Positions 1-64,000 of a DNA stretch of 64,000 nt are shown here, in pieces. The stretch is taken from assembly GCF_001940525.2 (NCBI RefSeq), contig NZ_CP019438.1:124001-188000 (forward strand), in the 5' to 3' direction. Each line of letters begins with the position of its first letter. Within the stretch, counting starts at the first letter, position 1. The stretch is from Thioclava nitratireducens. GTDB lineage: Bacteria > Pseudomonadota > Alphaproteobacteria > Rhodobacterales > Rhodobacteraceae. Both the position numbers and the translations under genes were made by a program. The notes beneath the pieces are model-generated. The model saw only the letters and a list, made by a program, of their open reading frames with translations, was not told where the DNA came from and did not search any database.

Positions 1-2
1 GT

Positions 3-170
3 GTCGGCGTGATGCTGTCGGCATTCGGTGTCTTTTGGACCGGCGAAGGGCTTGGTGCGGAGTGGCCCGGCGCCGACCTCGCGCTGCTTCCACTGGCGGC
101 GCTGTTTCTGTTGGCTGGCATCGGCCTTGCGCGTGTCGCGCGCACCACGCCCGCGGGGAGCAACGCATGA
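3..170 (+). CDS. C-terminal fragment of a membrane protein
   Basis: The window opens inside this gene, so only about 55 C-terminal residues are visible. They contain an FWTGEG motif and a hydrophobic segment (PLAALFLLAGIGLA) followed by a positively charged tail, as expected for the last transmembrane helix of a polytopic inner-membrane protein. The stop codon overlaps the start of the next gene (ATGA), indicating translational coupling. The FWTGEG-helix layout recalls uncharacterised COG4280/TMEM165-like proteins, but too little is visible to assign a family. Confidence 0.6.
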   Translation, partial: VGVMLSAFGVFWTGEGLGAEWPGADLALLPLAALFLLAGIGLARVARTTPAGSNA

Positions 171-379
171 CAATCATTGGCGATGTCTTCAAAGAACTCT
201 TCAAGATGTTCGTGGCCGACTTGCGGCTAACATTGGCGGTGGTCGGCGGTGTAACGTTGGTGGCGACATTCATGGGCTCGGGAGGGCTCGGGCCGGTTGG
301 CGCGGGCCTAACGCTTGCCATCGGCTGCGTTCTGGTGCTCGGTGAAGCGGTCCTGCGTGAGGCGCGCAAACGCAAGTAG
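167..379 (+). CDS. Small two-helix membrane protein, unknown function
   Basis: A 70-residue protein beginning MTIIGDVFKELFKMFVAD, with two hydrophobic stretches (about residues 17-34 and 39-58) and a basic C-terminus (REARKRK), suggesting a small inner-membrane protein with a cytoplasmic tail. The ATG overlaps the stop of the upstream membrane-protein gene, so the two are probably one transcription unit. A longer reading frame exists upstream, but this start is favoured by the ATGA coupling. No family is recognised. Confidence 0.6.
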   Translation: MTIIGDVFKELFKMFVADLRLTLAVVGGVTLVATFMGSGGLGPVGAGLTLAIGCVLVLGEAVLREARKRK

Positions 380-581
380 CGCACCGGGATCGGTTAACTG
401 TCTGACCGGTGGATAGCCCGATGCGAAATATCGGGATCGGTCGAACTGAGCCGGATCCTTCGACGACGAGCCAATGGCAAAATCGAATCCACGTGCAGAC
501 ATGCTATCGCCGCTCGGATCGGCTTTGAGCCTGCGCGTCGGCATCACTGGCACCGAGGGCCGCGCAGGATCGCCATTGCTT

Positions 582-1208
582 CTACGCCTCACGACTTTTG
601 AAAAAGCGCCGGACGTAGAAGCCGACCCCGATCAGGATCGCAACGAGCACCACGCCATTCAGGGCGTGCATCGTGTTGCGCAGGGCCGGGCTTTTGTCCC
701 ACGCTTGGCCGAGCTTGAGGCCGACATAGGCGAGGACGAGGCACCAGGGCCAAGATCCGATGAACGTGTAGATCTGGAACTTCCAGAACGGCATCCGAGC
801 GATACCGGCCGGGAGGGAGATGAAGGTCCGCACGAGCGGCAAAAGCCTCGAGACGAAAGCCGCGGCACTGCCATAGCGGGAGAACCAGCGATCGGCCCGG
901 TCCAGATCCGATTGGCTGAGCAAAATGTATCGCCCCCAACGTTCGACGGCGCGGCGACCGCCGTAAGCACCAACGAAATAGGCGAGGGTCGACCCGATAT
1001 TGCAGCCGATTGCGCCAACGGTGGCGACCAAAAGCAGCGAGAACTGACCTTTCGAGGCGAGATAGCCCGAGAAGGGCATGATCACTTCCGATGGGAGCGG
1101 GATACAGGCGGATTCGATCGCCATCAGCGCAGCGATCCCAGCATAGCCCATGGAACTGATCGCATGGGTTATAAAGCCCGCGATGGCTCCCATCAGTCCT
1201 GAAATCAT
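582..1208 (-). CDS. DedA family membrane protein
   Basis: This 208-residue protein has the DedA/VTT (SNARE-associated, PF09335) pattern: an early E-x-x-x-P-x-P-S-E motif (ESACIPLPSE), a G-x-x-x-x-Y/F glycine-rich helix, and the conserved F-x-R-x-x-P-x-x-R (FVSRLLPLVRTFISLPAG) loop with its key arginines. DedA proteins are inner-membrane proteins linked to lipid carrier or phospholipid flipping and envelope homeostasis. It stands alone on the minus strand. A second DedA domain occurs in the fusion protein at 6235, so the region carries two. A roughly 250 bp gene-free gap separates it from the kinase gene. Confidence 0.9.
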   Translation of the reverse strand: MISGLMGAIAGFITHAISSMGYAGIAALMAIESACIPLPSEVIMPFSGYLASKGQFSLLLVATVGAIGCNIGSTLAYFVGAYGGRRAVERWGRYILLSQSDLDRADRWFSRYGSAAAFVSRLLPLVRTFISLPAGIARMPFWKFQIYTFIGSWPWCLVLAYVGLKLGQAWDKSPALRNTMHALNGVVLVAILIGVGFYVRRFFKSREA

Positions 1209-1455
1209 GTCTCATTCCTCCCGCATCTGGCCCTGTGCTTCCCCTGAGGTTTCCGGCAAAGACCCTGCCTTGCGGTCGTGGGGAAAACTGAAGGTGTGGC
1301 GGCGGCGAAGGCGGGAAAGAAAGCTCGCGAAACCGTGTCCCAGCCGCGAGAGACATCGGTCGGGCGGGCTCACCGTGAAACGCGTGAATGCGTGCATCAC
1401 TCCCGCGTTTGTCCCTTCGCTGGTAGAACGTCATTAGCGCGGCACATTTCACCCA

Positions 1456-2816
1456 TCACAACGTCGGAAAGCGCATCTCCACCCGCAGGCCGCGTTCGAG
1501 GTTTTGCAGGCGCAGCTCGCCCCCGTGTATCTGCGCGATGGCGTCGACGAGGCTCAGGCCCAAACCGCTGCCTTGGGTGTTGCGGCTCTGGTCGAGGCGG
1601 ACGAAACGTTCGCGCACCCGCGCCAAGTCGCGGTCCGGGATGCCGGGGCCGTTATCTGTCACGCTCAACACGACTTGTTGGCTTTCCGCATGCACGCCTA
1701 TCGAAACCCGCGCCGGGGAGGGGCTGTAGCGAAGCGCGTTGTCCACGAGGTTCACGAGCGCCTGAAACAGAAGCTCGCGATCGCCCTCGATGGAAATGCT
1801 CTCCGGCAGTTCGAGCGCCAATTCCTGCCCTGCATCCTCTGCACCCGCGCCAAGCATCTCCGCGACATCTTGGCAGAGCTGCGTGAGATTGACGGGCAAA
1901 CGCGTGATCTCGACCATTCCGGCCTGCATGCGGGACAGGCGCAGGATTGCATCGAAGGTTTCCGAGACCTGATCGAGATCGCTCAGCGCTTTCCCGATCT
2001 CGCCGCGCTGCGCCAACGGTAGGGACGCATCCAATGCCACCGGCTCGAGCCGCAGTCGCAGTCGGGCGAGCGGCGCGCGCAGGTCATGGGCGACATCGGT
2101 CGAGACCTGACGGATCGACGCGATCCCCGCCTCCAACTGGTCGAGCGCCTCATCCACGCTTTGCGCCAGACGCGCCACGTCGTCATCGCCTTCGTCGCGA
2201 ATGCGCAACCCGTGGCGGCCTTCGCCAACCGCGTGAAGGACCTGCTCCATCCGGTCGATGCGGGCCTCGTTTCGCCGCGCGATGAAGACCGCAAAACTGA
2301 TCGACAGCAGAAGTGCGAGGCCGAGACCCCAGCCGAAGCTCGTGGCGAGGATTTCGCCCTGTTCGCGCAGCCATGCATCGTCGCGCCCCGTCATCAGCCA
2401 GCCTGACGGAAGCTGCATCCCGAAGGTGACGTAACCTTCGGGACATTCGCACCGGGTGGGTCGAGCAGCGTCAGGCCGGTCCCCGGTTCGAGGTGTCGCG
2501 TGCCTTCGAACGAGGCGGCGACGCGGACATTGCCAAGTGCGTCAGAGCCATCGGCCGGCACGAAGGTCACGATATTCGCGCCGTCGCGACTCGTCGTCAT
2601 CCGCGCTGTGATCTGCTCGCTCAGGTCCTGCATGTTGGCGCCGCGGGCAGAGAGGGCGAGCGCCTCGGTATCGGCGCGGACCTCGCCCTCGAGGCGGAGG
2701 CTCATTTCCTTGGATTGCAGCGTGTAGGAGACCCCGCCCGCGACCAGTGCGGCAAACGCGAAGACCGTGGAGATCGCGATCGCAAAGCGCATCGACCAAG
2801 TGAACGCGCGCATCAC
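1456..2816 (-). pseudogene. Sensor histidine kinase, frameshifted in the linker before TM2
   Basis: Two overlapping frames make one HAMP histidine kinase. The upstream frame (2816 to 2394) gives the N-terminal helix (FAIAISTVFAFAALVAGGV) and a periplasmic sensor region. The downstream frame (to 1456) gives TM2, HAMP, the DHp box VAHDLRAPLARL with the phospho-accepting His, an N-box (NLVDNALRYS), and G1/G2 boxes (DNGPGIPD, GSGLGLSL). Adding one G at about 2438-2443 rejoins the frames as PGANVPEGYVTFGMQLPSGW. The gene starts inside the stop of the response-regulator gene (4-bp overlap), so they form an operon. The break is either an inactivating mutation or a sequence error. All downstream catalytic motifs are intact, which argues for a recent or artefactual change. 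Confidence 0.85.
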
Positions 2817-3487
2817 GTCGCCTCGAACACGTAGCCGATCCCGTGCAGCGTGGTCAGGTAGGGGGTGGCGAAAGGCTTGTCGATCTTACCGCGCAGCCGG
2901 CTGATATGGGTCTCGACGACGCTGCTTTTCGGATCGAAATGGATGTCCCAGATCGCCTCCAGCAGGATCGTCTTCGTTTGCACCCGGCCGGGACGTTCCA
3001 TGAAGTGCTTCAGGAGCATGAATTCTCGCGGCTGCAATTCGATGCACTGCCCGTCACGCCATGCCTCGCGGGCGAGAAGGTCGAGCCGCAGGTCGCCCTG
3101 CACCAGTTCGGTCACCTCGACCTTGAGGGCGGGGCGACGCGCGATCGTGTCGATCCGTGCAAGCAGCTCCACGAAGGCGAAGGGTTTGACCATGTAATCG
3201 TCGGCCCCCGCACGCAGCCCGGCGACGCGATCCTCGACGCTGCCCATCGCGGTCAGCAGAATGACGGGCGTGGCGATCTGCGCGGCGCGCAACGCCTTGA
3301 GCAGGGCCAACCCGTCGAGTCCCGGCATCATCCGGTCGAAGATGAACAGATCGTAGCTCTGCGCGGTGGCTTGGGTCAGCGCTTCGCGCCCGTCGCGGAG
3401 CAGGTCGACGGCATGACCTTCTCCGGTCAGCCCCTTGCGCAGGTAGTCTCCGGTTTCGGCATCGTCTTCGGCAATCAGGATCTTCAT
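2813..3487 (-). CDS. OmpR/PhoB-family response regulator
   Basis: A 224-residue regulator with an N-terminal receiver domain (acidic pair D8/D9, phospho-acceptor D51 in FIFDRMMPGLDG, T79, K101 in the KPF motif) and a C-terminal winged-helix DNA-binding domain (REFMLLKHFMERPGRV, then SVVETHISRLRGKID and LTTLHGIGYVF). It is the first gene of a minus-strand operon with the histidine kinase. It is divergent from mprF, with a palindromic site in the shared intergenic region, so it probably controls itself and the envelope genes. The ligand or stress sensed cannot be told from sequence. Confidence 0.95.
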   Translation of the reverse strand: MKILIAEDDAETGDYLRKGLTGEGHAVDLLRDGREALTQATAQSYDLFIFDRMMPGLDGLALLKALRAAQIATPVILLTAMGSVEDRVAGLRAGADDYMVKPFAFVELLARIDTIARRPALKVEVTELVQGDLRLDLLAREAWRDGQCIELQPREFMLLKHFMERPGRVQTKTILLEAIWDIHFDPKSSVVETHISRLRGKIDKPFATPYLTTLHGIGYVFEAT

Positions 3488-3549
3488 CGCACCATCTTTC
3501 GATAACGGATCGGGATTGTCACGGTCGGGAAATCACGGCCTGTGCAATT

Positions 3550-3567
3550 TCTTACGGATTTGTAAGA
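3550..3567. promoter_or_regulatory. Palindromic operator site A (TCTTAC-N6-GTAAGA)
   Basis: A perfect 6-bp inverted repeat, TCTTAC GGATTT GTAAGA, lies between the divergent response regulator (start 3487) and mprF (start 3627). The same pattern recurs upstream of the genes at 8374 and 9960. Two arms per site fit a dimer of an OmpR-family regulator. The adjacent response regulator is the obvious candidate, which is an inference. Confidence 0.6.
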
Positions 3568-3626
3568 CTTTCACAAAGCAGTTACTCGCGCGCCACGACA
3601 TAGACAAAGAACATGGGGACGTAACG

Positions 3627-6233
3627 ATGACACTATTTGATCCTGCACAGACGCGGCCGAGCCTGTCCCGGCTGAAGACGATCTGGCCGATCGTGCTGGG
3701 TCTTGTCCTCTTCCTGATGGGGCTCTGGGCGCTGCATCACCTGCTGGCCAGCATCGACGTGCGCCAAGTCATCGTCCAGATCAAGGCGACGCCCTGGCCA
3801 ACGCTGGGCGCCGCGCTCGGCGCGACCGCTTTGGGTTATCTCGCGCTTGTCGGCTACGATTTCTGGGCGCTGCACTATCTCGGAAAACGCCTGCCGCTGC
3901 GCACCGTCGCCTTGGGAGGGTTTCTTGGCTACGCCTTCGGCAACACGGTCGGCATCAGCGTGATCTCGGGCGGGGCCGTGCGTTACCGGATCTACTCGGC
4001 CGCCGGGCTGAACGCCTTCGAAGTCGCCGGGCTGTCTTCCTATATCGCGGTCGCGATGGGCATGGGGCTGACGCTTGTGGGCGTGCTGGCGCTGGCGGTT
4101 CACCCCGCGGCGCTTGCCGGCGTGATCTCGGCGTCGGAGGCCGCGATCCGGCTCGGTGCGATCGGGATTTCGGCGCTGATCCTCGGCGGAGCGTTCTGGC
4201 TTTCCGTCACAGGGCGCGCGCTGCGTATTCGCGGCTTCGAAATCGCGATGCCCGCGCCGCGGATCCTTCTCGGTCAGCTTGTCGTGGCGCTGTTCGACTC
4301 GACCATGGCCTCGCTTGCGCTCTGGGTGCTGATGCCCGAAGGCACGCCGCCCTTCGCGAGTTTCCTGGCGATCTATGCGGCGGCAACTATGGTGGGCGTG
4401 CTCAGCCATGTGCCCGGCGGCGTCGGCATCTTCGAGACGGTGGTGATTGCGGCCCTTCCCGCGGGCGTTCCGGTGGGCGCAGCGGCGGCCGGGCTGCTGG
4501 CCTTCCGCATGATCTATTTCCTGCTGCCCTTCGCGCTGGCCTTCGCGATCGTATCGATCAACGAGGCCCGCCTTGCCGGTGGCTGGGCTGCGCGCATCTT
4601 CGGGGAAATTTCAGAGCCCATGCGCCCGGTCATGGGAGGGGTCGAAGGCGTCGCGCCGCGTATCGCAGGTATCGCAGTCCTTGGGCTTGGTTTCTGGCTG
4701 ATTATCGTGGCGCTGATGCCCTCGCTGAGCCAGCGCATTGACGATCCCGGGCTGGTCGGCGCGATCCTGGCCGAAGGGGGAACGCTTGCCTGCGCGCTTG
4801 CGGGCGTATTGCTGATCGTCCTGTCGCAGGCGCTTGTGCGTCGGGTGCAGCTTGCGCACAGCCTAACGATCGGGACCCTGATCGTGGGTGTCTTTGCCGT
4901 TCTTGCCGACGATCTCGACACGGAATCGGCGGTGGTGCTGGGCCTTGCCGCCCTCGCGCTCTGGCCGTTTCGGCGTGCCTTCCACCGGCAAGCGGCGCTC
5001 AGCGAGGGCGGCTTCGGACCGATCTGGGTGGCGCTTCTGGCCGGAATGCTGGCCTCTGCAGCGATGTTCTTCTTTCTTGCCCACGAGGCGACGCCCTATA
5101 CCAATGCGCTCTGGCTCGACTTCACGGCAAAATCCGCCACGCCACGTGCACTGCGCGCGGGTTTGCTGGTCAGCGCACTTATGCTGGGGCTGCTGCTCTG
5201 GCTCGCATTGCGTCCGTCGCGCAGCTTCGCACTGACGCCCGACCCCGACCAGGATCGCGCCGTGTCAGAGATCCTTGAAACTCAGGACACACCCCAAGGC
5301 TGGTTCGCTCTGACCGGAGACAAGCAGGTGGTCTTCTCGTCCGAACGTGACGCGTTCTTGATGTATGCGCGCCGCCACGGCCTTTGCGCGGTTCTGGGCG
5401 ACCCGGTCGGCCCGCCCGAACCCGCGCGCCAGCTCGCTTGGGACTTCCACGAACGTGCGCGCCGCGAGGGGATCACACCGGTATTCTACGAGGTCTCGAC
5501 CAAATACCTGCCGCTCTGGATCGAGATGGGCTATGCGCTGCACAAGATCGGCGAAGAGGCGGTGATCGAGCTTCAGAACTTCTCTCTCGCGGGATCGAAA
5601 TACAAGACGATGCGCGCCGAGCAAAACCGGGCGCTGCGTGAAGGGTGCTCACTCGAGATCGTCTCGCCACCGCATGATCCCGCGCTGATTGATGAGCTCC
5701 GCGCAATCTCAGATAGCTGGCTTGCAGGGCAAAAGGGCAAGGAGAAGGGGTTCTCGGTCGGTCGCTTCGAGCCCAGATATCTGAACCATTGCGAGCTTGC
5801 CCTGATCCGGCGCGACGGCCAGATCCTCGGCTTTGCCAATCTGCTTGGCAGCCCCGGAGCGCAGCATTTCGGGATCGATCTGATGCGCTATCGCCCGGAG
5901 GCCGCAGACGGCGTGATGCAGTTCCTGTTCCTCGCGCTGATCGAGGCGTTGCGCGATCGAGGTGCGACCGAGCTTAGCCTTGGGCTTGCGCCGCTTGCGG
6001 GGCTGTCGGACCGGGTCTCCGCGCGGCTGACGAGCCGTTTGGGCAATCTCATCTACCGACACGGCGGCAGTTTCTACAATTTCGAGGGGCTGCGGCGCTT
6101 CAAGCAGAAGTTCCGCCCCGACTGGCGGCCGCGCTACGTAGCATTGCCGCCGGGAACCTCACCCTATCTCGCGTTGACCGAAATCGCCCTTCTAATTTCG
6201 GGCGGCGCGCGCAATCTCTTCACGAAAGACTGA
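3627..6233 (+). CDS. mprF: MprF/LpiA-type phosphatidylglycerol lysyltransferase and flippase
   Basis: This 868-residue protein has the two-part MprF layout. The N-terminal half (about residues 15-540) is a multi-helix LPG flippase domain with the conserved segment GNTVGISVISGGAVRYR and a second motif HVPGGVGIFE. The C-terminal half (about 544-868) is the soluble DUF2156 aminoacyl-transferase domain (GDPVGPPE, SSERDAFLMYARR, FYNFEGLRRFKQKF). The family uses aminoacyl-tRNA to add lysine or alanine to phosphatidylglycerol, which lowers surface charge and gives resistance to cationic peptides and acid. The start at 3627 is preferred because a GGGGAC ribosome site precedes it. The stop lies one base before the next gene, as in the rhizobial lpiA locus with its acid-virulence partner gene. 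Confidence 0.93.
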   Translation: MTLFDPAQTRPSLSRLKTIWPIVLGLVLFLMGLWALHHLLASIDVRQVIVQIKATPWPTLGAALGATALGYLALVGYDFWALHYLGKRLPLRTVALGGFLGYAFGNTVGISVISGGAVRYRIYSAAGLNAFEVAGLSSYIAVAMGMGLTLVGVLALAVHPAALAGVISASEAAIRLGAIGISALILGGAFWLSVTGRALRIRGFEIAMPAPRILLGQLVVALFDSTMASLALWVLMPEGTPPFASFLAIYAAATMVGVLSHVPGGVGIFETVVIAALPAGVPVGAAAAGLLAFRMIYFLLPFALAFAIVSINEARLAGGWAARIFGEISEPMRPVMGGVEGVAPRIAGIAVLGLGFWLIIVALMPSLSQRIDDPGLVGAILAEGGTLACALAGVLLIVLSQALVRRVQLAHSLTIGTLIVGVFAVLADDLDTESAVVLGLAALALWPFRRAFHRQAALSEGGFGPIWVALLAGMLASAAMFFFLAHEATPYTNALWLDFTAKSATPRALRAGLLVSALMLGLLLWLALRPSRSFALTPDPDQDRAVSEILETQDTPQGWFALTGDKQVVFSSERDAFLMYARRHGLCAVLGDPVGPPEPARQLAWDFHERARREGITPVFYEVSTKYLPLWIEMGYALHKIGEEAVIELQNFSLAGSKYKTMRAEQNRALREGCSLEIVSPPHDPALIDELRAISDSWLAGQKGKEKGFSVGRFEPRYLNHCELALIRRDGQILGFANLLGSPGAQHFGIDLMRYRPEAADGVMQFLFLALIEALRDRGATELSLGLAPLAGLSDRVSARLTSRLGNLIYRHGGSFYNFEGLRRFKQKFRPDWRPRYVALPPGTSPYLALTEIALLISGGARNLFTKD

Positions 6234-6234
6234 C

Positions 6235-8268
6235 ATGCTGAGCGCCATTCATCACGTTCTGCCCTCCCTCGCTGCGTTGGGCATCTTCGGCTACTGGATC
6301 ATCGCGGCGGCGGCGGCACTCGAAGCTTTTCTCCTCACGGGAATCTTCATTCCCGGCACGCTCATCGTCGATGCGGGCGGCGTGATGGTGCAACAAGGGA
6401 TGCTTGATCCGTTCGACCTTATCTGGTTCGTCGCGATCGGCTCAATTCTGGGCGGCGAGGCCAGCTGGTGGCTCGGTCGGCACGCGCGCCATGGCATGTT
6501 GGGGCGCTGGAAAGTCGAGGAGATGAAGCCCTACAAACGTGCAGAAGAGCTTTTTAAGCGACGGGGCGGCGTAGCACTGGTTATTGGGCGATTTCTTGGC
6601 CCGGTGGCAGCATTCGTGCCCTTTGCCGCCGCACTTGCGGGCATGGAACGAAAGAAATTCGGGCTCTGGAACATCCTGAGCGGGTTTCCTTACGCGATTG
6701 CGCATGTCAGCTTCGGCTACGCTTTGGGCGCGGGACTCACGACATTCAGCCCGCTGATGACGCGCAATACGCTTTTCTTCCTTGCATTGCTTGTAATCGC
6801 CGCGGTGCTTTATTGGACCCTGCGTCGGCTCGATCGCGCCATTCCGCATCTTCTTGAAATGATGGGTGGGCTACTCGACGAGATCGCGCGCCATCCCCGC
6901 GTCGACAGCTGGGGTGGCCGTCACCCGCGCGTGGCGAAATGGATTGCGCGCCGGTTGGATCGCAGTCATCTGGCAGGGCTGCCGCTGACGCTCGGTGTGC
7001 TGGCCTTCGTTTACCTGTTCGCGCTGCTGATCGGTCTTTCGCTCGATTTTCTGCAAGCGGCACCCATCGTGCAGATCGATGCACAATTGGCCGAATTGAT
7101 GCGCCTGTTCTGGACGCCGGGCCTGATCCAGATATTCATCTGGATCACGGCGCTCGGCGATACGCGCCTGGTGGTGGCGGTGCTTGCGCTTGCACTGACC
7201 TGGCTCGCCGTGCTGCGCCGTTTCGATCTTTTTTGGGGGGTCCTGGTCGCGCTCGGGCTCGATCTGGTCTCGGTGGTGATCCTGAAAGCGGGCTTCAGCC
7301 GACCGCGTTCGATTCTGGGCTATTTTCAAGAAAGCTCGGGCAGTTTTCCTTCGGGCCACGCGACGCTTTCGGTCGCCTTCTACGGGATGCTGGTCTTCGT
7401 GCTCTGGCGCCTCACGCGCCTTGGCGCGGTGAGCGCTGGCGTTCTGGCTGTGCTCTTTGCGGGGTTGATCGGGCTGAGTCGACTCTATCTGGTCGAACAT
7501 TACCTTAGCGACGTGATGGCGGGCTGGATCCTTGGGGCGCTTTGCCTTCTGGTTGGGATCTCCATCGCCGAGTGGCTGCGGACGCGTATCCGGGAACACG
7601 TATCGCCGCGGCCGCGCTGGCAGATCGGTCTTTTGCTCGCGCTCTCGCTCGGCCTTGGCGGGTTTGCCGTAAAGCGTGTTCACGATTATTCCAAAGCGCT
7701 GAACCCGCCGCCGATGGCGCAGCCGCTCATCCAGGTTGCGCAAGGCGCCAATCTGCCGAAATTAAGTGCGGGTTCGCTTGAGGCTCAAACCCTCGATGCA
7801 GAGCATAGCTTTCCGGTGGCGATGGGCATCTGGGCGCACGGCTCCACGCAGATCGCAAGCGCGCTCGAGACGCAGGGTTGGACCCGGGCGGGAGCACCCA
7901 GCCTGACCGCGCTTATGCGGGCAGCTTTTGCAACGGTTCGTGACAAAACCACGCCAGATGCCGCACTTGCCCCACTCTTCTGGCGAAACGAGCCGAACGT
8001 GCTTGGTTTCAGCAAACCCGGACCTGAAATTGAAGCGCAGATCCCAAGACTTCGACTTTGGAAGACCTCCTATATCGATAGCTCGGGTGCGCGGCTTTGG
8101 CTTGCCGTGTTCACACGAGATGACGGTCTTCTGCAAACCGACGGAGAACCGGCCTACAATTTAGCACCCGCTTTGATGAACGCACTGACCACATCGGGCA
8201 CCGCGCAGATTGCGGGTGGAATCTCCTCGCAAGAATTCCAACGGATTCCATTGCTCGCACTGCGCTAA
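6235..8268 (+). CDS. DedA-PAP2-LssY three-domain membrane protein
   Basis: A 677-residue fusion. Residues about 1-210 form a DedA domain (LTGIFIPGTLIVDAGG, then the ALVIGRFLGPVAAFVPFAAA loop). Residues about 250-450 form a PAP2 lipid phosphatase with all three motifs: K-x6-RP (KAGFSRPRS, about 349), PSGH (about 372) and SR-x5-H-x3-D (SRLYLVEHYLSDV, about 415-428). Residues about 515-677 resemble the LssY C-terminal domain (ETQGWTRAG, LFWRNEPNVLGF, LRLWKT). The protein likely dephosphorylates a lipid at the membrane, with the DedA part moving it. It follows mprF by one base and is surely co-transcribed and coupled. Confidence 0.9.
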   Translation: MLSAIHHVLPSLAALGIFGYWIIAAAAALEAFLLTGIFIPGTLIVDAGGVMVQQGMLDPFDLIWFVAIGSILGGEASWWLGRHARHGMLGRWKVEEMKPYKRAEELFKRRGGVALVIGRFLGPVAAFVPFAAALAGMERKKFGLWNILSGFPYAIAHVSFGYALGAGLTTFSPLMTRNTLFFLALLVIAAVLYWTLRRLDRAIPHLLEMMGGLLDEIARHPRVDSWGGRHPRVAKWIARRLDRSHLAGLPLTLGVLAFVYLFALLIGLSLDFLQAAPIVQIDAQLAELMRLFWTPGLIQIFIWITALGDTRLVVAVLALALTWLAVLRRFDLFWGVLVALGLDLVSVVILKAGFSRPRSILGYFQESSGSFPSGHATLSVAFYGMLVFVLWRLTRLGAVSAGVLAVLFAGLIGLSRLYLVEHYLSDVMAGWILGALCLLVGISIAEWLRTRIREHVSPRPRWQIGLLLALSLGLGGFAVKRVHDYSKALNPPPMAQPLIQVAQGANLPKLSAGSLEAQTLDAEHSFPVAMGIWAHGSTQIASALETQGWTRAGAPSLTALMRAAFATVRDKTTPDAALAPLFWRNEPNVLGFSKPGPEIEAQIPRLRLWKTSYIDSSGARLWLAVFTRDDGLLQTDGEPAYNLAPALMNALTTSGTAQIAGGISSQEFQRIPLLALR

Positions 8269-8276
8269 GAGAATGT

Positions 8277-8294
8277 TCTTACAAATTCGTAAGA
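8277..8294. promoter_or_regulatory. Palindromic operator site B (TCTTAC-N6-GTAAGA)
   Basis: TCTTAC AAATTC GTAAGA is a perfect 6-bp-arm palindrome just after the PAP2 gene stop and 79 bp before the start at 8374. It matches site A in both arms and spacing while the central six bases differ, as expected for a protein-binding site rather than a duplicated sequence. Confidence 0.6.
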
Positions 8295-8373
8295 CGGGAG
8301 AAAAACGCTACGTCCTTGTGCAGGCGATTGCTGGCGGCATCGGTGCGGATGCATCGCAAGCAATGAGGACCTT

Positions 8374-8997
8374 ATGCGAAACCTGCTTCTTTCCGCCGCG
8401 CTCATCGCGGTGCCGGTCGCGTCATTTTCAATGGTCGAAATGGCCATGAATACGGGAGGGCCGGGCGCTTCCGCGGCGCAAGCTGCAAGCCTCGGCGATA
8501 TGAGCCCTTACGAGACGATCGTGAGCGATACACAGACGCTTGCCAAGAAAGGCGAGTTCACCGCTGCGGAGAAACGCATCACCGATCTGGAGACCCTTTG
8601 GGACAAGAACGCGGCCAAGCTGCGCAAGGCCGATCCTTCCGCTTGGGGCGTGATCGACGGTGCGGCGGACAAGGCTTTCGCCGCGCTGCGCACGAAGTCG
8701 CCGGATTCGAAAACCGTGATGCAGAGCCTTAACGGCTTGCAGACCGCGCTTGCCGATCCGGTGCCCTCGGAAGTCGGGGCTGTGCAGAAAGTCGCGGGCA
8801 TCGCGGTGACCGACAAGACCGGCCATGCGCTGCCCTGCGAGGCGATGATCGGGCAGTTGCGCGACACGCTCGGCGGCAAAACCGCGCCGCAAGCGGTTTC
8901 CGACCTTCAGGCGAAAGCGCTCGAGCGCTGCAACGCCGACGACGATACCCGCGCCGATGCGTTCTCGGCGCAGGCGCTGGCAATGCTGAACGACTGA
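8374..8997 (+). CDS. Secreted protein of unknown function
   Basis: This 207-residue protein starts with a hydrophobic leader (MRNLLLSAALIAVPVASFSM) and is probably exported, possibly with cleavage after an ASAAQAA stretch near residue 35-40. The mature part is mainly helical and charged, with two cysteines (in ALPCEAM and ERCNADDD) that could pair in the periplasm. It sits between palindrome B and the DUF347 membrane-protein gene, which starts 7 bp after its stop, so the two form a unit. Small periplasmic partners of this kind often sit with two-component loci, but no family is recognised. Confidence 0.75.
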   Translation: MRNLLLSAALIAVPVASFSMVEMAMNTGGPGASAAQAASLGDMSPYETIVSDTQTLAKKGEFTAAEKRITDLETLWDKNAAKLRKADPSAWGVIDGAADKAFAALRTKSPDSKTVMQSLNGLQTALADPVPSEVGAVQKVAGIAVTDKTGHALPCEAMIGQLRDTLGGKTAPQAVSDLQAKALERCNADDDTRADAFSAQALAMLND

Positions 8998-9004
8998 GGC
9001 GAAC

Positions 9005-9784
9005 ATGAGCTATCAACAGACTTTCATCTACCCCGACGAAGAGTTGACCAACCCGGTCAGCCGCGTTCCCGAGGTCACGCCGGGCTTTTGGCTCATCAAA
9101 CTGATGGCGGTGACGATGGGCGAGACGGCGGCCGACTTTCTGGCCGTCAATCTCGGTCTCGGTCTGACCGCGACGACGATCCTGATGACCGCGATCCTCG
9201 CCTTGGTGATCCGCTGGCAATTCGCGCAGCGCCGCTACGTGCCTGCAGTCTACTGGTCGGCGGTGGTGCTGATCTCGATCGTGGGGACGCTGATCACCGA
9301 CAACATGACCGACAATCTCGGGATTCCGCTGATCGACTCGACGATCGGGTTCACCATCCTGCTGGGCGCGACCTTCGCGGCGTGGTTCGCCTCCGAGCGC
9401 ACGCTCTCGATTCATGAGGTCTACACCGCCCGGCGCGAAGGGTTCTACTGGCTCGCGATCCTGTTCACCTTCGCGCTCGGCACGGCGGTCGGCGATCTGA
9501 TCTCCGAGCAGTTCGGGATAGGTTATCTCGCGACCGGCATCCTCTTCGGGCTGATCATCGCGTCGCTCACCTTGGGGTATGTCACCTTCAATCTGGGCGG
9601 GCTCTGGGCGTTCTGGCTCTGCTATATCTTCACCCGCCCGCTGGGTGCGTCCTTCGGCGATCTTCTCTCGCAACCGACCGATTATGGCGGGCTGGGCTTC
9701 GGCACCATTCCCACCAGCCTCGGCTTCCTCGCCGTCATCGCAATCACCGTCGCCGCGATGACCGTGAAACGCAGGCGCATCTGA
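9005..9784 (+). CDS. DUF347-repeat membrane protein (COG4705)
   Basis: A 259-residue polytopic protein with internal repeats typical of DUF347: each repeat has a hydrophobic helix with a G-E/T-x-x-x/A-D pair (VTMGETAADFL, LITDNMTDNLG, GTAVGDLISEQFGIGY, RPLGASFGDLLSQP). Repeated acidic residues in helices suggest a metal or ion binding or transport role, but the family is uncharacterised. It is translated right after the secreted protein gene, followed by a strong terminator. Both lie under palindrome B, so they belong to the presumed two-component regulon. Confidence 0.85.
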   Translation: MSYQQTFIYPDEELTNPVSRVPEVTPGFWLIKLMAVTMGETAADFLAVNLGLGLTATTILMTAILALVIRWQFAQRRYVPAVYWSAVVLISIVGTLITDNMTDNLGIPLIDSTIGFTILLGATFAAWFASERTLSIHEVYTARREGFYWLAILFTFALGTAVGDLISEQFGIGYLATGILFGLIIASLTLGYVTFNLGGLWAFWLCYIFTRPLGASFGDLLSQPTDYGGLGFGTIPTSLGFLAVIAITVAAMTVKRRRI

Positions 9785-9812
9785 TTCCCTTTCCAGATCG
9801 TACGCCGCGTGG

Positions 9813-9848
9813 CCCTCCGTCCCGTCCGTCCGGGGCGGAGGGTTTTTC
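9813..9848 (+). terminator. Rho-independent terminator
   Basis: A 7-bp stem CCCTCCG / CGGAGGG, with a 16-base loop, is followed directly by TTTTTCG. It lies 29 bp after the DUF347 gene stop and before palindrome C, so it separates the 8374-9784 unit from the ABC-transporter unit. Confidence 0.8.
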
Positions 9849-9874
9849 GTCTGGGCCAAGCCGGTAATCCAGCT

Positions 9875-9892
9875 TCTCACCGATTTGTAAGA
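9875..9892. promoter_or_regulatory. Palindromic operator site C (TCTCAC-N6-GTAAGA)
   Basis: TCTCAC CGATTT GTAAGA matches sites A and B with one arm change and shares the central GATTT of site A. It lies 67 bp before the ABC ATPase start, the same placement as sites A (59 bp) and B (79 bp). Confidence 0.55.
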
Positions 9893-9959
9893 AACTGTCG
9901 AAGTCGATCCGGATCGCGACGGGCAATTTCCTCTCAACATCAAAAGGAGGTGCCCAGAG

Positions 9960-10706
9960 ATGCAAACAGACACACTGGCCGTGAGCACGCGGGGACTTAC
10001 CCTGCGCTACGGCGATTTCACCGCGCTCCAGCCGCTCGATCTCGATATCGGACGTGGCGAGATCTTCGGATTTCTCGGCCATAACGGCGCGGGCAAGACC
10101 ACGACGATCCGGCTACTGACGACGCTCATGGAACCCAGCGGCGGCACGGCGAGCGTTGCCGGGTGTGACCTCGCGCATAACCGCATCGCGCTGCGCCGCG
10201 CCATCGGCTACCTGCCCGAGAACGTCCGCCTCTACGACACGCTCACCACGCGCGAGAACCTGCGCTTCTTCGCGGCGCTCTCGCGGATCGAGGATGCCCG
10301 CGACCGCGTCGAGGAGGTGATGGAGTTCCTCGGCATCACCGATCTCGCCGACCGCCGGATCGCGACCTTCTCCAAGGGGATGCGCCAGCGGGTCGGACTG
10401 GCCCAGGCCATCGTCCACCGTCCGCAGGTCCTGTTTCTCGACGAGCCGACCTCGGGGCTCGACCCGATGGGGGTGCGCCAGCTGCGCGAGGTGCTCGAGC
10501 GGCTGAACGCGCAGGGCATGACGATCTTCATGAACACCCACCTGCTGAGCGAGGTGGCGCGGTCGTGTTCCTCCATCGGCGTGCTCTCGCATGGGCAGCT
10601 GGTTTTCCACGACACGATCGAGACGGTGAACGCGCGCTACGGCTCGGAAGAGGCCCTCGAGGAGCTTTACCTCTCGGTGGTGCCGGATCGCGAGGTCGCG
10701 GCATGA
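9960..10706 (+). CDS. ABC transporter ATP-binding protein
   Basis: This 248-residue ATPase has Walker A (GHNGAGKTT), the signature FSKGMRQRVGLAQ, Walker B with its glutamate (VLFLDEPTSGLDP) and the switch His (NTHLL). It resembles the ATPases of ABC-2 type exporters such as the NosF/CcmA group. A strong ribosome site AGGAGG sits 9 bp before the ATG. Its stop overlaps the first permease start (ATGA), and together with the two permeases it makes a complete exporter. The substrate is unknown. Operator site C and the envelope neighbours suggest a cell-surface or lipid-related role. Confidence 0.92.
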   Translation: MQTDTLAVSTRGLTLRYGDFTALQPLDLDIGRGEIFGFLGHNGAGKTTTIRLLTTLMEPSGGTASVAGCDLAHNRIALRRAIGYLPENVRLYDTLTTRENLRFFAALSRIEDARDRVEEVMEFLGITDLADRRIATFSKGMRQRVGLAQAIVHRPQVLFLDEPTSGLDPMGVRQLREVLERLNAQGMTIFMNTHLLSEVARSCSSIGVLSHGQLVFHDTIETVNARYGSEEALEELYLSVVPDREVAA

Positions 10707-11635
10707 CACCTTCCACGATCCTGCGCCGCCACGCGCTTGCCGCGCTTGCACGCGAGCGGACGATCGCGCTGGTGGCCGCGCTGTTCGCCGCGCTGGTGCT
10801 GGTCTCCGCCTATCTCGGCTGGTCCGCGACCTCGACGGTCGACGCGATTTATGCCAGCGCCACGCATTGGTTCGAAGCCAATGGCAAGCCGGTGCCGCCA
10901 AACCCGGTTACGCAAGGCTCGCCGCTGGCGCTGCTGCGCAACCTCACGATCTATATCAGCCTGATCGGCGCGTTTTCGGCCATCGTGATCGGCTACCGGA
11001 TGGTCGAGACCGACCGCCGGGCCGGCGTGCTGCCGCTGATCGGCGCGCGCCCGCTGGAGCGGCTCGATTACGCGCGAGGCAAGGTCTCGGCACTCGCTCT
11101 GGCCGTCGGCGGACTGGCCGCGCTTGCGGGCGTCGTGGGCGCCGCGACCCTCGTCATCCTGCCTTCGGTGCATCTCGCCGCAGGGGATTGGGCGCGGCTG
11201 GCTGCGTTCTTCTCTCTGGGCTGGCTCTACATGATGACCTTCGGGCTGATCGCGATCGGTGCTTCGGCGCGGGCGCGCAGCGAAACCGTGGGTCTGATGG
11301 TGCCGACGGTGGTCTGGCTGGTGCTGACCTTCGTCTGGCCTGCGCTGACCGGAAACATCCTGCCCACCGCTGCGATCAACCCGATCTCGGCGCTCGCACC
11401 CGCCCCGCAATCCGCGATCTTCGACCTCTCCGCAAACCTGCTCGGGCCGTTCTCGCTGGCCGAAGCCTACAAGTATCTCGGAGCGGAGCTGATGGGTTAC
11501 CTGCCCGACGGTCTGCCGCCGCGCGGTCCCGTGCCGCCGCTGGTCGTGATGATGCTCTTCGCTGCGGGCTCCGGCCTCTATGCGCTGCGTGGCTGCCTCA
11601 AGCTCGACATGACGAAGGGAGGCCCCGATGCCTGA
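10703..11635 (+). CDS. ABC-2 type transporter permease
   Basis: A 310-residue membrane protein with about six helices. After the first helix comes a long extracytoplasmic segment (residues about 35-75), then a cytoplasmic coupling stretch ETDRRAGVLPLIGARPLER that matches the gate/coupling loop of ABC-2 permeases. It overlaps the ATPase stop by 4 bp and the next permease by 8 bp, so translation is coupled. The longer upstream frame is not used because it lies inside the ATPase coding region. Confidence 0.85.
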   Translation: MTPSTILRRHALAALARERTIALVAALFAALVLVSAYLGWSATSTVDAIYASATHWFEANGKPVPPNPVTQGSPLALLRNLTIYISLIGAFSAIVIGYRMVETDRRAGVLPLIGARPLERLDYARGKVSALALAVGGLAALAGVVGAATLVILPSVHLAAGDWARLAAFFSLGWLYMMTFGLIAIGASARARSETVGLMVPTVVWLVLTFVWPALTGNILPTAAINPISALAPAPQSAIFDLSANLLGPFSLAEAYKYLGAELMGYLPDGLPPRGPVPPLVVMMLFAAGSGLYALRGCLKLDMTKGGPDA

Positions 11636-12611
11636 TCTCTCCGCAATCTCCACCGTTGCGCTCAAGGACGCGCGGATCGCGCTGCGCGACCGTTTCCTGC
11701 TCGCCGCGACGCTGGCGCTCGTCGCCGCCGCGCTGATCTCGCTGATCACCGGAACGGTCGCGATGCGCACCGATGTCGCCACCTACATGGCCGCGAAACA
11801 GCAGCTGCTGGCGCTCGGCAAAAGCCTCGGTTCGATCGCGGCGCCCGAGTTCTATCCGCTGAAGCTGATGCGCGGCACGATCGAGCAGATCGAGATCATG
11901 GGCGCCGTGATCGCGCTGATCGCGGGCTACCGCGCCGCCGTCGAAGAGCGCGGACGCCAGACGTTGGCGCTGATCCTGACGCGGCCGCTCTCGAACTGGC
12001 AGTTCCTCGCCGCGAAGCTGCTGGGCGGGGCCGGGCTGATGGGGGCGGCGCTGGCTTGCGTCTTCGCGCTCTGCGCAGTGGTGCTCGCGCTCGGTTCGGG
12101 CATTGGGATCGGGGCGAATGACCTCTTGCGCCTTGCGATAACCTGGGGGGCTTCGACGCTCTATCTCAGCGCGATCTTTGCGGTGGGCTTCGGGCTGAGC
12201 CTCTGGCTGAAAAGCCCGGCGAGCGGGCTGCTCTACGCCTTCGCGCTGTGGCTGCTGGTGGTCCTCGTCGCGCCGCAGATCGGCGACACGATGGACCCCG
12301 ATAACCAGGTCGCAGGCGGCGTCTTCGCGCAGCTTTCGATCCCGAAAGCCGAGCAGACCAAGATCAAGCAGGGCTTCGCCACCTACGAAACCATCCGCAA
12401 CGGGATCGAGGTCTCGTCCGTGACCAAGCATTACGAGCGCTTCACCTTCGCGGTGCTCGGAATCAAGGACATCTACACCGGCAAAGCGCTCGGGCCGATC
12501 TGGGCCGACAAGAAGGGCGATGCCTGGTTCCTCATTCTCTTCACCCTCGGTCTCGGCGGGCTCGTCCTGCTGCGTCCGATCCGTGCCGACCGTCTGACCA
12601 AGGAGACCTGA
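11628..12611 (+). CDS. ABC-2 type transporter permease
   Basis: This 327-residue permease is built like its partner: first helix at about 20-45, a periplasmic region, then an ERGRQTLALILTRPLSN coupling segment and five more helices. A large soluble insert (about residues 225-290) before the last helix is typical of NosY-like ABC-2 subunits. The gene overlaps the previous permease by 8 bp and is followed 2 bp later by the secreted calcium-repeat protein, so all four belong to one operon. The two permeases probably form a heterodimeric channel. Confidence 0.85.
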   Translation: MPDLSAISTVALKDARIALRDRFLLAATLALVAAALISLITGTVAMRTDVATYMAAKQQLLALGKSLGSIAAPEFYPLKLMRGTIEQIEIMGAVIALIAGYRAAVEERGRQTLALILTRPLSNWQFLAAKLLGGAGLMGAALACVFALCAVVLALGSGIGIGANDLLRLAITWGASTLYLSAIFAVGFGLSLWLKSPASGLLYAFALWLLVVLVAPQIGDTMDPDNQVAGGVFAQLSIPKAEQTKIKQGFATYETIRNGIEVSSVTKHYERFTFAVLGIKDIYTGKALGPIWADKKGDAWFLILFTLGLGGLVLLRPIRADRLTKET

Positions 12612-12613
12612 CG

Positions 12614-13225
12614 ATGAACAAGACCCTTTCCACCCTCACCGTGCTGCTGATGCTCGCCGCTGGCGGCGCCCAGGCCGCGCAGACCGATACCGACAAGGAT
12701 GGCGTGCCCGACATGGCCGAACCGCTGCTGCACACCGATCCGCAGAACCCCGATACCGATGGCGACGGGCAGAACGATTTGGCCGACAAGGACCCGGTGG
12801 TCGCGCAAAGCCCGATCCAGCCCGGGGGCACTGCCGCGCCGTTCCATATCGGAGAGCTGCTGGTCGAGAACAATGTCGATCCCGCGACCCATACGGACGC
12901 GCCCGATCACCTCGAGATCCAGCTGGTCAATGACAGTGCCAAGCCGCTGAGGGGCTTCACCCTCTTCTACACCATCACCGACGCCGATAGCGGCGCGAAG
13001 GAGGCCTATATCCTGCACCCCGACGTGACCGTTCCCGCCAATGGCTCGGCCCGCATCCATGTCGATGACAGCGGCAAGCCGGGGCATCTGCGGGCGAACC
13101 CGAACTCGATCTACACCACAGCGCAATCCGCGAAACAGGTCGAGGTGAGCCTGCAGCTTCCGGGCACTGCGGCGGTGACGCAGGGTGTCAAGAAAGACGC
13201 CGGCGGCGCCGAGCAGGCGGATTGA
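12614..13225 (+). CDS. Secreted protein with thrombospondin type-3-like calcium repeats
   Basis: A 203-residue protein with a clear signal peptide (LTVLLMLAAGGAQAAQ) and two calcium-type repeats, DTDKDGVPDMAEPLLHTDP and DTDGDGQNDLADKDP, where spaced aspartates bind calcium. The rest (residues about 65-190) looks like a beta-rich domain that could carry or bind an envelope polymer. It follows the second permease by 2 bp, so it may be an accessory or cargo of the exporter. No enzymatic motif is visible. Confidence 0.75.
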   Translation: MNKTLSTLTVLLMLAAGGAQAAQTDTDKDGVPDMAEPLLHTDPQNPDTDGDGQNDLADKDPVVAQSPIQPGGTAAPFHIGELLVENNVDPATHTDAPDHLEIQLVNDSAKPLRGFTLFYTITDADSGAKEAYILHPDVTVPANGSARIHVDDSGKPGHLRANPNSIYTTAQSAKQVEVSLQLPGTAAVTQGVKKDAGGAEQAD

Positions 13226-13242
13226 TCGCCAACCATCGCAGA

Positions 13243-13264
13243 GCGGCCCCGCATCCGGGGCCGC
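13243..13264 (+). other. Strong intergenic hairpin
   Basis: GCGGCCCC / GGGGCCGC forms an 8-bp perfect GC-only stem around a 6-base loop in the short gap before the phosphatase gene. No T-run follows, so it is not a classical terminator. It could shape mRNA stability or partial read-through between the two genes. Confidence 0.5.
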
Positions 13265-13280
13265 AACGGAGACAGAGGCG

Positions 13281-13832
13281 ATGAAACTTCGCGAAATCGC
13301 GCGGCTCGTGGGCACCGTATTGGTCGGGACGCTCGCGGCGCTGGTGCTCTATTTCGGGTATTTGCAGGTGACCGGAAATTTCCACACCGTGGTGGCTGGA
13401 GAGTTCTATCGTTCGAACCAACCGACCGCCGCGAGGTTGAAGGCCTACAAGAAAAAGGACGGCATACGATCGGTCCTGAACCTGCGCGGAGCGCATCCGG
13501 GACAGGCGTGGTACGATCAGGAGAAGGCTGCGGCGAAACGGCTTGGATTGGAATTGATCGACTTCAAGATGTCCGACCATCAAACCCTCAGCCCGATCCG
13601 CCTCGCGGCGCTCGAAGGGGCGATGGCGCGGGCGCCCAAGCCCGTTCTGGTTCACTGCAAGGCGGGGGCGGATCGCACCGGGCTCGCTGCCGCGCTTTAC
13701 CTTTATCATCAGAAGAAGCGTTCGCCTTCCGAGGCGGGTTGGCAGCTCTCGTTTCTCTACGGCCATATAGGCGTGCCGTGGCTCTCGAGAGCCTGGCCGA
13801 TGGACCAGACATGGATGGCGGCCAACAGTTGA
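13281..13832 (+). CDS. Membrane-anchored dual-specificity/tyrosine phosphatase
   Basis: This 183-residue protein has an N-terminal transmembrane anchor (LVGTVLVGTLAALVLYFGYL) and a phosphatase domain with the active-site loop HCKAGADRTG, where the Cys is the nucleophile and the Arg binds phosphate. The segment FYRSNQPTAARL is typical of the cyclin-phosphatase-like/DSP family. It lies last in the envelope operon after a hairpin and is read from a start 17 bp past that hairpin. Such enzymes may act on lipid or protein phosphates at the membrane. A long alternative reading frame upstream is ignored because it crosses the hairpin. Confidence 0.88.
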   Translation: MKLREIARLVGTVLVGTLAALVLYFGYLQVTGNFHTVVAGEFYRSNQPTAARLKAYKKKDGIRSVLNLRGAHPGQAWYDQEKAAAKRLGLELIDFKMSDHQTLSPIRLAALEGAMARAPKPVLVHCKAGADRTGLAAALYLYHQKKRSPSEAGWQLSFLYGHIGVPWLSRAWPMDQTWMAANS

Positions 13833-14002
13833 AGGATTTCGAACCTCTTTGCCGCAGGTTTTGCTATGGCGAAAGCTGTGCCCGAGTTCAAGTCGTAGTC
13901 AAGAATCTCCGAAACCCGGAGAAAGTTGCAAAAAACACGCGTTGCAGGCGAGTATGTCGTGTTTGTGCTCGTGAGCGGACATTCAAAGCGAGCGCAGCGA
14001 AG

Positions 14003-15564
14003 GTCAGCTCTGGGCCGATTCTGTGGAAAAACACCCGTTCGCGATTGCAGAAATTGGAAGCTTTCGTGATGTGCGACTGCCTTTCCTATAAGGCTTTTCG
14101 CGGTTGCTGCGGTGCGGGAAGGATCTTTGCCAGCTTCCTGAGGTTCTGGGCGGTTGCGGCGAGGAGAAATTCGTCATTTGCGCCGCACGGGCCACGTAGT
14201 CGGAGGCGTCCGAGGCCAAGGATGCGTTTGAGGTGCGCGAAGAGCATCTCGACCTTCTTCCGGAGCTTCATCGAGACCTCGTATTGCCTGGTCTTTGCGA
14301 TGTCCCTGGCGACCTGGCGGGCGTCTTCGTGTTCCTCGCGGGTGATGGACCGGAAGTCCATGTTCGGGCAGCAGTGCTGCTTCGAAGGGCAGGCCTGACA
14401 GATGTGCTTCAAGCCGCGGTATTTGGCGACGCCCTTGCCGGTCGGTCCTCTGTTCGGGTCGGAATAGTTCCGGCGGAACTGCTTCAGCGTCTGGCCCTCT
14501 GGGCAGATGTATTGATTGTTTTCGGCGTCCCACTCGAAGTCGGCCCGAGTCCAGGTGCCATCGTTACGGCCCGACTTGTCCAAGACGGGGATGTGCGGCG
14601 CGATCTTGCGCTCGACCAGCCAACCCAGCATCGGCCCGGTGCCATAGGCGGTATCCGCGATCAGGCGTTCGGGATGCAAATCGAACTTGGCCTTAACCCG
14701 GTCCAGCATGGTGCGTGTCGAGCCGACCTCCGCCTGCCGGATCGACCGCGTCGCCTCGACATCCACAATGACGCCGTGATCCGTGTCGATCAGGTAGTTG
14801 TCTGAATAGCTAAAGAATGCCGGACCCTTGCGCGCTGCCGTCCACTGGCTGGCCGGGTCGGAATGCGAGGTGAACTTGGGCTGGACCTCGCTGGCGGCAC
14901 CGAAGGCGGCCTCGTCCAGCGTCTCAAGATACTCGCGAACGGCGCGGGGCGCATCCGTCGGATCGATTTGCGAGGCGTCCCACTCTTCCTTCGGCGTCGA
15001 GTTCTGCTTGTTCGCATCCGCCTCGATCAGGCTGGCATCGACCGCCATGCGCTGCCCGCTCACCAGGCCTTCCTCGATGCAGCGTGCGACCGTCATCTCG
15101 AACAGGTGGCGTAGCAGCTCGCTGTCACGAAACCGGCCATGGCGGTTCTTCGAAAAGGTGGAGTGATCCGGCACCCGGTCAGCAAGGTCGAGCCGGCAGA
15201 ACCAGCGATACGCCAAGTTCAGATGCACCTCTTCGCAGAGGCGCCGCTCGGACCGGATGCCGGAGCAATAGCCGACCAGGAGCATGCGGATCAGCAGTTC
15301 GGGGTCGACAGACGGACGGCCCGTGTGGCTGTAGAAAACCGCAAGATGAGCACGGATGCCGCTCAGATCGACGAACCGGTCGATGGATCGAAGTAGGTGA
15401 TCTTGCGGAACATGATCCTCCAGCGAAAACTCGTAGAACAGCGCTGGCTGAGCTTCCTGCTTCGGTCCCATCATCGCCAATCCTCCCACCTGATGTCGGA
15501 ATTGAATCAGCGCCACGTCCAGCAATCAAGCGCGAGTTTTTCAACGGAATACGCCCCTACCGAC
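14003..15564 (-). mobile_element. IS1182-family insertion sequence
   Basis: The single transposase gene is bracketed by imperfect inverted ends: the left end near 14003 contains GATTCTGTGGAAAAAC and the right end, read inward on the other strand from about 15564, contains TATTCCGTTGAAAAAC. The exact outer bases and any target duplication are uncertain. The element separates the envelope locus from the recombinase module. Confidence 0.7.
14086..15474 (-). CDS. IS1182-family transposase
   Basis: A 462-residue DDE transposase. The N-terminal region (YSHTGRPSVDPELLIRMLL, RSERRLCEEV) and the catalytic core (MAVDASLIEADANKQ, LIADTAYG, then a C-terminal KKVEMLFAHLKRILGL with the third acidic region) match the IS1182 family. 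A cysteine cluster (CPEGQ, CQACPSKQHCCP) near residue 350-390 is also typical. A longer frame starts at 15525, but the Met at 15474 opens the recognisable MMGPKQEAQPALFYEF start. The gene appears intact, so the element could be active. Confidence 0.88.
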   Translation of the reverse strand: MMGPKQEAQPALFYEFSLEDHVPQDHLLRSIDRFVDLSGIRAHLAVFYSHTGRPSVDPELLIRMLLVGYCSGIRSERRLCEEVHLNLAYRWFCRLDLADRVPDHSTFSKNRHGRFRDSELLRHLFEMTVARCIEEGLVSGQRMAVDASLIEADANKQNSTPKEEWDASQIDPTDAPRAVREYLETLDEAAFGAASEVQPKFTSHSDPASQWTAARKGPAFFSYSDNYLIDTDHGVIVDVEATRSIRQAEVGSTRTMLDRVKAKFDLHPERLIADTAYGTGPMLGWLVERKIAPHIPVLDKSGRNDGTWTRADFEWDAENNQYICPEGQTLKQFRRNYSDPNRGPTGKGVAKYRGLKHICQACPSKQHCCPNMDFRSITREEHEDARQVARDIAKTRQYEVSMKLRKKVEMLFAHLKRILGLGRLRLRGPCGANDEFLLAATAQNLRKLAKILPAPQQPRKAL

Positions 15565-15578
15565 ATCTCCTACCCCTT

Positions 15579-16157
15579 TTAGGGGTCTTTGAACGTCTTC
15601 ACGACCTCTTCGAGCGTTTTTTTCGCAGTCGCGAGCTGCGAAGCCTTGATCTTGAGCTTCTCGCGCTCCGTGAGCAAGCTTCCGATGCGTTTCTGCGCTT
15701 TCGCGAGCTGTTCGGTAAGTTGCTCCGCCTTCTTGATTGACGCCTCGAGGTCATCCTCCAACGCAGCGATGCGCTTGTCGCGATATTCCATGGAGGCGTT
15801 CGCCGCATTGAGCGAGCTTTCGGTGGTCTTTTGCATGTCCCGATGTGCTCGGGCGAGGAGCATATGAACATGTGAAGTCAACTCCTCCATACCGGGCTGG
15901 AGTTCCTCGACCATCCCGGAAGGCAAAGCGGCGAGCAGCCGTCTTTTCTCTGCTTCCTTTTCGCGTTCGAGAACCCGCTGAATGACCTTTTTGACAGCTT
16001 CCGCGCTCGGGGCTTTGGCGATGCCCGCCGCCTTGAGCCAGTCACAAACGTTTTTCCCGTTCACGTCCTGACCATTGAAACGCAGATCGGCGATCGCATC
16101 GGCGATGTCGTCATCGGTGTAGTTCGGTTTGCGCCCTGCAGTGCTTTTTTCAGTCAT
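15579..16157 (-). CDS. KfrA-like DNA-binding coiled-coil protein
   Basis: This 192-residue protein has an N-terminal helical DNA-binding region (residues about 10-60, YTDDDIADAIADLRF, EAVKKVIQRVLERE) and a long C-terminal coiled coil (about 110-188, rich in A/E/K/L heptads). This is the KfrA layout, plasmid proteins that bind operators through the N-terminus and form filaments through the coil. KfrA proteins are usually autoregulated, and a nested palindrome lies just upstream of its start (16181-16217). Downstream of two recombinases it takes the place held by TnpC in Tn554-type elements. Confidence 0.65.
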   Translation of the reverse strand: MTEKSTAGRKPNYTDDDIADAIADLRFNGQDVNGKNVCDWLKAAGIAKAPSAEAVKKVIQRVLEREKEAEKRRLLAALPSGMVEELQPGMEELTSHVHMLLARAHRDMQKTTESSLNAANASMEYRDKRIAALEDDLEASIKKAEQLTEQLAKAQKRIGSLLTEREKLKIKASQLATAKKTLEEVVKTFKDP

Positions 16158-16180
16158 GTAACCTCGGTCTTCATGTAATC

Positions 16181-16217
16181 ATTCGTTGATTCATTTGATG
16201 AATGACATTCAACGAAT
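16181..16217. promoter_or_regulatory. Nested palindrome upstream of the KfrA-like gene
   Basis: Outer arms ATTCGTTGA / TCAACGAAT (9 bp, perfect) enclose an inner palindrome ATTCAT-TTG-ATGAAT (6 bp, perfect). The site lies 24 bp upstream of the KfrA-like start, where an autoregulatory operator is expected. A recombination core site is an alternative because it also lies between the recombinases and the module's end. Confidence 0.6.
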
Positions 16218-16295
16218 AGCTGCGTGCGGCAGGCCTCATTGCCCGGCCTGACAGGGACATCGTCTCGGCCTGGAAATTCCAAAGCCGATTTTTCT

Positions 16296-16321
16296 GAAAA
16301 AGTTGGGCGGGCTTCGGCCCG
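16296..16321 (-). terminator. Possible terminator after recombinase 2
   Basis: On the minus strand CGGGC-CGAA-GCCCG forms a 5-bp stem with a CGAA tetraloop, followed after six bases by CTTTTTC. It lies about 115 bp after the recombinase 2 stop. The short stem and the spacer before the T-run make this only a moderate candidate. Confidence 0.4.
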
Positions 16322-16437
16322 ACGTCTCGCTCTGCCGCTGATCCGCTGCCACGCGCCAAAGACGCTTCCTTTACGCAGCTATCGAAATGCTAAGTGGGTT
16401 AGCACGCTATTCCGGAATTGTGGACGAAGCGCTCCTA

Positions 16438-17883
16438 CTACGCTTCGTCGTATGCCGTTGCTCGCGCGACCTTCTTCTCAAGGTCGGCCATCGTGGACTG
16501 CCATTCGCGCACCGACGCCGTGACGCGGAAATCCGTGAGATAAGCGCGCTGCGAGTAGCGGTTCGAGTGACCGAGGAGCGCCTGCGCTGCCCATGCCGCA
16601 TCCGGCTCTTCCGTGCGGATCAGGTTCGTGACCAAGGTCCGGATCAGGTGGCCCGAAATCCCAAATTCCTCTTTCAAAAGGGCGCTCGGGTGGTAGGTGC
16701 CATACCCTTCCTCCCTAAGACTGAGCAGGTTCATCCCATCCAATTCCGCCATGCGGTCCTTGAGCTGCCACGACGGACGATCGGCCAGCACATGCGCATC
16801 GAGAAGTCGGGCCGTGAATGGCCAGAGAGTACCCAGTTCCTTTTTGCGTCGTGTCTTTGCCTGTCGAAACGCCACTTCCCAACTGCCATCGGGCAACCGT
16901 TGGATCTCGCGACCAATCCGAAACCGTGACAGGTCGCCCTGTCGGTCCGACCCGTTGACCAGAAGCGCGAAGACCACGGACTTGCGCCTGAACCGTTCGG
17001 CTTGGGCACTGTCCCCTCGGCAAGACGTCGCGGCTTCAGAAAGTCGCGCGGCCCCATGCAGGATATCGGCGAGGTCAAACGTCTTGAGAAAACGTTTGAC
17101 CTTCGCGTGTTTGCCCTCCGGCTGATCCTCCGCTTCAGCTCGCAACTGCCCGCGGATATCCGCGAACGCTTCGGCGGCGGCCCGGTCGAAGAGCCGGCCG
17201 CGATATGCGAAACCTTCGATGCGTTCGAAATAGTCCGCGGCCGAGCGTGGCGTAATACCTCTATCGACGAGCAGATAGCGCAGGAATACCTCGGCGAGAT
17301 CGGGGCAGAAGGCGTCACCGAGCGCGATGCCGCGCCCGTTAGCCCAGATCCGGGCCGTCTCGCAGGTGCCGACGGCAGCGACGACCGACGCGCGCGACTT
17401 TTGCCGAAGCGGTTTGTAGACAGTCTCACCGCGTCGAACGACCCGGTCGAGAAGAGGGAGGGCCTCGCGCCAACGCGCGGGCCATTGCTCGGGTAGCGCC
17501 GCGATCCGGGTAGAGACCCGAGGCTTTTTCGGTTTGCTGCCGTAGGTCGAGTTCAACCAGCGATCCCAGTTCTTCGTCACGTCCCGGGCCGGGGCAAGCG
17601 ACACGGTGGGATCAAACCGTGTGAGGGCCGAGATCAGGGTCCGGTAGCTCGTCCGGCTGCTCGCCGCGGCCTCGAAGTCCTCGCGACTTGCTGTTTCTGG
17701 CGTCCTGCCCACCGCCGCGAGGGCGCCGTAGAAGCGCTCGAGCGCGGCGGGTGCGCCGCGCCCCTTGAGCGTGCCTTCAACAACTGCCTCCGCAACCGCG
17801 TGGGCGACAGGCCGGGGCACATTCTGCATTCGCGCAAGCAGCCGTGCGACCCGCTCGGCGCGCGAGAAAGGTTGATGAGCCAT
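16438..17883 (-). CDS. Tyrosine recombinase 2 of the mobile module
   Basis: A 481-residue integrase-family protein. The C-terminal catalytic part has a first Arg in GSDRQGDLSRF, a candidate Lys in RQAKTRRK, the H-x-x-R box HLIRT (H412/R415), the LLGHS motif (H439), and a nucleophile Tyr nine residues later (Y448). The N-terminal 300 residues are basic and helical and unlike lambda-type integrases. It follows recombinase 1 by 9 bp. The full catalytic set suggests activity, alone or with recombinase 1. Confidence 0.8.
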   Translation of the reverse strand: MAHQPFSRAERVARLLARMQNVPRPVAHAVAEAVVEGTLKGRGAPAALERFYGALAAVGRTPETASREDFEAAASSRTSYRTLISALTRFDPTVSLAPARDVTKNWDRWLNSTYGSKPKKPRVSTRIAALPEQWPARWREALPLLDRVVRRGETVYKPLRQKSRASVVAAVGTCETARIWANGRGIALGDAFCPDLAEVFLRYLLVDRGITPRSAADYFERIEGFAYRGRLFDRAAAEAFADIRGQLRAEAEDQPEGKHAKVKRFLKTFDLADILHGAARLSEAATSCRGDSAQAERFRRKSVVFALLVNGSDRQGDLSRFRIGREIQRLPDGSWEVAFRQAKTRRKKELGTLWPFTARLLDAHVLADRPSWQLKDRMAELDGMNLLSLREEGYGTYHPSALLKEEFGISGHLIRTLVTNLIRTEEPDAAWAAQALLGHSNRYSQRAYLTDFRVTASVREWQSTMADLEKKVARATAYDEA

Positions 17884-17892
17884 GAGGCCTCC

Positions 17893-19728
17893 TCAGGAAA
17901 GGTTGAGTGTCGGGTCGAGGCGCTGGATGACCTCGGCGAAGAGACGCGACGCTTCGCGTCCGGCTCCACGCGCGTAAAACGCCTGCACCGTATCGAGCTT
18001 GTCGCCGAGCAGGTCTGCGACGACGCCATAGGCGCCGGGGTTCTGTGCAATATAGAGCGTCGCGCCGACATGCCGCATCAGGTGCGGACTGAGGCCGATC
18101 ACTCCGATCCGCGACATCCCACGATTCCAAAACTTGTTGAATGTGCCCCGCGAGATTGCCTCACCGCTCTTGATGCCCGGGAACAGGTAGGGATTGAGCT
18201 CGGAATCTGTCCCGTGACGCGTGCACCACTTTTCGCGCCCTTCCTCGATCCAGAGCGCGAGCGTCTTCCACTGAACCGCCGGCACCTCGTGGAAAATGTC
18301 GCGATTGTTTTTCACACGCGTTCGGGCAATGTCGATCATCGCCAAGGCCCCCTTGCGACGCGGGAGGCAAAGCTCGGCTCCTTGCCCGCTTATTGTCAGC
18401 TCGTGGATGTTGCGCGTCCGCAGGGGGCGCGAGAGCTGAAGAGCCATCGCTGCCGAGGCCATCGCCAAATGAAGCGCCTCGGTCTGGGCATGCACCCCCA
18501 ATTTGTCCCACCCATCAAGCCCGCGCCGCGCTTCGCGTGCCAAAACGCGCGGACCTGTCAGGATGGCTCGAACCACCTCGGGGTTGTGATCCAGGAGCTT
18601 GAGAAACGCCGCGCGTTCTGCCGCCATCTCGTTTGCGTAGTCGCTGTTCACGGCGTCGGAAAATCGCAAATCAGCGATCGCATCGAGCACGTCGTCACCG
18701 AGGTCATTGCGCTTCGCGAGCGTATCGAGGGTAGCAAGCCAAGAGTTCGTCGAAGACGTCTCCTTGACCGTCTTGAGGGTTTTGCTTTGCTTCGTCCTCT
18801 CCGCGTATTTTGCGGTCGCCATTTTGACATTCTTGGAGGTCAGAAGGTCTTCGAGCTGAGCGACGCCAGGGGGCGGTGTGCGGTCCTCCCATGTGTGCCG
18901 GATCAGCCAGGACAGAGCCTGGCGGTGGTTTTTGCGTCTAAGCTCAGGGTTGCGGATCTTGCGCTTGTTCTTGCTCCGTCGCGGCAGCGGGTCTTCGCCG
19001 AGTTTGCCCCCGAAACGATCGCGCTGCGGCCGCTCCCCATTGATAGCCCGCTCGATCGCCGTTTCGCAGGATGCGACCAGAGACGCTGGTAGCGCCGTCC
19101 AGTCGAGCGGAGCGTCCCGTAGTCCCGGAAGGGACCCCACCGGCGATGTCGGGAGCAGGGCGGCGATTTCTTCATGCCGGTCCCTTTGGGTGATCATCTT
19201 GTCGAGGAGCCTGAACGAGCGACGGAAGGAAGCGGTCTTGTCCGCTGGAATACGCGAGAGCGCTTTGGCGGCCGCTTCGTTATCGAGCTCTGCGGGAAAA
19301 ACCTCCCCGACGCGCGCCCGCAGATTTGCGAGCGATACGTCTGCCATTCCGGGCAGCAGTTTTTTCCCATCGGGCCCCGGACGGTTCTGCACTCGCTTGG
19401 CGTAATCGATCAACTGGTCCCATGCGAGGCGCGCATCGGGAGCGACAGGCGCCTCTGCGGTCGCCTCCTGCGCTTTCCGGATCGCGGCGCTGATTTTTCC
19501 CGACCAGGTATGAAAAGCGCGCTCCGCCGCCTTCGGCGTCGCGGCCCGAAACTCCCCGGCCCAGACGATATGGCGGGCAATCTCGGTCCATGCGACGTCA
19601 TCTGCGGGAACCTGCTTGAGGGTTCGGCCGGTCAGCTTCTCGACGCGGCGAAACGCGGCGCCGTAAGCCTGTGCGGAGGACTCGGAATAGAGATTGGGCA
19701 GGGCGAGGTAGATATCGTTGAGAGTCAT
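17893..19728 (-). CDS. Tyrosine recombinase 1 of the mobile module
   Basis: This 611-residue protein has the tyrosine recombinase fold at its C-terminus: LSRPLRTRNIHEL (first Arg), a Lys/Arg region VKNNRDIFHEVP, the box HLMRH (H549, R552), LLGDKLDTVQAFY and a Tyr near residue 585. The usual His/Trp of the LGH motif is Asp here, which is notable. The protein is long for the family. Its N-terminal 330 residues are probably DNA-binding. It is translated just before recombinase 2 (9-bp gap), and both look like partners of one strand-exchange system. Confidence 0.75.
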   Translation of the reverse strand: MTLNDIYLALPNLYSESSAQAYGAAFRRVEKLTGRTLKQVPADDVAWTEIARHIVWAGEFRAATPKAAERAFHTWSGKISAAIRKAQEATAEAPVAPDARLAWDQLIDYAKRVQNRPGPDGKKLLPGMADVSLANLRARVGEVFPAELDNEAAAKALSRIPADKTASFRRSFRLLDKMITQRDRHEEIAALLPTSPVGSLPGLRDAPLDWTALPASLVASCETAIERAINGERPQRDRFGGKLGEDPLPRRSKNKRKIRNPELRRKNHRQALSWLIRHTWEDRTPPPGVAQLEDLLTSKNVKMATAKYAERTKQSKTLKTVKETSSTNSWLATLDTLAKRNDLGDDVLDAIADLRFSDAVNSDYANEMAAERAAFLKLLDHNPEVVRAILTGPRVLAREARRGLDGWDKLGVHAQTEALHLAMASAAMALQLSRPLRTRNIHELTISGQGAELCLPRRKGALAMIDIARTRVKNNRDIFHEVPAVQWKTLALWIEEGREKWCTRHGTDSELNPYLFPGIKSGEAISRGTFNKFWNRGMSRIGVIGLSPHLMRHVGATLYIAQNPGAYGVVADLLGDKLDTVQAFYARGAGREASRLFAEVIQRLDPTLNLS

Positions 19729-19899
19729 TATTTCATCCTTGCTGGTAAGATTTCATCTGCTGAGTGGCGCGTTCATTCGGACCAAGATGAACGAGACGCT
19801 CACGCAGATTTGGCCCATTAAGTTCGGGGGGTGTTTGGTTCAAAGGGGTAGAAAACCCGTTCAAATTGCGGTTTTGCCGTTCAGGCGCAGTGGCGGCGA

Positions 19900-20295
19900 T
19901 CACAGCCATGAGCACAGCCAGCGATCGATCTCAGCGGCCACAAAACGGACGCGTGTGCCGATCCTGCGGCAGGGCAGGGTGCCCTCTCGCGCCTTGGTGA
20001 TGAGCGTCGATGGCCGGTAGGGCACGCGCATTGCCGCCTGCTCGGAGGTTAGCAAGCGCTGTCGATAGGCGGCTTCCATTCCCGCTGGCGGCTGCCCGCC
20101 CTCAAACGCCCAGATTGTCTCCCAAGAATAGCCCCTGCGCCGGCCCTCGCGGACCGGGAGCAGGAGGCCGTCTTTCTCGGCGCGCCAGAGTGTCGCATCG
20201 CTCCCTGCCTGCCAGCGGCGAAGCAGGTCGGCGGCACTCAGGAGGGTTGAGGCGTGATCGACGTCAGAGGTCTTGGAGCGTTTCGGCATCGGCAT
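19900..20295 (-). CDS. Small protein with HTH (excisionase/MerR-like) domains
   Basis: A 131-residue protein with two repeated helix-turn-helix-like halves. The first (LLSAADLLRRWQAGSDATLWR) resembles an AlpA/excisionase motif, and the second (LLTSEQAAMRVPYRPSTLI, then RFVAAEIDRWL) is a clear HTH_17-type Xis domain. Xis-type proteins direct integrase toward excision or regulate the module. Its start overlaps the end of the primase gene by 32 bp, so they are one operon. No other function is visible. Confidence 0.65.
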   Translation of the reverse strand: MPMPKRSKTSDVDHASTLLSAADLLRRWQAGSDATLWRAEKDGLLLPVREGRRRGYSWETIWAFEGGQPPAGMEAAYRQRLLTSEQAAMRVPYRPSTLITKAREGTLPCRRIGTRVRFVAAEIDRWLCSWL

Positions 20296-21784
20296 TTCCT
20301 TTCGTTGGAAAGGAGAGAGGGAAATCGCCGTTCAAATCCAAATTTTCGCGTTCAGAATTTTCAGGGGGTGGCAGAGTAGGGGGTGCGGGTGCCGGGCTGG
20401 GGGCTTTTCGTGCTGCTGGGAAATTCCAGCTGCGATCCTGCCCTATGGTTCCCCCTGTCCCGGGCACGGACCTGTCCGGACCTTGTGCCACAAGGCGAGG
20501 CGGAAGCGTTCCGTCCTTCTTGCGCTTGTAGTAGGTGGTTCGGCTCAGGCCGTATTCTTTCCAGATCTCAAGGCGCGAGGCGTTGTTCTCGGCAAGATAT
20601 TCCGCTCGCGTTTGCGCCCCATTCCGCTCGCGCCGTTTCCGTTCGGCCTCTGCCTTTCGACGCTTTCGTTCTTGAGCAGGCACGATCTGGCGCAGGCCGA
20701 GGGCGCGTGCGTCCTCTCCTGAAATTCCGAGCCGTTCCGCGAGTGTCGCGCCGGAATAGTGATAGCGGCCATCTTTGAGCGGGGTCGTGCTAGGCGCCCG
20801 GGCGGCTTGTTTTTCCGCGCTGCGAATGATCGCCGCGACTTCCTGCGGGGGGAGATCAGGTGTCGCGACCTGAGCCATCTCGTCGATTTTCCGCGCGAGT
20901 TCAGTCTCTCGTGGATCATGCGTCAGAGAAGTCGCGAAGATATGCAGCCAGGTGTTCCGCAGGCCCTCCGGGAGCCGCCCGCCGTGCGACATCCGGATAG
21001 CTTCGAGGTCATCGCGGATCTGACGAAAACGTGCCGCCGGGGGAAGGCCGAAAGGCATCGCGCGTGCGGGAGCGGTCGGGCGCCGCTTCGCGCGTTTTTC
21101 TGCGCGAAGCACTTGCAGTTGAGCGCGGGTGGGCAGGCCCGCAGCTTGGAAGATCTCGTCGGAGAGGGCATCGAAGTGGTGCCGTGCGGCACTTCCGCCG
21201 GAGACGCGCACCCGCCGTCCGGACTTCTCATTGATACTGCCCGGGAGCCGAAAGATGCGCGCCGCTTCCTGGCTCGAGCGATCGACACCGAACCTTGCGA
21301 ACACATCCCCGAGTGCGCGCATCGTCGATTGCCAGCGAGGCAAAACTTGGGGCGGCATTTCATTGATAAGCCAGATCAGGGCAGAGCCGCGTCCACTCTG
21401 CAGCACCACGGAGGGCGCGGGAAGGTCGGAGGCACAGACGTGGCGCAGGATCGCCGCTTCGACCTCGTCCCGGCTCTGCCCGCGCCATTCATCCGTCATG
21501 TGCCAGTCGAGATCTACGTAGACCGCGTTCAGAGCCTTGAGCTGGTCGAGGTTTCGCCGTCGTGAAAATCGGTTCATAGACAGATATGCTCGACCATCGA
21601 GCAATCCAGATAAGCCTAAACTCAGGTCACTGGCGGCCAGGCATCGGTTGTGCGCCCTGGAACCTTCGAACCAAAGGATCGCAGGCCGACCGTGAGAATG
21701 GCGCGGGTGGAGGAGCTCAACATAAGCTTCCGCAGAGAGATCTTCGATCGAGGGCGGGGTGTGGAGTGTGGCGAGGCTTTGCAT
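20264..21784 (-). CDS. RepB/AEP-like replicative primase
   Basis: This 506-residue protein fits plasmid-type archaeo-eukaryotic primases. Residue 91-93 forms the metal-binding D-x-D (VYVDLDWHM). Residues 128-138 give LQSGRGSALIW, matching the S-G-x-G-x-x-x-W motif. Residues 168-185 hold DRSSQEAARIFRLPGSIN, the nucleotide-binding ARIxRLPGSxN pattern. The C-terminal third is charged and includes a possible HTH stretch (GLSRTTYYKRKKDG). Such primases start replication of plasmids and some integrative elements. It is the first gene of the module. Confidence 0.72.
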   Translation of the reverse strand: MQSLATLHTPPSIEDLSAEAYVELLHPRHSHGRPAILWFEGSRAHNRCLAASDLSLGLSGLLDGRAYLSMNRFSRRRNLDQLKALNAVYVDLDWHMTDEWRGQSRDEVEAAILRHVCASDLPAPSVVLQSGRGSALIWLINEMPPQVLPRWQSTMRALGDVFARFGVDRSSQEAARIFRLPGSINEKSGRRVRVSGGSAARHHFDALSDEIFQAAGLPTRAQLQVLRAEKRAKRRPTAPARAMPFGLPPAARFRQIRDDLEAIRMSHGGRLPEGLRNTWLHIFATSLTHDPRETELARKIDEMAQVATPDLPPQEVAAIIRSAEKQAARAPSTTPLKDGRYHYSGATLAERLGISGEDARALGLRQIVPAQERKRRKAEAERKRRERNGAQTRAEYLAENNASRLEIWKEYGLSRTTYYKRKKDGTLPPRLVAQGPDRSVPGTGGTIGQDRSWNFPAARKAPSPAPAPPTLPPPENSERENLDLNGDFPLSFPTKGNADAETLQDL

Positions 21785-21830
21785 CGACCGGACATGGATC
21801 GGTTGATGCGGCGCGGAAGCGATTTGCTGG

Positions 21831-21972
21831 CATCAACAATCGGGGGGAGAATTCCTACCAACCAATTCGACGACGAGAGCGGATCGTGAAAGGGTTCAAA
21901 TCGCCCGCGCACTTGCAGCGCTTCGCCTCGATCCACGGCCGGTCGCCGCGAGGTTCATGTGCAGCTGTCTGA
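21831..21972 (+). pseudogene. Relic of an IS6-family transposase C-terminus
   Basis: The reading frame INNRGENSYQPIRRRERIVK followed by GFKSPAHLQRFASIHG matches the end of IS6-family transposases (the conserved NNRAENSHQPTRRRE and FKSxxxxQRFLS segments) but has no upstream catalytic domain. It lies right beside the module's presumed right end and just upstream of the gntR operator. It is a leftover insertion, not a gene. Confidence 0.6.
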
Positions 21973-22011
21973 CGCGGTCATTGTCAAATCCGCACTTCGC
22001 TGAAATAGTGA

Positions 22012-22029
22012 GAGTTGTTGACAGTTTTC
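22012..22029. promoter_or_regulatory. GntR-type operator/-35 upstream of gntR
   Basis: GAGTTGTTGACAGTTTTC shares TGTTGACAGTTT with the site at 22782-22797 before the TTT genes. It contains TTGACA and lies just upstream of the GntR gene start, which suggests autoregulation. Confidence 0.5.
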
Positions 22030-22042
22030 AAAAGATGGCCCG

Positions 22043-22744
22043 ATGACCCGGAAATCCGAACCTGCCCGCTATATTTCTTCGGTCGAGAAGATCAATCAAA
22101 GGCGCGCGCAGACCTTGGCGTCTATTGCCTCCGAGGCGATCCGCGAGATGATCATCGAGGGACATCTGCGGTCGGGCGACCGGATCAATGAGAGCCATCT
22201 TGCGGATCGGTTGGGAATCAGCCGGGGGCCGGTGCGCGAAGCCTGCCGGAGCCTCGAGCAAGCGGGGCTGCTTTACAGCACTACGAACAAGGGGGCGTTC
22301 GTCCGCGAGCTTTCCGAGGAAGAGGCGCGCTACCTCTATGAGTTGCGTGGGGCGCTGACCGGCCTCGCCGGCAGGCTCATCGCGCTGCGTGGGACGGATG
22401 CTGCGATCGCCGATCTGCGCAAGCGGGTCGAGAAGATGGACCGCGCGGTGAAAGACGACGATGCCGCAGGCTATTTCAAGCTCAACCTCGAGTTCCACGA
22501 CGCGCTGATTGCCGCCGCTCAAAATCCTGCACTGGAAAGCCGTTATCGCGAAATCGTCGACCAGCTGCACCTCATGCGTCGGCGCGGCCTCGTCGATGCC
22601 CATAACATCCAGGTCTCGAACGAAGAGCACCAGCACATCCTCGATGCGCTCGAAGCGCGCGATCCCGATCTGGCGGAGCGCCGGATGCGCGAGCATGTCG
22701 AGGGCGGTTTCTCGCGTCTTCAACAAAGCCTTCACACGGCGTAA
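22043..22744 (+). CDS. GntR/FCD-family regulator of the TTT operon
   Basis: A 233-residue regulator. Residues about 20-85 form the winged helix (DRINESHLADRLGISRGPVREACRSLEQ). Residues about 95-225 are an all-helical FCD sensor domain with its metal ligands (NLEFHDALIAAA, EEHQHILDAL, REHVEGG). Gene order, shared operator sequence and divergence from no other gene point to control of the adjacent transporter genes. FCD proteins typically sense an organic acid, here probably the transported substrate. The relic IS lies directly upstream. Confidence 0.9.
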   Translation: MTRKSEPARYISSVEKINQRRAQTLASIASEAIREMIIEGHLRSGDRINESHLADRLGISRGPVREACRSLEQAGLLYSTTNKGAFVRELSEEEARYLYELRGALTGLAGRLIALRGTDAAIADLRKRVEKMDRAVKDDDAAGYFKLNLEFHDALIAAAQNPALESRYREIVDQLHLMRRRGLVDAHNIQVSNEEHQHILDALEARDPDLAERRMREHVEGGFSRLQQSLHTA

Positions 22745-22781
22745 CGGCGGGCCCTATGCGGTCTGCGAATTAACATTTCGA

Positions 22782-22797
22782 AAACTGTTGACAGTTT
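22782..22797. promoter_or_regulatory. Operator and -35 upstream of the TTT operon
   Basis: AAACTGTTGACAGTTT is a near-perfect palindrome (arms AACTGT and ACAGTT around TG). It contains TTGACA, so a bound regulator would block the promoter. It lies 50 bp before the TctC start and repeats the core of the site before gntR. Confidence 0.6.
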
Positions 22798-22846
22798 ACA
22801 GGTCATTAACCGATAGTCCTCTGAGAAACGATGAAGGGAGGAATTC

Positions 22847-23803
22847 ATGCGTGTTCTTGGAAAGCTCTGGGCCGGGGCGCTTGTCGTCGCCGCGTCTGCC
22901 ATGCCCGCACTTGCCGACGAGTATCCGTCGCAACCGATCGAGATCATCACTCACGCGTCTGCCGGTGGGGGAACCGACACGACTGCGCGCGCCTTGGCCG
23001 CCGCGGCGGCAAAGCCGCTCGGCACACAGGTCTTCGTGAATATCAAGCAAGGCGGCGGCGGTGCCGTGGCGATGGGCTATGCGAAGACCCAGCCCGAAGA
23101 CGGCTACCATCTGATGGCGATCACGCCGACCCATCTGATCACGATGGCCCGTGGCCGCGCCCCGGTTTCGATCGATGACGTGAAAGGTGTCGTGCGGACC
23201 ACGGACGATCCGATCATCGTCACGGTGAATGCCGCCAGCGGCATCAAATCGATCGACGAGCTGATCGAGGCGTCCAAATCCTCGCCGATCAAATGGGGCG
23301 GGACGCAGGTCGGCGGTATCGATCATATCGCCGCGATGACCTTCGCCAACAAGACCGGCACCAAGGTCTCCTACGTCCCGTTCGACGGCGGTGGCGCGAT
23401 GGTCACCAACCTGATGGGCAAGAACATTCAGGCCGCCGGGCTGAACTACGGCGAGGCCGCCGACGGTATCGAAGCGGGCGACTTCGTGCCGCTCGCAATC
23501 ATGGCGCCGAAGCGGATGTCGAGCCTGCCCGACGTTCCGACGCTGGCCGAAGAAGGCTTCCCGGGTGTGAACTTCTCGACCGTGCGCGGCATCATCGCGC
23601 TGAAAGGCGTGCCGGATGACAGGCTCGCCGTGGCGGAGAAAGGCTTCATCGAAGGCATGAAGACCGATCAATACCAGAAATACCTGACGGGTATCGGTCT
23701 GGACGGCTCCAGCGTCGCGGGCTCCGAGGAATGGGATGCCCAGATCCGCGAGATGTATTCCAACATCGAAACGACGCTGAAATCGCTCGGCCTCGCGAAG
23801 TGA
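22847..23803 (+). CDS. tctC: TTT transporter substrate-binding protein (TctC)
   Basis: This 318-residue protein has a signal peptide (GALVVAASAMPALA) and the Bug/TctC fold: the beta-strand-glycine motif IIEITHASAGGGTD-like segment after residue 25, then GGGGAVAMGYAKTQPEDGY and SYVPFDGGGAMVTNLMG. Bug-type proteins bind carboxylates through backbone contacts in a cleft. It is first in the operon, about 50 bp after the operator, with tctB and tctA downstream. The substrate is unknown. The nearby dehydratase-like and hydroxyacid dehydrogenase genes suggest a tricarboxylate or hydroxy-acid. Confidence 0.92.
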   Translation: MRVLGKLWAGALVVAASAMPALADEYPSQPIEIITHASAGGGTDTTARALAAAAAKPLGTQVFVNIKQGGGGAVAMGYAKTQPEDGYHLMAITPTHLITMARGRAPVSIDDVKGVVRTTDDPIIVTVNAASGIKSIDELIEASKSSPIKWGGTQVGGIDHIAAMTFANKTGTKVSYVPFDGGGAMVTNLMGKNIQAAGLNYGEAADGIEAGDFVPLAIMAPKRMSSLPDVPTLAEEGFPGVNFSTVRGIIALKGVPDDRLAVAEKGFIEGMKTDQYQKYLTGIGLDGSSVAGSEEWDAQIREMYSNIETTLKSLGLAK

Positions 23804-23863
23804 CGACGGCTGCGCGGGCGGCCCTGATGCCGCCCGCGCGCGCTCCAGCATTACAGGTGAACC

Positions 23864-24325
23864 ATGTCACTCAGCCGCGATAGCGTGACGGGGATATTGC
23901 TCCTCGTGATCTGCGCTCTCCTTTGGTACGCGACGACGACTTTCGACAGTGATCCGATGGGCATGACCACAGGCATGCCCGCGACAGAGATGCCGCGCCT
24001 CGTCATCGGCGTCATCGCCATGCTCTCGCTCGCGCTGACGGTGCAGGGCCTGTCGCCGAAGAACAAGACCCGGTTTGGCGCGGTCGCGTGGCAGGTGCCG
24101 GTGACGGCGATCATCCTCGGTGCGATTGCGGTGCTGCTGTCCACCATCGGTCTGCCGCTCGGCTTCTTCATCGTCTGCACGGTGATCCCGATCCTCTGGG
24201 GCTCGCGCCGCTACGTGGCGATCGTGCTCTTCGCGCTCGCCACGCCGATCGCGATCTACGTCATCTTTCAACTGCTGCTCTCCGTGCGCCTGCCGCTCGG
24301 TCCGCTCGCCGCGCTCGGTCTTTAA
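23864..24325 (+). CDS. tctB: TTT transporter small membrane subunit (TctB)
   Basis: A 153-residue protein with four predicted membrane helices, as in TctB, and the family's loosely conserved sequence (TTFDSDPMG, ETFRLVIG-like after helix 1). TctB works as the small membrane partner of TctA. It follows tctC by 60 bp and precedes tctA by 11 bp, so the three make the full secondary transporter. A long antisense frame over it is a shadow. Confidence 0.85.
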   Translation: MSLSRDSVTGILLLVICALLWYATTTFDSDPMGMTTGMPATEMPRLVIGVIAMLSLALTVQGLSPKNKTRFGAVAWQVPVTAIILGAIAVLLSTIGLPLGFFIVCTVIPILWGSRRYVAIVLFALATPIAIYVIFQLLLSVRLPLGPLAALGL

Positions 24326-24336
24326 GGACACCCGAT

Positions 24337-25845
24337 ATGGATATTCTTGGTGGTTTGCTCACGATCCTGCAGCCCGCGACGCTGATGCTGATCGTCTTCG
24401 GCACGATCGCGGGCGTGCTCGTCGGTGCCCTGCCGGGGCTGTCGAGCTCGATGGCGGTGGCGCTTCTGCTGCCGTTCACGATCTATCTCGATCCGATCCC
24501 GGCGATCGCGATGCTGGCCTCGCTTTATTGTGCGGGCACCTTCGGCGGCTCGATCACGGCGATCCTGATCAACGCGCCCGGTGCGCCGCCGGCCGCCGCG
24601 ACCGCGTTCGACGGCTATCCGCTGGCGCGCAAGGGGCAGGCGGGCCGCGCGCTTGGAATGGCGGCGGTGGCCAGCGTCATCGGCGGGATCTTCTCGCTGA
24701 TCGTTCTGATCCTAGCCGCGCCGCTTCTGGCGACGGTCGCCTATAAATTCGGTCCGCCGGAATATTTCGCGCTGACCGTGTTCGGCCTTTCGATGCTCGC
24801 CTCGATCAGCGGCTCCTCGGCGATCCGCAACCTGATCGGGGGTGCGTTCGGTGTGCTGCTTTCGACCGTGGGTGTCGATCTTCTGACGGGGGTCGAGCGG
24901 TTCACGTTCAATGTCCCCGAGCTTTACGAGGGCATCAATTTCATCCCGGTGCTGATCGGCCTGTTTGCGATGGCGGAGCTGCTCAATCAGGCGGGCGCGA
25001 AAGCGAAGAAACTGCAACGCATCGCGGTGGGGCGGATCGCTCTGCCCTCGCGCGAGGATTTCCGCGCCTGCTGGAAGACCATCCTACGCTCGAGCGGGTT
25101 GGGCACCTTCATCGGCATCCTGCCCGCCGAAGGGAGCACGATGGCCGCGATGATCGGCTATAACGAAGCCAAGCGCTGGTCGCCCAATGGCAAGAATTTC
25201 GGCGAGGGCGAGATCGAGGGCGTCGCCGGTCCCGAAGCCGCCAACAACGCCGCGACGGGCGGGGCGATGGTGCCGACGCTGGCACTCGGTATCCCCGGCT
25301 CCGCGACCGCTGCCGTGATCCTTGGCGGGTTGCAGATCCAGGGGCTGCGTCCGGGCCCGTACCTGTTCCAGAACCAGCCGGATCTGCTTTACGCGATCTT
25401 CTTCTCGATGCTGATCGCGAATGTCGTCTTCCTGATCTTCGGTCTCGCGGGGGCGCGCTATTTCTCGCGGATTTCGATGATCCCGCGCGAGTTCCTCTGG
25501 CCCGGCGTCTTCTGCCTCTGCGTGGTCGGTGCCTATGGCGGGGCGCAGTCGATGGTGGATGTCTACATCATGCTGATTTCCGGTCTGGTCGGCTTCTTCC
25601 TCAATCGCGCCGGGTTCTCCTCTGCGCCGATCATCATGGGGCTCGTGCTGGGGCACCTCGTCGAAAGCTCGCTCGGGCAATCGATGATCCTGTTCGATCA
25701 GGACGCGACCGGCTTCCTGACGCGCCCGATCGCGCTGCTGTTCTTCGCGCTCGCGCTTCTGAGCGTGCTGTCGACGCCGCTGGGGCGGTTCATCTCGGCC
25801 AAGCGCCGCGCCAAGGTCGACCGGCTGGCGCACGGGAACGAGTGA
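24337..25845 (+). CDS. tctA: TTT transporter large membrane subunit (TctA)
   Basis: This 502-residue protein is a typical TctA: the family motif GALPGLSSSMAVALLLPFT near residue 30, the GFSPxxA-type loop region, and the second repeat LGIPGSATAAVILGGLQIQGLRPGP-like segment around residue 320. About eleven helices are predicted. It forms the substrate translocator with TctB. The preferred start is 24337, 11 bp after tctB, rather than the far upstream alternative that runs over tctB. It ends 7 bp before the AbrB-family permease gene. Confidence 0.93.
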   Translation: MDILGGLLTILQPATLMLIVFGTIAGVLVGALPGLSSSMAVALLLPFTIYLDPIPAIAMLASLYCAGTFGGSITAILINAPGAPPAAATAFDGYPLARKGQAGRALGMAAVASVIGGIFSLIVLILAAPLLATVAYKFGPPEYFALTVFGLSMLASISGSSAIRNLIGGAFGVLLSTVGVDLLTGVERFTFNVPELYEGINFIPVLIGLFAMAELLNQAGAKAKKLQRIAVGRIALPSREDFRACWKTILRSSGLGTFIGILPAEGSTMAAMIGYNEAKRWSPNGKNFGEGEIEGVAGPEAANNAATGGAMVPTLALGIPGSATAAVILGGLQIQGLRPGPYLFQNQPDLLYAIFFSMLIANVVFLIFGLAGARYFSRISMIPREFLWPGVFCLCVVGAYGGAQSMVDVYIMLISGLVGFFLNRAGFSSAPIIMGLVLGHLVESSLGQSMILFDQDATGFLTRPIALLFFALALLSVLSTPLGRFISAKRRAKVDRLAHGNE

Positions 25846-25852
25846 GGCGAAT

Positions 25853-26905
25853 TTGCTGACTGCTCCAAGAATACCCGACCGCAGCTTTCTGGCGGTGGCG
25901 CCCGCGGCTGCGGTCGGCGGCGCCGCGTGGAACCTGTCCCATCTTCCGCTCGGCTGGTTGATGGGGGCTGCTTTGGTCACCGGGGTCGTCGCGATGATGG
26001 GCGTCGCGATCACCGTGCCGGCGGGTCTGCACAAGGCCGCGCTGATCGTGATCGGAACCGGGGTCGGGCTGGCGCTTTCACCCGACGTTGCGGTGCAGAT
26101 CGTGACATGGGCGCCGGTCATGGGCGTGGCGGCGGTTCTGGGGATCGCGATGGCGGCCCTGATGGCGCCGCTGTTGGAGCGGTTCGGCAAGGTGGATCGC
26201 GCGACCGCCTATTTCTCGCTGCTGCCCGGCGGTGTCATCGAGATGGCGAATATCGCGGGTCGCTTCGGGGCGGACCGCACCACCATTGCGGCGCTGCACA
26301 CGGTGCGCGTGGCCCTTGTCGTGGTCCTGTTGCCGCTGGCGCTGTTTTCGATCTTTGAACATGGCTCGGGCGGTGCGGCCAGCATCGGCGCGGCAAATTC
26401 GGGATGGGTGATGATCGCCGCAGCTCTGGCGGTCGGAACCTTCGGCGGCTGGCTGGGCGCGCGCCTTCATTTTCCCGCGGCGTGGCTGCTCGGCGCGGTC
26501 ATCGCGGTCGGCATCGCGTCGGGCAGCGGCGAGGTCGGTGCCAAGCTGCCGGGCGGATTGCTCGCATTGGCGCAGATTACCGTCGGCATGACGCTCGGCT
26601 CCCGGTTCGACCGTAGACGGCTCGCCACTATCCCTCGCGCCCTCGCCGTCGGCGTCCCAGTGCTGATCACCATCATCGTGGTGATGGCGCTTTTCGCGGC
26701 GCTCTGCGCGCTCTTCATGCCGGTCGACCTGTCGACCCTGGTGCTGTCCTTCGCGATCGGCGGCATGGCCGAGATGGTTCTGACGGCGAAGGCCCTCCAC
26801 CAAGACGTGGCGCTCGTCGCGGCCTTTCAGGCTGTGCGCGGCATCGCCGCCAATGCTTTGGCCGGTCCGATCTGGATCTGGCTCACACGAAATCGAACAA
26901 AATGA
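25853..26905 (+). CDS. AbrB-family membrane protein
   Basis: A 350-residue protein with two homologous halves of the AbrB (PF05145) type: PLGWLMGAALVTGVVAMMG and the later PAAWLLGAVIAVGIASGSG, each followed by a glycine-rich helix pair, plus the loop LPGGVIEMANIAGRFG. The family are predicted inner-membrane permeases or regulators often placed with TTT transporters. It begins with TTG 7 bp after tctA (GAGGCGA upstream) and overlaps the next gene by 4 bp. Its role in this operon is inferred only from context. Confidence 0.8.
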   Translation: MLTAPRIPDRSFLAVAPAAAVGGAAWNLSHLPLGWLMGAALVTGVVAMMGVAITVPAGLHKAALIVIGTGVGLALSPDVAVQIVTWAPVMGVAAVLGIAMAALMAPLLERFGKVDRATAYFSLLPGGVIEMANIAGRFGADRTTIAALHTVRVALVVVLLPLALFSIFEHGSGGAASIGAANSGWVMIAAALAVGTFGGWLGARLHFPAAWLLGAVIAVGIASGSGEVGAKLPGGLLALAQITVGMTLGSRFDRRRLATIPRALAVGVPVLITIIVVMALFAALCALFMPVDLSTLVLSFAIGGMAEMVLTAKALHQDVALVAAFQAVRGIAANALAGPIWIWLTRNRTK

Positions 26906-26919
26906 ACAGGAGAATGACG

Positions 26920-28344
26920 ATGTCCGTAATGCAGAATGCCTTTGCCGAGATGCCCGAGGGCACGACGATCACCGAAGAGGCGGCCCGCTTCGTCGAGACC
27001 GTGACTTTCGAGGATATCCCCGAAGAGGCCCTCACGATCGGCAAGCGCTGCCTGATAGACGCGCTCGGCCTCTATGTCGCGGGCTCGGAAGAGCACTCTG
27101 TCCATATTCTCGCGCAAGAGGCCGAATATGTCGGCGGCCGCGAGGAGTCGCGCCTTCTGGGCAGCACTCTGCGTGTGCCCGCCGCGATGGCGGCGCGCGT
27201 TCTGGGCACCGCCGGGCACGCGCATGACTGGGACGACAGTCAGGTCAGCATCGACCCCGCCCATATTTACGGTCTGCTGACGCACCCGACGATCCCGCCT
27301 CTGTCGTCGGCGCTGGTGACGGCGCAATCGCTCGGCGCAGTCTCGGGGCGCGATTTCATGCTCGCTTTCCTGACCGGGTTCGAAGTGGAGTGCAAAATCT
27401 CGGAATGGATGCTGCCGCGCCATTACATGCAGGGCATGCATTCGAGCGGCACGGTCGGCACCATCGGCGCTTATGCCGCCGCCGCGAAGCTGCTGGGCCT
27501 CAAGGGCGACGAGCTGCGCTGGGGCTTCGGCATCGCGGCCAGTTTCGCCGCCGGCATCCGCTGCAATTTCGGCACGATGACCAAACCGCTCCATGTCGGG
27601 CGCGCCTGCGAAAACGGGGTGACGGCCGCGATGCTCGCCAAGCGCGGCTTCACCGCCGATCCGAACGCGTTCGACGGGCCTTGGGGGTTCATGGCCGTGC
27701 AGGGCGGTGGCGCATCGCCCGAGAAACTGTCGCAAGGTTTCGGCAAGACCTGGACGATCGTGAACCCCGGCGTGTCGATCAAACCCTATCCCTGCGGCGT
27801 GCTGACCCATCCGACGATCGACCTGATGCTCAAGCTGGTTTCCGAGGCCGACGTCCAGCCCGAGGATATCGACACTGTGACCGTTCACGCCGGTAGCAAC
27901 ATCCTGAAACCGATCCGCTACCCGATCGCCCAGAACCACCTGCAGGCGAAGTTCTCGCTGCCTGCGGCGCTGTCGATGATCGCGCTGGCGCGGCAGGCGG
28001 GCAAGGTCGAATTCTCGGACGATTTCGTGGCGAGCGACGCGATGCAGGACATGCAGCGCCGGATGCGCACCGAGCTGGACCCCGAGATCGAGGCGCAGGG
28101 CTTCGACAAGATGCGCTCGCGGATCACGATCCGCCTCAAGGACGGGCGCGAGATCAGCGGCTGGGCCGATGAGCGCTATCGCGGCGGGCCGGAAAACCCG
28201 CTCAGCGATTCCGAGGTGGAAGACAAATTCCGCTCTTGCTGCGCCGGGGTTCTGGAGGCAGATCAGCAGGATGCGCTGATCGCGCAGGCTTGGGCCGTCC
28301 TCGACATGACGGATGCCGGGCAGCTTGCCGACAGCTTGCAATAA
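26920..28344 (+). CDS. MmgE/PrpD family protein
   Basis: A 474-residue protein with the MmgE/PrpD fold: an N-terminal all-helical domain (CLIDALGLYVAGS, GTAGHAHDWDDSQ) and the C-terminal small domain (SIKPYPCGVLTHPTIDLMLKL, VHAGSNILKP). Family members are 2-methylcitrate dehydratase and aconitate decarboxylase. Three in-frame ATGs occur at 26902, 26914 and 26920. AGGAGA lies 6 bp before the last, so I use 26920. In context it may dehydrate or isomerise the acid brought in by the transporter. Confidence 0.88.
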   Translation: MSVMQNAFAEMPEGTTITEEAARFVETVTFEDIPEEALTIGKRCLIDALGLYVAGSEEHSVHILAQEAEYVGGREESRLLGSTLRVPAAMAARVLGTAGHAHDWDDSQVSIDPAHIYGLLTHPTIPPLSSALVTAQSLGAVSGRDFMLAFLTGFEVECKISEWMLPRHYMQGMHSSGTVGTIGAYAAAAKLLGLKGDELRWGFGIAASFAAGIRCNFGTMTKPLHVGRACENGVTAAMLAKRGFTADPNAFDGPWGFMAVQGGGASPEKLSQGFGKTWTIVNPGVSIKPYPCGVLTHPTIDLMLKLVSEADVQPEDIDTVTVHAGSNILKPIRYPIAQNHLQAKFSLPAALSMIALARQAGKVEFSDDFVASDAMQDMQRRMRTELDPEIEAQGFDKMRSRITIRLKDGREISGWADERYRGGPENPLSDSEVEDKFRSCCAGVLEADQQDALIAQAWAVLDMTDAGQLADSLQ

Positions 28345-28351
28345 CGCATAG

Positions 28352-28382
28352 CCTCTGCCGATCCGACATGGGTCGGCAGGGG
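28352..28382 (+). other. Intercistronic hairpin
   Basis: CCTCTGCCGATCC and GGGTCGGCAGGGG pair over 13 bp, with two imperfect pairs, around a 5-base loop in the short gap before the D-2-hydroxyacid dehydrogenase gene. There is no T-run, so it is likely an mRNA-stability element or partial attenuator rather than a terminator. Confidence 0.5.
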
Positions 28383-28397
28383 ATTCCGGAGGGGCGT

Positions 28398-29369
28398 ATG
28401 AAAGTTCACATTCTCGACGACTGGTTCGACACGCTGCGCGGCCTGCCCAGCTTCAAGCGGCTGGACGGGCACGAGGTCACGGTCTGGACCGACCACGAAA
28501 GCGATGTGGATCGCTTGGCGGAGCGGCATGCCGATGCGGAGGTGCTGGTGCTGTTTCGCGAGCGCACGCCGATCACCGCCGAGCTTCTGGCAAAGTTGCC
28601 GAAGGTGCGCCTGATCGCGCAACGCAGCAGCTATCCGCATGTCGACGTCACGGCCTGCACCCGGCATGGCGTGGTCCTGTGCAGCGATATGGCAGAGGGC
28701 AAGCCCTCGGTCGCGGCGGCAGAGCTGACGCTGGCGCTGATGCTTGCCGCCGCGCGCGATCTGCCGCGGCAGATGGAGAGCCTGAAAAGCGGCCACTGGC
28801 AGGCGGGCGTGGGCCTCAGCCTCACGGGTCGACAGCTCGGACTGATTGGCTATGGCCGGATCGGGCAGCTGGTCGCAAAATATGGCCGTGCGCTCGACAT
28901 GAAAGTCTGGTGGTGGGGCTCCGAGCAGGGCCGGGCGAGGGCAGAGGCGGATGGCGAGGTCGTGGCCCCCAGCCGCGAGGCGTTCTTCGCGCAAAGCGAT
29001 GTTGTCAGCCTGCATGTCCGGTTGAATGCCCAGACCCGCGGCATGATCACGGCGCAGGATCTGTCCGCGATGCAGCCACAGAGCATTTTCGTGAACACAT
29101 CCCGGGCCGGTCTCGTCGCACCCGGTGCGCTCGAAGCGGCGCTCGAGGGAAACAGCCCCGGTCGCATCGCCATCGACGTGTTCGACCACGAGCCGTTCCA
29201 CGATACCGGCTCCGTGCTGCTGACCGATCCGCGGGTCATCGCGACGCCGCATATCGGCTTCGTGACCCAAGACGAGCTGGAACATCAATTCGCGGATATC
29301 TACGCTCAGGTGAACGCGTTCGACGCAGGCGCGCCGATCAACGTCATAAATCCCGAAGCGGTGAGCTGA
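28398..29369 (+). CDS. D-2-hydroxyacid dehydrogenase family protein
   Basis: This 323-residue protein has the NAD-binding GYGRIGQLVAKYGRALDMKV motif (G-x-G-x-x-G) and the three catalytic residues of the D-2-hydroxyacid dehydrogenase family: Arg in NTSRAGLV, Glu in DVFDHEPF and His in TPHIGFVT. It oxidises or reduces an alpha-hydroxy acid using NAD(H). The start at 28398 has a strong GGAGGGG ribosome site. It ends the TTT gene cluster. Phosphoglycerate and formate dehydrogenase are the closest named types. Confidence 0.92.
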   Translation: MKVHILDDWFDTLRGLPSFKRLDGHEVTVWTDHESDVDRLAERHADAEVLVLFRERTPITAELLAKLPKVRLIAQRSSYPHVDVTACTRHGVVLCSDMAEGKPSVAAAELTLALMLAAARDLPRQMESLKSGHWQAGVGLSLTGRQLGLIGYGRIGQLVAKYGRALDMKVWWWGSEQGRARAEADGEVVAPSREAFFAQSDVVSLHVRLNAQTRGMITAQDLSAMQPQSIFVNTSRAGLVAPGALEAALEGNSPGRIAIDVFDHEPFHDTGSVLLTDPRVIATPHIGFVTQDELEHQFADIYAQVNAFDAGAPINVINPEAVS

Positions 29370-29471
29370 AAGCCGTCCCGAGATGGGTCGGAGGGGTGTG
29401 GGGCCGCCGCGGCAATTTAGCCGGCGACGAGACAGAGAGCGAATATGTCTGAGTAAAGCAAAAACGCCGGT

Positions 29472-29495
29472 AATAAATATTATGTAGCATTTATT
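29472..29495. repeat. AT-rich inverted repeat
   Basis: AATAAAT and ATTTATT arms are separated by ten bases in an AT-rich patch (about 29460-29520) unlike the surrounding high-GC DNA. It lies in the 230-bp gene-free gap after the dehydrogenase gene and just left of the insertion-sequence cluster. It may be a remnant of horizontal transfer or a protein-binding site. Confidence 0.35.
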
Positions 29496-29601
29496 GCTGT
29501 ACGTGCAATTACCTCAAAATCAGCAAAGAAGGCGTCCACGATACACGGGGCTATTCAGTCATCAGCCGGCGCGTGACTGAATGATCTCGCGCTTTTCGTT
29601 T

Positions 29602-29803
29602 CTAGGCGGCATCGAGATCAGCCGCGGCCTGGCAAAGGGTCGCGTGGGCCGTAATGAACCCGTCCGCAATGACGCGCAGCACCGGGTCTGTTTCGCCCGC
29701 CGCGGCGAGCTGATCGCGGAACGCCTGGCGCTGCCGCCCTTGACTGATCCCGGTCATGCGGATGCCAAAGGTTTTCAGGACGCCGCGAATGTGTCCCTCC
29801 AGG
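29602..29803 (-). pseudogene. IS110-family transposase fragment
   Basis: The 67-residue frame HIRGVLKTFGIRM...VLRVIADGFITAHATL matches the middle of IS110-family transposases (the [RN]xLLKxFG and L-x-x-x-x-L-L-x-A-R-x-x-L segments). It runs up to the left end of the IS6-family element at 29804, which truncates it. No DEDD catalytic start is visible, so it is a dead fragment. Confidence 0.55.
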
Positions 29804-30612
29804 GGCATTGCCAACTTAGTTATTGGTCGACGAGTTCGGCCGGAAGGGCGAATGTCAGGCGGTCATCTCGAGGGCGTAGTGGCGCCACAGGTCATGGGCA
29901 TCGGACCTGACATGGCGATAGGAGTTGGCGGAAAGTTGATAGCGGCGGGGGCGGAAGAGAGTGTTGATCTGGTCGTGGGCGGCGAGGAACCTCTGCGCTT
30001 GCCTGTGCGACTTGAACCTGCCCATGAGTTTCTCACGCTTGCGGGTCGGGCGGTGCGATCCTTCGATGCGGTTGTTCAAGCCTTTGTGCGCTCGGTGATC
30101 TGCCCCCGGCGCCAGCTCGCGGATCGGCCTGACATAACTGCGAAGCTTGTCGGTGACGATGACCCTCGGCGCGCCGAACCGGCCGACTAACCGTTTGAGA
30201 AAACGCCTTGCAGCCTTGGCGTTCCGTCGTGGCTGGACCAGAATATCAAGCACGTCTCCATTCCCGTCGACGGCGCGCCACAACCAGTGTTTCTTGCCGC
30301 GGATCGCTATGACAACTTCATCGAGATGCCACTTGTCGCTGGCGCCTGGCCTGTCGCGCTTGATGCAGGTGGCGAAGTGGCAGCCAAATCGGTTGACCCA
30401 TTTTCGGACCGTTTCCCGGCTGACGATCACGCCGCGCTCCGCCAACAGGTCCTCGACATCCGCAGTGCTGAGCGCGAACCGTTGGTACGCCCAGACCGCG
30501 TAGGCAACGATTTCACGGGGAAAGCGGTAGCCTTTCAGGCGCGGCATCTCGGACGGTATCTTCATCCCACACGCCTATCCAACAGAACCATCCCGAACAA
30601 GTTGGCGATGCC
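29804..30612 (-). mobile_element. IS6-family insertion sequence (copy between IS110 and IS66 relics)
   Basis: The ends GGCATTGCCAACTT (left, 29804) and, read inward from 30612, GGCATCGCCAACTT form a good terminal inverted repeat for an IS6-family element of about 809 bp. The flanking 8 bp differ, so there is no simple target duplication, as is common after IS6 co-integration or deletion. It contains one apparently intact transposase. Confidence 0.7.
29855..30565 (-). CDS. IS6-family transposase
   Basis: This 236-residue protein has the DDE triad of the IS6 family: the first Asp in KWHLDEVVIAIRG, the second in VIVTDKLRSYV and Glu in NNRIEGSHRPTRKRE. The N-terminus has the family zinc-ribbon-free helix-turn-helix (DVEDLLAERGVIVSRETVRKWV). 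Length and motifs are complete, so it may be active. It shares the family but not the sequence of the two IS6-type copies at 59-61 kb. Confidence 0.9.
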   Translation of the reverse strand: MKIPSEMPRLKGYRFPREIVAYAVWAYQRFALSTADVEDLLAERGVIVSRETVRKWVNRFGCHFATCIKRDRPGASDKWHLDEVVIAIRGKKHWLWRAVDGNGDVLDILVQPRRNAKAARRFLKRLVGRFGAPRVIVTDKLRSYVRPIRELAPGADHRAHKGLNNRIEGSHRPTRKREKLMGRFKSHRQAQRFLAAHDQINTLFRPRRYQLSANSYRHVRSDAHDLWRHYALEMTA

Positions 30613-30922
30613 GCTCGCTTACATCCACCGGCACTGGGACGGGCGCCAGACCTTCCTGCACGATGGGCGGGTGGAGATCGACTCCAACAGCGTGGAGAAC
30701 CTGATCCGGCCCATCGCTCTGAATAGGAAGAACGCATTGTTCGCCGGACATGACGACGGCGAGCGCGCTTGGGGACGCATCGCATCGCTCATCGAGACCG
30801 AAAAGATCAACGGCGTCGAACCCTTCGCCTATCTCAAGGCCACCCTCGAGGCCATCGCCGTCGGCCATCCGCAAGGCCGCATCGACGAACTTCTCCCGTG
30901 GACCTTCAAGCCGTCAAGCTGA
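30613..30922 (+). pseudogene. IS66-family transposase (TnpC) C-terminal fragment
   Basis: The frame LAYIHRHWDGRQTFLHDGRV followed by EIDSNSVENLIRPIALNRKN, FAGHDDGERAWGRI and GRIDELLPW matches the last ~100 residues of IS66-family TnpC, including its C-terminal NGVEPFAYL segment. It begins abruptly at the right end of the IS6-family element, which truncates it, and the catalytic domain is missing. Confidence 0.7.
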
Positions 30923-31152
30923 ACCTGGGGTGGGATGCAGCCGGCGCTTACCGAATGCAAGCCTTCGGGCAAGGCCATCTCCCGCTGATGGAAGCCACTT
31001 CCGTGAGATAATGGCGAGCCACTTGACGAACGTGATGCGCCAGCAAGGAGGAGATAGCCGTCTCCCAATTCTTGGCGCACTTGCTGGTATGACACGCTCT
31101 ATCCGCCGCAACGCGACAGATTGGCATTACGACGGAGAACGACGCCGCCGCC

Positions 31153-32093
31153 TCAGGAGCGCGCGCGAAATTCCTTTTCGTCAGGCCCGTCCTGCACCCT
31201 TTCGCGATGGAAGACATAGATTCCGGATGCCAGGATGATCCCGGTGCCGAGGAACGTGAGCGCGTCGGGAATGTCGCCGAACACCAGAAACCCGAGGACT
31301 GTCGCACCAACGATCTCGAGATACTGGAACGGGGCCAGCAGGCTCGCCTCGACGCGAGAGAACGCAAAAGTGATCATCAGGAACGTCACTGTCGACAGCG
31401 CCCCGGCGGCGAGCACCGCATAGCCCGTCCAACCGGGCAAGAGAGGCAGGTCCGGAGCGAGCCCGCTGAGTTGGCGGAGTATCTCGATAAACAGCAGGAG
31501 GCCCGCGGCGCAGAGCGAGGCGCCCAATTGGAAGCTCAGGGGGGATTGCCCGCCACGCGCCTTGCGAAGGACGATCATGTTGAGCGCATAGCACAGGGCG
31601 GCCAGCAGCGGCAGCAACGCCACCGGACCGAACACGGCAAAGTTCGGCCGGATCACGATCAGCGCGCCGACGAGCCCGACCCCGACGGCAGCGAAGCGAC
31701 GCGGGCCCGGAACCTCCCAAGGAACGGCCCGGCAAGCAAGGTGAGAAGCAGCGGCTCGACGAAGAAGATCGCGATCGCCGTGGCGATGGGCATGACCTCG
31801 AAAGCGGTGATGAGCGAATAGAGCACGGTCACGATTAGCCCGGCCGAGATGAGGGACGCCCCCGAGAGGATCGGACCCGCGAGGTGACGACGCATGACCC
31901 ACGCAACCGGCAGGAAGAACGCGGCCTGTGCCAATGAGCGCAGCAAGGTGACCTCGAAAGGCGCAATGACCGTGGTGAGTGATTTCGAGATCGCGTCCCC
32001 CACCGGCAGGAGCGCCATTGCGAGCGCCATCGACGCCATTCCGATACGCTTGTGCTCGAAGGTGGCGGTGCTGGGAGTTGCGGATAATGCCAT
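31153..32093 (-). pseudogene. EamA-family permease broken by a single-base frameshift
   Basis: Two frames make one 10-helix EamA/DMT transporter: the first (from 32093) encodes MALSATPSTATFEHKRIG to ITAFEVMPIATAIAIFF...LLAGPFLG, and the second (ending at 31153) continues EVPGPRRFAAVGVGLVGAL through the second EamA half. Restoring one G at 31716-31718 (GGG to GGGG on the minus strand) joins them. DMT permeases export small metabolites. The longer reading frame that begins at 32184 is chimeric. Either a real mutation or a sequence error. Confidence 0.8.
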
Positions 32094-32603
32094 GATGCCT
32101 CCTCGGCGCCGTCCGAGGTATCGGTAGGCGCGCGCGACAGGTCCGGGCGTTCAGGACAAAAACGGGATCGGGGCGAGACGCCATCTCGCCCTCCGATCGT
32201 TGGTATTGCCGGGGCCTTGCCCGGTCAACCTTTTCCGGCGTGGAGATGCATCTCCGGGGGCTGGCTTACCCTTAGGGATGGCATAACTCGACGTAGCGGA
32301 AGCAATCGGAGACGTTCGCACGCAAAGCACCGAAGTTCATAAAGAGTACGCCGAAGCCGACAAAACCGACGTGAGCTTTTGGAAGCGCGACCTTCATCGA
32401 TTTTCATCTCGCGGTTCCGCGCGAGATGACCGTCTTCGACGCCCCACGAAAACAGAGATCGGATCGAGGGTAGCTTACGGAACGTGCTGTCTGGCGCAAT
32501 GATCAATAATTGATACAGACGAAAAGATGCAGCACGTAGCTTCCTTCGGTGGGGCGGTTCTCGGCATGCCTAACGTTAGGGCGCAGCTCAATCGGCTGGG
32601 TCT
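32094..32603. other. Gene-free region
   Basis: About 510 bp between the EamA gene start and the GntR gene stop contain no reading frame with recognisable protein features. Short frames here are shadows. The region must hold the promoter of the EamA gene, but no clear site was identified. Confidence 0.4.
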
Positions 32604-33290
32604 CTACGGATCGGCCTCTCGCATCGCGCTACTGACAACTTCGAGATGATGGGCCATGGCCCGATGCGCCGCGCGGGGATCCCTGTCCGCGATCGCCGCA
32701 ACCACCTTTTCGTGGTGACCACAATGAACAAGGGTGAACTCTTCGACTCCGACGCGTCGGTAGGTTCGATCCCATTCCCTTTGCCAGACTGCGCGGCAAC
32801 GTGTGCCTGAAAAATGTCGTAGGAGCGCAATCAGAACCGGGTTTCGCGCCACCCGGGCAACGGTCTGGTGGAAGGCATCATCTGCCCGTTCACATTCGGC
32901 GCGGTTGCGCGCCGCTTTCCCTTCAGCAACACACCGGCGAAGATGAGCAATGTCCTCTGACTCCCGTCGCATCGCCGCTGCCGCCGCGACCTGCGGTTCG
33001 AGCAGTCTGCGCGCGTCCATCAGATCCACAGGCGTAGTCGCTTCCAGCAGAAGGGTATCCTTTACCGGTCGCCCCAGCGGCGCCCGGCCCCGAAATTTCC
33101 CCTGTCCGACATGCCGCCAGACCTCACCTTCCGCCTCGAACGCGCCGAGTGCAGCGCGCAACGTTTCGCGGCTACATCCGACAAGGTCCTTTAGCACCCG
33201 CTCAGGCGGAAGCCGGTCTCCTGGTGCGGGCGCGCGTTCCTCTATTATGCGCCATAGCCGTCCCCGTGCCGCTATTTTATCAGTTCGCAT
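32604..33290 (-). CDS. GntR/FCD-family transcriptional regulator
   Basis: This 228-residue regulator has an N-terminal winged helix (PGDRLPPERVLKDLVGCSRETLRAALGAFEAEG) and an FCD domain with the ligand residues DDAFHQTVAR, HCGHHEKVVAAI and HRAMAHHLE. It stands alone, between the EamA gene and the TauE gene, and could regulate either. It does not resemble the other two GntR proteins closely enough to be a copy. Confidence 0.88.
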   Translation of the reverse strand: MRTDKIAARGRLWRIIEERAPAPGDRLPPERVLKDLVGCSRETLRAALGAFEAEGEVWRHVGQGKFRGRAPLGRPVKDTLLLEATTPVDLMDARRLLEPQVAAAAAMRRESEDIAHLRRCVAEGKAARNRAECERADDAFHQTVARVARNPVLIALLRHFSGTRCRAVWQREWDRTYRRVGVEEFTLVHCGHHEKVVAAIADRDPRAAHRAMAHHLEVVSSAMREADP

Positions 33291-33432
33291 ACCGCCCTTC
33301 CCTTGATCGCATTGATGTTCGGACCGAACACCACGGAAAGCAAGTCCGGGCGGCCAGCGTTTTCCGGATCTCGGGCGGACGCCGAATTGCCGGTGAAACG
33401 ACGGTCCGCGCCCGCCCTGACGGGCGTGCCGG

Positions 33433-34179
33433 TCAGATGACGAAAAAGACCAGCGTCAACACCGCACCGATCGCTACAATCAGCCCACGAAGATACTCGG
33501 TATGCCGGATTCTGCGCGCCTGATGCGCCCCAATATAGCCGCCCAATGTGGTCGAGACGGCCAACACGGCAGCGGAGTCCCAAGCGATCAGGCCAGCGCT
33601 CGCGTAAGCTGTGACGGAAACCAGCGAGAGAACGGCGGACAGAAGATTCTTTAGACCGTTCATGCCGTGGAGATTGCGAAAGCCGATGAGACTGAACATC
33701 GCGAGAAGCATAATTCCTACCCCGCCGTTGAAGTAGCCGCCATAGCCGGAAACGAGAAAGATCGCGACAGCCGAAAGCACCGGTCCTACCTTCACGCCGC
33801 GGGCCTGCACCATCGCCACGAGACGAGGCCCTGCAGCGAAGAGCAATGTCGCGGCGAAGATGAGCCACGGCACGATGCCGACAAAAGCTTCTCCGGAGGT
33901 AATCAGCAACAGACCGGCCCCTGTAAGTCCGCGAAGAGCCGCAGTTCCTACCACGCCTGCGAGGCCAAGACTTCCCTCGGCACGAATGTCGTTCCGGAAC
34001 GCCCAGGTACTTCCAATATATCCCGGCAGCGCTGTCAGCGTCGCAGTGGCATTTGCCATCACGGGCGGGACACCTAGCCAGACCAAAGCTGGAAAGCTGA
34101 GAAGCGTGCCGCCACCCGCGATCGCATTAACCATTCCGGCCATGAGACCTGCTAAGACAAGTAAAACGATGGAGAGCAT
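33433..34179 (-). CDS. TauE/SafE-family sulfite exporter-type permease
   Basis: A 248-residue membrane protein with eight predicted helices and the two characteristic repeats of TauE/SafE: the N-terminal GLMAGMVNAIAGGGTLLSFPAL and the C-terminal GYFNGGVGIMLLAMFSLIG...NGLKNLLSA. Members export sulfite or organosulfonates. The neighbours (GntR regulator at 33290, Rieske oxygenase gene) allow a role with sulfur compounds, but the substrate is not proven. Confidence 0.88.
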   Translation of the reverse strand: MLSIVLLVLAGLMAGMVNAIAGGGTLLSFPALVWLGVPPVMANATATLTALPGYIGSTWAFRNDIRAEGSLGLAGVVGTAALRGLTGAGLLLITSGEAFVGIVPWLIFAATLLFAAGPRLVAMVQARGVKVGPVLSAVAIFLVSGYGGYFNGGVGIMLLAMFSLIGFRNLHGMNGLKNLLSAVLSLVSVTAYASAGLIAWDSAAVLAVSTTLGGYIGAHQARRIRHTEYLRGLIVAIGAVLTLVFFVI

Positions 34180-34374
34180 GAAACGATCCTTGAAGTGATG
34201 GACCTACTACATACACCTCGTGGGATTTGGTCTGCGAATTGGTCTGCTTCGCTAACCCGTCTCGCTGCTCGGCGTCTGTTCAGAGCGTCGTAAACCTCGC
34301 TCACGAACACACCTTCTTGCCTACGACTATCCCCGCTGCGCTGTGCGCGAGAAAGGTTAAGACCTCATTCTTAC

Positions 34375-34686
34375 TTGATAAAATCAAGAGACATAGATCT
34401 GCCGGTCGAAATGCTTTCGAACTCGGTCTTGGGCGACGACACCATCTCAACTGTGCCCGAGCCGTACTTCCGCGAGAACGCTCCGGGAACGCCGAAGGAC
34501 GCCTTGACCATGCAGAAGAATTTCGAGGGTGACGAACCCGGCTGTAATCAGGGTCCCATCTACGATTACAAGGGCGACCTGCACACCGGAGTCTATGAAT
34601 TAGTGCCGGGCGTTCTTCACGGGAGCCGGCACTGTCCACGTCAGCCGGTCGATACCATTCGCGAAAGCCACTGGGCGAATTCGTAG
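34375..34686 (+). other. Unassigned ORF with coding-like base use
   Basis: This 103-residue frame uses G/C at most third positions and is rich in acidic and aromatic residues (EPYFRENAPGTPKDALTMQK, GPIYDYKGDLHTGVYELVPG), unlike the shadow frames. No protein family is recognised. The last 15 residues overlap the Rieske gene on the other strand. It may be a fragment of a lost gene or a small novel gene. About 190 bp to its left hold nothing identifiable. Confidence 0.3.
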
Positions 34687-35792
34687 TTCGGGCGTTCGAG
34701 ATGCGAGAGGGGCCCGGGCTTGGCAAAGCGGCTTTGCATACCTTTCCAGACTTTTTCGGTGCAGCCCTTGTCTTCCGCGTTCACCTCGTCGAGCAGTGTC
34801 TTGAGAGCGGCGAGATGGGCCTCCGCGTCCGGATCTGCGAGGAAATCGGGCGAGAGACCGCCGCCATATAGAATCTTCACGTGATCGGGCCCGTCAGGAC
34901 GCAGAGAAAGATACCAGAAATAGCCCGGGGTGAGCGTGATCATCAGCGACGGGTAAATCGCCAGCAGCCAGGTGCGGCGGCGGTCGTCACCTTCCAGGAC
35001 GGTGTTGGACGGATGCGCCAGTGCCAGCGGCACGGAATCGGCTTTGAGGATGTGGTGAAAGTTGAAATTCGCGAAACCTTCAGGGCAGACCATGTCGCTG
35101 AGCCTGCTCGCGCCGCCGATCGTCCCCACGTGGCAGACCGGCAGGTGGTAGCTCTCCATGAAGTTCTCGGCGAGAATCTTCCAGTTGGTGTTCCAGCGAT
35201 GCTCCTCGCGGAACGTCTCGCGATAGCTCGCCATATCAAGGTAGCCGACAAGATCGTCCACCTCGGAATAGATCTCCTGGGGCTCCGCCAGATCAGGATC
35301 GAGGGTCAGCATGATCCAGCCCTTCCAATCGACGCAGCGGACCGAGGGCAAGCCCGAACTTTCCTTGCAGAAAGAGTCGTTCATCTCCATTGCCGGAGCG
35401 CCGCGGAGAGATCCGTCGAGCGAATAGGTCCAGGCGTGATAGGGGCAAGTGATGACTCGCACGGTGCCGCGACCTTGCAGCAGCGTCGACATCCGGTGGC
35501 GACAGACATTCGACACCGCTCGCAGCGCTCCCTTGGCGTCGCGCAGCACGATGATCGGCTCGCCGGCAACCTCGGTCGTCAAGTAGGCGCCCGGTCCGTC
35601 GAGCGATTCAGCGCGCCCGACGCAGACCCAGCTCTTCGCGAAGATCCGCTCCTCTTCGACGGCGAGAAACTCCTTTGAGGTGTAGACGGAGCTTGGCATT
35701 GCAAAGGCGCGCTCGAACGGGACCGCCACATTGGCGGCGAGTTCGGCGACAGGATCGATCCGAGGGATGGTGACGGGAGTGTTCTCGTTCAT
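34641..35792 (-). CDS. Rieske non-heme iron oxygenase, large subunit
   Basis: A 383-residue protein with the Rieske [2Fe-2S] motif C-x-H near residue 97 (CRHRMS) and C-x-x-H near 116 (CPYHAW), and the mononuclear iron site (ENFMESYHLPVCH, about 210-221). It resembles the GbcA/CntA type that attack quaternary ammonium compounds and related carboxylates. It needs a separate reductase, which is not in the window. Start 35792 is preferred because GGAG lies at 6-7 bp, over a Met four codons upstream. Confidence 0.88.
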   Translation of the reverse strand: MNENTPVTIPRIDPVAELAANVAVPFERAFAMPSSVYTSKEFLAVEEERIFAKSWVCVGRAESLDGPGAYLTTEVAGEPIIVLRDAKGALRAVSNVCRHRMSTLLQGRGTVRVITCPYHAWTYSLDGSLRGAPAMEMNDSFCKESSGLPSVRCVDWKGWIMLTLDPDLAEPQEIYSEVDDLVGYLDMASYRETFREEHRWNTNWKILAENFMESYHLPVCHVGTIGGASRLSDMVCPEGFANFNFHHILKADSVPLALAHPSNTVLEGDDRRRTWLLAIYPSLMITLTPGYFWYLSLRPDGPDHVKILYGGGLSPDFLADPDAEAHLAALKTLLDEVNAEDKGCTEKVWKGMQSRFAKPGPLSHLERPNYEFAQWLSRMVSTG

Positions 35793-35994
35793 CGCGGGCT
35801 CCATATCTGGCCCGGAGATGTTCGTTCCGGACCTCTTCTGAATGCCGCCGCTCCTGCTTCGTTGAAAGAAATTTTTCTATTAGTATGGCTTAGGCTCGGA
35901 CTAACCGACTGACCCAAGGTCAAACCGCGCGACGAGCGGAGTTCACGCGCGCAGCAGCGCCTCCACGTTCCGCAAGAGGTCTGCAGACACACCT

Positions 35995-37092
35995 TCAATA
36001 GGACAGATAAGCGCGCAAAATTCGTATGCAGCTCTCGAGTTCGGAGATCGCAATCGATTCGTCGGGTTGATGACCGTCGCGCATGTCGCCTGGCCCCCAG
36101 ACGATCGTGGCAAGGCCGAGTGTTGCGAAAAATCCCGCTTCCGTGCCGAATGCGACGGTGCCGGCGTCCGGCTGCGCAAGGCTAGACGCAAAAGCGCGGA
36201 TTGCCGGGTGCTCTGCGTTGCTGCAAAGACCCGGGTAGCTCCCTGTCTGCGTGATCGTCACATTGCGGGGCACATCGAGGCCCCTCATTATAGAATCGGG
36301 CGTCTCGGCCGCGAGGTGGCGGATCTCGAACAGAAGCTCGGCGCGGTCCGGAACGATGTTCAACGCGCTCCCGCCACGCAAGACCCCGGCATGAATTGTT
36401 GAGAACGGAGGGTCATAACGTCCGTCCCGCGCGCCCTCCTCCATAAGTGTGGACTGCCGCTCCCGGATCGCCTGCAAGAGGTCGGCAGCCGGGTGCAGCG
36501 CGTTCCGAAACCGCGGCGCCATCGCCGAGTGCCCGGCCTCGCCAGTCGCGACAGCACGGTAGCTTGCCTTGCCCTTGTGTCCGGTCACGATCTTCAGCGA
36601 AGTCGGCTCTCCAACAAGACAGAGGTCAGGCCGTCCCAGCGTAGGGATTACCGTATCGATCATCTCGGCTATGCCGCGGCAACCGATCTCCTCATCCCAG
36701 CTGAGCGCGAGGCTCAGAGGCATGCTCTGGGCTTCGACCTTCAGTGATTGCGCGACGGCCAGAACGCAGGCAAGAAAGCCTTTCATGTCGGTTGTGCCGC
36801 GCCCAAAATATCGGCCATCGCGCTCGAAGAGGCCAAAGGCATCTCGCGACCACGCCTGCCCAGCGACCGGCACGACATCGGAGTGTGCAGAGCAGAGCAA
36901 GCCGCCGTCTCCTTCCCCGCGCTTTGCAAGTAGACCCGCCTTCAGGCCATCGGCGGACACGAGCCGCCATGTCGCGAAACCGTGCAACTGCAGGAAGTCT
37001 TCGACCCAATCGACTAATGCGCCGTTGGGCCCGTCCGTGACCGTTGGAAAACCGACGAGCGCTGCGAGGATGTCTTTGGTGGAGAGTTCCAT
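35995..37092 (-). CDS. ArgE/acetylornithine deacetylase-type amidohydrolase
   Basis: This 365-residue M20 peptidase-like enzyme has the dinuclear zinc site: HSDVVPV, the GRGTTDMKGF bridging Asp, the EEIGCRG catalytic Glu, GEPTSL and the C-terminal His (DGHQPDE). The inserted dimerisation domain (about 175-290) is complete. Family members deacylate N-acyl amino acids (acetylornithine deacetylase, succinyldiaminopimelate desuccinylase). Its position with RidA and DUF1028 points to an amide or acyl-amino-acid breakdown route rather than arginine biosynthesis. Confidence 0.88.
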   Translation of the reverse strand: MELSTKDILAALVGFPTVTDGPNGALVDWVEDFLQLHGFATWRLVSADGLKAGLLAKRGEGDGGLLCSAHSDVVPVAGQAWSRDAFGLFERDGRYFGRGTTDMKGFLACVLAVAQSLKVEAQSMPLSLALSWDEEIGCRGIAEMIDTVIPTLGRPDLCLVGEPTSLKIVTGHKGKASYRAVATGEAGHSAMAPRFRNALHPAADLLQAIRERQSTLMEEGARDGRYDPPFSTIHAGVLRGGSALNIVPDRAELLFEIRHLAAETPDSIMRGLDVPRNVTITQTGSYPGLCSNAEHPAIRAFASSLAQPDAGTVAFGTEAGFFATLGLATIVWGPGDMRDGHQPDESIAISELESCIRILRAYLSY

Positions 37093-37095
37093 GGT

Positions 37096-38031
37096 TTACC
37101 TCGTTGCAGCCGCAAAACTGAATTCGCTCGCATCGCTCAAATTTTCACGGACATGCTCAATGAAAGCGGCGACCGTACGTGAGGTTTCCGCTCCCCGGCT
37201 CGTCAGAATGCCCATCTTGAGCAACCGAGGCGCGCCCGAGATCGGCACGAAACGCAGCGTGCCGCCGTCGGGAGCTTGGTCTGTGATCGGCCGGATATTG
37301 GCGATGGAATAACCGAAGTTATTCGCCACCAGTGAGCGCATCACCGCGATATCACGCGTCCGCTCCACGACGCGCGGGCGCTGTCCCGTGGCACCGAAGA
37401 GCGACAGGAAATAGTCGGTGCTCACCGGTAGATCGAGCAGGATCATTGGCAGGTCGACAAGTTCCGAGGGCGCCACTTCGCGCAGCCCAGCCAGAGGATG
37501 ATCCTGCGCGAAATGTGCAACGGGCGGCAGGTCGATCAATGGCTGGAAATCGAGATCGGGGGGAATGTCGAGATCGTAGGTTATCGCCACATCCAACCTC
37601 GCATCCCGCAGCTGCTCAAAAATCTCAGATTGATCGCGTTCGAACTGGTGGAAGACGACCTCGGGATAGGTGTCGATGAAACTGCGGCGCAGTTTCGGTA
37701 GCACGATCTGCGCGAAGGTGATCAGACAGCCCACATGCAGGTCGCCTCGCACTGTGCCGGCCAAGGCGCTCGCCAGATCGCCGAGCGCCTCCGCCCGTGC
37801 GACGGCCTCCCGCGCCCCCTCTAGGAACCGACGCCCCACTTGCGATACGGTCAGGCCATGGGCATGACGCCGATTGAAGAGCGTCAAGCCGACCTCTGCC
37901 TCGAGCTGGCCAATGGCAGCGGAAATCGTGGGCGAAGAGACGTTCAGCTTCTGGGCCGCGAGCGTAATGGAACCACAATCGCAGACAGCGATAAAGTATT
38001 CGAGCTGGCGGAGCGTGATCCGCAACGGCAT
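37096..38031 (-). CDS. LysR-family transcriptional regulator
   Basis: A 311-residue regulator with the LysR winged helix (LRQLEYFIAVCDCGSITLAA, NVSSPTISAAIGQLE) and a two-lobe effector domain. It begins inside the stop of the DUF1028 gene (4-bp overlap) and ends 3 bp before the ArgE gene, so it is translated with both. Unusually for LysR it lies inside, not divergent from, the operon. It probably regulates the surrounding catabolic genes. Confidence 0.88.
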   Translation of the reverse strand: MPLRITLRQLEYFIAVCDCGSITLAAQKLNVSSPTISAAIGQLEAEVGLTLFNRRHAHGLTVSQVGRRFLEGAREAVARAEALGDLASALAGTVRGDLHVGCLITFAQIVLPKLRRSFIDTYPEVVFHQFERDQSEIFEQLRDARLDVAITYDLDIPPDLDFQPLIDLPPVAHFAQDHPLAGLREVAPSELVDLPMILLDLPVSTDYFLSLFGATGQRPRVVERTRDIAVMRSLVANNFGYSIANIRPITDQAPDGGTLRFVPISGAPRLLKMGILTSRGAETSRTVAAFIEHVRENLSDASEFSFAAATR

Positions 38032-38708
38032 CAGTCGTCGCCCGGAACGCCATAGGACGGTGCTGCGCCTGGGTTCAACGCGCGGGTCACGTAATCGTCG
38101 GCCTGCGGACGGTAGCGCGCCCAAAGATCGGACAACGCGGTGATCGGACAGCCCTCGTCGAGCCAGTCGACCCGCAGATCGGCATAGGGCCAGCTTTGCC
38201 GGTCAACGATCAACAGCCCCGCGGAATGCACTGGCCCGGCTTCGCCGCCGGCTTTGAGACCCGCCTTCATCGCCGCGATCAGGCGATCCCCGAAAGGACC
38301 GTCCGCCGCTTCGAAGGCCGCCACCATCTTCGCCGGGATACCATCCCCCGCCAGCATGTTGCCCCCTGCGGCGCAGTCGCGGCCCTCGGCGGAGGCCCAT
38401 ATCCCGAGGGCCTTCGGACCCGAATGAACCGATGTCGCGCCGCGCGCGTCAATTGCGAGAAGCTGGCGATAATCGGGATGATCGTCGCCGTCGCGTGCCG
38501 CGGCCACGGCATCCGCTGCGCCCTCGCCCGCTGCCATCCGGTCCAGCATGATTTTCCCCAGCTCGGGATTGGTCACGTTTTGCGACGAGACCGCGCCGAC
38601 GTCGGCCCGCGCCCGCGCGCAGCGCGCTGCGACCGCCGGTGAAGACGAGGATATTGCAACGCCGAGCTGGCCGCTTTGCGCACATCTGGCTACGATAGAA
38701 AAGGTCAT
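38031..38708 (-). CDS. DUF1028 family protein
   Basis: This 225-residue protein matches DUF1028: it opens MTFSIVARCAQSGQLGVAISS and holds the conserved stretches GAVSSQNVTNPELG, GNMLAG and VHSAGLLIVD. DUF1028 proteins have an Ntn-hydrolase-like fold and are often in operons with amidohydrolases. It lies between RidA and LysR with a 30-bp gap and a 4-bp overlap respectively. The activity is unproven but an amide or lactam hydrolase is plausible. Confidence 0.85.
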   Translation of the reverse strand: MTFSIVARCAQSGQLGVAISSSSPAVAARCARARADVGAVSSQNVTNPELGKIMLDRMAAGEGAADAVAAARDGDDHPDYRQLLAIDARGATSVHSGPKALGIWASAEGRDCAAGGNMLAGDGIPAKMVAAFEAADGPFGDRLIAAMKAGLKAGGEAGPVHSAGLLIVDRQSWPYADLRVDWLDEGCPITALSDLWARYRPQADDYVTRALNPGAAPSYGVPGDD

Positions 38709-38738
38709 GCGTGCTCCGTTTCGCTGCAGAAATCGGGT

Positions 38739-39152
38739 CTAGTCGGGAATTACGGCTGTTGCGTCAATTTCCACCAGCCACTCGGGTCGCGCAAGAGCGA
38801 CCACGACCAGACCGGTGCAAACAGGATGCACACCGCCGATGTATTCGCCCATTGTCCGGTAGACGGCCTCGCGGTGGCGCACGTCGGTAAGGTAGACGAC
38901 AAGTTTGGTCAGATGCGCCATCTCGCCTCCTGCCTCTTCGATGAGCTGGCGGATGTTCTGCATGACCTTGTGGGTCTGCTCGACCGGGTCGTGGCTATCG
39001 ATATTCTTCGCGGTGTCGAGGTCTTGCGGACACTGCCCTCGTAGGAAGATCATCTGCCCACGCGCCACGACGGCCTGCGCGAGATCATTGTCGAGGTTCT
39101 GTTCGGGGTAAGTGTCCTTCGTGTTGAAGGCGCGAATTCGGGTATGAGCCAT
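38739..39152 (-). CDS. RidA family (enamine/imine deaminase) protein
   Basis: A 137-residue RidA/YjgF-type protein with the family features: an RGQCPQDLD loop after the FLRG strand, the helix HKVMQNIRQLIEEAGG, and the TKLVVYLTDVRHREAVYRTMGEYIG segment. The usual catalytic Arg region near the C-terminus is present only in altered form (LARPEWLVEIDATAVI), as in the Rid5-7 groups. RidA proteins hydrolyse reactive enamines or imines made by flavin or PLP enzymes, which suits the neighbouring flavin monooxygenase. Confidence 0.85.
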   Translation of the reverse strand: MAHTRIRAFNTKDTYPEQNLDNDLAQAVVARGQMIFLRGQCPQDLDTAKNIDSHDPVEQTHKVMQNIRQLIEEAGGEMAHLTKLVVYLTDVRHREAVYRTMGEYIGGVHPVCTGLVVVALARPEWLVEIDATAVIPD

Positions 39153-39170
39153 GATGTTTCCCTGTTCGGA

Positions 39171-40454
39171 TCAAGCGGGGCGGGAAGCGGCGCGGGCCGC
39201 TGCGGGATCGGGACGATAAGCACGGTAGCTGGCCTGGATCTCGATGTGATCTGCGAGGTATTTCGCATCATGCCAGACGCCCCAGATGAAGCTGGAGCCG
39301 CGCCCTGAAAGCCATGGTAGGCCGAGGAAATAAACCCCCGATGCGCGCGACACGCCGCGCTGATGCGCGGGCCGTCCCGCCTCGTCAAAGGCATCGACCG
39401 CCATCCAGCCGTAGTCGTTAGCGAAGCCGGTCGCCCAGATGATAGTGGAAATGCCAGCTGCGCGAATGTCGAGCGTCTGCAGCGGATCGGTCACGCAGTC
39501 CGGCATCGCGGCAAGCGCCCGGGCCGATGGCTCGGGAGGCAGGTCGAGTCCGTTGCGGGTCACATAGGCGTCTGCCTCGTCGAGGAGCGCGAGGTAGTTC
39601 TCGTCTCCAAGGCGGACGTTGCGTTCGAGGTCAGGGGCAAAGGACAGCACGCCATTGGCACAAGTCTCGGTGCGTCCGAGAAGGGTGATGCCGTCTTGGG
39701 CAAGCCTGCGGAAATCGACCGTCTGGCCCCCGTTCGCCCCGCTGACCGCGATGGTGACGTGCTCGGCACCAGGGGCGCTCGCTTGCCGGTCCCACTTCCC
39801 GAGCACGCCCAGCCACCAGACGAAGTCGCGGCCACGATAGCTGCGCGGCGGCCGGTCATGCGGTCCGACCGAAAGGAAGACGCGGCGCCCTGCCCGCACC
39901 AGCTCATCCGCGATCTGCGCTCCGGAAGATCCCGCGCCAACAACGAGCACCGCTCCCTTCTGCAGAGCATCCGGATTTCGGTAATCGCTGGAATGTATCT
40001 GGTTAAGCCAATCGGCTTCTGGGACAATCGGAGGGATCACTGGTGTCTGGAAGGCACCGGTCGCAACGACGACGGTTTGCGCCTCGATCGCTCCTTCCGA
40101 CGTGTCCGCGCGATACCCCGGACGCCCGTCCAGCGGCGCGAGCGCCGTCACCTCGACGCCGCTCCGTATCTGACCCGCAAAGCGTTCAGCATAGGCCTCG
40201 AAATAAGCGGCCACATCCTCTTTTCCGACGAATGCGTCAGGAGAGTGGCCCTCGAATTCCATATTCGGAAAGCGATCATGCCAGGCCGGTCCGTTCGCGA
40301 CGAGCGAGTCCCAACGGCGCGTGCGCCAGGACTCGGCGATGCGCGCCCGCTCGAGGACGATATGTGCGATCCGCCGGCGCGTCAGATGCTCACTCATGGC
40401 GATCCCGGCCTGCCCCGCACCAATGACGAGCGTATTGATGTTATCAATCTTCAT
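39171..40454 (-). CDS. Flavin-containing monooxygenase family protein
   Basis: This 427-residue protein has the FAD motif VIGAGQAGIAMSEHL at the N-terminus and the NADPH motif VVGAGSSGAQIADEL at about residue 165, plus the FMO-type segment IIWATGFANDYGW. It resembles flavin monooxygenases that oxygenate amines or heteroatoms. It is the first gene of the minus-strand operon, 18 bp before RidA. The reaction is not known, but an amine or N-oxide step followed by imine hydrolysis (RidA) and deacylation (ArgE) fits. Confidence 0.87.
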   Translation of the reverse strand: MKIDNINTLVIGAGQAGIAMSEHLTRRRIAHIVLERARIAESWRTRRWDSLVANGPAWHDRFPNMEFEGHSPDAFVGKEDVAAYFEAYAERFAGQIRSGVEVTALAPLDGRPGYRADTSEGAIEAQTVVVATGAFQTPVIPPIVPEADWLNQIHSSDYRNPDALQKGAVLVVGAGSSGAQIADELVRAGRRVFLSVGPHDRPPRSYRGRDFVWWLGVLGKWDRQASAPGAEHVTIAVSGANGGQTVDFRRLAQDGITLLGRTETCANGVLSFAPDLERNVRLGDENYLALLDEADAYVTRNGLDLPPEPSARALAAMPDCVTDPLQTLDIRAAGISTIIWATGFANDYGWMAVDAFDEAGRPAHQRGVSRASGVYFLGLPWLSGRGSSFIWGVWHDAKYLADHIEIQASYRAYRPDPAAARAASRPA

Positions 40455-40819
40455 CAGCGCAGTCCCCAGCGGTTTGTTTCGTTGCCCGAAAGTGGCACGA
40501 GGGCCCTCGTCCCGTACCTTCTCGGTATAACCGGGGCAGGTTAACTAAAATAAAGATTTTCGGTAGTATTGATTAGGGAGCGCCTAAGCTAGGCTACCAT
40601 TCACCGCGAAGGGAGCATCGCTCTGTGCGAGCCTTATCCTTTCAGCCCAGTATTCTGTGGTCAGCTCGGAAAATCTGAGCACCGGCCCAGTTCCTTCAAT
40701 CCGAGTTGCCTCGATGCTTTAGGTCTCCCAATCCGGCCTGTTGCGGAAAGGCGGATGGCGTCCGGGACGTGACTGACTTGACACGAAGATCATTGCGCGA
40801 TCGCGGCCGAACCTATAAC
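40455..40819. other. Divergent intergenic region
   Basis: This 365-bp stretch between the monooxygenase gene (minus strand) and nsrR (plus strand) has no gene. The left part is AT-rich (about 40536-40570) and probably holds the minus-strand operon promoter. The NsrR operator lies at its right edge. Confidence 0.4.
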
Positions 40820-40836
40820 AAGTATTTCTGATGCTT
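40820..40836. promoter_or_regulatory. NsrR operator upstream of nsrR
   Basis: AAGTATTTCTGATGCTT has arms AAGTAT / ATGCTT around five bases. It matches TGGTATTTACAATGCGC at 43222 and AGGTATTTACAATGCTT at 44708 in at least ten positions. It lies 18 bp before the nsrR start, which suggests autoregulation. Confidence 0.65.
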
Positions 40837-40854
40837 GTTTGTTGGAGGCACCAT

Positions 40855-41274
40855 ATGCGCCTGACCAGTTTCACAGATTTCGGACTCCGAGCGCTGATGC
40901 GGATGGCCAGCGGGCCGGAGCGTGCCTTCTCGACAGCCGAGATCGCCGATGAATTCGGTATCTCTCGCCACCACCTGAATAAAGTCATTCAGCGCCTGGC
41001 CCGGCACGGCTTCGTGACCACGCGGCGCGGGACCGGTGGCGGCGCAATGCTCGGCCGTCCCGCCCACGAGATTGTTCTTGGAGACCTCGTGCGGCTTCTC
41101 GAGCAGGACCAGGCCATTGTCGAATGTTTTTTGCCTGACGGCGCGTGCTGCATTACCCCCGTCTGCGGCTTGAAGGGCAGACTCCGCGCCGCAGAGACCG
41201 CGTTTTTGGCAGAACTCGATCGTTCGACGCTGGCAGACATCGCCTTGCCGGCCACTGTTTCATCTGCGGTCTGA
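40855..41274 (+). CDS. nsrR: NsrR-type nitric-oxide-sensing repressor (Rrf2 family)
   Basis: A 139-residue Rrf2 protein: an N-terminal winged helix (MRLTSFTDFGLRALMRMASG, SRHHLNKVIQRLARHGFV) and the iron-sulfur cysteines C91, C98 or C99, and C104 near FLPDGACCITPVCGLKG. NsrR loses repression when nitric oxide nitrosylates its cluster. The Met at 40855 fits other NsrR starts better than the frame eight codons upstream. Linked genes (norEF, hemN, globin, hemerythrin) are typical NsrR targets. A degraded relative of its N-terminus occurs at 44428. Confidence 0.9.
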   Translation: MRLTSFTDFGLRALMRMASGPERAFSTAEIADEFGISRHHLNKVIQRLARHGFVTTRRGTGGGAMLGRPAHEIVLGDLVRLLEQDQAIVECFLPDGACCITPVCGLKGRLRAAETAFLAELDRSTLADIALPATVSSAV

Positions 41275-41286
41275 AAGGAGATAGCG

Positions 41287-41586
41287 ATGCGTAACGTGTC
41301 TTTCACCACTGAGGGTTTTACTGTCGACGCAGAACTCGTTGGACGCGCTTTCGGCCTCCCACCAGCCGATGTTCTCGCGAAACTCCGCGACGGCGAGGTC
41401 ACAAGCAGATGCGAGGCCGGTGTCGACGACGATGCCGGCCGATGGCGGCTGACCTTCTACTTTGGCGGTCGCGCTCTACGCCTCGTTGTCGATAAGAACG
41501 GCACGATCCTGTCACGCGGCACCTTTCCCTCACACGCACCCGTTGCGGCTCCGCGCGACCTCGCAACGACACATTCGAAGTCCTGA
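41287..41586 (+). CDS. DUF6522 family protein
   Basis: This 99-residue protein begins MRNVSFTTEGFTVDAEL and has the DUF6522 segment DAGRWRLTFYFGGRALRLVVD. It follows nsrR by 12 bp and probably shares its transcript. A second DUF6522 protein lies at 61457 beside the cbb3 oxidase genes, so the family is tied here to respiration or nitric-oxide defence. The function is unknown. Confidence 0.75.
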   Translation: MRNVSFTTEGFTVDAELVGRAFGLPPADVLAKLRDGEVTSRCEAGVDDDAGRWRLTFYFGGRALRLVVDKNGTILSRGTFPSHAPVAAPRDLATTHSKS

Positions 41587-41722
41587 CCAGCAATTTCCCG
41601 CGGGAAAGAAGCACGACGATCTGCCCCTCCCTCCCCCGCAAGCTCCGCTTCTTGTTGCCGGCGGCGAGTTGTCTAGCGTGACACCCTGCTGAAGGCGCGC
41701 TCCGCCATCAGACGCGCCTTGT

Positions 41723-43078
41723 TCAGGACGCGCGCGAATAGCGCACCCCCTCGGGCACGTGCTGATCGAAAACCGAAGCGATTATCCGTGTTAACGGGCG
41801 ACCTTCCGGTGCAATGGCGATACGCTTTCCCGTCAGCCTTGCGAATGGCGCGAAGCGCGTGGCCATTTCCGTCAGGCACGGTAGCAGCTTCTGGGCATCG
41901 GTGCCGAACTCCTGGCTCAAATCGTCAAGATCCACTGCGAACCGACACATCAACTCCTCGATCGCCCGAGCGCGCAACTGGTCTTCGGGGCTTAACTGGT
42001 AGCCACGAGCGCCCGGAAAAACACCGGTTGCAATCCGCTGCTGATAAGCCGCGGTTGCGGGCGCATTCTGGATATAACCTTCCGAAAAGCGCGAAATCGA
42101 CGATGCCCCAAGCCCTATGAGAGTGCTGCATGTGTCGGTCGTGTATCCTTGGAAATTGCGACGCAGCCGTCCGGCTTCGAGCGCCGCCGTCAGAGTGTCG
42201 CCGGGGTGCGCGAAATGGTCGATGCCGATAGCTGTGAGGCCAGCCGCGACAAACAGTTCTCCGGCGCGCGTGGCGAGGTGGTAGCGCGCCAGATCGTCCG
42301 GCAGCGCGTCTTCGTCGATCAGCTTTTGCCGTTTTGAAACCCAAGGCACATGCGCGTAACCAAAGAGCGCAACGCGGTCCGGCGTAAAGGTGAGAACCTT
42401 TTCGATCGTATCTTCGATGCGTGCGAGGCTCTGGTGCGGGAGGCCATAGACCAGATCGGTGTTGAGAGAGGCGATGCCGGCTGCACGCAAGTCTTCGACG
42501 CACGCGCGTGTGGTTTCGAACGGTTGCAGGCGACCGATGGCTTTTTGGACTTCGGGATCGAAATCCTGAATGCCGATCGACGCGCGGTTCATGCCCTCGG
42601 AGGCGAGAGCTTCGATCTTCGCGCGATCGACCATGGTCGGGTCAATCTCCACCGAGAACTCGAACTCCTGAGCTGGTGGAAACACACGGCGTATCGATGC
42701 CGAGAGACGATGAATCAATTCCGGCGGCAGGATGGTAGGCGTTCCGCCACCCCAGTGAAGGCGGCCCATTTTCAGGCCGTTCGGTATGATGGCGCGCACC
42801 ATTTCGAGCTCTGCCTCAAGCGCCTCGATATAGCTTTCCACCGGGCCAAGGGTTCTCGTGCCTTGTGTGTGACAGGCGCAGAACCAGCAAAGACGCTCGC
42901 AAAACGGGATGTGCATGTAGACTGACACAGGCTCGCTCGGGTCCAACCGTTCAAGCGCATGGCGTTGAAAGGACGCGCCTGTGTCGGGCGCAAAGGCCGC
43001 CGCAGTCGGGTAGGACGTGTAACGCGGCACGCGCGCATCGAAGAGGCCAAGGGCCCGAAGTGTTTCTGTGTGTTCCAT
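41723..43078 (-). CDS. hemN: Oxygen-independent coproporphyrinogen III oxidase (HemN)
   Basis: A 451-residue radical-SAM enzyme with the cluster motif C-x3-C-x2-C (IPFCERLCWFCACHT), the glycine-rich GGGTPTILP and the second-SAM features (ASIGIQDFDPEVQKAIGR). It makes protoporphyrinogen IX under low oxygen for haem synthesis, needed for cytochromes and the NO-related haem proteins nearby. It is transcribed opposite to the neighbouring nitric-oxide genes. The sequence looks complete. Confidence 0.93.
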   Translation of the reverse strand: MEHTETLRALGLFDARVPRYTSYPTAAAFAPDTGASFQRHALERLDPSEPVSVYMHIPFCERLCWFCACHTQGTRTLGPVESYIEALEAELEMVRAIIPNGLKMGRLHWGGGTPTILPPELIHRLSASIRRVFPPAQEFEFSVEIDPTMVDRAKIEALASEGMNRASIGIQDFDPEVQKAIGRLQPFETTRACVEDLRAAGIASLNTDLVYGLPHQSLARIEDTIEKVLTFTPDRVALFGYAHVPWVSKRQKLIDEDALPDDLARYHLATRAGELFVAAGLTAIGIDHFAHPGDTLTAALEAGRLRRNFQGYTTDTCSTLIGLGASSISRFSEGYIQNAPATAAYQQRIATGVFPGARGYQLSPEDQLRARAIEELMCRFAVDLDDLSQEFGTDAQKLLPCLTEMATRFAPFARLTGKRIAIAPEGRPLTRIIASVFDQHVPEGVRYSRAS

Positions 43079-43221
43079 GCCCTCTTATCAGACAGACAGA
43101 AGCGGGCTTCTTTGCTGTGGCTCAAACTAAATTTGCGACGACGCAGCCGGTGGCCGCACAGGTCCCCTCGTTCGACCGTGAAATTGACAGAAGGGCATCG
43201 AGTCATCTTGTGTGCGGTAAT

Positions 43222-43238
43222 TGGTATTTACAATGCGC
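43222..43238. promoter_or_regulatory. NsrR operator upstream of norEF
   Basis: TGGTATTTACAATGCGC matches the nsrR and globin sites (GGTATTTACAATGC is identical to the latter). It lies 90 bp before norE and between divergent hemN and norE, so it may control both. An eight-codon frame (MATKVEAD) at 43263 sits between it and norE and may be a leader or a relic. Confidence 0.6.
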
Positions 43239-43328
43239 ATTCAAATAGTGCAGGGAGAGATCATGGCGACGAAGGTTGAAGCCGATTGAGTCGTGACGGG
43301 CCGAAGGCTCTTGCAAAGGTCTTGCTGA

Positions 43329-43883
43329 ATGACGGATCAAACCCGAACTGCATTGGACGATTTGCCCGGCGATCTTTTGATGTGGGTTCTCATTATCAGC
43401 GAATTGCTGGTTTTCGGGGCGGGGTTGATCGTTTTCTTGTCGGTGCGGATCACGGATCCGACGGGCTTTGCCGAGGCGCAGAATGCGCTGGACCGGACTG
43501 CCGCTGCGACCAACACGATTATCTTGCTGACGAGCGGCTTTTTCGCTGCCCTGGCGTTGAATCTAAGGCAATCGCGCAGGCGTGGCGGCGCACGCGTTTC
43601 TCTTGTGTGTGCCGCTTTGCTCGGCGCGGCATTTCTCTGGATCAAGGGCGCCGAATTCGCGTCCAAGGCGGCGCAAGGCATTGTCTGGGACACGCATCCT
43701 TTCTTCAATTTCTACTTCCTGCTGACCGGATTTCACGCCGCGCATGTCGCAGCCGGCGTCATCCTGCTGCTGCTGGTGGCGTGGCGCGATCATGTGGGAA
43801 ATATCGAGGATGCGACCGCGTTCTGGCACATGGTCGATCTGATCTGGGTGCTGCTCTTTCCAGTGGTCTATCTCCTGCAATGA
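43329..43883 (+). CDS. norE: NorE-type cytochrome c oxidase subunit III family protein
   Basis: This 184-residue protein has five hydrophobic segments and the subunit III signature (LMWVLIISELLVFGAGLIVF, then the H-rich FYFLLTGFHAAHVAAG and ATAFWHMVDLIW). NorE supports nitric oxide reductase assembly or activity in denitrifiers. It starts 90 bp after an NsrR operator and overlaps norF by 4 bp. No norCB or norQD lies in the window, so the reductase itself must be elsewhere. Confidence 0.88.
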   Translation: MTDQTRTALDDLPGDLLMWVLIISELLVFGAGLIVFLSVRITDPTGFAEAQNALDRTAAATNTIILLTSGFFAALALNLRQSRRRGGARVSLVCAALLGAAFLWIKGAEFASKAAQGIVWDTHPFFNFYFLLTGFHAAHVAAGVILLLLVAWRDHVGNIEDATAFWHMVDLIWVLLFPVVYLLQ

Positions 43884-44149
43884 CACGCCGGTCCCTCTAT
43901 ATCGCGCTTGGCACGCTTGTTCTCCTCACCCTTGGCTCGTCCTTGCTTTCATTCTCGGGGGTCTGGGCCAAGTGGCCAGTGGCGGCAGCGGTGGTCGTGA
44001 TGGCACTTGCCTGGCAAAAGGCGCGGATCATCCTCGGAAAATATCTGGGATTGGTGCAGGCGCCCGCTTGGCAGCGCGGCTTCGATGTGGCGCTGACAGG
44101 CGTGTGCCTCCTGTTGCTGGCGCTCTATCTCGCGCCACTGGGGCTATAG
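43880..44149 (+). CDS. norF: NorF-like small membrane protein
   Basis: An 89-residue protein with three hydrophobic helices (SLYIALGTLVLLTLGSSLL, VAAAVVVMALAWQKARIIL, FDVALTGVCLLLLALYLAP). NorF and cytochrome oxidase subunit IV-like proteins share this layout. Its ATG overlaps the norE stop (ATGA), and both belong to the NsrR-controlled unit. The assignment rests on order, length and helix pattern. Confidence 0.75.
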   Translation: MTRRSLYIALGTLVLLTLGSSLLSFSGVWAKWPVAAAVVVMALAWQKARIILGKYLGLVQAPAWQRGFDVALTGVCLLLLALYLAPLGL

Positions 44150-44427
44150 GGAACCCGCTGGTCTGTTCGGTAACGACTATCGAGCCTGCATATGCAACGC
44201 TCGCTTGATGCGCTCTGCTCCTCGAACAACCTGATGTGAGCCGGTCCGAATGGACAACCCCCGTTGCGCGAATTTCGCGACGAGAGGTGCGGGCATCAGG
44301 CCGTCGCTGCCATGGCGATCCGACGATACCCAGCTTCGCCGTGATAGAAGCCGTTACTTAATCCTACCTCCCCGCAAAGGGTGGCTAGGCGCGCAAGTAA
44401 TTCAAATACCCATTGTAAGCCACGACA

Positions 44428-44559
44428 ATTCGCCCCACCTCTTCCGCCGATGACGGCCTGCGCGTGTTGATGCGCCTCGCAGGGAGCCCGGACCAGACCG
44501 TCGCCAGGGACGAGGTGCTAAAGGGTTTCGTGTCTTCTGGCTACGGTCCGAAAACGTAA
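44428..44559 (+). pseudogene. Relic of an Rrf2/NsrR-type repressor N-terminus
   Basis: The frame RPTSSADDGLRVLMRLAGSP aligns with the nsrR start (LTSFTDFGLRALMRMASGP), but the start codon is ATT and the frame ends in TAA after 43 codons. A sequence like an NsrR site (TTCAAATACCCATTGTAAGC at 44401-44420) lies just upstream. It is the rest of a duplicated or replaced repressor gene. The rest of the 44150-44707 gap shows no gene. Confidence 0.55.
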
Positions 44560-44707
44560 CCCCTGCACCCTCTTGGGCATCAAGGATTCAGCCAAAGGCG
44601 GGCGGTCGGGAAGACCAGATTCGCGGACGCTTGCCATCCGGATCGAAATGCTCCGCCCGTAATTTGCGAGATTGCGAAGTTCATGGGCATCCTACACTCA
44701 CCGCAAT

Positions 44708-44724
44708 AGGTATTTACAATGCTT
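44708..44724. promoter_or_regulatory. NsrR operator upstream of the globin gene
   Basis: AGGTATTTACAATGCTT matches the sites upstream of nsrR and norE. It lies 16 bp before the globin ATG, the usual position for repressor binding over the promoter. Confidence 0.65.
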
Positions 44725-44740
44725 ATTTTGCGGAGATAGC

Positions 44741-45216
44741 ATGAGCCTCAAGTTCAAATTCTCGGGGGTTCCCATGTCACCTGCTGATCTACAGATCATA
44801 TCCGCGCGCCCCGAAACGACCGCTGCGATTATGGCGCAAACGGGTTTGGACGAGGATAAACTGACCCGGTTGGTGCATCGCTTCTACGACAAGGTGCGTG
44901 CTGACGCGGTTCCCGGGCCGATCTTCGCCTCCAGGATTTCGGACTGGGGGCCGCATTTGCAGCGGATGGTGGAGTTCTGGTCCTCGGTCGCACTCATGAC
45001 CGGTCGTTTTCACGGCGCCCCGATGCAGGCCATGCGTCCTTGCCAGTGGAATGGGATCATTTCGAACGCTGGCTGATGCTGTTCCGCGAGACCGCGACAG
45101 AGACCTGTCCCCGGGAGGGGGCCGCCCATGTCATCGAACGCGCCGAGCGGATAGCGCGCTCGCTGCATATGGCGGTCGAGAGCGCCACGCCTCGAACCGT
45201 CCCCTCTTTGCTCTGA
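44741..45216 (+). pseudogene. Group III truncated haemoglobin, frameshifted
   Basis: Two frames make one globin. The first (44741 onward) carries FDKL-like helices (DKLTRLVHRFYDKVRAD, GPHLQRMVEFWSSVALMTG) including the proximal His. The second continues from about 45031: ASLPVEWDHFERWLMLFRET then ERAERIARSLHMAVESA. Adding one C at about 45030-45031 joins them after HGAPMQA. Truncated globins of this group often detoxify nitric oxide or oxygen. Its NsrR operator and neighbours support an NO role. Either a recent break or a sequence error. Confidence 0.8.
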
Positions 45217-45231
45217 CCAAAGGATACCAAC

Positions 45232-45718
45232 ATGACGAGACCGCTACCCCCCACAAGATTCTGCCAGCCTCACCCGCTACATCGAGGCAGAGTATCACGC
45301 CAAGCATCGCTCTCAATTGCCTGAACTGGCGACGCTCTCGGAAAAGGTGGAAACCGTTCATGCCGGGCAGGCAGATGTCCCTGCCGGGCTGTCCGTGCTA
45401 CTGCACCGGATGATCGGCGAGCTCGAAGTCCACATGAAGAAGGAGGAGCTGGTTCTGTTTCCCGCCATCCGCAACGCGGCACCGAGGCTGGACGGGCCGA
45501 TCGCTACGATGCGCGCGGATCACGACGACCATGAGGCGGAGGTCGAACAGATCCGGCAATTGACAAACGATCTGACATTGCCGGACGGTGCATGCCAAAG
45601 CTGGACGCGGCTCTATGCCGGGGTCGGTGAATTTCTTGAAGACCTAGCAGCCCATATCCGGCTGGAAAACGACGTGTTATTCCCGCAATTCGAAACCCAA
45701 GGCGCAGGCCATGTCTGA
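45232..45718 (+). pseudogene. Hemerythrin-like iron-sulfur repair protein, frameshifted
   Basis: The frame from about 45253 encodes a hemerythrin domain (LTRYIEAEYHAKHRSQLPEL, HMKKEELVLFPAI, MRADHDDHEAEVEQI, HIRLENDVLFPQF) with the His/Glu iron ligands. The start is out of frame: removing one C from the run at 45247-45252 makes an intact protein starting MTRPLPPQDSASLTRYIEAE. It resembles the domain of the NO-damage repair protein YtfE/RIC but lacks its N-terminal ScdA domain. Downstream the AhpD-like gene overlaps its end by 8 bp. Confidence 0.75.
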
Positions 45719-46055
45719 GATGCATCGTCCCAACCCGACCAAGAATCTCGTGGAGCGGCGTCATGCCTTGGCGCCGAAGACTGAGGACGCCTTCCGCGCA
45801 TTTTCGAAAACGGTGTTCACTGAAGGGGCGCTCGATGCGCGCAGCAAGCAGCTTATCGCCGTGGCCGTCGCGCACGTAACGCAGTGCCCATGGTGCATCG
45901 AGAGCCATGTCAAAGCCGCCCGGCGTGCGGGCGCCTCGGACGAACAGGTCATGGAAGCGATTTGGGTCGCCGCGGAAATGCGCGCCGGCGCCTCTTGGAC
46001 CCATGCTCTGAAAGCAGTTGAGATGATCGGCGACACGGACAAGCCGGACAGCTGA
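45711..46055 (+). CDS. Carboxymuconolactone decarboxylase/AhpD-like protein
   Basis: This 114-residue protein has the CMD/AhpD fold with the redox pair C-P-W-C in TQCPWCIESHVKAARRAG. AhpD-like proteins act in peroxide or disulfide redox chemistry, which fits an NO-stress operon. It overlaps the hemerythrin frame by 8 bp and the DUF488 gene by 1 bp (the shared A of the stop and start codons), so it is tightly coupled. Confidence 0.85.
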   Translation: MSEMHRPNPTKNLVERRHALAPKTEDAFRAFSKTVFTEGALDARSKQLIAVAVAHVTQCPWCIESHVKAARRAGASDEQVMEAIWVAAEMRAGASWTHALKAVEMIGDTDKPDS

Positions 46056-46444
46056 TGCCGTCAGCAAGCCCCCCCACCTCCGAAGCTCCTGGCGAGCTTA
46101 TCCGCGTCAAGCGGATCTATCGCGCGGCACGCGTGTCAGATGGCAAGCGGATATTGGTCGATCGTCTCTGGCCGCGCGGCATGGCGAAGGACCGCGCCAG
46201 ACTGTTTCACTGGTGCAAGGAGACCGCGCCGAGCGACGAATTGCGGCGCTGGTTCCACGAGCACCCTGATAGGTGGCAGGAGTTCACCACGCGTTATGAG
46301 GCGGAACTTGCCGCTCATGACGATTTGGTCCGCGAGCTCGCCGGATATGCACGCGAGAACGTCGTTACGCTACTTTATGCTTCAAAGGACGAGGCACATA
46401 ATAACGCCGTCGTGTTACGCGATTACCTGCGCCAATGGTTATAG
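46055..46444 (+). CDS. DUF488 family protein
   Basis: A 129-residue protein with the DUF488 opening (VKRIYRAARVSDGKRILVDRLWPRGMAKD), the PSDELRRWFHEHPDRW segment and the final TLLYASKDEAHNNAVVLRDYL. The family is uncharacterised. It often follows NO-detoxification or stress genes, and the present operon (hemerythrin, CMD, DUF488, nitronate monooxygenase) keeps that link. The ATG shares the A of the CMD stop. Confidence 0.8.
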   Translation: MPSASPPTSEAPGELIRVKRIYRAARVSDGKRILVDRLWPRGMAKDRARLFHWCKETAPSDELRRWFHEHPDRWQEFTTRYEAELAAHDDLVRELAGYARENVVTLLYASKDEAHNNAVVLRDYLRQWL

Positions 46445-46460
46445 AACGGGAGGAGCAAGC

Positions 46461-47474
46461 ATGACGGACCAGCCAATAAACCCGCTGCACACACCGCTTT
46501 GCGACCTGCTGGGGTGCGCCCAGCCAGTTCTGCTGGCCGGGATGGGCGGCGTTTCCCGCTGGGAACTGGCCGCCGCCGTGGCCAATGCGGGCGGTTACGG
46601 GATTTTGGGCATGGTGCGCGAAGACCCAGCCCTGATCGCCGCAGAGGTTACTGCGCTGCGGGACGCGACTGACCGACCTTTTGCCGTCAACTTGATCCCC
46701 GCGGCGACCGAACCAGCGCTGCTCGATGCGCAGATCGCCTGCTGTCTCGATCTTGGCGTGCCGGCCTTCAGCTTTTTCTGGGACGTGATGCCTGACGTGG
46801 TGGCCCGCGTGAAACGTGCCGGTTGCCTTGTTCTGCATCAGGTCGGCACGGTCGAGGCCGCGCGGATCGCCGAAGAGGCCGGAGCGGATGTGATCATCGC
46901 GCAGGGCGTCGAGGCGGGCGGTCACGTGCATGGACGACACCCGGCTTTCGGGCTGGCCGAGCAAATCCTTGCGCAGACCGACCTGCCGGTCGTCGTCTCC
47001 GGAGGGATCGCAACGGGCGAGGGCCTCGCCGCCGCGTTGACCATCGGCGCCGATGGCGTGCAATGCGGCACGGCCTTTCTGGCGACCGAGGAATCCTTCG
47101 CTCATCCCTATCACAAATCCCGAATCACGGAGGCCACCGGCGACCACACGGTTCTGACCGATGTTTTCGTTCTGAATTGGCCCAAGGGCGCTGCGGTGCG
47201 GGTGATCGCCAATAGCGTGACCGAGAGCCTGGACGGACATTACCTCGGCCACGACCCTGACAGTCTTCCGCGCGAGGCCATCGCCCGCGACGGCGAGCAG
47301 CCGCGCCTGCGCTTCAGCACGGATTCGCCGCTGCGAACCACGACCGGCGACTTGGAGGCGATGGCACTCTATGCGGGTCAGGGTGTGGGTGCGCTCAACG
47401 ATGTCCCCACGGCCGCCGCACGTCTGGACGGCATGGTCGCGCAGGCCCGTCATCTCTTGGAACACCCGTTTTGA
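46461..47474 (+). CDS. Nitronate monooxygenase family protein
   Basis: This 337-residue FMN enzyme matches the nitronate monooxygenase family: VLLAGMGGVSRWELAAAVANAGGYG, the phosphate-binding GVEAGGHVHG and VVSGGIATGEGLAAALTIGADGVQCGTAF. It oxidises alkyl nitronates, toxic nitro compounds. The start at 46461 has a GGGAGGAG ribosome site, 16 bp after DUF488. As last gene of the NsrR cluster it could remove nitro products formed during NO stress. Confidence 0.88.
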   Translation: MTDQPINPLHTPLCDLLGCAQPVLLAGMGGVSRWELAAAVANAGGYGILGMVREDPALIAAEVTALRDATDRPFAVNLIPAATEPALLDAQIACCLDLGVPAFSFFWDVMPDVVARVKRAGCLVLHQVGTVEAARIAEEAGADVIIAQGVEAGGHVHGRHPAFGLAEQILAQTDLPVVVSGGIATGEGLAAALTIGADGVQCGTAFLATEESFAHPYHKSRITEATGDHTVLTDVFVLNWPKGAAVRVIANSVTESLDGHYLGHDPDSLPREAIARDGEQPRLRFSTDSPLRTTTGDLEAMALYAGQGVGALNDVPTAAARLDGMVAQARHLLEHPF

Positions 47475-47832
47475 CGTGCTTTTAAGTCGAAGCCGTGAAC
47501 GACGAATTTAAGAGCTCAGCTGCCAAGGTTGCTTTTGCTCACCACCTCGCTTTGCGCGCCGGTCAGAGAACTGGCGCGACTGCTTCCCGCGTGGATGGTC
47601 GTCTAACGATCAGTTATGGACCCTCGGTCGCGGCATGAAGCCTCTGACAGACATACTCGGTTCGATCGACCAAAGGGCGGACGAAACCTTGCCGGAAGGA
47701 GTTTTTTCGATCCCGCGAAAGCACTACGCAGCGAGCCCGAACGCGAGGTGACCGATCGGGAATGTTCCAGCAGGATACCGAACGCGAGCGACAGGCCGCT
47801 GGGAAAGGACAAGAGCGGAAATTGATCGCAGA
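47475..47832. other. Gene-free region
   Basis: About 360 bp between the monooxygenase gene and the LysR stop have only short shadow frames. No terminator with a clear T-run or other element was found. Confidence 0.4.
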
Positions 47833-48675
47833 TCAAGGCGCCACAAGGCCAACCATCAAACTCTGGACCATCGGATCAACAAGCGCTTTGTTGCGATCCT
47901 CGCGGATCACGATCCACGCCGGCAATTCGAACACTGGCGCACCGGGCACCGGGAACAGGGCGCCGCTATCGATCTGGTGTTCGACCAGACGCCGGGGAAA
48001 ATAGCCGCTGCCGCCATTGAGCTTGAGATATTGAAGGCCGAGCCAGGCGATGTTGGCCGAGAGTGCAGGACCGGGAAACTCCGGAAAGCCAGCGCGGAAC
48101 TGATTGTCGAATTCCGGGCCCCACTCGACATGGATATAGCCGTCAGGCTGCATGCTAGCGGTCGGTTCGGTAGAGACGAGCACCAGCTGTTCAGTAAGCA
48201 ATGGCAGGAGCTCGAGCATCGGACGGCGCTGCGGGGTGAACATGACTCCGATATCCATCCGCCCGTCGACCAGCGCCTGCATCAGTTCAGGCTCGAAGCC
48301 GATTTCGGAATGAAACGAAACCCGGGGATGGGACCGCTGGATATTGGCGAACCACTGCATCATCAGCCCTTCCCACAGGCCGAAGCGCGCCCCGATGACG
48401 ACACGCGCGCGGAATTGTCCAGGCAGGCCGACGTCGTGCCGCGCGCGTTCGAGGGCTCGCACCATCTGCGCTGCATGCTTCAAGAACCGGCCACCGCCCG
48501 CAGTCAGTGCCGCGCCGGCCTTGTTGCGAGTGAAAAGCCTGGTGCCTAACTGATCTTCGAGTGCCCGGATACGGGCGCTCACGGTTGACTGGGTGACGTG
48601 AAGCCTTTCGGCGGCCGCTACGAAGCTGCCGGTATCAGCCACGGCAAGGAAAGTTCGGGCATGTTCAATGTTCAT
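47833..48675 (-). CDS. LysR-family transcriptional regulator
   Basis: A 280-residue LysR protein: helix-turn-helix ARTFLAVADTGSFVAAAERL and HVTQSTVSARIRALEDQLG, then the effector domain (GFEPELMQALVDGRMDIGVMF). The start at 48675 is preferred over one 26 codons upstream that precedes a typical LysR opening. It is isolated, so its target is unknown. Neighbouring genes on either side are small or separate. Confidence 0.87.
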   Translation of the reverse strand: MNIEHARTFLAVADTGSFVAAAERLHVTQSTVSARIRALEDQLGTRLFTRNKAGAALTAGGGRFLKHAAQMVRALERARHDVGLPGQFRARVVIGARFGLWEGLMMQWFANIQRSHPRVSFHSEIGFEPELMQALVDGRMDIGVMFTPQRRPMLELLPLLTEQLVLVSTEPTASMQPDGYIHVEWGPEFDNQFRAGFPEFPGPALSANIAWLGLQYLKLNGGSGYFPRRLVEHQIDSGALFPVPGAPVFELPAWIVIREDRNKALVDPMVQSLMVGLVAP

Positions 48676-49083
48676 AGAGGCCCCATGCATCGTGTTTTCG
48701 AATATCATATCGCATTTATATTCGCTTCCCCAATATGATGAATCGCGCGACACTTGAACCCGCGCATCTCGCGGACAACCGGAAGATCACCGGCATATGA
48801 ATTAGACGAGCTTACCGGGCCGGAGGGGTTTCCGGCAGTCGACAGCCTCTCGTGGATCGCGTCTGGCCGCAATGCGTGGCGTGAGAGAAGTTGCCGGGGC
48901 CTGACGAGTCCGAAATCTGCGCCGAGCCTCGAACTCCGCCGCAGGCTCCGACACGCCCCGGACCGGTGGGCAGCCTTCGAAGCCGCGAATTGGTCAGAAT
49001 TCGCCGCCCGCCCGACCCGCGTTGTGGATCTATGCGACTGACGTCGCGCTGAAAGAGTGTCTCGAAAGGAGGTTCGTAAGGCC
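48676..49083. other. Region with one plausible unnamed frame
   Basis: The gap holds a plus frame (48754-49041) whose last 35 residues (LRHAPDRWAAFEAANWSEFA) look protein-like, but the first part does not. It is not called a gene. The long antisense frame over the same region is repetitive Ser/Arg and is a shadow. Confidence 0.3.
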
Positions 49084-49359
49084 ATGAGAAACAGCGATTT
49101 GAACGGAGCGAACAGCGTGACGGGGAGCGAACCCGCCGCGCCGAAGGAGGAGAGCAATGACGGGCGAAGGCCGTGCCCGACCCCGGGAGAGTGTCGCCTC
49201 ATGGCTGGGCTCGGGCTTTCGTTGGCCGGAATCACCCTCTTCACCTTCGGCGACACGGGCATTGCGGGGCCATGGGCGCACAGCGCTGGGATCAGCGCGC
49301 TAACCACTGGCCTGCTGCTGTGGGGAGTGGGTGCCATTCGACGCACGCTCGAACTGTGA
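49084..49359 (+). CDS. Small membrane protein, unknown function
   Basis: A 91-residue protein with a soluble N-terminus (about 45 residues) and two close hydrophobic segments (LMAGLGLSLAGITLFTF, SAGISALTTGLLLWGVGAI). A strong AAAGGAGG ribosome site lies 11 bp before the ATG at 49084. No family is recognised. Confidence 0.55.
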   Translation: MRNSDLNGANSVTGSEPAAPKEESNDGRRPCPTPGECRLMAGLGLSLAGITLFTFGDTGIAGPWAHSAGISALTTGLLLWGVGAIRRTLEL

Positions 49360-49611
49360 GGCCGGCTCTCACTCAAGGCACCGCGTATTTCATCCGCTGT
49401 GCTGACCGCATCAGCAAACAGCCGTTCGAGAGATCCCAGCGTGATGGAAGACAACGACGGGCGCGGCATCGGGATATTCTCGTCTCCGCCCTCATTCGCG
49501 GTGGAGTTCGCACCAGATTAGTGCGCCCCGCCGACGTCAGTCCCGAATAGCCGCGTGCGTCCCGGGACGTCGACCGACGATCATGAGAACGAAACAGTGG
49601 ACTCGAGTGAC

Positions 49612-49722
49612 ATGGAAAATGGAATGAGTTTCGAAATGGTGATCGGTTGGCTTTTCGGCCTTCTAATTCTGGTATTGGTGGTTTTGACCATAGCAGCGCT
49701 GATCAAATGTCTACAGAAATAA
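49612..49722 (+). CDS. 36-residue single-helix membrane protein
   Basis: The frame MENGMSFEMVIGWLFGLLIL...TIAALIKCLQK encodes one hydrophobic helix with a short acidic start and a basic end, the layout of small membrane regulators such as the oxidase subunit CydX. It has no recognised family and lies in an otherwise gene-poor area (49360-49816). Being short, it could be spurious. Confidence 0.45.
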   Translation: MENGMSFEMVIGWLFGLLILVLVVLTIAALIKCLQK

Positions 49723-49816
49723 CGAAGAAGCCCCTAGCAAAAGCTCCGTGTTTCATAGCGGTGCTCTTTATATCCGTGATGTGGAATAGGTGGCCTGATC
49801 GAGAACGAAATATCTT

Positions 49817-49865
49817 CCACGGGACTTAACCTCGACCATCGATTAGACTCCGACCCAACCTTGAT
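49817..49865. repeat. Left arm of a 48-bp inverted repeat pair
   Basis: The sequence from CCACGGGACTTAAC through ATCGATTAGACTCCGACCC to AACCTTGAT is repeated in reverse orientation at 52399-52446 with about 80 percent identity. The two arms bracket the IS5/IS3 block. They may be the ends of an older transposon or a composite. Confidence 0.6.
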
Positions 49866-50058
49866 GTCCATCAGATGCTCATCTCTCCACCTACGCCCGC
49901 AATGATAGCAGCAGGTTGGTGGGAAGGCAGTTCATCCCATTAGCCCTTGGCAAACTACGCGTTATGATCGAGCGTACAATCGAGACGATCGCGAATCCAG
50001 CATTTCGCGCAGCTTGTACTTCTCTGGAATATCTAACGTCGAACACTACAGAGTTCCT

Positions 50059-51108
50059 GGGCGTTGTTGCACAAAGGGGCGAGGGATTCACCTCGCGAAT
50101 CCAATGTAGTAGCCGGAAGGTATGAGCAGACCTCCGAAGACGACCTACAAGACCACCAACTGGCAAAACTACAATCAGGCGCTGAGGCAGCGCGGATCAC
50201 TGACCGTTTGGTTCGATCCCTCGATGCATTGGGAAGCCATTCCGTCGGGGCGTCGCGGCCGTCAGCAGGCCTATAGCGACGCTGCGATCCAGGCCTGCCT
50301 CACCCTCAAGACACTCCTCGGGCTGCCGCTCCGCCAAGCGACCGGTTTCGTGGCGAGCCTGCTCGAACTGTCCGGGCTCGGCTGGTCCGTGCCGGACTTC
50401 AGCACTCTGTCACGTCGCCAGAAGACCTTGAACGTGACGATCCCGTATCGCGGTTCCAAGGGGCCGCTGCATCTGCTCGTGGACAGCACCGGCATCAAGG
50501 TGGAAGGCGAAGGCGAGTGGCACACGCGCAAGCATGGCGGCTCGAAACGAAGGGTCTGGCGCAAGCTCCACCTCGGGATCGATGAGGAAACGCTGGAGAT
50601 CCGGGCAGTCGAGGTCACCTCCAGCAATGTCGGCGACGCGCCGATGCCGCCGGACCTGCTTGCCCAGCTGCCCCCGGATCAGGAGATTGCCACCGTTACA
50701 GCAGACGGTGCCTACGACACGCGCGCCTGCCACGACGCCATCGCTGACCGCGGTGCGGCAGCAATCATTCCGCCCCGCCGCAACGCGAGACCCTGGAAGC
50801 CGGACACGGCAGGAGCCCGAGCGCGCAACGAGATACTGCGGACGTCAAAGCATCTTGGCCGGGCGCTGTGGCGGAACTGGAGCGGCTACCACCGACGTAG
50901 CAGAGTGGAAACGAAAATGAACTGCGTAAAGCTACTCGGACAGAAGCTGATGTCCCGCGACTTCGACCGCCAGGTTGCCGAAGTTCAGATCCGTGCGGCG
51001 GTAATGAACCGCTTCACTGCCCTCGGCATCCCGGTCACCGTGGCACTGGGATAAGTGTGTCCGGAGAAAGGGGAACTGCGGTCATCATCTGATTTGTGCA
51101 ACAGCGCC
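50059..51108 (+). mobile_element. IS5-family insertion sequence with target duplication
   Basis: Terminal repeats GGCGTTGTTGCACAAA (left) and, read inward, GGCGCTGTTGCACAAA (right) bound the element. The direct repeat GAGTTCCT occurs on both sides (50051-50058 and 51109-51116), with an extra G that could extend it to nine. This proves a simple and probably recent insertion, in or next to older IS3-type sequence. Confidence 0.85.
50122..51054 (+). CDS. IS5-family transposase
   Basis: This 310-residue DDE transposase has LLVDSTGIKVEGEGEWHTRKHG, VTADGAYDTRACHDAI and YHRRSRVETKMNCVKLLG (the Y-x2-R-x3-E-x6-K signature) typical of the IS5/IS903 group. It is complete and lies wholly inside the element. 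Confidence 0.92.
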   Translation: MSRPPKTTYKTTNWQNYNQALRQRGSLTVWFDPSMHWEAIPSGRRGRQQAYSDAAIQACLTLKTLLGLPLRQATGFVASLLELSGLGWSVPDFSTLSRRQKTLNVTIPYRGSKGPLHLLVDSTGIKVEGEGEWHTRKHGGSKRRVWRKLHLGIDEETLEIRAVEVTSSNVGDAPMPPDLLAQLPPDQEIATVTADGAYDTRACHDAIADRGAAAIIPPRRNARPWKPDTAGARARNEILRTSKHLGRALWRNWSGYHRRSRVETKMNCVKLLGQKLMSRDFDRQVAEVQIRAAVMNRFTALGIPVTVALG

Positions 51109-51245
51109 GAGTTCCTGACCTGCCACTGAACTTTCATCCAGCCGCGACCGGAGCCCGGTTGGTGTGATCTGATCCCCGGAAACTGGACCGTTTGAAGCTG
51201 GAGTTTTCCGCTACGCTTCCTTGGCTGGAAGAGGAGTGGAGTCGC

Positions 51246-51512
51246 ATGAAGGCGAGCAAATTTTCGGACGCGCAGAAAGCGTTCATTTTGAAGCAAGGCG
51301 AGGAAGGCACGCCGGTCGCGGAGATCTGTCGGAAGGCAGGGATCAGCCAGGCGACCTACTTCAGTTGGAAGAAGAAATACGCGGGCCTTCTGCCTGACGA
51401 GATGCGACGACTGAAGCAGCTCGAGGATGAGAACGCCAGGTTGAAGAAGATCGTCGCGGACCTGACGCTGGATCGGGAGATGTTGCAAGACGTCATCCGC
51501 CGAAAGCTCTGA
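51246..51512 (+). CDS. IS3-family OrfA
   Basis: An 88-residue protein with the IS3 helix-turn-helix (FSDAQKAFILKQGEEGTPVA, CRKAGISQATYFSWKKKYAG) and a leucine-zipper tail (MRRLKQLEDENARLKKIVAD). It normally joins OrfB by frameshifting to make the full transposase. Here it is intact but its partner is not. A longer start at 51192 is in frame. Confidence 0.85.
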   Translation: MKASKFSDAQKAFILKQGEEGTPVAEICRKAGISQATYFSWKKKYAGLLPDEMRRLKQLEDENARLKKIVADLTLDREMLQDVIRRKL

Positions 51513-52349
51513 AGCCTGATCGCAAGCGCGAACTGGTTCGCGGGATGTGTAGCGATTGGGCGGTCTCGATCCGAAAGGCCTGTGGGGCTATGGGGTTCGA
51601 CCGTTCGACGTTCCACTACAAGTCTCGCCGCGCCGATCAGGCTGCTGTCGCCAAGCGGATCCGGGAGATCTGTGAAACGCGCGTGCGGTATGGCTACCGG
51701 CGCGTTCACGTCCTGCTCGAACGTGAGGGCTGAAACATCAACATCAAGAAAGTCTATCGGATTTACAGGGAGTTGGGATTGCAACTCAGGAACAAGACGC
51801 CGAAGCGCCGTGTGAAGGCCAAGCTGCGTGACGACCGCGCCGAGGCGGTCGGCCCGAACGACGTCTGGGCAATGGACTTTGTTCACGATCAGCTTGCGAC
51901 AGGCAAGAAGCTGAGGGTTCTGACAGTCATCGACACCTTCTCACGGCTCAAGTGCCAGTGCTCGATGTCCGGTTCAGCTACCGCGGCGAGGATGTGGTCG
52001 CAACGCTGGACCGGGTGTGCCGACAGACAGGCTATCCGAAGACTATCCGAGTCGATCAGGGCACCGAGTTCGTGTCTCGCGACATGGACCTCTGGCCTAT
52101 CAGCGTGGCGTGACCCTCGACTTCTCGCGCCCCGGCAAGCCGACCGACAATGCATTCATCGAAGCGTTCAACGGCCGGTTCCGGACCGAGTGCTTGAACC
52201 AGCATTGGTTCCTCACCCTTGCGGATGCGACCGAAAAGTTGGAGGCTTGGCGTAGATACTACAATGAGGAACGGCCACACGGCGCGATCGGGAACAAGGC
52301 TCCGATCACGCTGACGAAATCAGGGGGCGTCACCAGCCCGTCACCCTGA
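51509..52349 (+). pseudogene. IS3-family OrfB, inactivated
   Basis: The frame starts in KPDRKRELVRGMC and has an in-frame stop (TGA for Trp) after LLEREG at about 51731. It then needs a second frame around NDVWAMDFVHDQLATGKKLR and a shift near 51950 and another near 52095 to reach DFSRPGKPTDNAFIEAFNGRF and the catalytic Glu region (NEERPHGAIG). The DDE core is clearly present but the gene cannot make a protein. Confidence 0.8.
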
Positions 52350-52398
52350 GCAAAGCCGGGAAACTCTGCCTAAGGGCGGTAGAGCTCTGGGGGTGCGG

Positions 52399-52446
52399 AT
52401 CAAGTTGGGTCGGACTCTAATCGATGGTGGAGGAAAAATCCCGTGG
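52399..52446. repeat. Right arm of the 48-bp inverted repeat pair
   Basis: Read on the minus strand this matches the left arm at 49817 (CCACGGGA, then ACCATCGATTAGAGTCCGAC). It partly overlaps the right end of the IS3 element. The remaining stretch to 52685 has no gene. Confidence 0.6.
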
Positions 52447-52685
52447 CAGGTCATTCCTCATCAAGGCGAACGACTGCGGCAATCTTTGTCAACGAACAAC
52501 TCAGCTAAGCTCAATTCACTTGCATGAAAGCCGGGAATCAACGCTACCGTCGCCCGCTACCGCACGACAATTGGACCATTAAAAAACGCCGCGCTCCGCA
52601 AGTTTGGACCGCTGTTGATCCCGCTGATACCAAGATGGCTCGCTGCGTTCCGTAGGAGGGCCTACCAGAGCGCTTGCAAGTCTTT

Positions 52686-54011
52686 TTAGCGATGACAACC
52701 GGACAACACGCCCGTCAGATCGACGACATATAGCTGACGTTCGCCCTCGTGGACGGAGTCGATGCAGACCGATCCTCCGTCAGGATGCCAGCGCGGATGC
52801 AGGTCGCAGCGGTTCTCCTTGCCTAGCGTTGGGTCGGTCCGCAGCTTTGCTACGTCGACACGCTGCCGCGTCGCAAGGTGGTAGAGGAACAGCTTGCGAA
52901 TGTTAGTGTTTTTGTCCGGGTAGGTGTCCGAGATCATCCAGGCCTGATCGGGAGAATAGGTCATGTGACCGTTCTCGGTGAGCACCGGCGCCCCCACCAC
53001 CTCGGCCTCGCCAGTTTCGACATCATAGAGATGGTAGTGGATCTCGCCCGCGTGCGGCCCCCAGACCATGATGTGCCGGTCATCACGCCAGGTAGGGTGC
53101 GAGATTTGATATTCCGACATCTCGTAGTCGAAGGTGTCAAGCGCATGGGGGTCGTGCGCGTTCTCCAAGTGCGGAATAGGGTGATCGCTGCATTCCAGCA
53201 GTTTCAGCCCGGTTCCGTCCGAGTTGACCACCAGCAGTCGGTGCAGCCAGCAGGTCTCGTCCTCGACCCGTCGGGTCCAGCGATGCAGAAAGAGCACCCG
53301 GTCCCCGGCTGGGTTAATTTCGAGATGCGTGGCCCAATGGATCGCGCCTTCCATCGAAGCCACCGGCTGGAACGCCTTCAGGTCGGCAAGGCTGAGCAGC
53401 AGCCGCGACTCGCCGCCCGGCAACTCCATCCGGCGAATGCCGTCATCGGTCGGCGCAAGCTCGAGCTCCGGTGCGGGTCCAACGGGCACATAGCCGATCG
53501 TGGGATGGGTCGCGGTGAATCGCATGTAATCGACGCAGATGGCATAACTGCTGTCAGGCGCGACCACGTAGACGGGATCAGGCAGGTCGATGACGGTGCC
53601 ATCGTCGATATCGCAAATACGCGCCTGCAGGCCCGGATAGGCCCCGGCGGCGTCACTACTGCGGCGGTTGAAGATCACCTTGCGGCCCGGTAGGCCCTCC
53701 AGCCATTGCAGCTGGGTGCCCATCTGCCAGTTCCAAGCCGTCGTGGTATCGACCGTGTGAAACTTCTCGCCGTCGGCAAGGTCGAAATACCCCACCTCAG
53801 CAACGTCCTCCGCGGCCAGATCCCAGGCCATGCGCGGCACCTGAAGCGCTAGCATCCGCTGACCTTCACGGTCCCAGATACTCTTGTTATAGTAGCCGAA
53901 GAAATGATGGTCAGAACTCTGACCAACCTTATGCACAGGGCAAGGAATCGTCTTAACAACGCTCACCGGGGAGCTCCTCTCGGTCGTGTTTCTGGAAGCG
54001 AGTGAGGGCAA
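52686..54011 (-). CDS. Beta-propeller-like protein linked to the second TTT system
   Basis: This 441-residue protein shows repeated blade motifs typical of TolB/oligogalacturonate-lyase-like propellers (HHFFGYYNKSIWDREGQRML, THLEINPAGDRVLFLHRW, HMTYSPDQAWMISDTYPD, HPRWHPDGGSVCIDS). No signal peptide is clear, so it may be cytoplasmic. It is 3 bp after tctA and so in the same operon. Scattered His/Asp residues could form an active site, perhaps a lyase for an uronate-like acid. This is tentative. Confidence 0.7.
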   Translation of the reverse strand: MPSLASRNTTERSSPVSVVKTIPCPVHKVGQSSDHHFFGYYNKSIWDREGQRMLALQVPRMAWDLAAEDVAEVGYFDLADGEKFHTVDTTTAWNWQMGTQLQWLEGLPGRKVIFNRRSSDAAGAYPGLQARICDIDDGTVIDLPDPVYVVAPDSSYAICVDYMRFTATHPTIGYVPVGPAPELELAPTDDGIRRMELPGGESRLLLSLADLKAFQPVASMEGAIHWATHLEINPAGDRVLFLHRWTRRVEDETCWLHRLLVVNSDGTGLKLLECSDHPIPHLENAHDPHALDTFDYEMSEYQISHPTWRDDRHIMVWGPHAGEIHYHLYDVETGEAEVVGAPVLTENGHMTYSPDQAWMISDTYPDKNTNIRKLFLYHLATRQRVDVAKLRTDPTLGKENRCDLHPRWHPDGGSVCIDSVHEGERQLYVVDLTGVLSGCHR

Positions 54012-54014
54012 ACC

Positions 54015-55517
54015 CTACTCGAGGAATTTCGAGTTGCGGCGGTGCTGGACGATGCCATGCACGATAGCAAAGGCACACAACCCGATGAGAACCAAGCAGA
54101 TTGGCCGGGTGACCAGCTGCAGGGCAAAGGCGCCGACATCGCCGCGCACCAACGCTAGTGATCGGGCGAGCTCGCCTTCCGCCAATGTGCCAAGCACAAG
54201 GCCAAGTACCAGCGGCGCGCGCGGCACCGCCAACGCTGCCATGCCCCAGCCCAGTGCGCCGATGGCCAGCATTACCCAGATATCGTCGACCGAACCGCGC
54301 ATCGCATAGGCGCCGATGATCGCAAGCGCCAAGATGATCGGCGCTAGGATCGCCGGCGGCACCTGAACCACGCGTAGCCCGTATCGCGCCAGCAGCAGGC
54401 CGACCGGGATGAACATCAGGTTCGCAAGGAACAGGCTGAAGATAAAGGAATAGGTTACCTCGGCGTTTGTCGTGAACAGCTCCGGTCCCGGTCGCAGACC
54501 ATGGATCATGATGCCACCCAGCAGCACAGCGGTAACCGGGTTGCCCGGGATGCCCAGCGTCAGCAGCGGGATCAGCGTGCCGCCGGTGACGGCGTTGTTG
54601 CCGGTCTCGCTAGCGACGATGCCCTCGGATGCACCCTTGCCGAAGGTCTGAGGTTTCTTCGACGCCCGCTTGGCCGCGTCATAGGCTAGGAAGCCTCCAA
54701 CGCTGCAACCGACACCGGGCACGATCCCGACGATGATCCCAATCACGCTCGACCGCAACAGGTTCAGCTTCTGCGACATTAGCTCCGGCAACACCCGCAG
54801 CGGGCTCGACCGGTCGACGCCGCGGGCGTCCCCGTCCGAGGTGCGGGCGCGCCGTATCAGGTCTATGACCTCGGGGATCGAGTAGAGACCGATCAGCGAC
54901 ACCACTAGCGGGATTCCGTCATAGAGCGTGGGCAGGCCCATCGTGAATCGCATGGTGCCGGTCAGCGGGTGTACTCCGACGGTGCTCAGGATAAGGCCGA
55001 GCGCGCCAGCGATGAGACCCTTCTCCATCGCACCCGCCGACATCGAGGCGATCACGGTGATGCCGAATATGGCGAGCAGGAAGTATTCGGGCGACCCGAA
55101 GCGCAGCGAGAATTCCGCTAATTGCGGGGCCAGCAGCAACAGCGCCAACACGCTGACGACGCCACCGATAGCCGAGGCAAAGGTCGCTAGCGAAATGGCG
55201 CGTCCGGGCTCGCCGGCCTTGGCCATCGGATGACCGTCCAGCATCGTGGCGACCGAAGCGGAGGTTCCGGGGATGTTCAGCAGGATCGCGCTGATTGCGC
55301 CGGAATAGGTCGAGGCGCAATAAATTCCGCCCAGCATCGCCAGCCCGACCTGCGGCGGGAGCGAGAATGTCACCGGTATCAGCAGCGCCACGCCCATGGT
55401 GCTGGTCAGCCCCGGCAGGGCGCCGATGATAACACCGCCTACAACGCCCGCGACAACCGCGAGCAGCATTGCCGGATCCAGCAGGGACCCGGCTCCCATC
55501 AACAGATATTCGAGCAT
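54015..55517 (-). CDS. tctA: TTT transporter large membrane subunit (TctA), second system
   Basis: A 500-residue TctA protein with the family motif GALPGLTSTMGVALLIPVT near residue 33, the NIPGTSASVATMLDGHPMA loop and the second-repeat LTLGIPGNPVTAVLLGGIMI segment near residue 320. About eleven helices. It lies downstream of tctB and upstream of the propeller gene on the minus strand. Its sequence differs clearly from the other TctA, so the two are not recent copies. Confidence 0.93.
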   Translation of the reverse strand: MLEYLLMGAGSLLDPAMLLAVVAGVVGGVIIGALPGLTSTMGVALLIPVTFSLPPQVGLAMLGGIYCASTYSGAISAILLNIPGTSASVATMLDGHPMAKAGEPGRAISLATFASAIGGVVSVLALLLLAPQLAEFSLRFGSPEYFLLAIFGITVIASMSAGAMEKGLIAGALGLILSTVGVHPLTGTMRFTMGLPTLYDGIPLVVSLIGLYSIPEVIDLIRRARTSDGDARGVDRSSPLRVLPELMSQKLNLLRSSVIGIIVGIVPGVGCSVGGFLAYDAAKRASKKPQTFGKGASEGIVASETGNNAVTGGTLIPLLTLGIPGNPVTAVLLGGIMIHGLRPGPELFTTNAEVTYSFIFSLFLANLMFIPVGLLLARYGLRVVQVPPAILAPIILALAIIGAYAMRGSVDDIWVMLAIGALGWGMAALAVPRAPLVLGLVLGTLAEGELARSLALVRGDVGAFALQLVTRPICLVLIGLCAFAIVHGIVQHRRNSKFLE

Positions 55518-55538
55518 TGGTGCGCTATCCCGCGATTG

Positions 55539-55976
55539 TTAGAAGAAAAGGCTTTCGGGCCGGGCGACGCCAAGCAGGACGAAGAAGGTGACGTGGAGCG
55601 TGGCGGTGCCTCCAACGGCAACCGCCAGCGCGGCGAGTATCCGCTGTCGGCCGCCCAACGTCATGATCAAGCCGAAGAGAAACAGGAAGGTCGTCGCGTC
55701 GTAGCCGATAATCTTTATGGCCGACGCACAGATCGCGATTGCCGTAAAGGCGATAAAGGCGGCCCACGCCCCGACACTCCTCGCGGGCTGAGCGCCCGCC
55801 CGGCTGCGCCAGACGCGAAAGCCGTAGATCGCCGACATCACGCCCATGAAGACGACGAGGCTGCGCGGAAAGTAGGAGGAGCCGACAGGATAGCAAAACG
55901 CCGTCACACCGATTACCAGGGCTAAGCCAAGGGCTAGAGCGGCAAAGAGCGCATCACGTGTTGTTGTCGTCACCAT
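55539..55976 (-). CDS. tctB: TTT transporter small membrane subunit (TctB), second system
   Basis: A 145-residue protein with four hydrophobic helices (DALFAALALGLALVIGVTAF, VGAWAAFIAFTAIAICASA) and little other conservation, as usual for TctB. I use Met 55976; a Met four codons upstream is also possible. It lies 21 bp before tctA and 28 bp after tctC. Confidence 0.85.
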   Translation of the reverse strand: MVTTTTRDALFAALALGLALVIGVTAFCYPVGSSYFPRSLVVFMGVMSAIYGFRVWRSRAGAQPARSVGAWAAFIAFTAIAICASAIKIIGYDATTFLFLFGLIMTLGGRQRILAALAVAVGGTATLHVTFFVLLGVARPESLFF

Positions 55977-56004
55977 AGCTCTCTCCATACTTACCGTTGC
56001 GGAC

Positions 56005-56973
56005 CTACTTCAGCAGCTCGACATAACTATCAAGCTCGGCGTCGGCGGTGGACAGGTAGGTGCCGAATTCTTCGGCGTTCATGTATTTCAGTGGGAGGCC
56101 TGCCGATTTGGCATGTGCCAGAAACTCGGGGTCTTCCATCACCGCGGCAAAGGCTTTCTCGAGGACGACCTTCTGTTCCGGCGCAAGCCCCTTAGGTGCT
56201 GCGATCCCGCGCATCGAGGCGCCGACCGAGTTCACGTTCGTGCCTGCTGCCTCGCTCACGGTCGGCACGTCGGGGAAAAGAGGGCTGCGCTGGTCGGCGA
56301 AGACACCGAGCAGCCGCAGCCGGCCACTTTCGACCTGCGAAGTCGCGCCGCTTGCCGACGGCAGCGACGCCGCGAGTTCACCGCCCAGAGTTGCCTTCAC
56401 CGCCGGCCCGGTGCCGTCGAACGCGACAAAGTTGAAATCGACGTTGAGCGCCTTTTCTGCCACCACCAGCTGCAGCTGGTTATTAGACTGCGGACCGTCT
56501 GCGCCGATGTTAAGCTCACCCGGATGCTCCTCGGCATCTGCGAGCAGATCGGCAAGGGTCTGGTAGGGGCTTTCTTCCGCGACCGCGACCACCACCGGGT
56601 CGAGTTGGATATTGGCGATCGGGTCGAAGTCGGACAACTCGTAGGGCACGCCTTCGCGCAGCTTTTTCACGAGTTGGATCGACGGCACGTTAATGAAGCC
56701 GATCTCATATCCGTCTGGCTTGGCGGTGGCGAGCGCCGAGAAGCCGATCTGCCCCCCTGCCCCGGCTTTATTTTCAACGACCAACCGCTGACCGAGATGC
56801 TTCTCGACGTATTTCGCAATGGTCCGCGCGGCGGAATCCGTCCCGCCGCCGGGCGAATAGGCAACGATCATGGTGATGGGCTTTTCCGGATATTCCGCAG
56901 CGGCCGGCGCCGTTGCAGCGATCGCGGCCAAGCCGCACGAGACTGCAAGAGTGGACTTCAGATTGGCAATCAT
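56005..56973 (-). CDS. tctC: TTT transporter substrate-binding protein (TctC), second system
   Basis: A 322-residue Bug-type protein: signal peptide (AVSCGLAAIAATAPAAAEYP), then ITMIVAYSPGGGTDSAARTI and VENKAGAGGQIGFSALATAK, the family core around the carboxylate site. The start at 56973 has a GGAAAGGAA ribosome site, preferred over a Met eleven codons upstream. It leads the minus-strand operon, divergent from gntR. Confidence 0.92.
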   Translation of the reverse strand: MIANLKSTLAVSCGLAAIAATAPAAAEYPEKPITMIVAYSPGGGTDSAARTIAKYVEKHLGQRLVVENKAGAGGQIGFSALATAKPDGYEIGFINVPSIQLVKKLREGVPYELSDFDPIANIQLDPVVVAVAEESPYQTLADLLADAEEHPGELNIGADGPQSNNQLQLVVAEKALNVDFNFVAFDGTGPAVKATLGGELAASLPSASGATSQVESGRLRLLGVFADQRSPLFPDVPTVSEAAGTNVNSVGASMRGIAAPKGLAPEQKVVLEKAFAAVMEDPEFLAHAKSAGLPLKYMNAEEFGTYLSTADAELDSYVELLK

Positions 56974-57048
56974 TCGTATTCCTTTCCCTGAATCTTCTAG
57001 CGTCATCGATTATGGCCTTAGGCCGCATCGACTTATTTTTGTATTTAT

Positions 57049-57058
57049 TTGTATGCAA
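57049..57058. promoter_or_regulatory. GntR-type operator between tctC and gntR
   Basis: TTGTATGCAA is a near-palindrome of the FCD-GntR class (TTGTATnCAA) within an AT-rich stretch between the divergent second tctC and gntR. It lies in the probable promoter area of both. Confidence 0.5.
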
Positions 57059-57178
57059 TCTAGAACATTATAAAGCATTCTTGTCAACCCCACTCGAATT
57101 GCGGCACAGTACTGGTGAAAATACGACGTCATCGGACATTCAAGGTTGCCTTCATGGCGTTTGGAAAGGATCCGCAAA

Positions 57179-57865
57179 GTGCTGAAAAATGGTGATGAAT
57201 CTGATAGAATCGATAGTGCCCCTTCGCTTGCGGAGCATGTCTATCAAGAGATGTCCCGGTGGATCCGCGAGGGCACATACAATCCAGGCGACCGTATACG
57301 CGAGGCGGTGGTCTCGAAAGAGTTGGGCGTCAGTCGCACGCCGGTCCGTGAAGCGCTGCGCCGACTACAGTCGGAACGGCGCGTTATTCTTGAGCCGCAA
57401 CGCGGAGCGGTAGTCGCAGAGCTCGACCGTCATGAAGTCGTGGAACTTTACCAGCTGCGCCAGCGTCTCGAAGGTGTCGCTGCTCGGTTCGCAGCGCAGC
57501 ACGCTTCGCTGGCCGAGATCGAGGAGATGGCCTACATACTCGACAAGAGCACCGCAGCAACGGATGACCCGAAGCTGCTGAACCAGATAAACTGGGAATT
57601 TCACAACGCACTTTATTCGGCGGCGCACAACCGCTTCTTGCTCCGCTCAATCGAAGCCATTTCGGATGCGATGGCGCTCCTGAAGGGCGCGAAATACGTA
57701 CCACCCGGACGCCCGGCCGAATTGCTGGCCGAACACCAGCGTATTCTCGACGCCATCCGCGCACGCGAACCCGATGTTGCCGACGAGGCCGCGCAAGACC
57801 ACATCCAGAACTCGCTTCGCGTCCACCTGCAGATGGGCTTCCACATAAATCAGCCATGCCCGTAA
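57179..57865 (+). CDS. GntR/FCD-family regulator of the second TTT operon
   Basis: A 228-residue GntR/FCD protein (GDRIREAVVSKELGVSRTPVREALRRLQ then the FCD helices NWEFHNALYSAAHN, AEHQRILDAIRAREP, AQDHIQNSLRVHL). The GTG at 57179 has AAGGA 9 bp before it and fits better than a TTG eleven codons upstream. It is divergent from the tctC-tctB-tctA operon with a shared operator. Confidence 0.9.
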   Translation: MLKNGDESDRIDSAPSLAEHVYQEMSRWIREGTYNPGDRIREAVVSKELGVSRTPVREALRRLQSERRVILEPQRGAVVAELDRHEVVELYQLRQRLEGVAARFAAQHASLAEIEEMAYILDKSTAATDDPKLLNQINWEFHNALYSAAHNRFLLRSIEAISDAMALLKGAKYVPPGRPAELLAEHQRILDAIRAREPDVADEAAQDHIQNSLRVHLQMGFHINQPCP

Positions 57866-57896
57866 CCGAGAGCATATTTTGAGGATATCCTCAATT

Positions 57897-58166
57897 TGCA
57901 TCGCGGAACGGGAGCATTCGAACTCTCGGAAATTCCGTCCCTGCTCTGCCGTACTTTGCGCATTTCAGGATCATTAGTCGGTTGATTTGGCCTTCGGCTT
58001 GACCCTGGCTTCACGGCCTTTCGATGGCGTTTGCCACTGCATTGATTTCGCGGTGTAGCGGTCGCGCAGAGCGCATGATGGGCATTAGGTTGGTGTCGAT
58101 TACGTCGTCGATCCACGCATCGAGGGGATATACCCGGCGGCCGCGCAGGAAACCATCAACCTCATA
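57897..58166 (-). pseudogene. ISL3-family transposase C-terminal relic
   Basis: The minus-strand frame IDDVIDTNLMPIMRSARPLH then NAIERP-stop-SQGQAEGQINRL and CAKYGRAG resembles the tail of ISL3-family transposases (PWSNGQxEGQINRLKxxKRQMYGRAxF), with a TGA in place of the conserved Trp codon. It is degenerate and has no catalytic region. Confidence 0.5.
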
Positions 58167-58557
58167 ATGAGTGCCCTCTTTGTCGCGACGGCAAGGGAAG
58201 CCACATTCAACGCATCAACTTTCGGCGCCTGTTTCGGAGAGAGTTTCCCCAGAGGCTTCATGCACAACACGGCCACTATAGCCGGGGAGATCGCGCAACC
58301 CGTTTCTGGATTCCAGAGCGGCTCAAGTGTCGGCTTGATCCCGTCTCGGTCGCAGGGGGCATTTGAGGAAAAAGCACGCTGAAATCCATCGGGACTCGCG
58401 GCGACGACGTGTCGGGCCGCTCAAGGAGGCCGGATATACGTCCGCAATTGCGAACCGCGAGCCGGAGCCAATCAAGACGCTACGATCAGGCGGAGTCTAT
58501 ATATGCTCACACTTGACAGCACCGTTGCGCTCTGAGGCGGCAACCCTAACAGGTTGG
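58167..58557. other. Gene-free region
   Basis: About 390 bp between the ISL3 relic and the oxidoreductase fragment. A 71-residue frame (58167-58382) shows no recognised features. It may belong to the same decayed transposon. Confidence 0.35.
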
Positions 58558-59075
58558 TCAAACCGTCAGTACGATTTTCCCAATATGAGCTCCAGTATCC
58601 ATCTGAGTATGCGCATAGTGCACTTGGTGAAGCGGGAAGGTTGAGTCGATCACCGGGATCGCTTTCCTTTCACGTAGTAGCGGCAGGACGTGTTGCTCAA
58701 GCGCAGAGGCCAGTTCGGCCTTCATGCTGACCGGTCGGGCGCGCAGCGTCGATCCGATGATGGCCAACCTTTTGAACAAGATGGGGCGCAAGTCAAACGT
58801 GCCTTTCGATCCAGTGAGAAAGGCGATCTGCGCGATTCGGCCATCGACCGCCACCGCGTCGAAGTTTCTTTGCAGGTAATCCGCCCCGACCATGTCCAAA
58901 ACGACATCGGCGCCTCGGCCTTCCGTCATCTCCAGTGTGGCCGCGACGAAGTCCTCGGCTTTGTAATTGACCACGCGGTCGGCTCCCAGTCGGGCCGCCG
59001 CCTGCGCTTTTTCCGCAGACCCGACGGTTGTGATGACCTTGGCGGAGAAACACTTGGCTAGCTGTATCGCTGTCG
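58558..59075 (-). pseudogene. Quinone oxidoreductase/zinc-type alcohol dehydrogenase fragment
   Basis: The C-terminal half of a medium-chain oxidoreductase (TAIQLAKCFSAKVITTVGSA, then VVNYKAEDFV, ADVVLDMVGADYLQRNF, and the end HTQMDTGAHIGKIVLTV). The Rossmann glycine motif and N-terminal half are missing: the frame stops at the left end of the IS6-family copy at 59076. The rest was probably lost in the rearrangement. Confidence 0.75.
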
Positions 59076-59897
59076 GGCTTTGTCGCAAACTTCTGCGGTT
59101 GACGCGAGGGGGGCCGGAGCCAGACGTTGCGTTCATCCAACAACACCAGATAGAGGTGGAGCGATGATCTCGTTCAAGGGCGCGCAGTTTCCGAAGGAAG
59201 TGATCCTCTTCGCAGTGTTCTTCTATGTCCGCTACACGGTCTCGTATCGTGACCTCGAAGAGATCATGGCCGAGCGAGGCGTACGAGTTGACCATGCGAC
59301 GCTGAACCGCTGGGTGACCAAGTACTCGCCGCTGATCGCAGTTTCGGCTCGGCGGCGGAAAGTCCCGGCGGATCGATCCTGGCGGATGGATGAGACCTAC
59401 ATCAAGGTAAAGGGTGAGTGGGTCTACCTCTACCGAGCTGTCGACAAGCTGGGCAAAACCCTTGATTTCATGCTGTCGAAGCGGCGCAACAAGACGGCTG
59501 CGACCAAGTTCTTCGCGCGCGCCCTTGAGGTGAACGGCCTGCCTCGCAAGATCGTCATTGACCGCAGCGGAGCCAATACCGCAGGGATCACCGCGGTAAA
59601 CCGCATGCTCCGGAACTTTGGATGCCCGATCCCCATCGAGATGGTCCGGATCAAATATCTGAACAACATGGTCGAACAGGATCACCGTACCATCAAGAAG
59701 CGCATTCGTCCGATGCTGGGGTTCAAGTCCTTCGTCTCCGCGTCGGCAACGCTCGAAGGGATTGAAGTCGCGAACATGATCCGCAAGGGGCAGTTCACAC
59801 CCGGACTATGCCCTTTTGCCCAATTCGCCGCTCTGGCCGCATAAGTCAGTATGTCCAGTGGCTTCGCCGGCACGACGTCAAAGTTTGCGACAAAACC
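59076..59897 (+). mobile_element. IS6-family insertion sequence, copy 1
   Basis: An 822-bp element with terminal repeats GGCTTTGTCGCAAACTT (left) and, read inward, GGTTTTGTCGCAAACTT (right). The same element lies in reverse at 60576-61397. The nine bases after its right end (CTGCGAACC) reappear reverse-complemented right after copy 2, the mark of a replicative inversion. Confidence 0.9.
59164..59844 (+). CDS. IS6-family transposase, copy 1
   Basis: A 226-residue transposase with the DDE triad (RMDETYIKVKGEWVYLYRAV, VIDRSGANTAGITA, NNMVEQDHRTIKKRIRPMLG) and the N-terminal MISFKGAQFPKEVILFAVFF. It is identical to the copy at 60629. The start at 59164 is preferred over 59080, whose first part would reach back into the IS end. 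Confidence 0.92.
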   Translation: MISFKGAQFPKEVILFAVFFYVRYTVSYRDLEEIMAERGVRVDHATLNRWVTKYSPLIAVSARRRKVPADRSWRMDETYIKVKGEWVYLYRAVDKLGKTLDFMLSKRRNKTAATKFFARALEVNGLPRKIVIDRSGANTAGITAVNRMLRNFGCPIPIEMVRIKYLNNMVEQDHRTIKKRIRPMLGFKSFVSASATLEGIEVANMIRKGQFTPGLCPFAQFAALAA

Positions 59898-59977
59898 CTG
59901 CGAACCTTTCTGACTCTGGCGCATCAAAGAGACAGGTGGCCACGACTGTGGCACCCCAGACATTGAAAGGAAGCAAA

Positions 59978-60398
59978 ATGAAATCCGCTCTCACTCTCGC
60001 CGCGATCGCGCTCACTTTGTCCACGGGCAATGCCCTTGCCCATGACGAGGACGCCGCTGCAGATGTCACCCCCGGGCGCGCCCTATATCCAGGTCAGCGA
60101 TGCGCTGCCCCTGCCGGAATTCATCCCGGGTCTCGGCACGCTGTTCGTTGACCCGGATACGCTCCCAGCCGGCCCGTTCCTGGCCTATGACCATTACGGC
60201 AAGCTCTCGGCCACGGTATACATGACGCCGTTGGAAGATCTGTCGAACGGGACCGCCTACGACGGTCTGGGAATCGGCAGTCACACGGTGTCCGGCGTCG
60301 ACGTCTACTTCAACGCCGGGCATCCCGGCGTGGACAGGGCCCATGCCCATGTCGTGCTGTTCCATGACGAGGACGCCAAATCGAGGCTCGCCGAATGA
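59978..60398 (+). pseudogene. Periplasmic protein, frameshifted
   Basis: The start (MKSALTLAAIALTLSTGNAL) is a signal peptide. After DAAADV the frame must shift: removing one C at 60069-60073 continues PGAPYIQVSDALPLPEFIPG to the end AHAHVVLFHDEDAKSRLAE. The mature region (about 115 residues) has a DALPLPEFIPGLG opening and a His-rich end. I do not recognise the family with confidence. It is inverted relative to the cbb3 operon by the flanking IS6 copies and overlaps the next gene by 4 bp. Confidence 0.65.
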
Positions 60399-60575
60399 TA
60401 CGGGGACGCCGAGAGTTTCTTATGGTCGGGGGTGGCGTGATCGCCACCCTCGGCTTTCCGTGCGTCACATTGGCGGGCCCTGTTGAAACCATTGAGATGA
60501 GGGGAACCGCACGGGGAGAGCATGTCTGGTTCGCACCGGTTGGCCTTGCGGTGGCCCCGGGCACGACCGTACGTT
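60395..60575 (+). pseudogene. Tat-exported cupredoxin, truncated by IS6 copy 2
   Basis: The 60 visible residues begin with a twin-arginine leader (RGRREFLMVGGGVIATLGF) and reach the first strands of a plastocyanin/halocyanin-like fold (GLAVAPGTTVRW). The copper ligands, which lie further on, are lost at the IS end at 60576. It overlaps the previous gene by 4 bp, so the two were an operon. Confidence 0.65.
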
Positions 60576-61397
60576 GGTTTTGTCGCAAACTTTGACGTCG
60601 TGCCGGCGAAGCCACTGGACATACTGACTTATGCGGCCAGAGCGGCGAATTGGGCAAAAGGGCATAGTCCGGGTGTGAACTGCCCCTTGCGGATCATGTT
60701 CGCGACTTCAATCCCTTCGAGCGTTGCCGACGCGGAGACGAAGGACTTGAACCCCAGCATCGGACGAATGCGCTTCTTGATGGTACGGTGATCCTGTTCG
60801 ACCATGTTGTTCAGATATTTGATCCGGACCATCTCGATGGGGATCGGGCATCCAAAGTTCCGGAGCATGCGGTTTACCGCGGTGATCCCTGCGGTATTGG
60901 CTCCGCTGCGGTCAATGACGATCTTGCGAGGCAGGCCGTTCACCTCAAGGGCGCGCGCGAAGAACTTGGTCGCAGCCGTCTTGTTGCGCCGCTTCGACAG
61001 CATGAAATCAAGGGTTTTGCCCAGCTTGTCGACAGCTCGGTAGAGGTAGACCCACTCACCCTTTACCTTGATGTAGGTCTCATCCATCCGCCAGGATCGA
61101 TCCGCCGGGACTTTCCGCCGCCGAGCCGAAACTGCGATCAGCGGCGAGTACTTGGTCACCCAGCGGTTCAGCGTCGCATGGTCAACTCGTACGCCTCGCT
61201 CGGCCATGATCTCTTCGAGGTCACGATACGAGACCGTGTAGCGGACATAGAAGAACACTGCGAAGAGGATCACTTCCTTCGGAAACTGCGCGCCCTTGAA
61301 CGAGATCATCGCTCCACCTCTATCTGGTGTTGTTGGATGAACGCAACGTCTGGCTCCGGCCCCCCTCGCGTCAACCGCAGAAGTTTGCGACAAAGCC
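60576..61397 (-). mobile_element. IS6-family insertion sequence, copy 2 (inverted)
   Basis: Identical in length (822 bp) and in the encoded transposase to copy 1 but in the opposite orientation. The left end reads GGTTTTGTCGCAAACTT and the right end, inward, GGCTTTGTCGCAAACTT. Its right flank GGTTCGCAG is the reverse complement of the right flank of copy 1. Confidence 0.9.
60629..61309 (-). CDS. IS6-family transposase, copy 2
   Basis: The same 226-residue protein as at 59164, on the opposite strand (start at 61309). Both copies are intact, so one may have been formed from the other recently by replicative transposition, and further rearrangement between them is possible. Confidence 0.92.
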   Translation of the reverse strand: MISFKGAQFPKEVILFAVFFYVRYTVSYRDLEEIMAERGVRVDHATLNRWVTKYSPLIAVSARRRKVPADRSWRMDETYIKVKGEWVYLYRAVDKLGKTLDFMLSKRRNKTAATKFFARALEVNGLPRKIVIDRSGANTAGITAVNRMLRNFGCPIPIEMVRIKYLNNMVEQDHRTIKKRIRPMLGFKSFVSASATLEGIEVANMIRKGQFTPGLCPFAQFAALAA

Positions 61398-61456
61398 GGT
61401 TCGCAGAAATGTTTCGCCCTCAGGTTTTGGCGCGCCTGGTTGTGGCAGGTTCCACG

Positions 61457-61735
61457 TTATCTTGCTTGGACAGCCCTGTTCGGATGACCGACTGGAAACG
61501 TGCTCTTGCCCAGAATCTCGCCACGGGCATCCACGATCAACCGCAGGGCGCGGCTCTGGTGACGGAATGTCAATCGCCAACGGCCCGCGTCCTCACCCTC
61601 TCCCGTTTCGCAAAGAGATGCGATTTGCCCGCCTTGCATCCGGTGACGGGTTTCTTCGACGGACAGGTCAAACGCGTCGGCCAGAACCAGCGCATCGACG
61701 ACGAATTGGTCCCCGCGTCGTTCAACGTCGGTCAT
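61457..61735 (-). CDS. DUF6522 family protein
   Basis: A 92-residue protein with the DUF6522 motif DAGRWRLTFRHQSRALRLIVDARGEI, closely related in pattern to the one at 41287. It overlaps the next gene upstream by 4 bp and forms part of the ccoP-ccoS unit. The function is unknown. Occurrence of this family in both the NsrR and cbb3 loci suggests a respiratory link. Confidence 0.75.
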   Translation of the reverse strand: MTDVERRGDQFVVDALVLADAFDLSVEETRHRMQGGQIASLCETGEGEDAGRWRLTFRHQSRALRLIVDARGEILGKSTFPVGHPNRAVQAR

Positions 61736-61965
61736 GTCCTGTCTTGCCAGTAGTCATTTGCCGACGCGACGGTGGCGAAATGCGTCGCGACCACCTGGCT
61801 GACAGCGATAAGGGCATCGGAGTCTTCGGCGTATTCCGGCCGCAACCGGTCGCGCACCTCGGCGTCTGGTTGGGTCAGCTTCACAGCGACGCGTGCAAGC
61901 TTTACCGCAAGGTCATAACCCTCTTCGGGCGTTGCCGTTTTAAGTGTCGGTAGCCAATCTGCCAT
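61732..61965 (-). CDS. Small protein in the cbb3 cluster
   Basis: A 77-residue protein (MADWLPTLKTATPEEGYDLA, ...ALIAVSQVVATHFATVAS) with no recognised family. The start at 61965 is favoured because it overlaps the end of ccoS, while a start 23 codons upstream lies deeper in ccoS. It overlaps DUF6522 by 4 bp. Confidence 0.6.
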   Translation of the reverse strand: MADWLPTLKTATPEEGYDLAVKLARVAVKLTQPDAEVRDRLRPEYAEDSDALIAVSQVVATHFATVASANDYWQDRT

Positions 61966-62125
61966 CGGGTTTTCCTTCCATTTCGAGTGGGTGATGAGGG
62001 GGGATGATGCGCCACGCGGCACCATCAGGGTCATCGAACTGTCCGTTTCTGAGCGCCCAGAAAAACGCGCAGAGACCTAGCAAACCTAGTCCGAGCGAGA
62101 GAGGTATGAGCAACAGGAAGCTCAC
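61940..62125 (-). CDS. ccoS: cbb3-type cytochrome oxidase assembly protein CcoS
   Basis: This 61-residue protein has the CcoS pattern: one transmembrane helix (LLLIPLSLGLGLLGLCAFFW) then ALRNGQFDDPDGAAWRI. CcoS is needed for haem and copper placement in cbb3 oxidase. It overlaps the DUF2189 stop by 4 bp and the following small gene by 26 bp. Confidence 0.9.
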   Translation of the reverse strand: MSFLLLIPLSLGLGLLGLCAFFWALRNGQFDDPDGAAWRIIPPHHPLEMEGKPDGRLATDT

Positions 62126-62919
62126 TGCCGCTCACCTGCGATTGCCTGGTAAGCATGCCAGGTGCCGTGACCAAGAACCGGGAACAGGACGATCAGCCCA
62201 ATCAGGCCGGTTACGACTGACAGGCCCAATCCCAGGGCGACAAACAGACCCCAAACCAGCATGGGGCGCAGATTTTGCACCGCCATGACAAAACTCAGCC
62301 CCATGGCGGTCAGCGCATCGGTCTTGCGCGACACCAGCATGGGAATGGAAAAGACGCTGATCGCGAAGGCGAAGGCCGCGAACAACCCGCCCACCAGGGT
62401 ACCGGTGATAACTAGCGCCCATCCCCGTGGCGTCGTCAATGCGTTGGTCAACGCCTCCTCCGCGCCGGGGAACGGGCTAAGGCCAAAAAACAGCGCATAG
62501 AGCAAGTCCGCAGCCCTGAGCCAGAACAGGACGAGCAGTCCGAGCAGCAATCCCGCATAGGCCAATTGCCCGCCCGACGCCGGCCGGAACACCAGCATGT
62601 CGGAAAGCGAAACCTGTTCACCCTGCGCCTGCCTGTGGCTTTTCTCGTAAAGCCCGATCGCCAGGAACGGACCGACAATCAGGAAACCGGAGATCGCGGG
62701 CAGCGCGAGATACAAGAGATGGCTAGCGTTGAGCGCCCAGAGGACCGCATAGGATACCAGTGTCAGGAACAGCCCATAGGCAAGGCTGGACCACGGAGCC
62801 TTGCGGACATCACGCCAACCTGCTCGCAACCAGTCCGCCGCCGAAGTCGATGGCAGGTTGCGTGCGTGGGGCGAGGCCGGCCGATCCGGGTTTCGCAAGG
62901 TTGGTAGTGGTTCCAGCAT
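62122..62919 (-). CDS. DUF2189 membrane protein
   Basis: A 265-residue polytopic protein with the DUF2189 opening (WLRAGWRDVRKAPWSSLAYG), ISGFLIVGPFLAIGLYEKSH and six hydrophobic helices. The start at 62919 has an AAGGAG ribosome site. DUF2189 proteins are often with cbb3 oxidase genes but their function is unknown. Confidence 0.85.
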   Translation of the reverse strand: MLEPLPTLRNPDRPASPHARNLPSTSAADWLRAGWRDVRKAPWSSLAYGLFLTLVSYAVLWALNASHLLYLALPAISGFLIVGPFLAIGLYEKSHRQAQGEQVSLSDMLVFRPASGGQLAYAGLLLGLLVLFWLRAADLLYALFFGLSPFPGAEEALTNALTTPRGWALVITGTLVGGLFAAFAFAISVFSIPMLVSRKTDALTAMGLSFVMAVQNLRPMLVWGLFVALGLGLSVVTGLIGLIVLFPVLGHGTWHAYQAIAGERQ

Positions 62920-62932
62920 CCCGTTCTCCTTT

Positions 62933-63091
62933 TCAGCAGGACCGCCTGGCAGGCATCGCCCCGGCCGTTTCGCGGCAATCCGGCTGCGATCGCAGGGCAA
63001 CGGTCAGCAGATGCGCATTCGCGGCGAGGAACAGCAGGACGGCGGCCAGCGCCGCGCCGACCGCCAACCGTTTTTGTACGGCCGGCCTCAT
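62933..63091 (-). CDS. Small membrane protein next to ccoP
   Basis: A 52-residue protein (MRPAVQKRLAVGAALAAVLL... ) with one transmembrane helix and a Cys-containing tail (QPDCRETAG). Its ATG overlaps the ccoP stop by 4 bp, so it is translated with ccoP. It may be an oxidase accessory subunit. No family is recognised. Confidence 0.6.
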   Translation of the reverse strand: MRPAVQKRLAVGAALAAVLLFLAANAHLLTVALRSQPDCRETAGAMPARRSC

Positions 63092-63999
63092 TGTTCGCCT
63101 CCTACAGATTGGCCAAGCCGGGCCACATAGAGCGCCAGGAGGTTGATTTCGGCCTCTGACAGGCGACCCGACCAAGCCGGCATCACCCCATGACGCCCGC
63201 GTCGGAGCGTTTGCATCACCGTTCCCGGGTCCTGTCCATAAATCACGGCCTCATCCGTAAGGGACGGTGCGCCGATTTCGAGACCGCCGTCCCCTGTCGA
63301 ACCGTGGCACGAACTGCAATTCTCTGCGAAGACCGTGCCCACGGAACTTTCGAAATCGACAGCTCCACCGGGCATCTCGGAAACGAAATCGGCCAAGGCT
63401 AACCGATCAGACCGCTCCATCCAGTCAAAGGCCGGCATTTCGGCATAGCGGGTGTCGGGATCGTCGGCATTGATGCCATGACGGATCGTCGTGGCGATTT
63501 CTCCGGCGTCACCGCTCCAGAGCCACGTGTCGTCCGACAGGACCGGAAAGCCCGGCCCTCCCTGCCCGTTCGTGCCGTGGCAAGCCGCGCAGTTATCGGC
63601 GAACAGGCGCGCGGCGACGGGCATTGCGGTCGCCATCAGTGTCGCGTCGGATTGCAGAGCGACGAAATTCTCGCCCTCGAAACGAGACAGCCAGTCCTGC
63701 CGCCTATCGGCAAGGCTGTTGAAGCCCTTGATCGCTTCTTCGCTCTGGTCCAGCCCGAGCAAGCCACGTGTGTAATCGCGTCCGGTCGGCCAGGCGGGCA
63801 AGAGAACCCAGGCAACGACCGAATAAAGAAACGTCAGCACCAGTGCCCAGATCACGACCTTCGGGAACGCGGTATTGAGCTCGGTGATGCCGCCCCAGTC
63901 GTGCCCCGTGGTGTCGTAGCCGGTGACCGGATCGGTCTTGCGAATGCCCGTATGAGGATCGGCGCCCGGCAGTTGCCTCGGATCGGTCGGGTTAGTCAT
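63088..63999 (-). CDS. ccoP: cbb3-type cytochrome c oxidase subunit III (CcoP)
   Basis: This 303-residue protein has an N-terminal membrane anchor (VVIWALVLTFLYSVVAWVLL) and two c-type haem sites, C-x-x-C-H at residues 137-141 (CAACH) and 228-232 (CSSCH), with Met ligands at about 188 and 273. It passes electrons to the copper-free oxidase core. The start codon is at the window's edge (63999). ccoN, ccoO and ccoQ must lie beyond the window. Confidence 0.95.
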   Translation of the reverse strand: MTNPTDPRQLPGADPHTGIRKTDPVTGYDTTGHDWGGITELNTAFPKVVIWALVLTFLYSVVAWVLLPAWPTGRDYTRGLLGLDQSEEAIKGFNSLADRRQDWLSRFEGENFVALQSDATLMATAMPVAARLFADNCAACHGTNGQGGPGFPVLSDDTWLWSGDAGEIATTIRHGINADDPDTRYAEMPAFDWMERSDRLALADFVSEMPGGAVDFESSVGTVFAENCSSCHGSTGDGGLEIGAPSLTDEAVIYGQDPGTVMQTLRRGRHGVMPAWSGRLSEAEINLLALYVARLGQSVGGEQ

Positions 64000-64000
64000 C

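Follow-up and report, generated by a model that had tools for sequence, protein, structure and literature searches.

A tyrosine recombinase pair accompanied by a predicted AEP-type primase in Thioclava: a candidate integrative unit

Introduction

Two tyrosine recombinases encoded beside a primase pose the question of whether such genes move together as an element, maintain a replicon or are neighbours by chance; the way in which multi-recombinase elements of this type move is itself not settled. The locus considered here lies in the window, a 64,000-nucleotide stretch (positions 124001-188000 of a 213,573-bp contig) of the Thioclava nitratireducens genome, which comprises three contigs and 4.24 Mb. 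The reading that we favour, with a probability of roughly one half, is that the genes make up an integrative unit that is mobile and spans at least 6.3 kb, or else form the operon end of something larger, operating in the manner of Tn554, the strand-biased circularizing integrative elements (SEs) and GInts. The locus would then be an integrative element with two recombinases and a priming enzyme of its own; its mobility, the role of each protein, the use of its conserved site and the replication step are what we infer from the comparisons below.

Results

Gene content of the locus

The genes and the neighbouring insertion sequence are as follows.

20264..21784, minus strand: AEP primase with a RepB'-like predicted fold, 506 aa (predicted structure, invariant D-L-D)
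19900..20295, minus strand: HTH_17/excisionase-like protein, 131 aa (family matches; 5' of TR-A in 16 of 17 loci)
17893..19728, minus strand: tyrosine recombinase A (TR-A), 611 aa (PHROG integrases; conserved R, K, H, R and Y)
16438..17883, minus strand: tyrosine recombinase B (TR-B), 481 aa (Cre-like predicted fold; invariant residues at catalytic positions)
15579..16157, minus strand: coiled-coil protein, 192 aa (weak Pfam coiled-coil matches; homologue beside a distant recombinase pair)
13994..15562, minus strand: IS1182-family insertion outside the unit (98.7% identity to the IS1182 copy of pTElox9)

An earlier note on this DNA described five co-directional genes, all of which are found in the list of open reading frames, and the lack of a tRNA that it remarked on was borne out by a tRNA search of the window. 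The HTH and primase reading frames overlap by 32 bp, while only 9 bp, and no third recombinase-fold gene, separate TR-A from TR-B. No relaxase was found among the five genes with Pfam, NCBIfam or PHROGs. The genes are real and under purifying selection, displaying dN/dS values of 0.09-0.31 (0.26-0.31 for the primase) against pLX02, pTElox9 and T. indica, the last of which has no coiled-coil gene. The proposal that insertion sequences adjoin both sides stands for the IS1182-family copy at ~13994-15562 but not for the other side, which is occupied by a GntR/Tct gene cluster; the nearest IS-like match seen on the primase side, at ~29796-30612, is similar to an IS6 transposase of pTElox9.

The protein described in the earlier note as an AEP-type primase fell below the cut-off for RepB_primase in Pfam (E 0.014) and matched some PHROG replication proteins. 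Its AlphaFold model (mean pLDDT 79.9, pTM 0.50) matched AEP primases in Foldseek searches, the S-2L PrimPol (6zp9, 1.4e-7) and RepB' (3h20, 4.7e-7), and the acidic D-x-D motif is present as D91-L92-D93, which is invariant in 17 aligned sequences. In agreement with the claim, the protein is, on the evidence of the model, a primase with an AEP fold like that of RepB'. This predicted fold is common to the window primase, RepB' of RSF1010 and the RepB-like primases of plasmids, although RepB' is only ~15% identical over the aligned part and the window primase is tied to a recombinase pair.

The assignment of an excisionase-like HTH protein was upheld by an HTH_17 match above the Pfam cut-off and by PHROG excisionases. 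Both proposed tyrosine recombinases were also recovered, TR-A through PHROG integrases (5e-8) and TR-B through its predicted Cre-like structure. At the limits applied, TR-B had no family match in Pfam, NCBIfam or PHROGs, but the best structural match of its AlphaFold model (mean pLDDT 85.0, pTM 0.46) was Cre (2hoi, 5.8e-5). R, K, H, R and Y are conserved in 11 TR-A sequences, and R314, K343, H412, R415, H439 and Y448 are invariant in 33 TR-B sequences; these residues, which are invariant or nearly so, occupy the positions of the recombinase catalytic set. The TR-A position at which such enzymes carry H or W is D in 10 of the 11 sequences. The KfrA-like label given to the coiled-coil protein was not supported by KfrA_N in Pfam, where weak coiled-coil matches were the only ones obtained. 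A homologue of this protein (26%, 4e-12 in a single comparison) lies beside a distant recombinase pair, and by analogy it may be a partner-like protein that resembles TnpC or GinD in role only.

Recurrence of the gene order

The check proposed in the earlier note, a search for the same order in other genomes, found all five genes so arranged on pLX02 and pTElox9; T. indica displays the same order without the coiled-coil gene. The proteins are 92-98% identical to those of the window on pLX02 and 83-92% on pTElox9 (78% in the primase tail), while the T. indica values are 74% (primase), 92% (HTH), 89% (TR-A) and 90% (TR-B). Mapping the five proteins by tblastn on the retrieved loci gave 17 distinct loci with TR-A of at least 44% identity. 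Six carry TR-A of at least 88%: the window, pLX02 (L032), pTElox9 (L033), a decayed pTElox9 copy (L058), Thioclava sp. JE_KL1 (L055, which equals L075) and T. indica (L056). The other 11, at 44-48%, are L057 (pTElox9) and L059 (which equals L080; JE_KL1), both 44% relatives, L034 (Roseovarius indicus) and L061, together with loci from Sagittula (L076), Limimaricola (L077 and L083), R. spongiae (L078), Maritimibacter (L079), Sediminimonas (L081) and Jannaschia (L082).

TR-B follows TR-A in all 17 loci (partially in L061), and the HTH gene precedes TR-A in 16; in L061 this gene is partial, in L034 it stands 2.6 kb away, and L058 has lost it. The primase is encoded by all six loci of the closer set and none of the 11 others; L058 retains a truncated copy and L055 a remnant of 69 codons, and in L033 the C-terminal tail of the primase lies in another frame. 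The coiled-coil gene occurs in five of the six (absent from L056, incomplete in L055 and L058) and again in none of the 11. Short flanks make some of these absences less sure, since L080 and L081 begin ~2 kb before the HTH gene and L077 ends ~1 kb after TR-B. On these sequence comparisons the older core is the HTH gene, a conserved non-coding site, TR-A and TR-B, which recur in other Rhodobacterales genera without the primase. The distribution of the primase and coiled-coil genes indicates that the five-gene set is the Thioclava-lineage form of a wider module, and their absence from all 11 loci, and that of the coiled-coil gene from T. indica, show that the core does not need them.

The closest named TR-A matches are on Thioclava plasmids. 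Full-length TR-A of at least 89% identity was found in four of 16 Thioclava genomes and a match at 1e-20 or better in eight of 198 family genomes, the window's own genome included in both counts; a class survey of 385 genomes, in which at most three candidates per genome were scored, returned that genome alone. In other genomes the core is located both on plasmids and on contigs of megabase size, and pTElox9 carries three recombinase-pair loci. Three viral-contig scans gave no confirmed relative, nor did phage records for TR-B.

Insertion sequences are dense around the copies, as would be expected if IS activity had merely assembled chance neighbours. This explanation is contradicted by the recurrence of the order and, in view also of the purifying selection and the conserved site, we consider it scarcely credible.

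Edges of the unit

Comparison of the copies located the following limits.

~21821-21824 (entry 21782..21824), minus strand: left edge of the shared unit (homology limit against other copies)
21782-21808, minus strand: inverted repeat inside the left edge, its 10-bp arms separated by 7 bp
15552..15578, minus strand: homology limit on the coiled-coil side (comparison of copies; true right end not found)

Two pTElox9 copies are ~90% identical to the window inside the left edge; farther out than 41-50 bp before the primase start codon their identity is at chance level, homology with pTElox9 beginning at 21824, and the DNA outside differs from that of the window. In T. indica the edge is less sharp, alignment running only from the inverted repeat inward. 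Copies that lie in different surroundings thus cease to be homologous ~40 bp before the primase begins, and the primase is therefore part of the unit. The window and pLX02, however, have 13.9 kb in common at 94.9% (window 15552-29461); as this includes the GntR/Tct cluster beside the primase, these two copies count as one context. Single-strand folding of the left edge gave z -1.84 in the window and -1.79, -0.10 and -5.12 in three other copies.

On the opposite side homology ends 20-30 bp past the coiled-coil gene, giving way to IS1182 in the window, to IS110 on pLX02 and to unique DNA on pTElox9; in T. indica it stops at the end of TR-B. This limit is no proof of an end, since an IS lies exactly there in two copies. 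A search for copies of the left end in direct or inverted orientation and a comparison of three plasmids did not reveal the right end, so that the earlier statement that no ends are visible holds for this side only, the left edge having been located by comparison. Flank searches found no insertion site or empty site, and repeat searches around the unit, with no empty site for comparison, revealed no convincing flanking direct repeats. Three candidate sequences were rejected. An att candidate with a TCCATGTC-like core at ~13799-13816 falls within the 3'-terminal part of a phosphatase gene that is homologous to chromosomal copies, an inverted 14/16 match of the left end at 8466-8481 is inside the same chromosome-like stretch, and an inverted left-end match at 22250 in L032 falls within an annotated DUF955 gene. 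No notable tandem array of iterons was seen beside the unit, only short two-copy repeats (the primase gene was scanned in part).

No defence cargo is claimed. The pLX02 copy has an E1-like gene nearby, L035 has CBASS genes and L079 an AbiEii match, and no such defence genes are beside the window copy.

A conserved non-coding site before TR-A

The HTH-TR-A interval contains one further feature.

19729..19902, core 19785-19821, minus strand: conserved non-coding site with inverted repeats and repeated TGAAC (multi-copy alignment)

This 174-bp interval differs at five positions from L033 (JC 0.029) and at 18 from T. indica L056 (0.111), compared with TR-A dS values of 0.29 and 0.44, respectively. 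Ten aligned copies contain invariant blocks, from which a pattern of 21 fixed positions, allowing up to four mismatches, was drawn and run against the window and 158 loci, overlapping loci being counted once. It matched once in each of 16 of the 17 loci, about 57-75 bp before TR-A, with no mismatch in ten, one in four, two in L034 and four in L061; the region is lost from L058. The ten loci that supplied the pattern match by construction, and L032, L033, L057 and L083 are close to them, which leaves L034 and L061 as the real tests. Elsewhere there was a single match, with four mismatches, in L111, and none in distant loci (TR-A 22-30%). In L034 ~2.5 kb separate the HTH gene from the site, indicating that the site stays with TR-A. 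TGAAC, a motif chosen after looking at the sequence, occurs five times on both strands of the window interval, a count reached in none of 5,000 single-base shuffles.

The site did not qualify as an RNA leader, which is not claimed: RNAalifold gave eight pairs, one with changes on both sides, and the best Rfam match (RF01089) was sub-threshold at 22.7 bits against 45 (E 0.12). Single-strand folds are strong in L079 (z -3.95) and L082 (-4.37) and weaker in the window (-2.08) and L076 (-1.36).

The site is intact in integrated copies, so it does not represent an att site divided by integration; this favours the main rival to a mobile unit. In that explanation TR-A and TR-B would resolve plasmid multimers at the site, in the manner of Cre/lox or XerCD/dif, while the primase and coiled-coil protein aid replication and stability. 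The single intact site found next to the recombinases at 16 of the 17 loci, the Cre-like predicted fold of TR-B, the many copies on plasmids and the occurrence of primase relatives among plasmid replication proteins are all consistent with such a maintenance module. Less readily accommodated are the presence of three recombinase pairs on a single plasmid, the occurrence of distant relatives on megabase contigs and an edge shared by copies in different surroundings, and both pTElox9 and pLX02 have their own repABC genes. We therefore regard plasmid maintenance as possible but rather unlikely.

The mobile integrative unit that we prefer derives its support from the same order on pLX02, pTElox9 and, without the coiled-coil gene, T. 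indica; from the common left edge in different surroundings; from the three pTElox9 loci and the spread of the core over plasmids and megabase contigs; and from the differing DNA after the operon, two recombinases with catalytic residues and the primase fold. Against it, no right end, insertion site, empty site or circular form was found, the cis site is intact, the core can dispense with the primase and coiled-coil genes, the primase family also occurs without the recombinase pair, and the shared edge can have arisen by homologous or IS-driven recombination.

Origin of the primase

Primase matches at 1e-8 were obtained in 13 of 295 family genomes, own included. Relatives outside the unit are 54-60% identical in Thioclava and Acidimangrovimonas and 38-53% in other Rhodobacterales, and no recombinase pair is near them in the nine loci examined (short weak matches only in L118). 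Ten neighbouring proteins from six of these loci were profile-tested. MobA_MobL was found in L111, L112 and L113, KfrA_N in L113 and L114 (below cut-off in L111) and Phage_integrase in L110 and L113 (below cut-off in L116); a second L112 protein matched no family. Since some relatives lie in islands with a relaxase, a KfrA_N protein or an integrase, the primase of the unit was probably gained from outside the core. In Thioclava sp. NG1 and 15-R06ZXC-3, relatives of the primase and of TR-B occur in the same strain, on equal-sized contigs, which lends further support to a mobile unit.

These islands (L110-L116) resemble integrative mobilizable elements (IMEs), with a primase 40-50% identical to that of the window and KfrA_N-type proteins close by, but have a MobA/MobL relaxase and an ordinary integrase where the unit has its recombinase pair. 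The locus might accordingly be an IME relative, its primase and coiled-coil genes coming from an IME-type replication region and its relaxase located in cargo beyond the genes delimited. While the MobA/MobL, KfrA_N and integrase neighbours point in this direction, the five genes include no relaxase, pLX02 and pTElox9 are typed non-mobilizable, and the islands, where seen, integrate with one ordinary integrase. Such a derivation appears very unlikely.

Comparison with known multi-recombinase elements

The likeness to Tn554 raised in the earlier note is apt. As the relevant passages of two reports describe it, Tn554 (tnpA-tnpB-tnpC; PMC3414803, PMC10214605) also combines two co-directional tyrosine recombinases, one of them long, with a small partner, to which the unit adds an HTH gene, a cis site and a primase. 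TR-A matches the 611-aa recombinase of the Tn554-related Rhodococcus pREL1 pair in the catalytic part only (E 1.7e-7). TR-B does not match the 341-aa pREL1 partner (E 0.09) but the 611-aa protein (2.4e-5), so that the comparison supports no gene-for-gene kinship with Tn554. Tn554 also has a fixed att554-like target and a 6-bp footprint; flank searches found no empty site of the unit.

In GInts (ginABCD), according to the sections of PMC5385486 on their organization, the operon lies at one end and cargo extends from its last gene; the left edge likewise adjoins the first gene of the unit and the DNA past the last gene differs between copies, but no right end of the unit was found. Toxin-antitoxin genes near some copies are a further likeness. 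GInts differ, however, in encoding three recombinase-like proteins (GinA, GinB and GinC) and GinD, where the unit has two recombinases, an HTH protein, a primase and a coiled-coil protein. GInts are also flanked by imperfect direct repeats of ~10-17 nt; none convincing was found around the unit. The original GInt paper, in its account of homologues, reports gin genes in Alphaproteobacteria (PMC5385486); one survey, in the part concerned with ginC-ginD blocks, lists none in this class (PMC10214605).

SEs (intA-tfp-intB-srap), in the portions of PMC10214605 that define them, share with the unit one long and one shorter recombinase and a four-gene style of core. The unit is without a Tfp-like protein and has the HTH and primase genes in addition. 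SEs also end in imperfect inverted repeats of 13-19 bp and have a 6-bp footprint; inverted copies of the unit's left end were found only inside ordinary genes. RIT elements have three adjacent tyrosine recombinases rather than two. By analogy the unit would work most like Tn554, SE and GInt elements; as it lacks the SE and GInt gene sets and kinship with Tn554 is unproven, it is assigned to none of them. Its description as a new element agrees with openly licensed papers, in which no catalogued element of this make-up was found.

In the proposed mechanism TR-A and TR-B would carry out strand exchange jointly, steered by the excisionase-like HTH protein and the coiled-coil protein, with the site before TR-A as a putative assembly place for a recombination or control complex. 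The primase could synthesize primers on the element when this is excised or partly single-stranded, thereby contributing to its copying. A bolder version, which we put forward tentatively and consider unlikely, is a tyrosine-recombinase transposon whose own AEP primase starts DNA synthesis on a circle arising from one-strand exchange, the site before TR-A or the left-edge inverted repeat being the assembly or priming site. Such self-priming copy-out fits the observations by analogy. The SE authors, in discussing movement, favour copy-out, a route that requires priming, and state that no prokaryotic enzyme is known that clears the recombinase-linked end (PMC10214605). If true, the self-priming version would explain how priming occurs in SE-, Tn554- and GInt-style copy-out elements in which the end of the DNA remains joined to the recombinase. 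The combination of recombinase pair, primase and conserved cis site, along with the helicase-like protein encoded near certain distant relatives, opens this priming step to genetic test, and the element style, together with a precise search pattern, is extended to Rhodobacterales plasmids and chromosomes.

Distant recombinase pairs

The distant set comprises 17 distinct loci with TR-A of 22-30%, two of them short. A coiled-coil homologue is encoded on the opposite strand in five (L063, L064, L065, L066 and L089), and a protein of up to ~775 aa is common to six of the nine loci mapped. It is whole in L063, L064, L066 and L089, where its gene separates the coiled-coil gene from the recombinases. 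Four of the five such proteins tested match ResIII, three of them above cut-off, suggesting that the protein beside some very distant recombinase pairs is helicase-like.

Neighbourhood of the recombinase unit

A 13.9-kb block (window 15552-29461), comprising the recombinase unit and the GntR/Tct cluster, is common to the window and the Thioclava plasmid pLX02. The IS adjoining this block differ between the window's plasmid and pLX02, and it looks as if unit and cluster had undergone a single past move as a bigger piece.

Several recombinase pairs have genes of defence or toxin-antitoxin type nearby:
L032 (pLX02), 17645-20501, E1-like ThiF and multiubiquitin protein
L035, 16872-19968, CBASS cyclase and SAVED effector
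L079 (Maritimibacter), 8466-9356, AbiEii
L033 (pTElox9), 7619-9594, AbiE

In three genera one protein family lies immediately 3' of the tyrosine recombinase TR-B, in convergent orientation:
L056 (T. indica), 5809-6648, family member, convergent to TR-B
L076 (Sagittula), 13459-14802, family member, convergent to TR-B
L083 (Limimaricola), 13600-14700, family member, convergent to TR-B

An NPPF motif, spotted by eye in these protein sequences, suggests that the family may be a DNA methyltransferase. PemK-like genes occur close to some of its members.

Related loci and chromosome-like DNA

In L063, L064, L066 and L089 the distant recombinase pair is accompanied by a coiled-coil gene that runs divergently and by a ~750-aa helicase-like protein; these loci could represent a sister element type. 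The Rhodobacterales islands L110-L116 encode a RepB-like primase and, in parts, also a KfrA_N protein, a MobA/MobL relaxase and an integrase; they are possibly a separate IME family.

Two segments of the plasmid window match the chromosome of the same genome, 8276-13821 at 98.5% identity and 1464-3568 at 89.6%. On three other Thioclava chromosomes 583-3568 adjoins 8276-13859, so compared with these the window carries 3569-8275 as an insertion.
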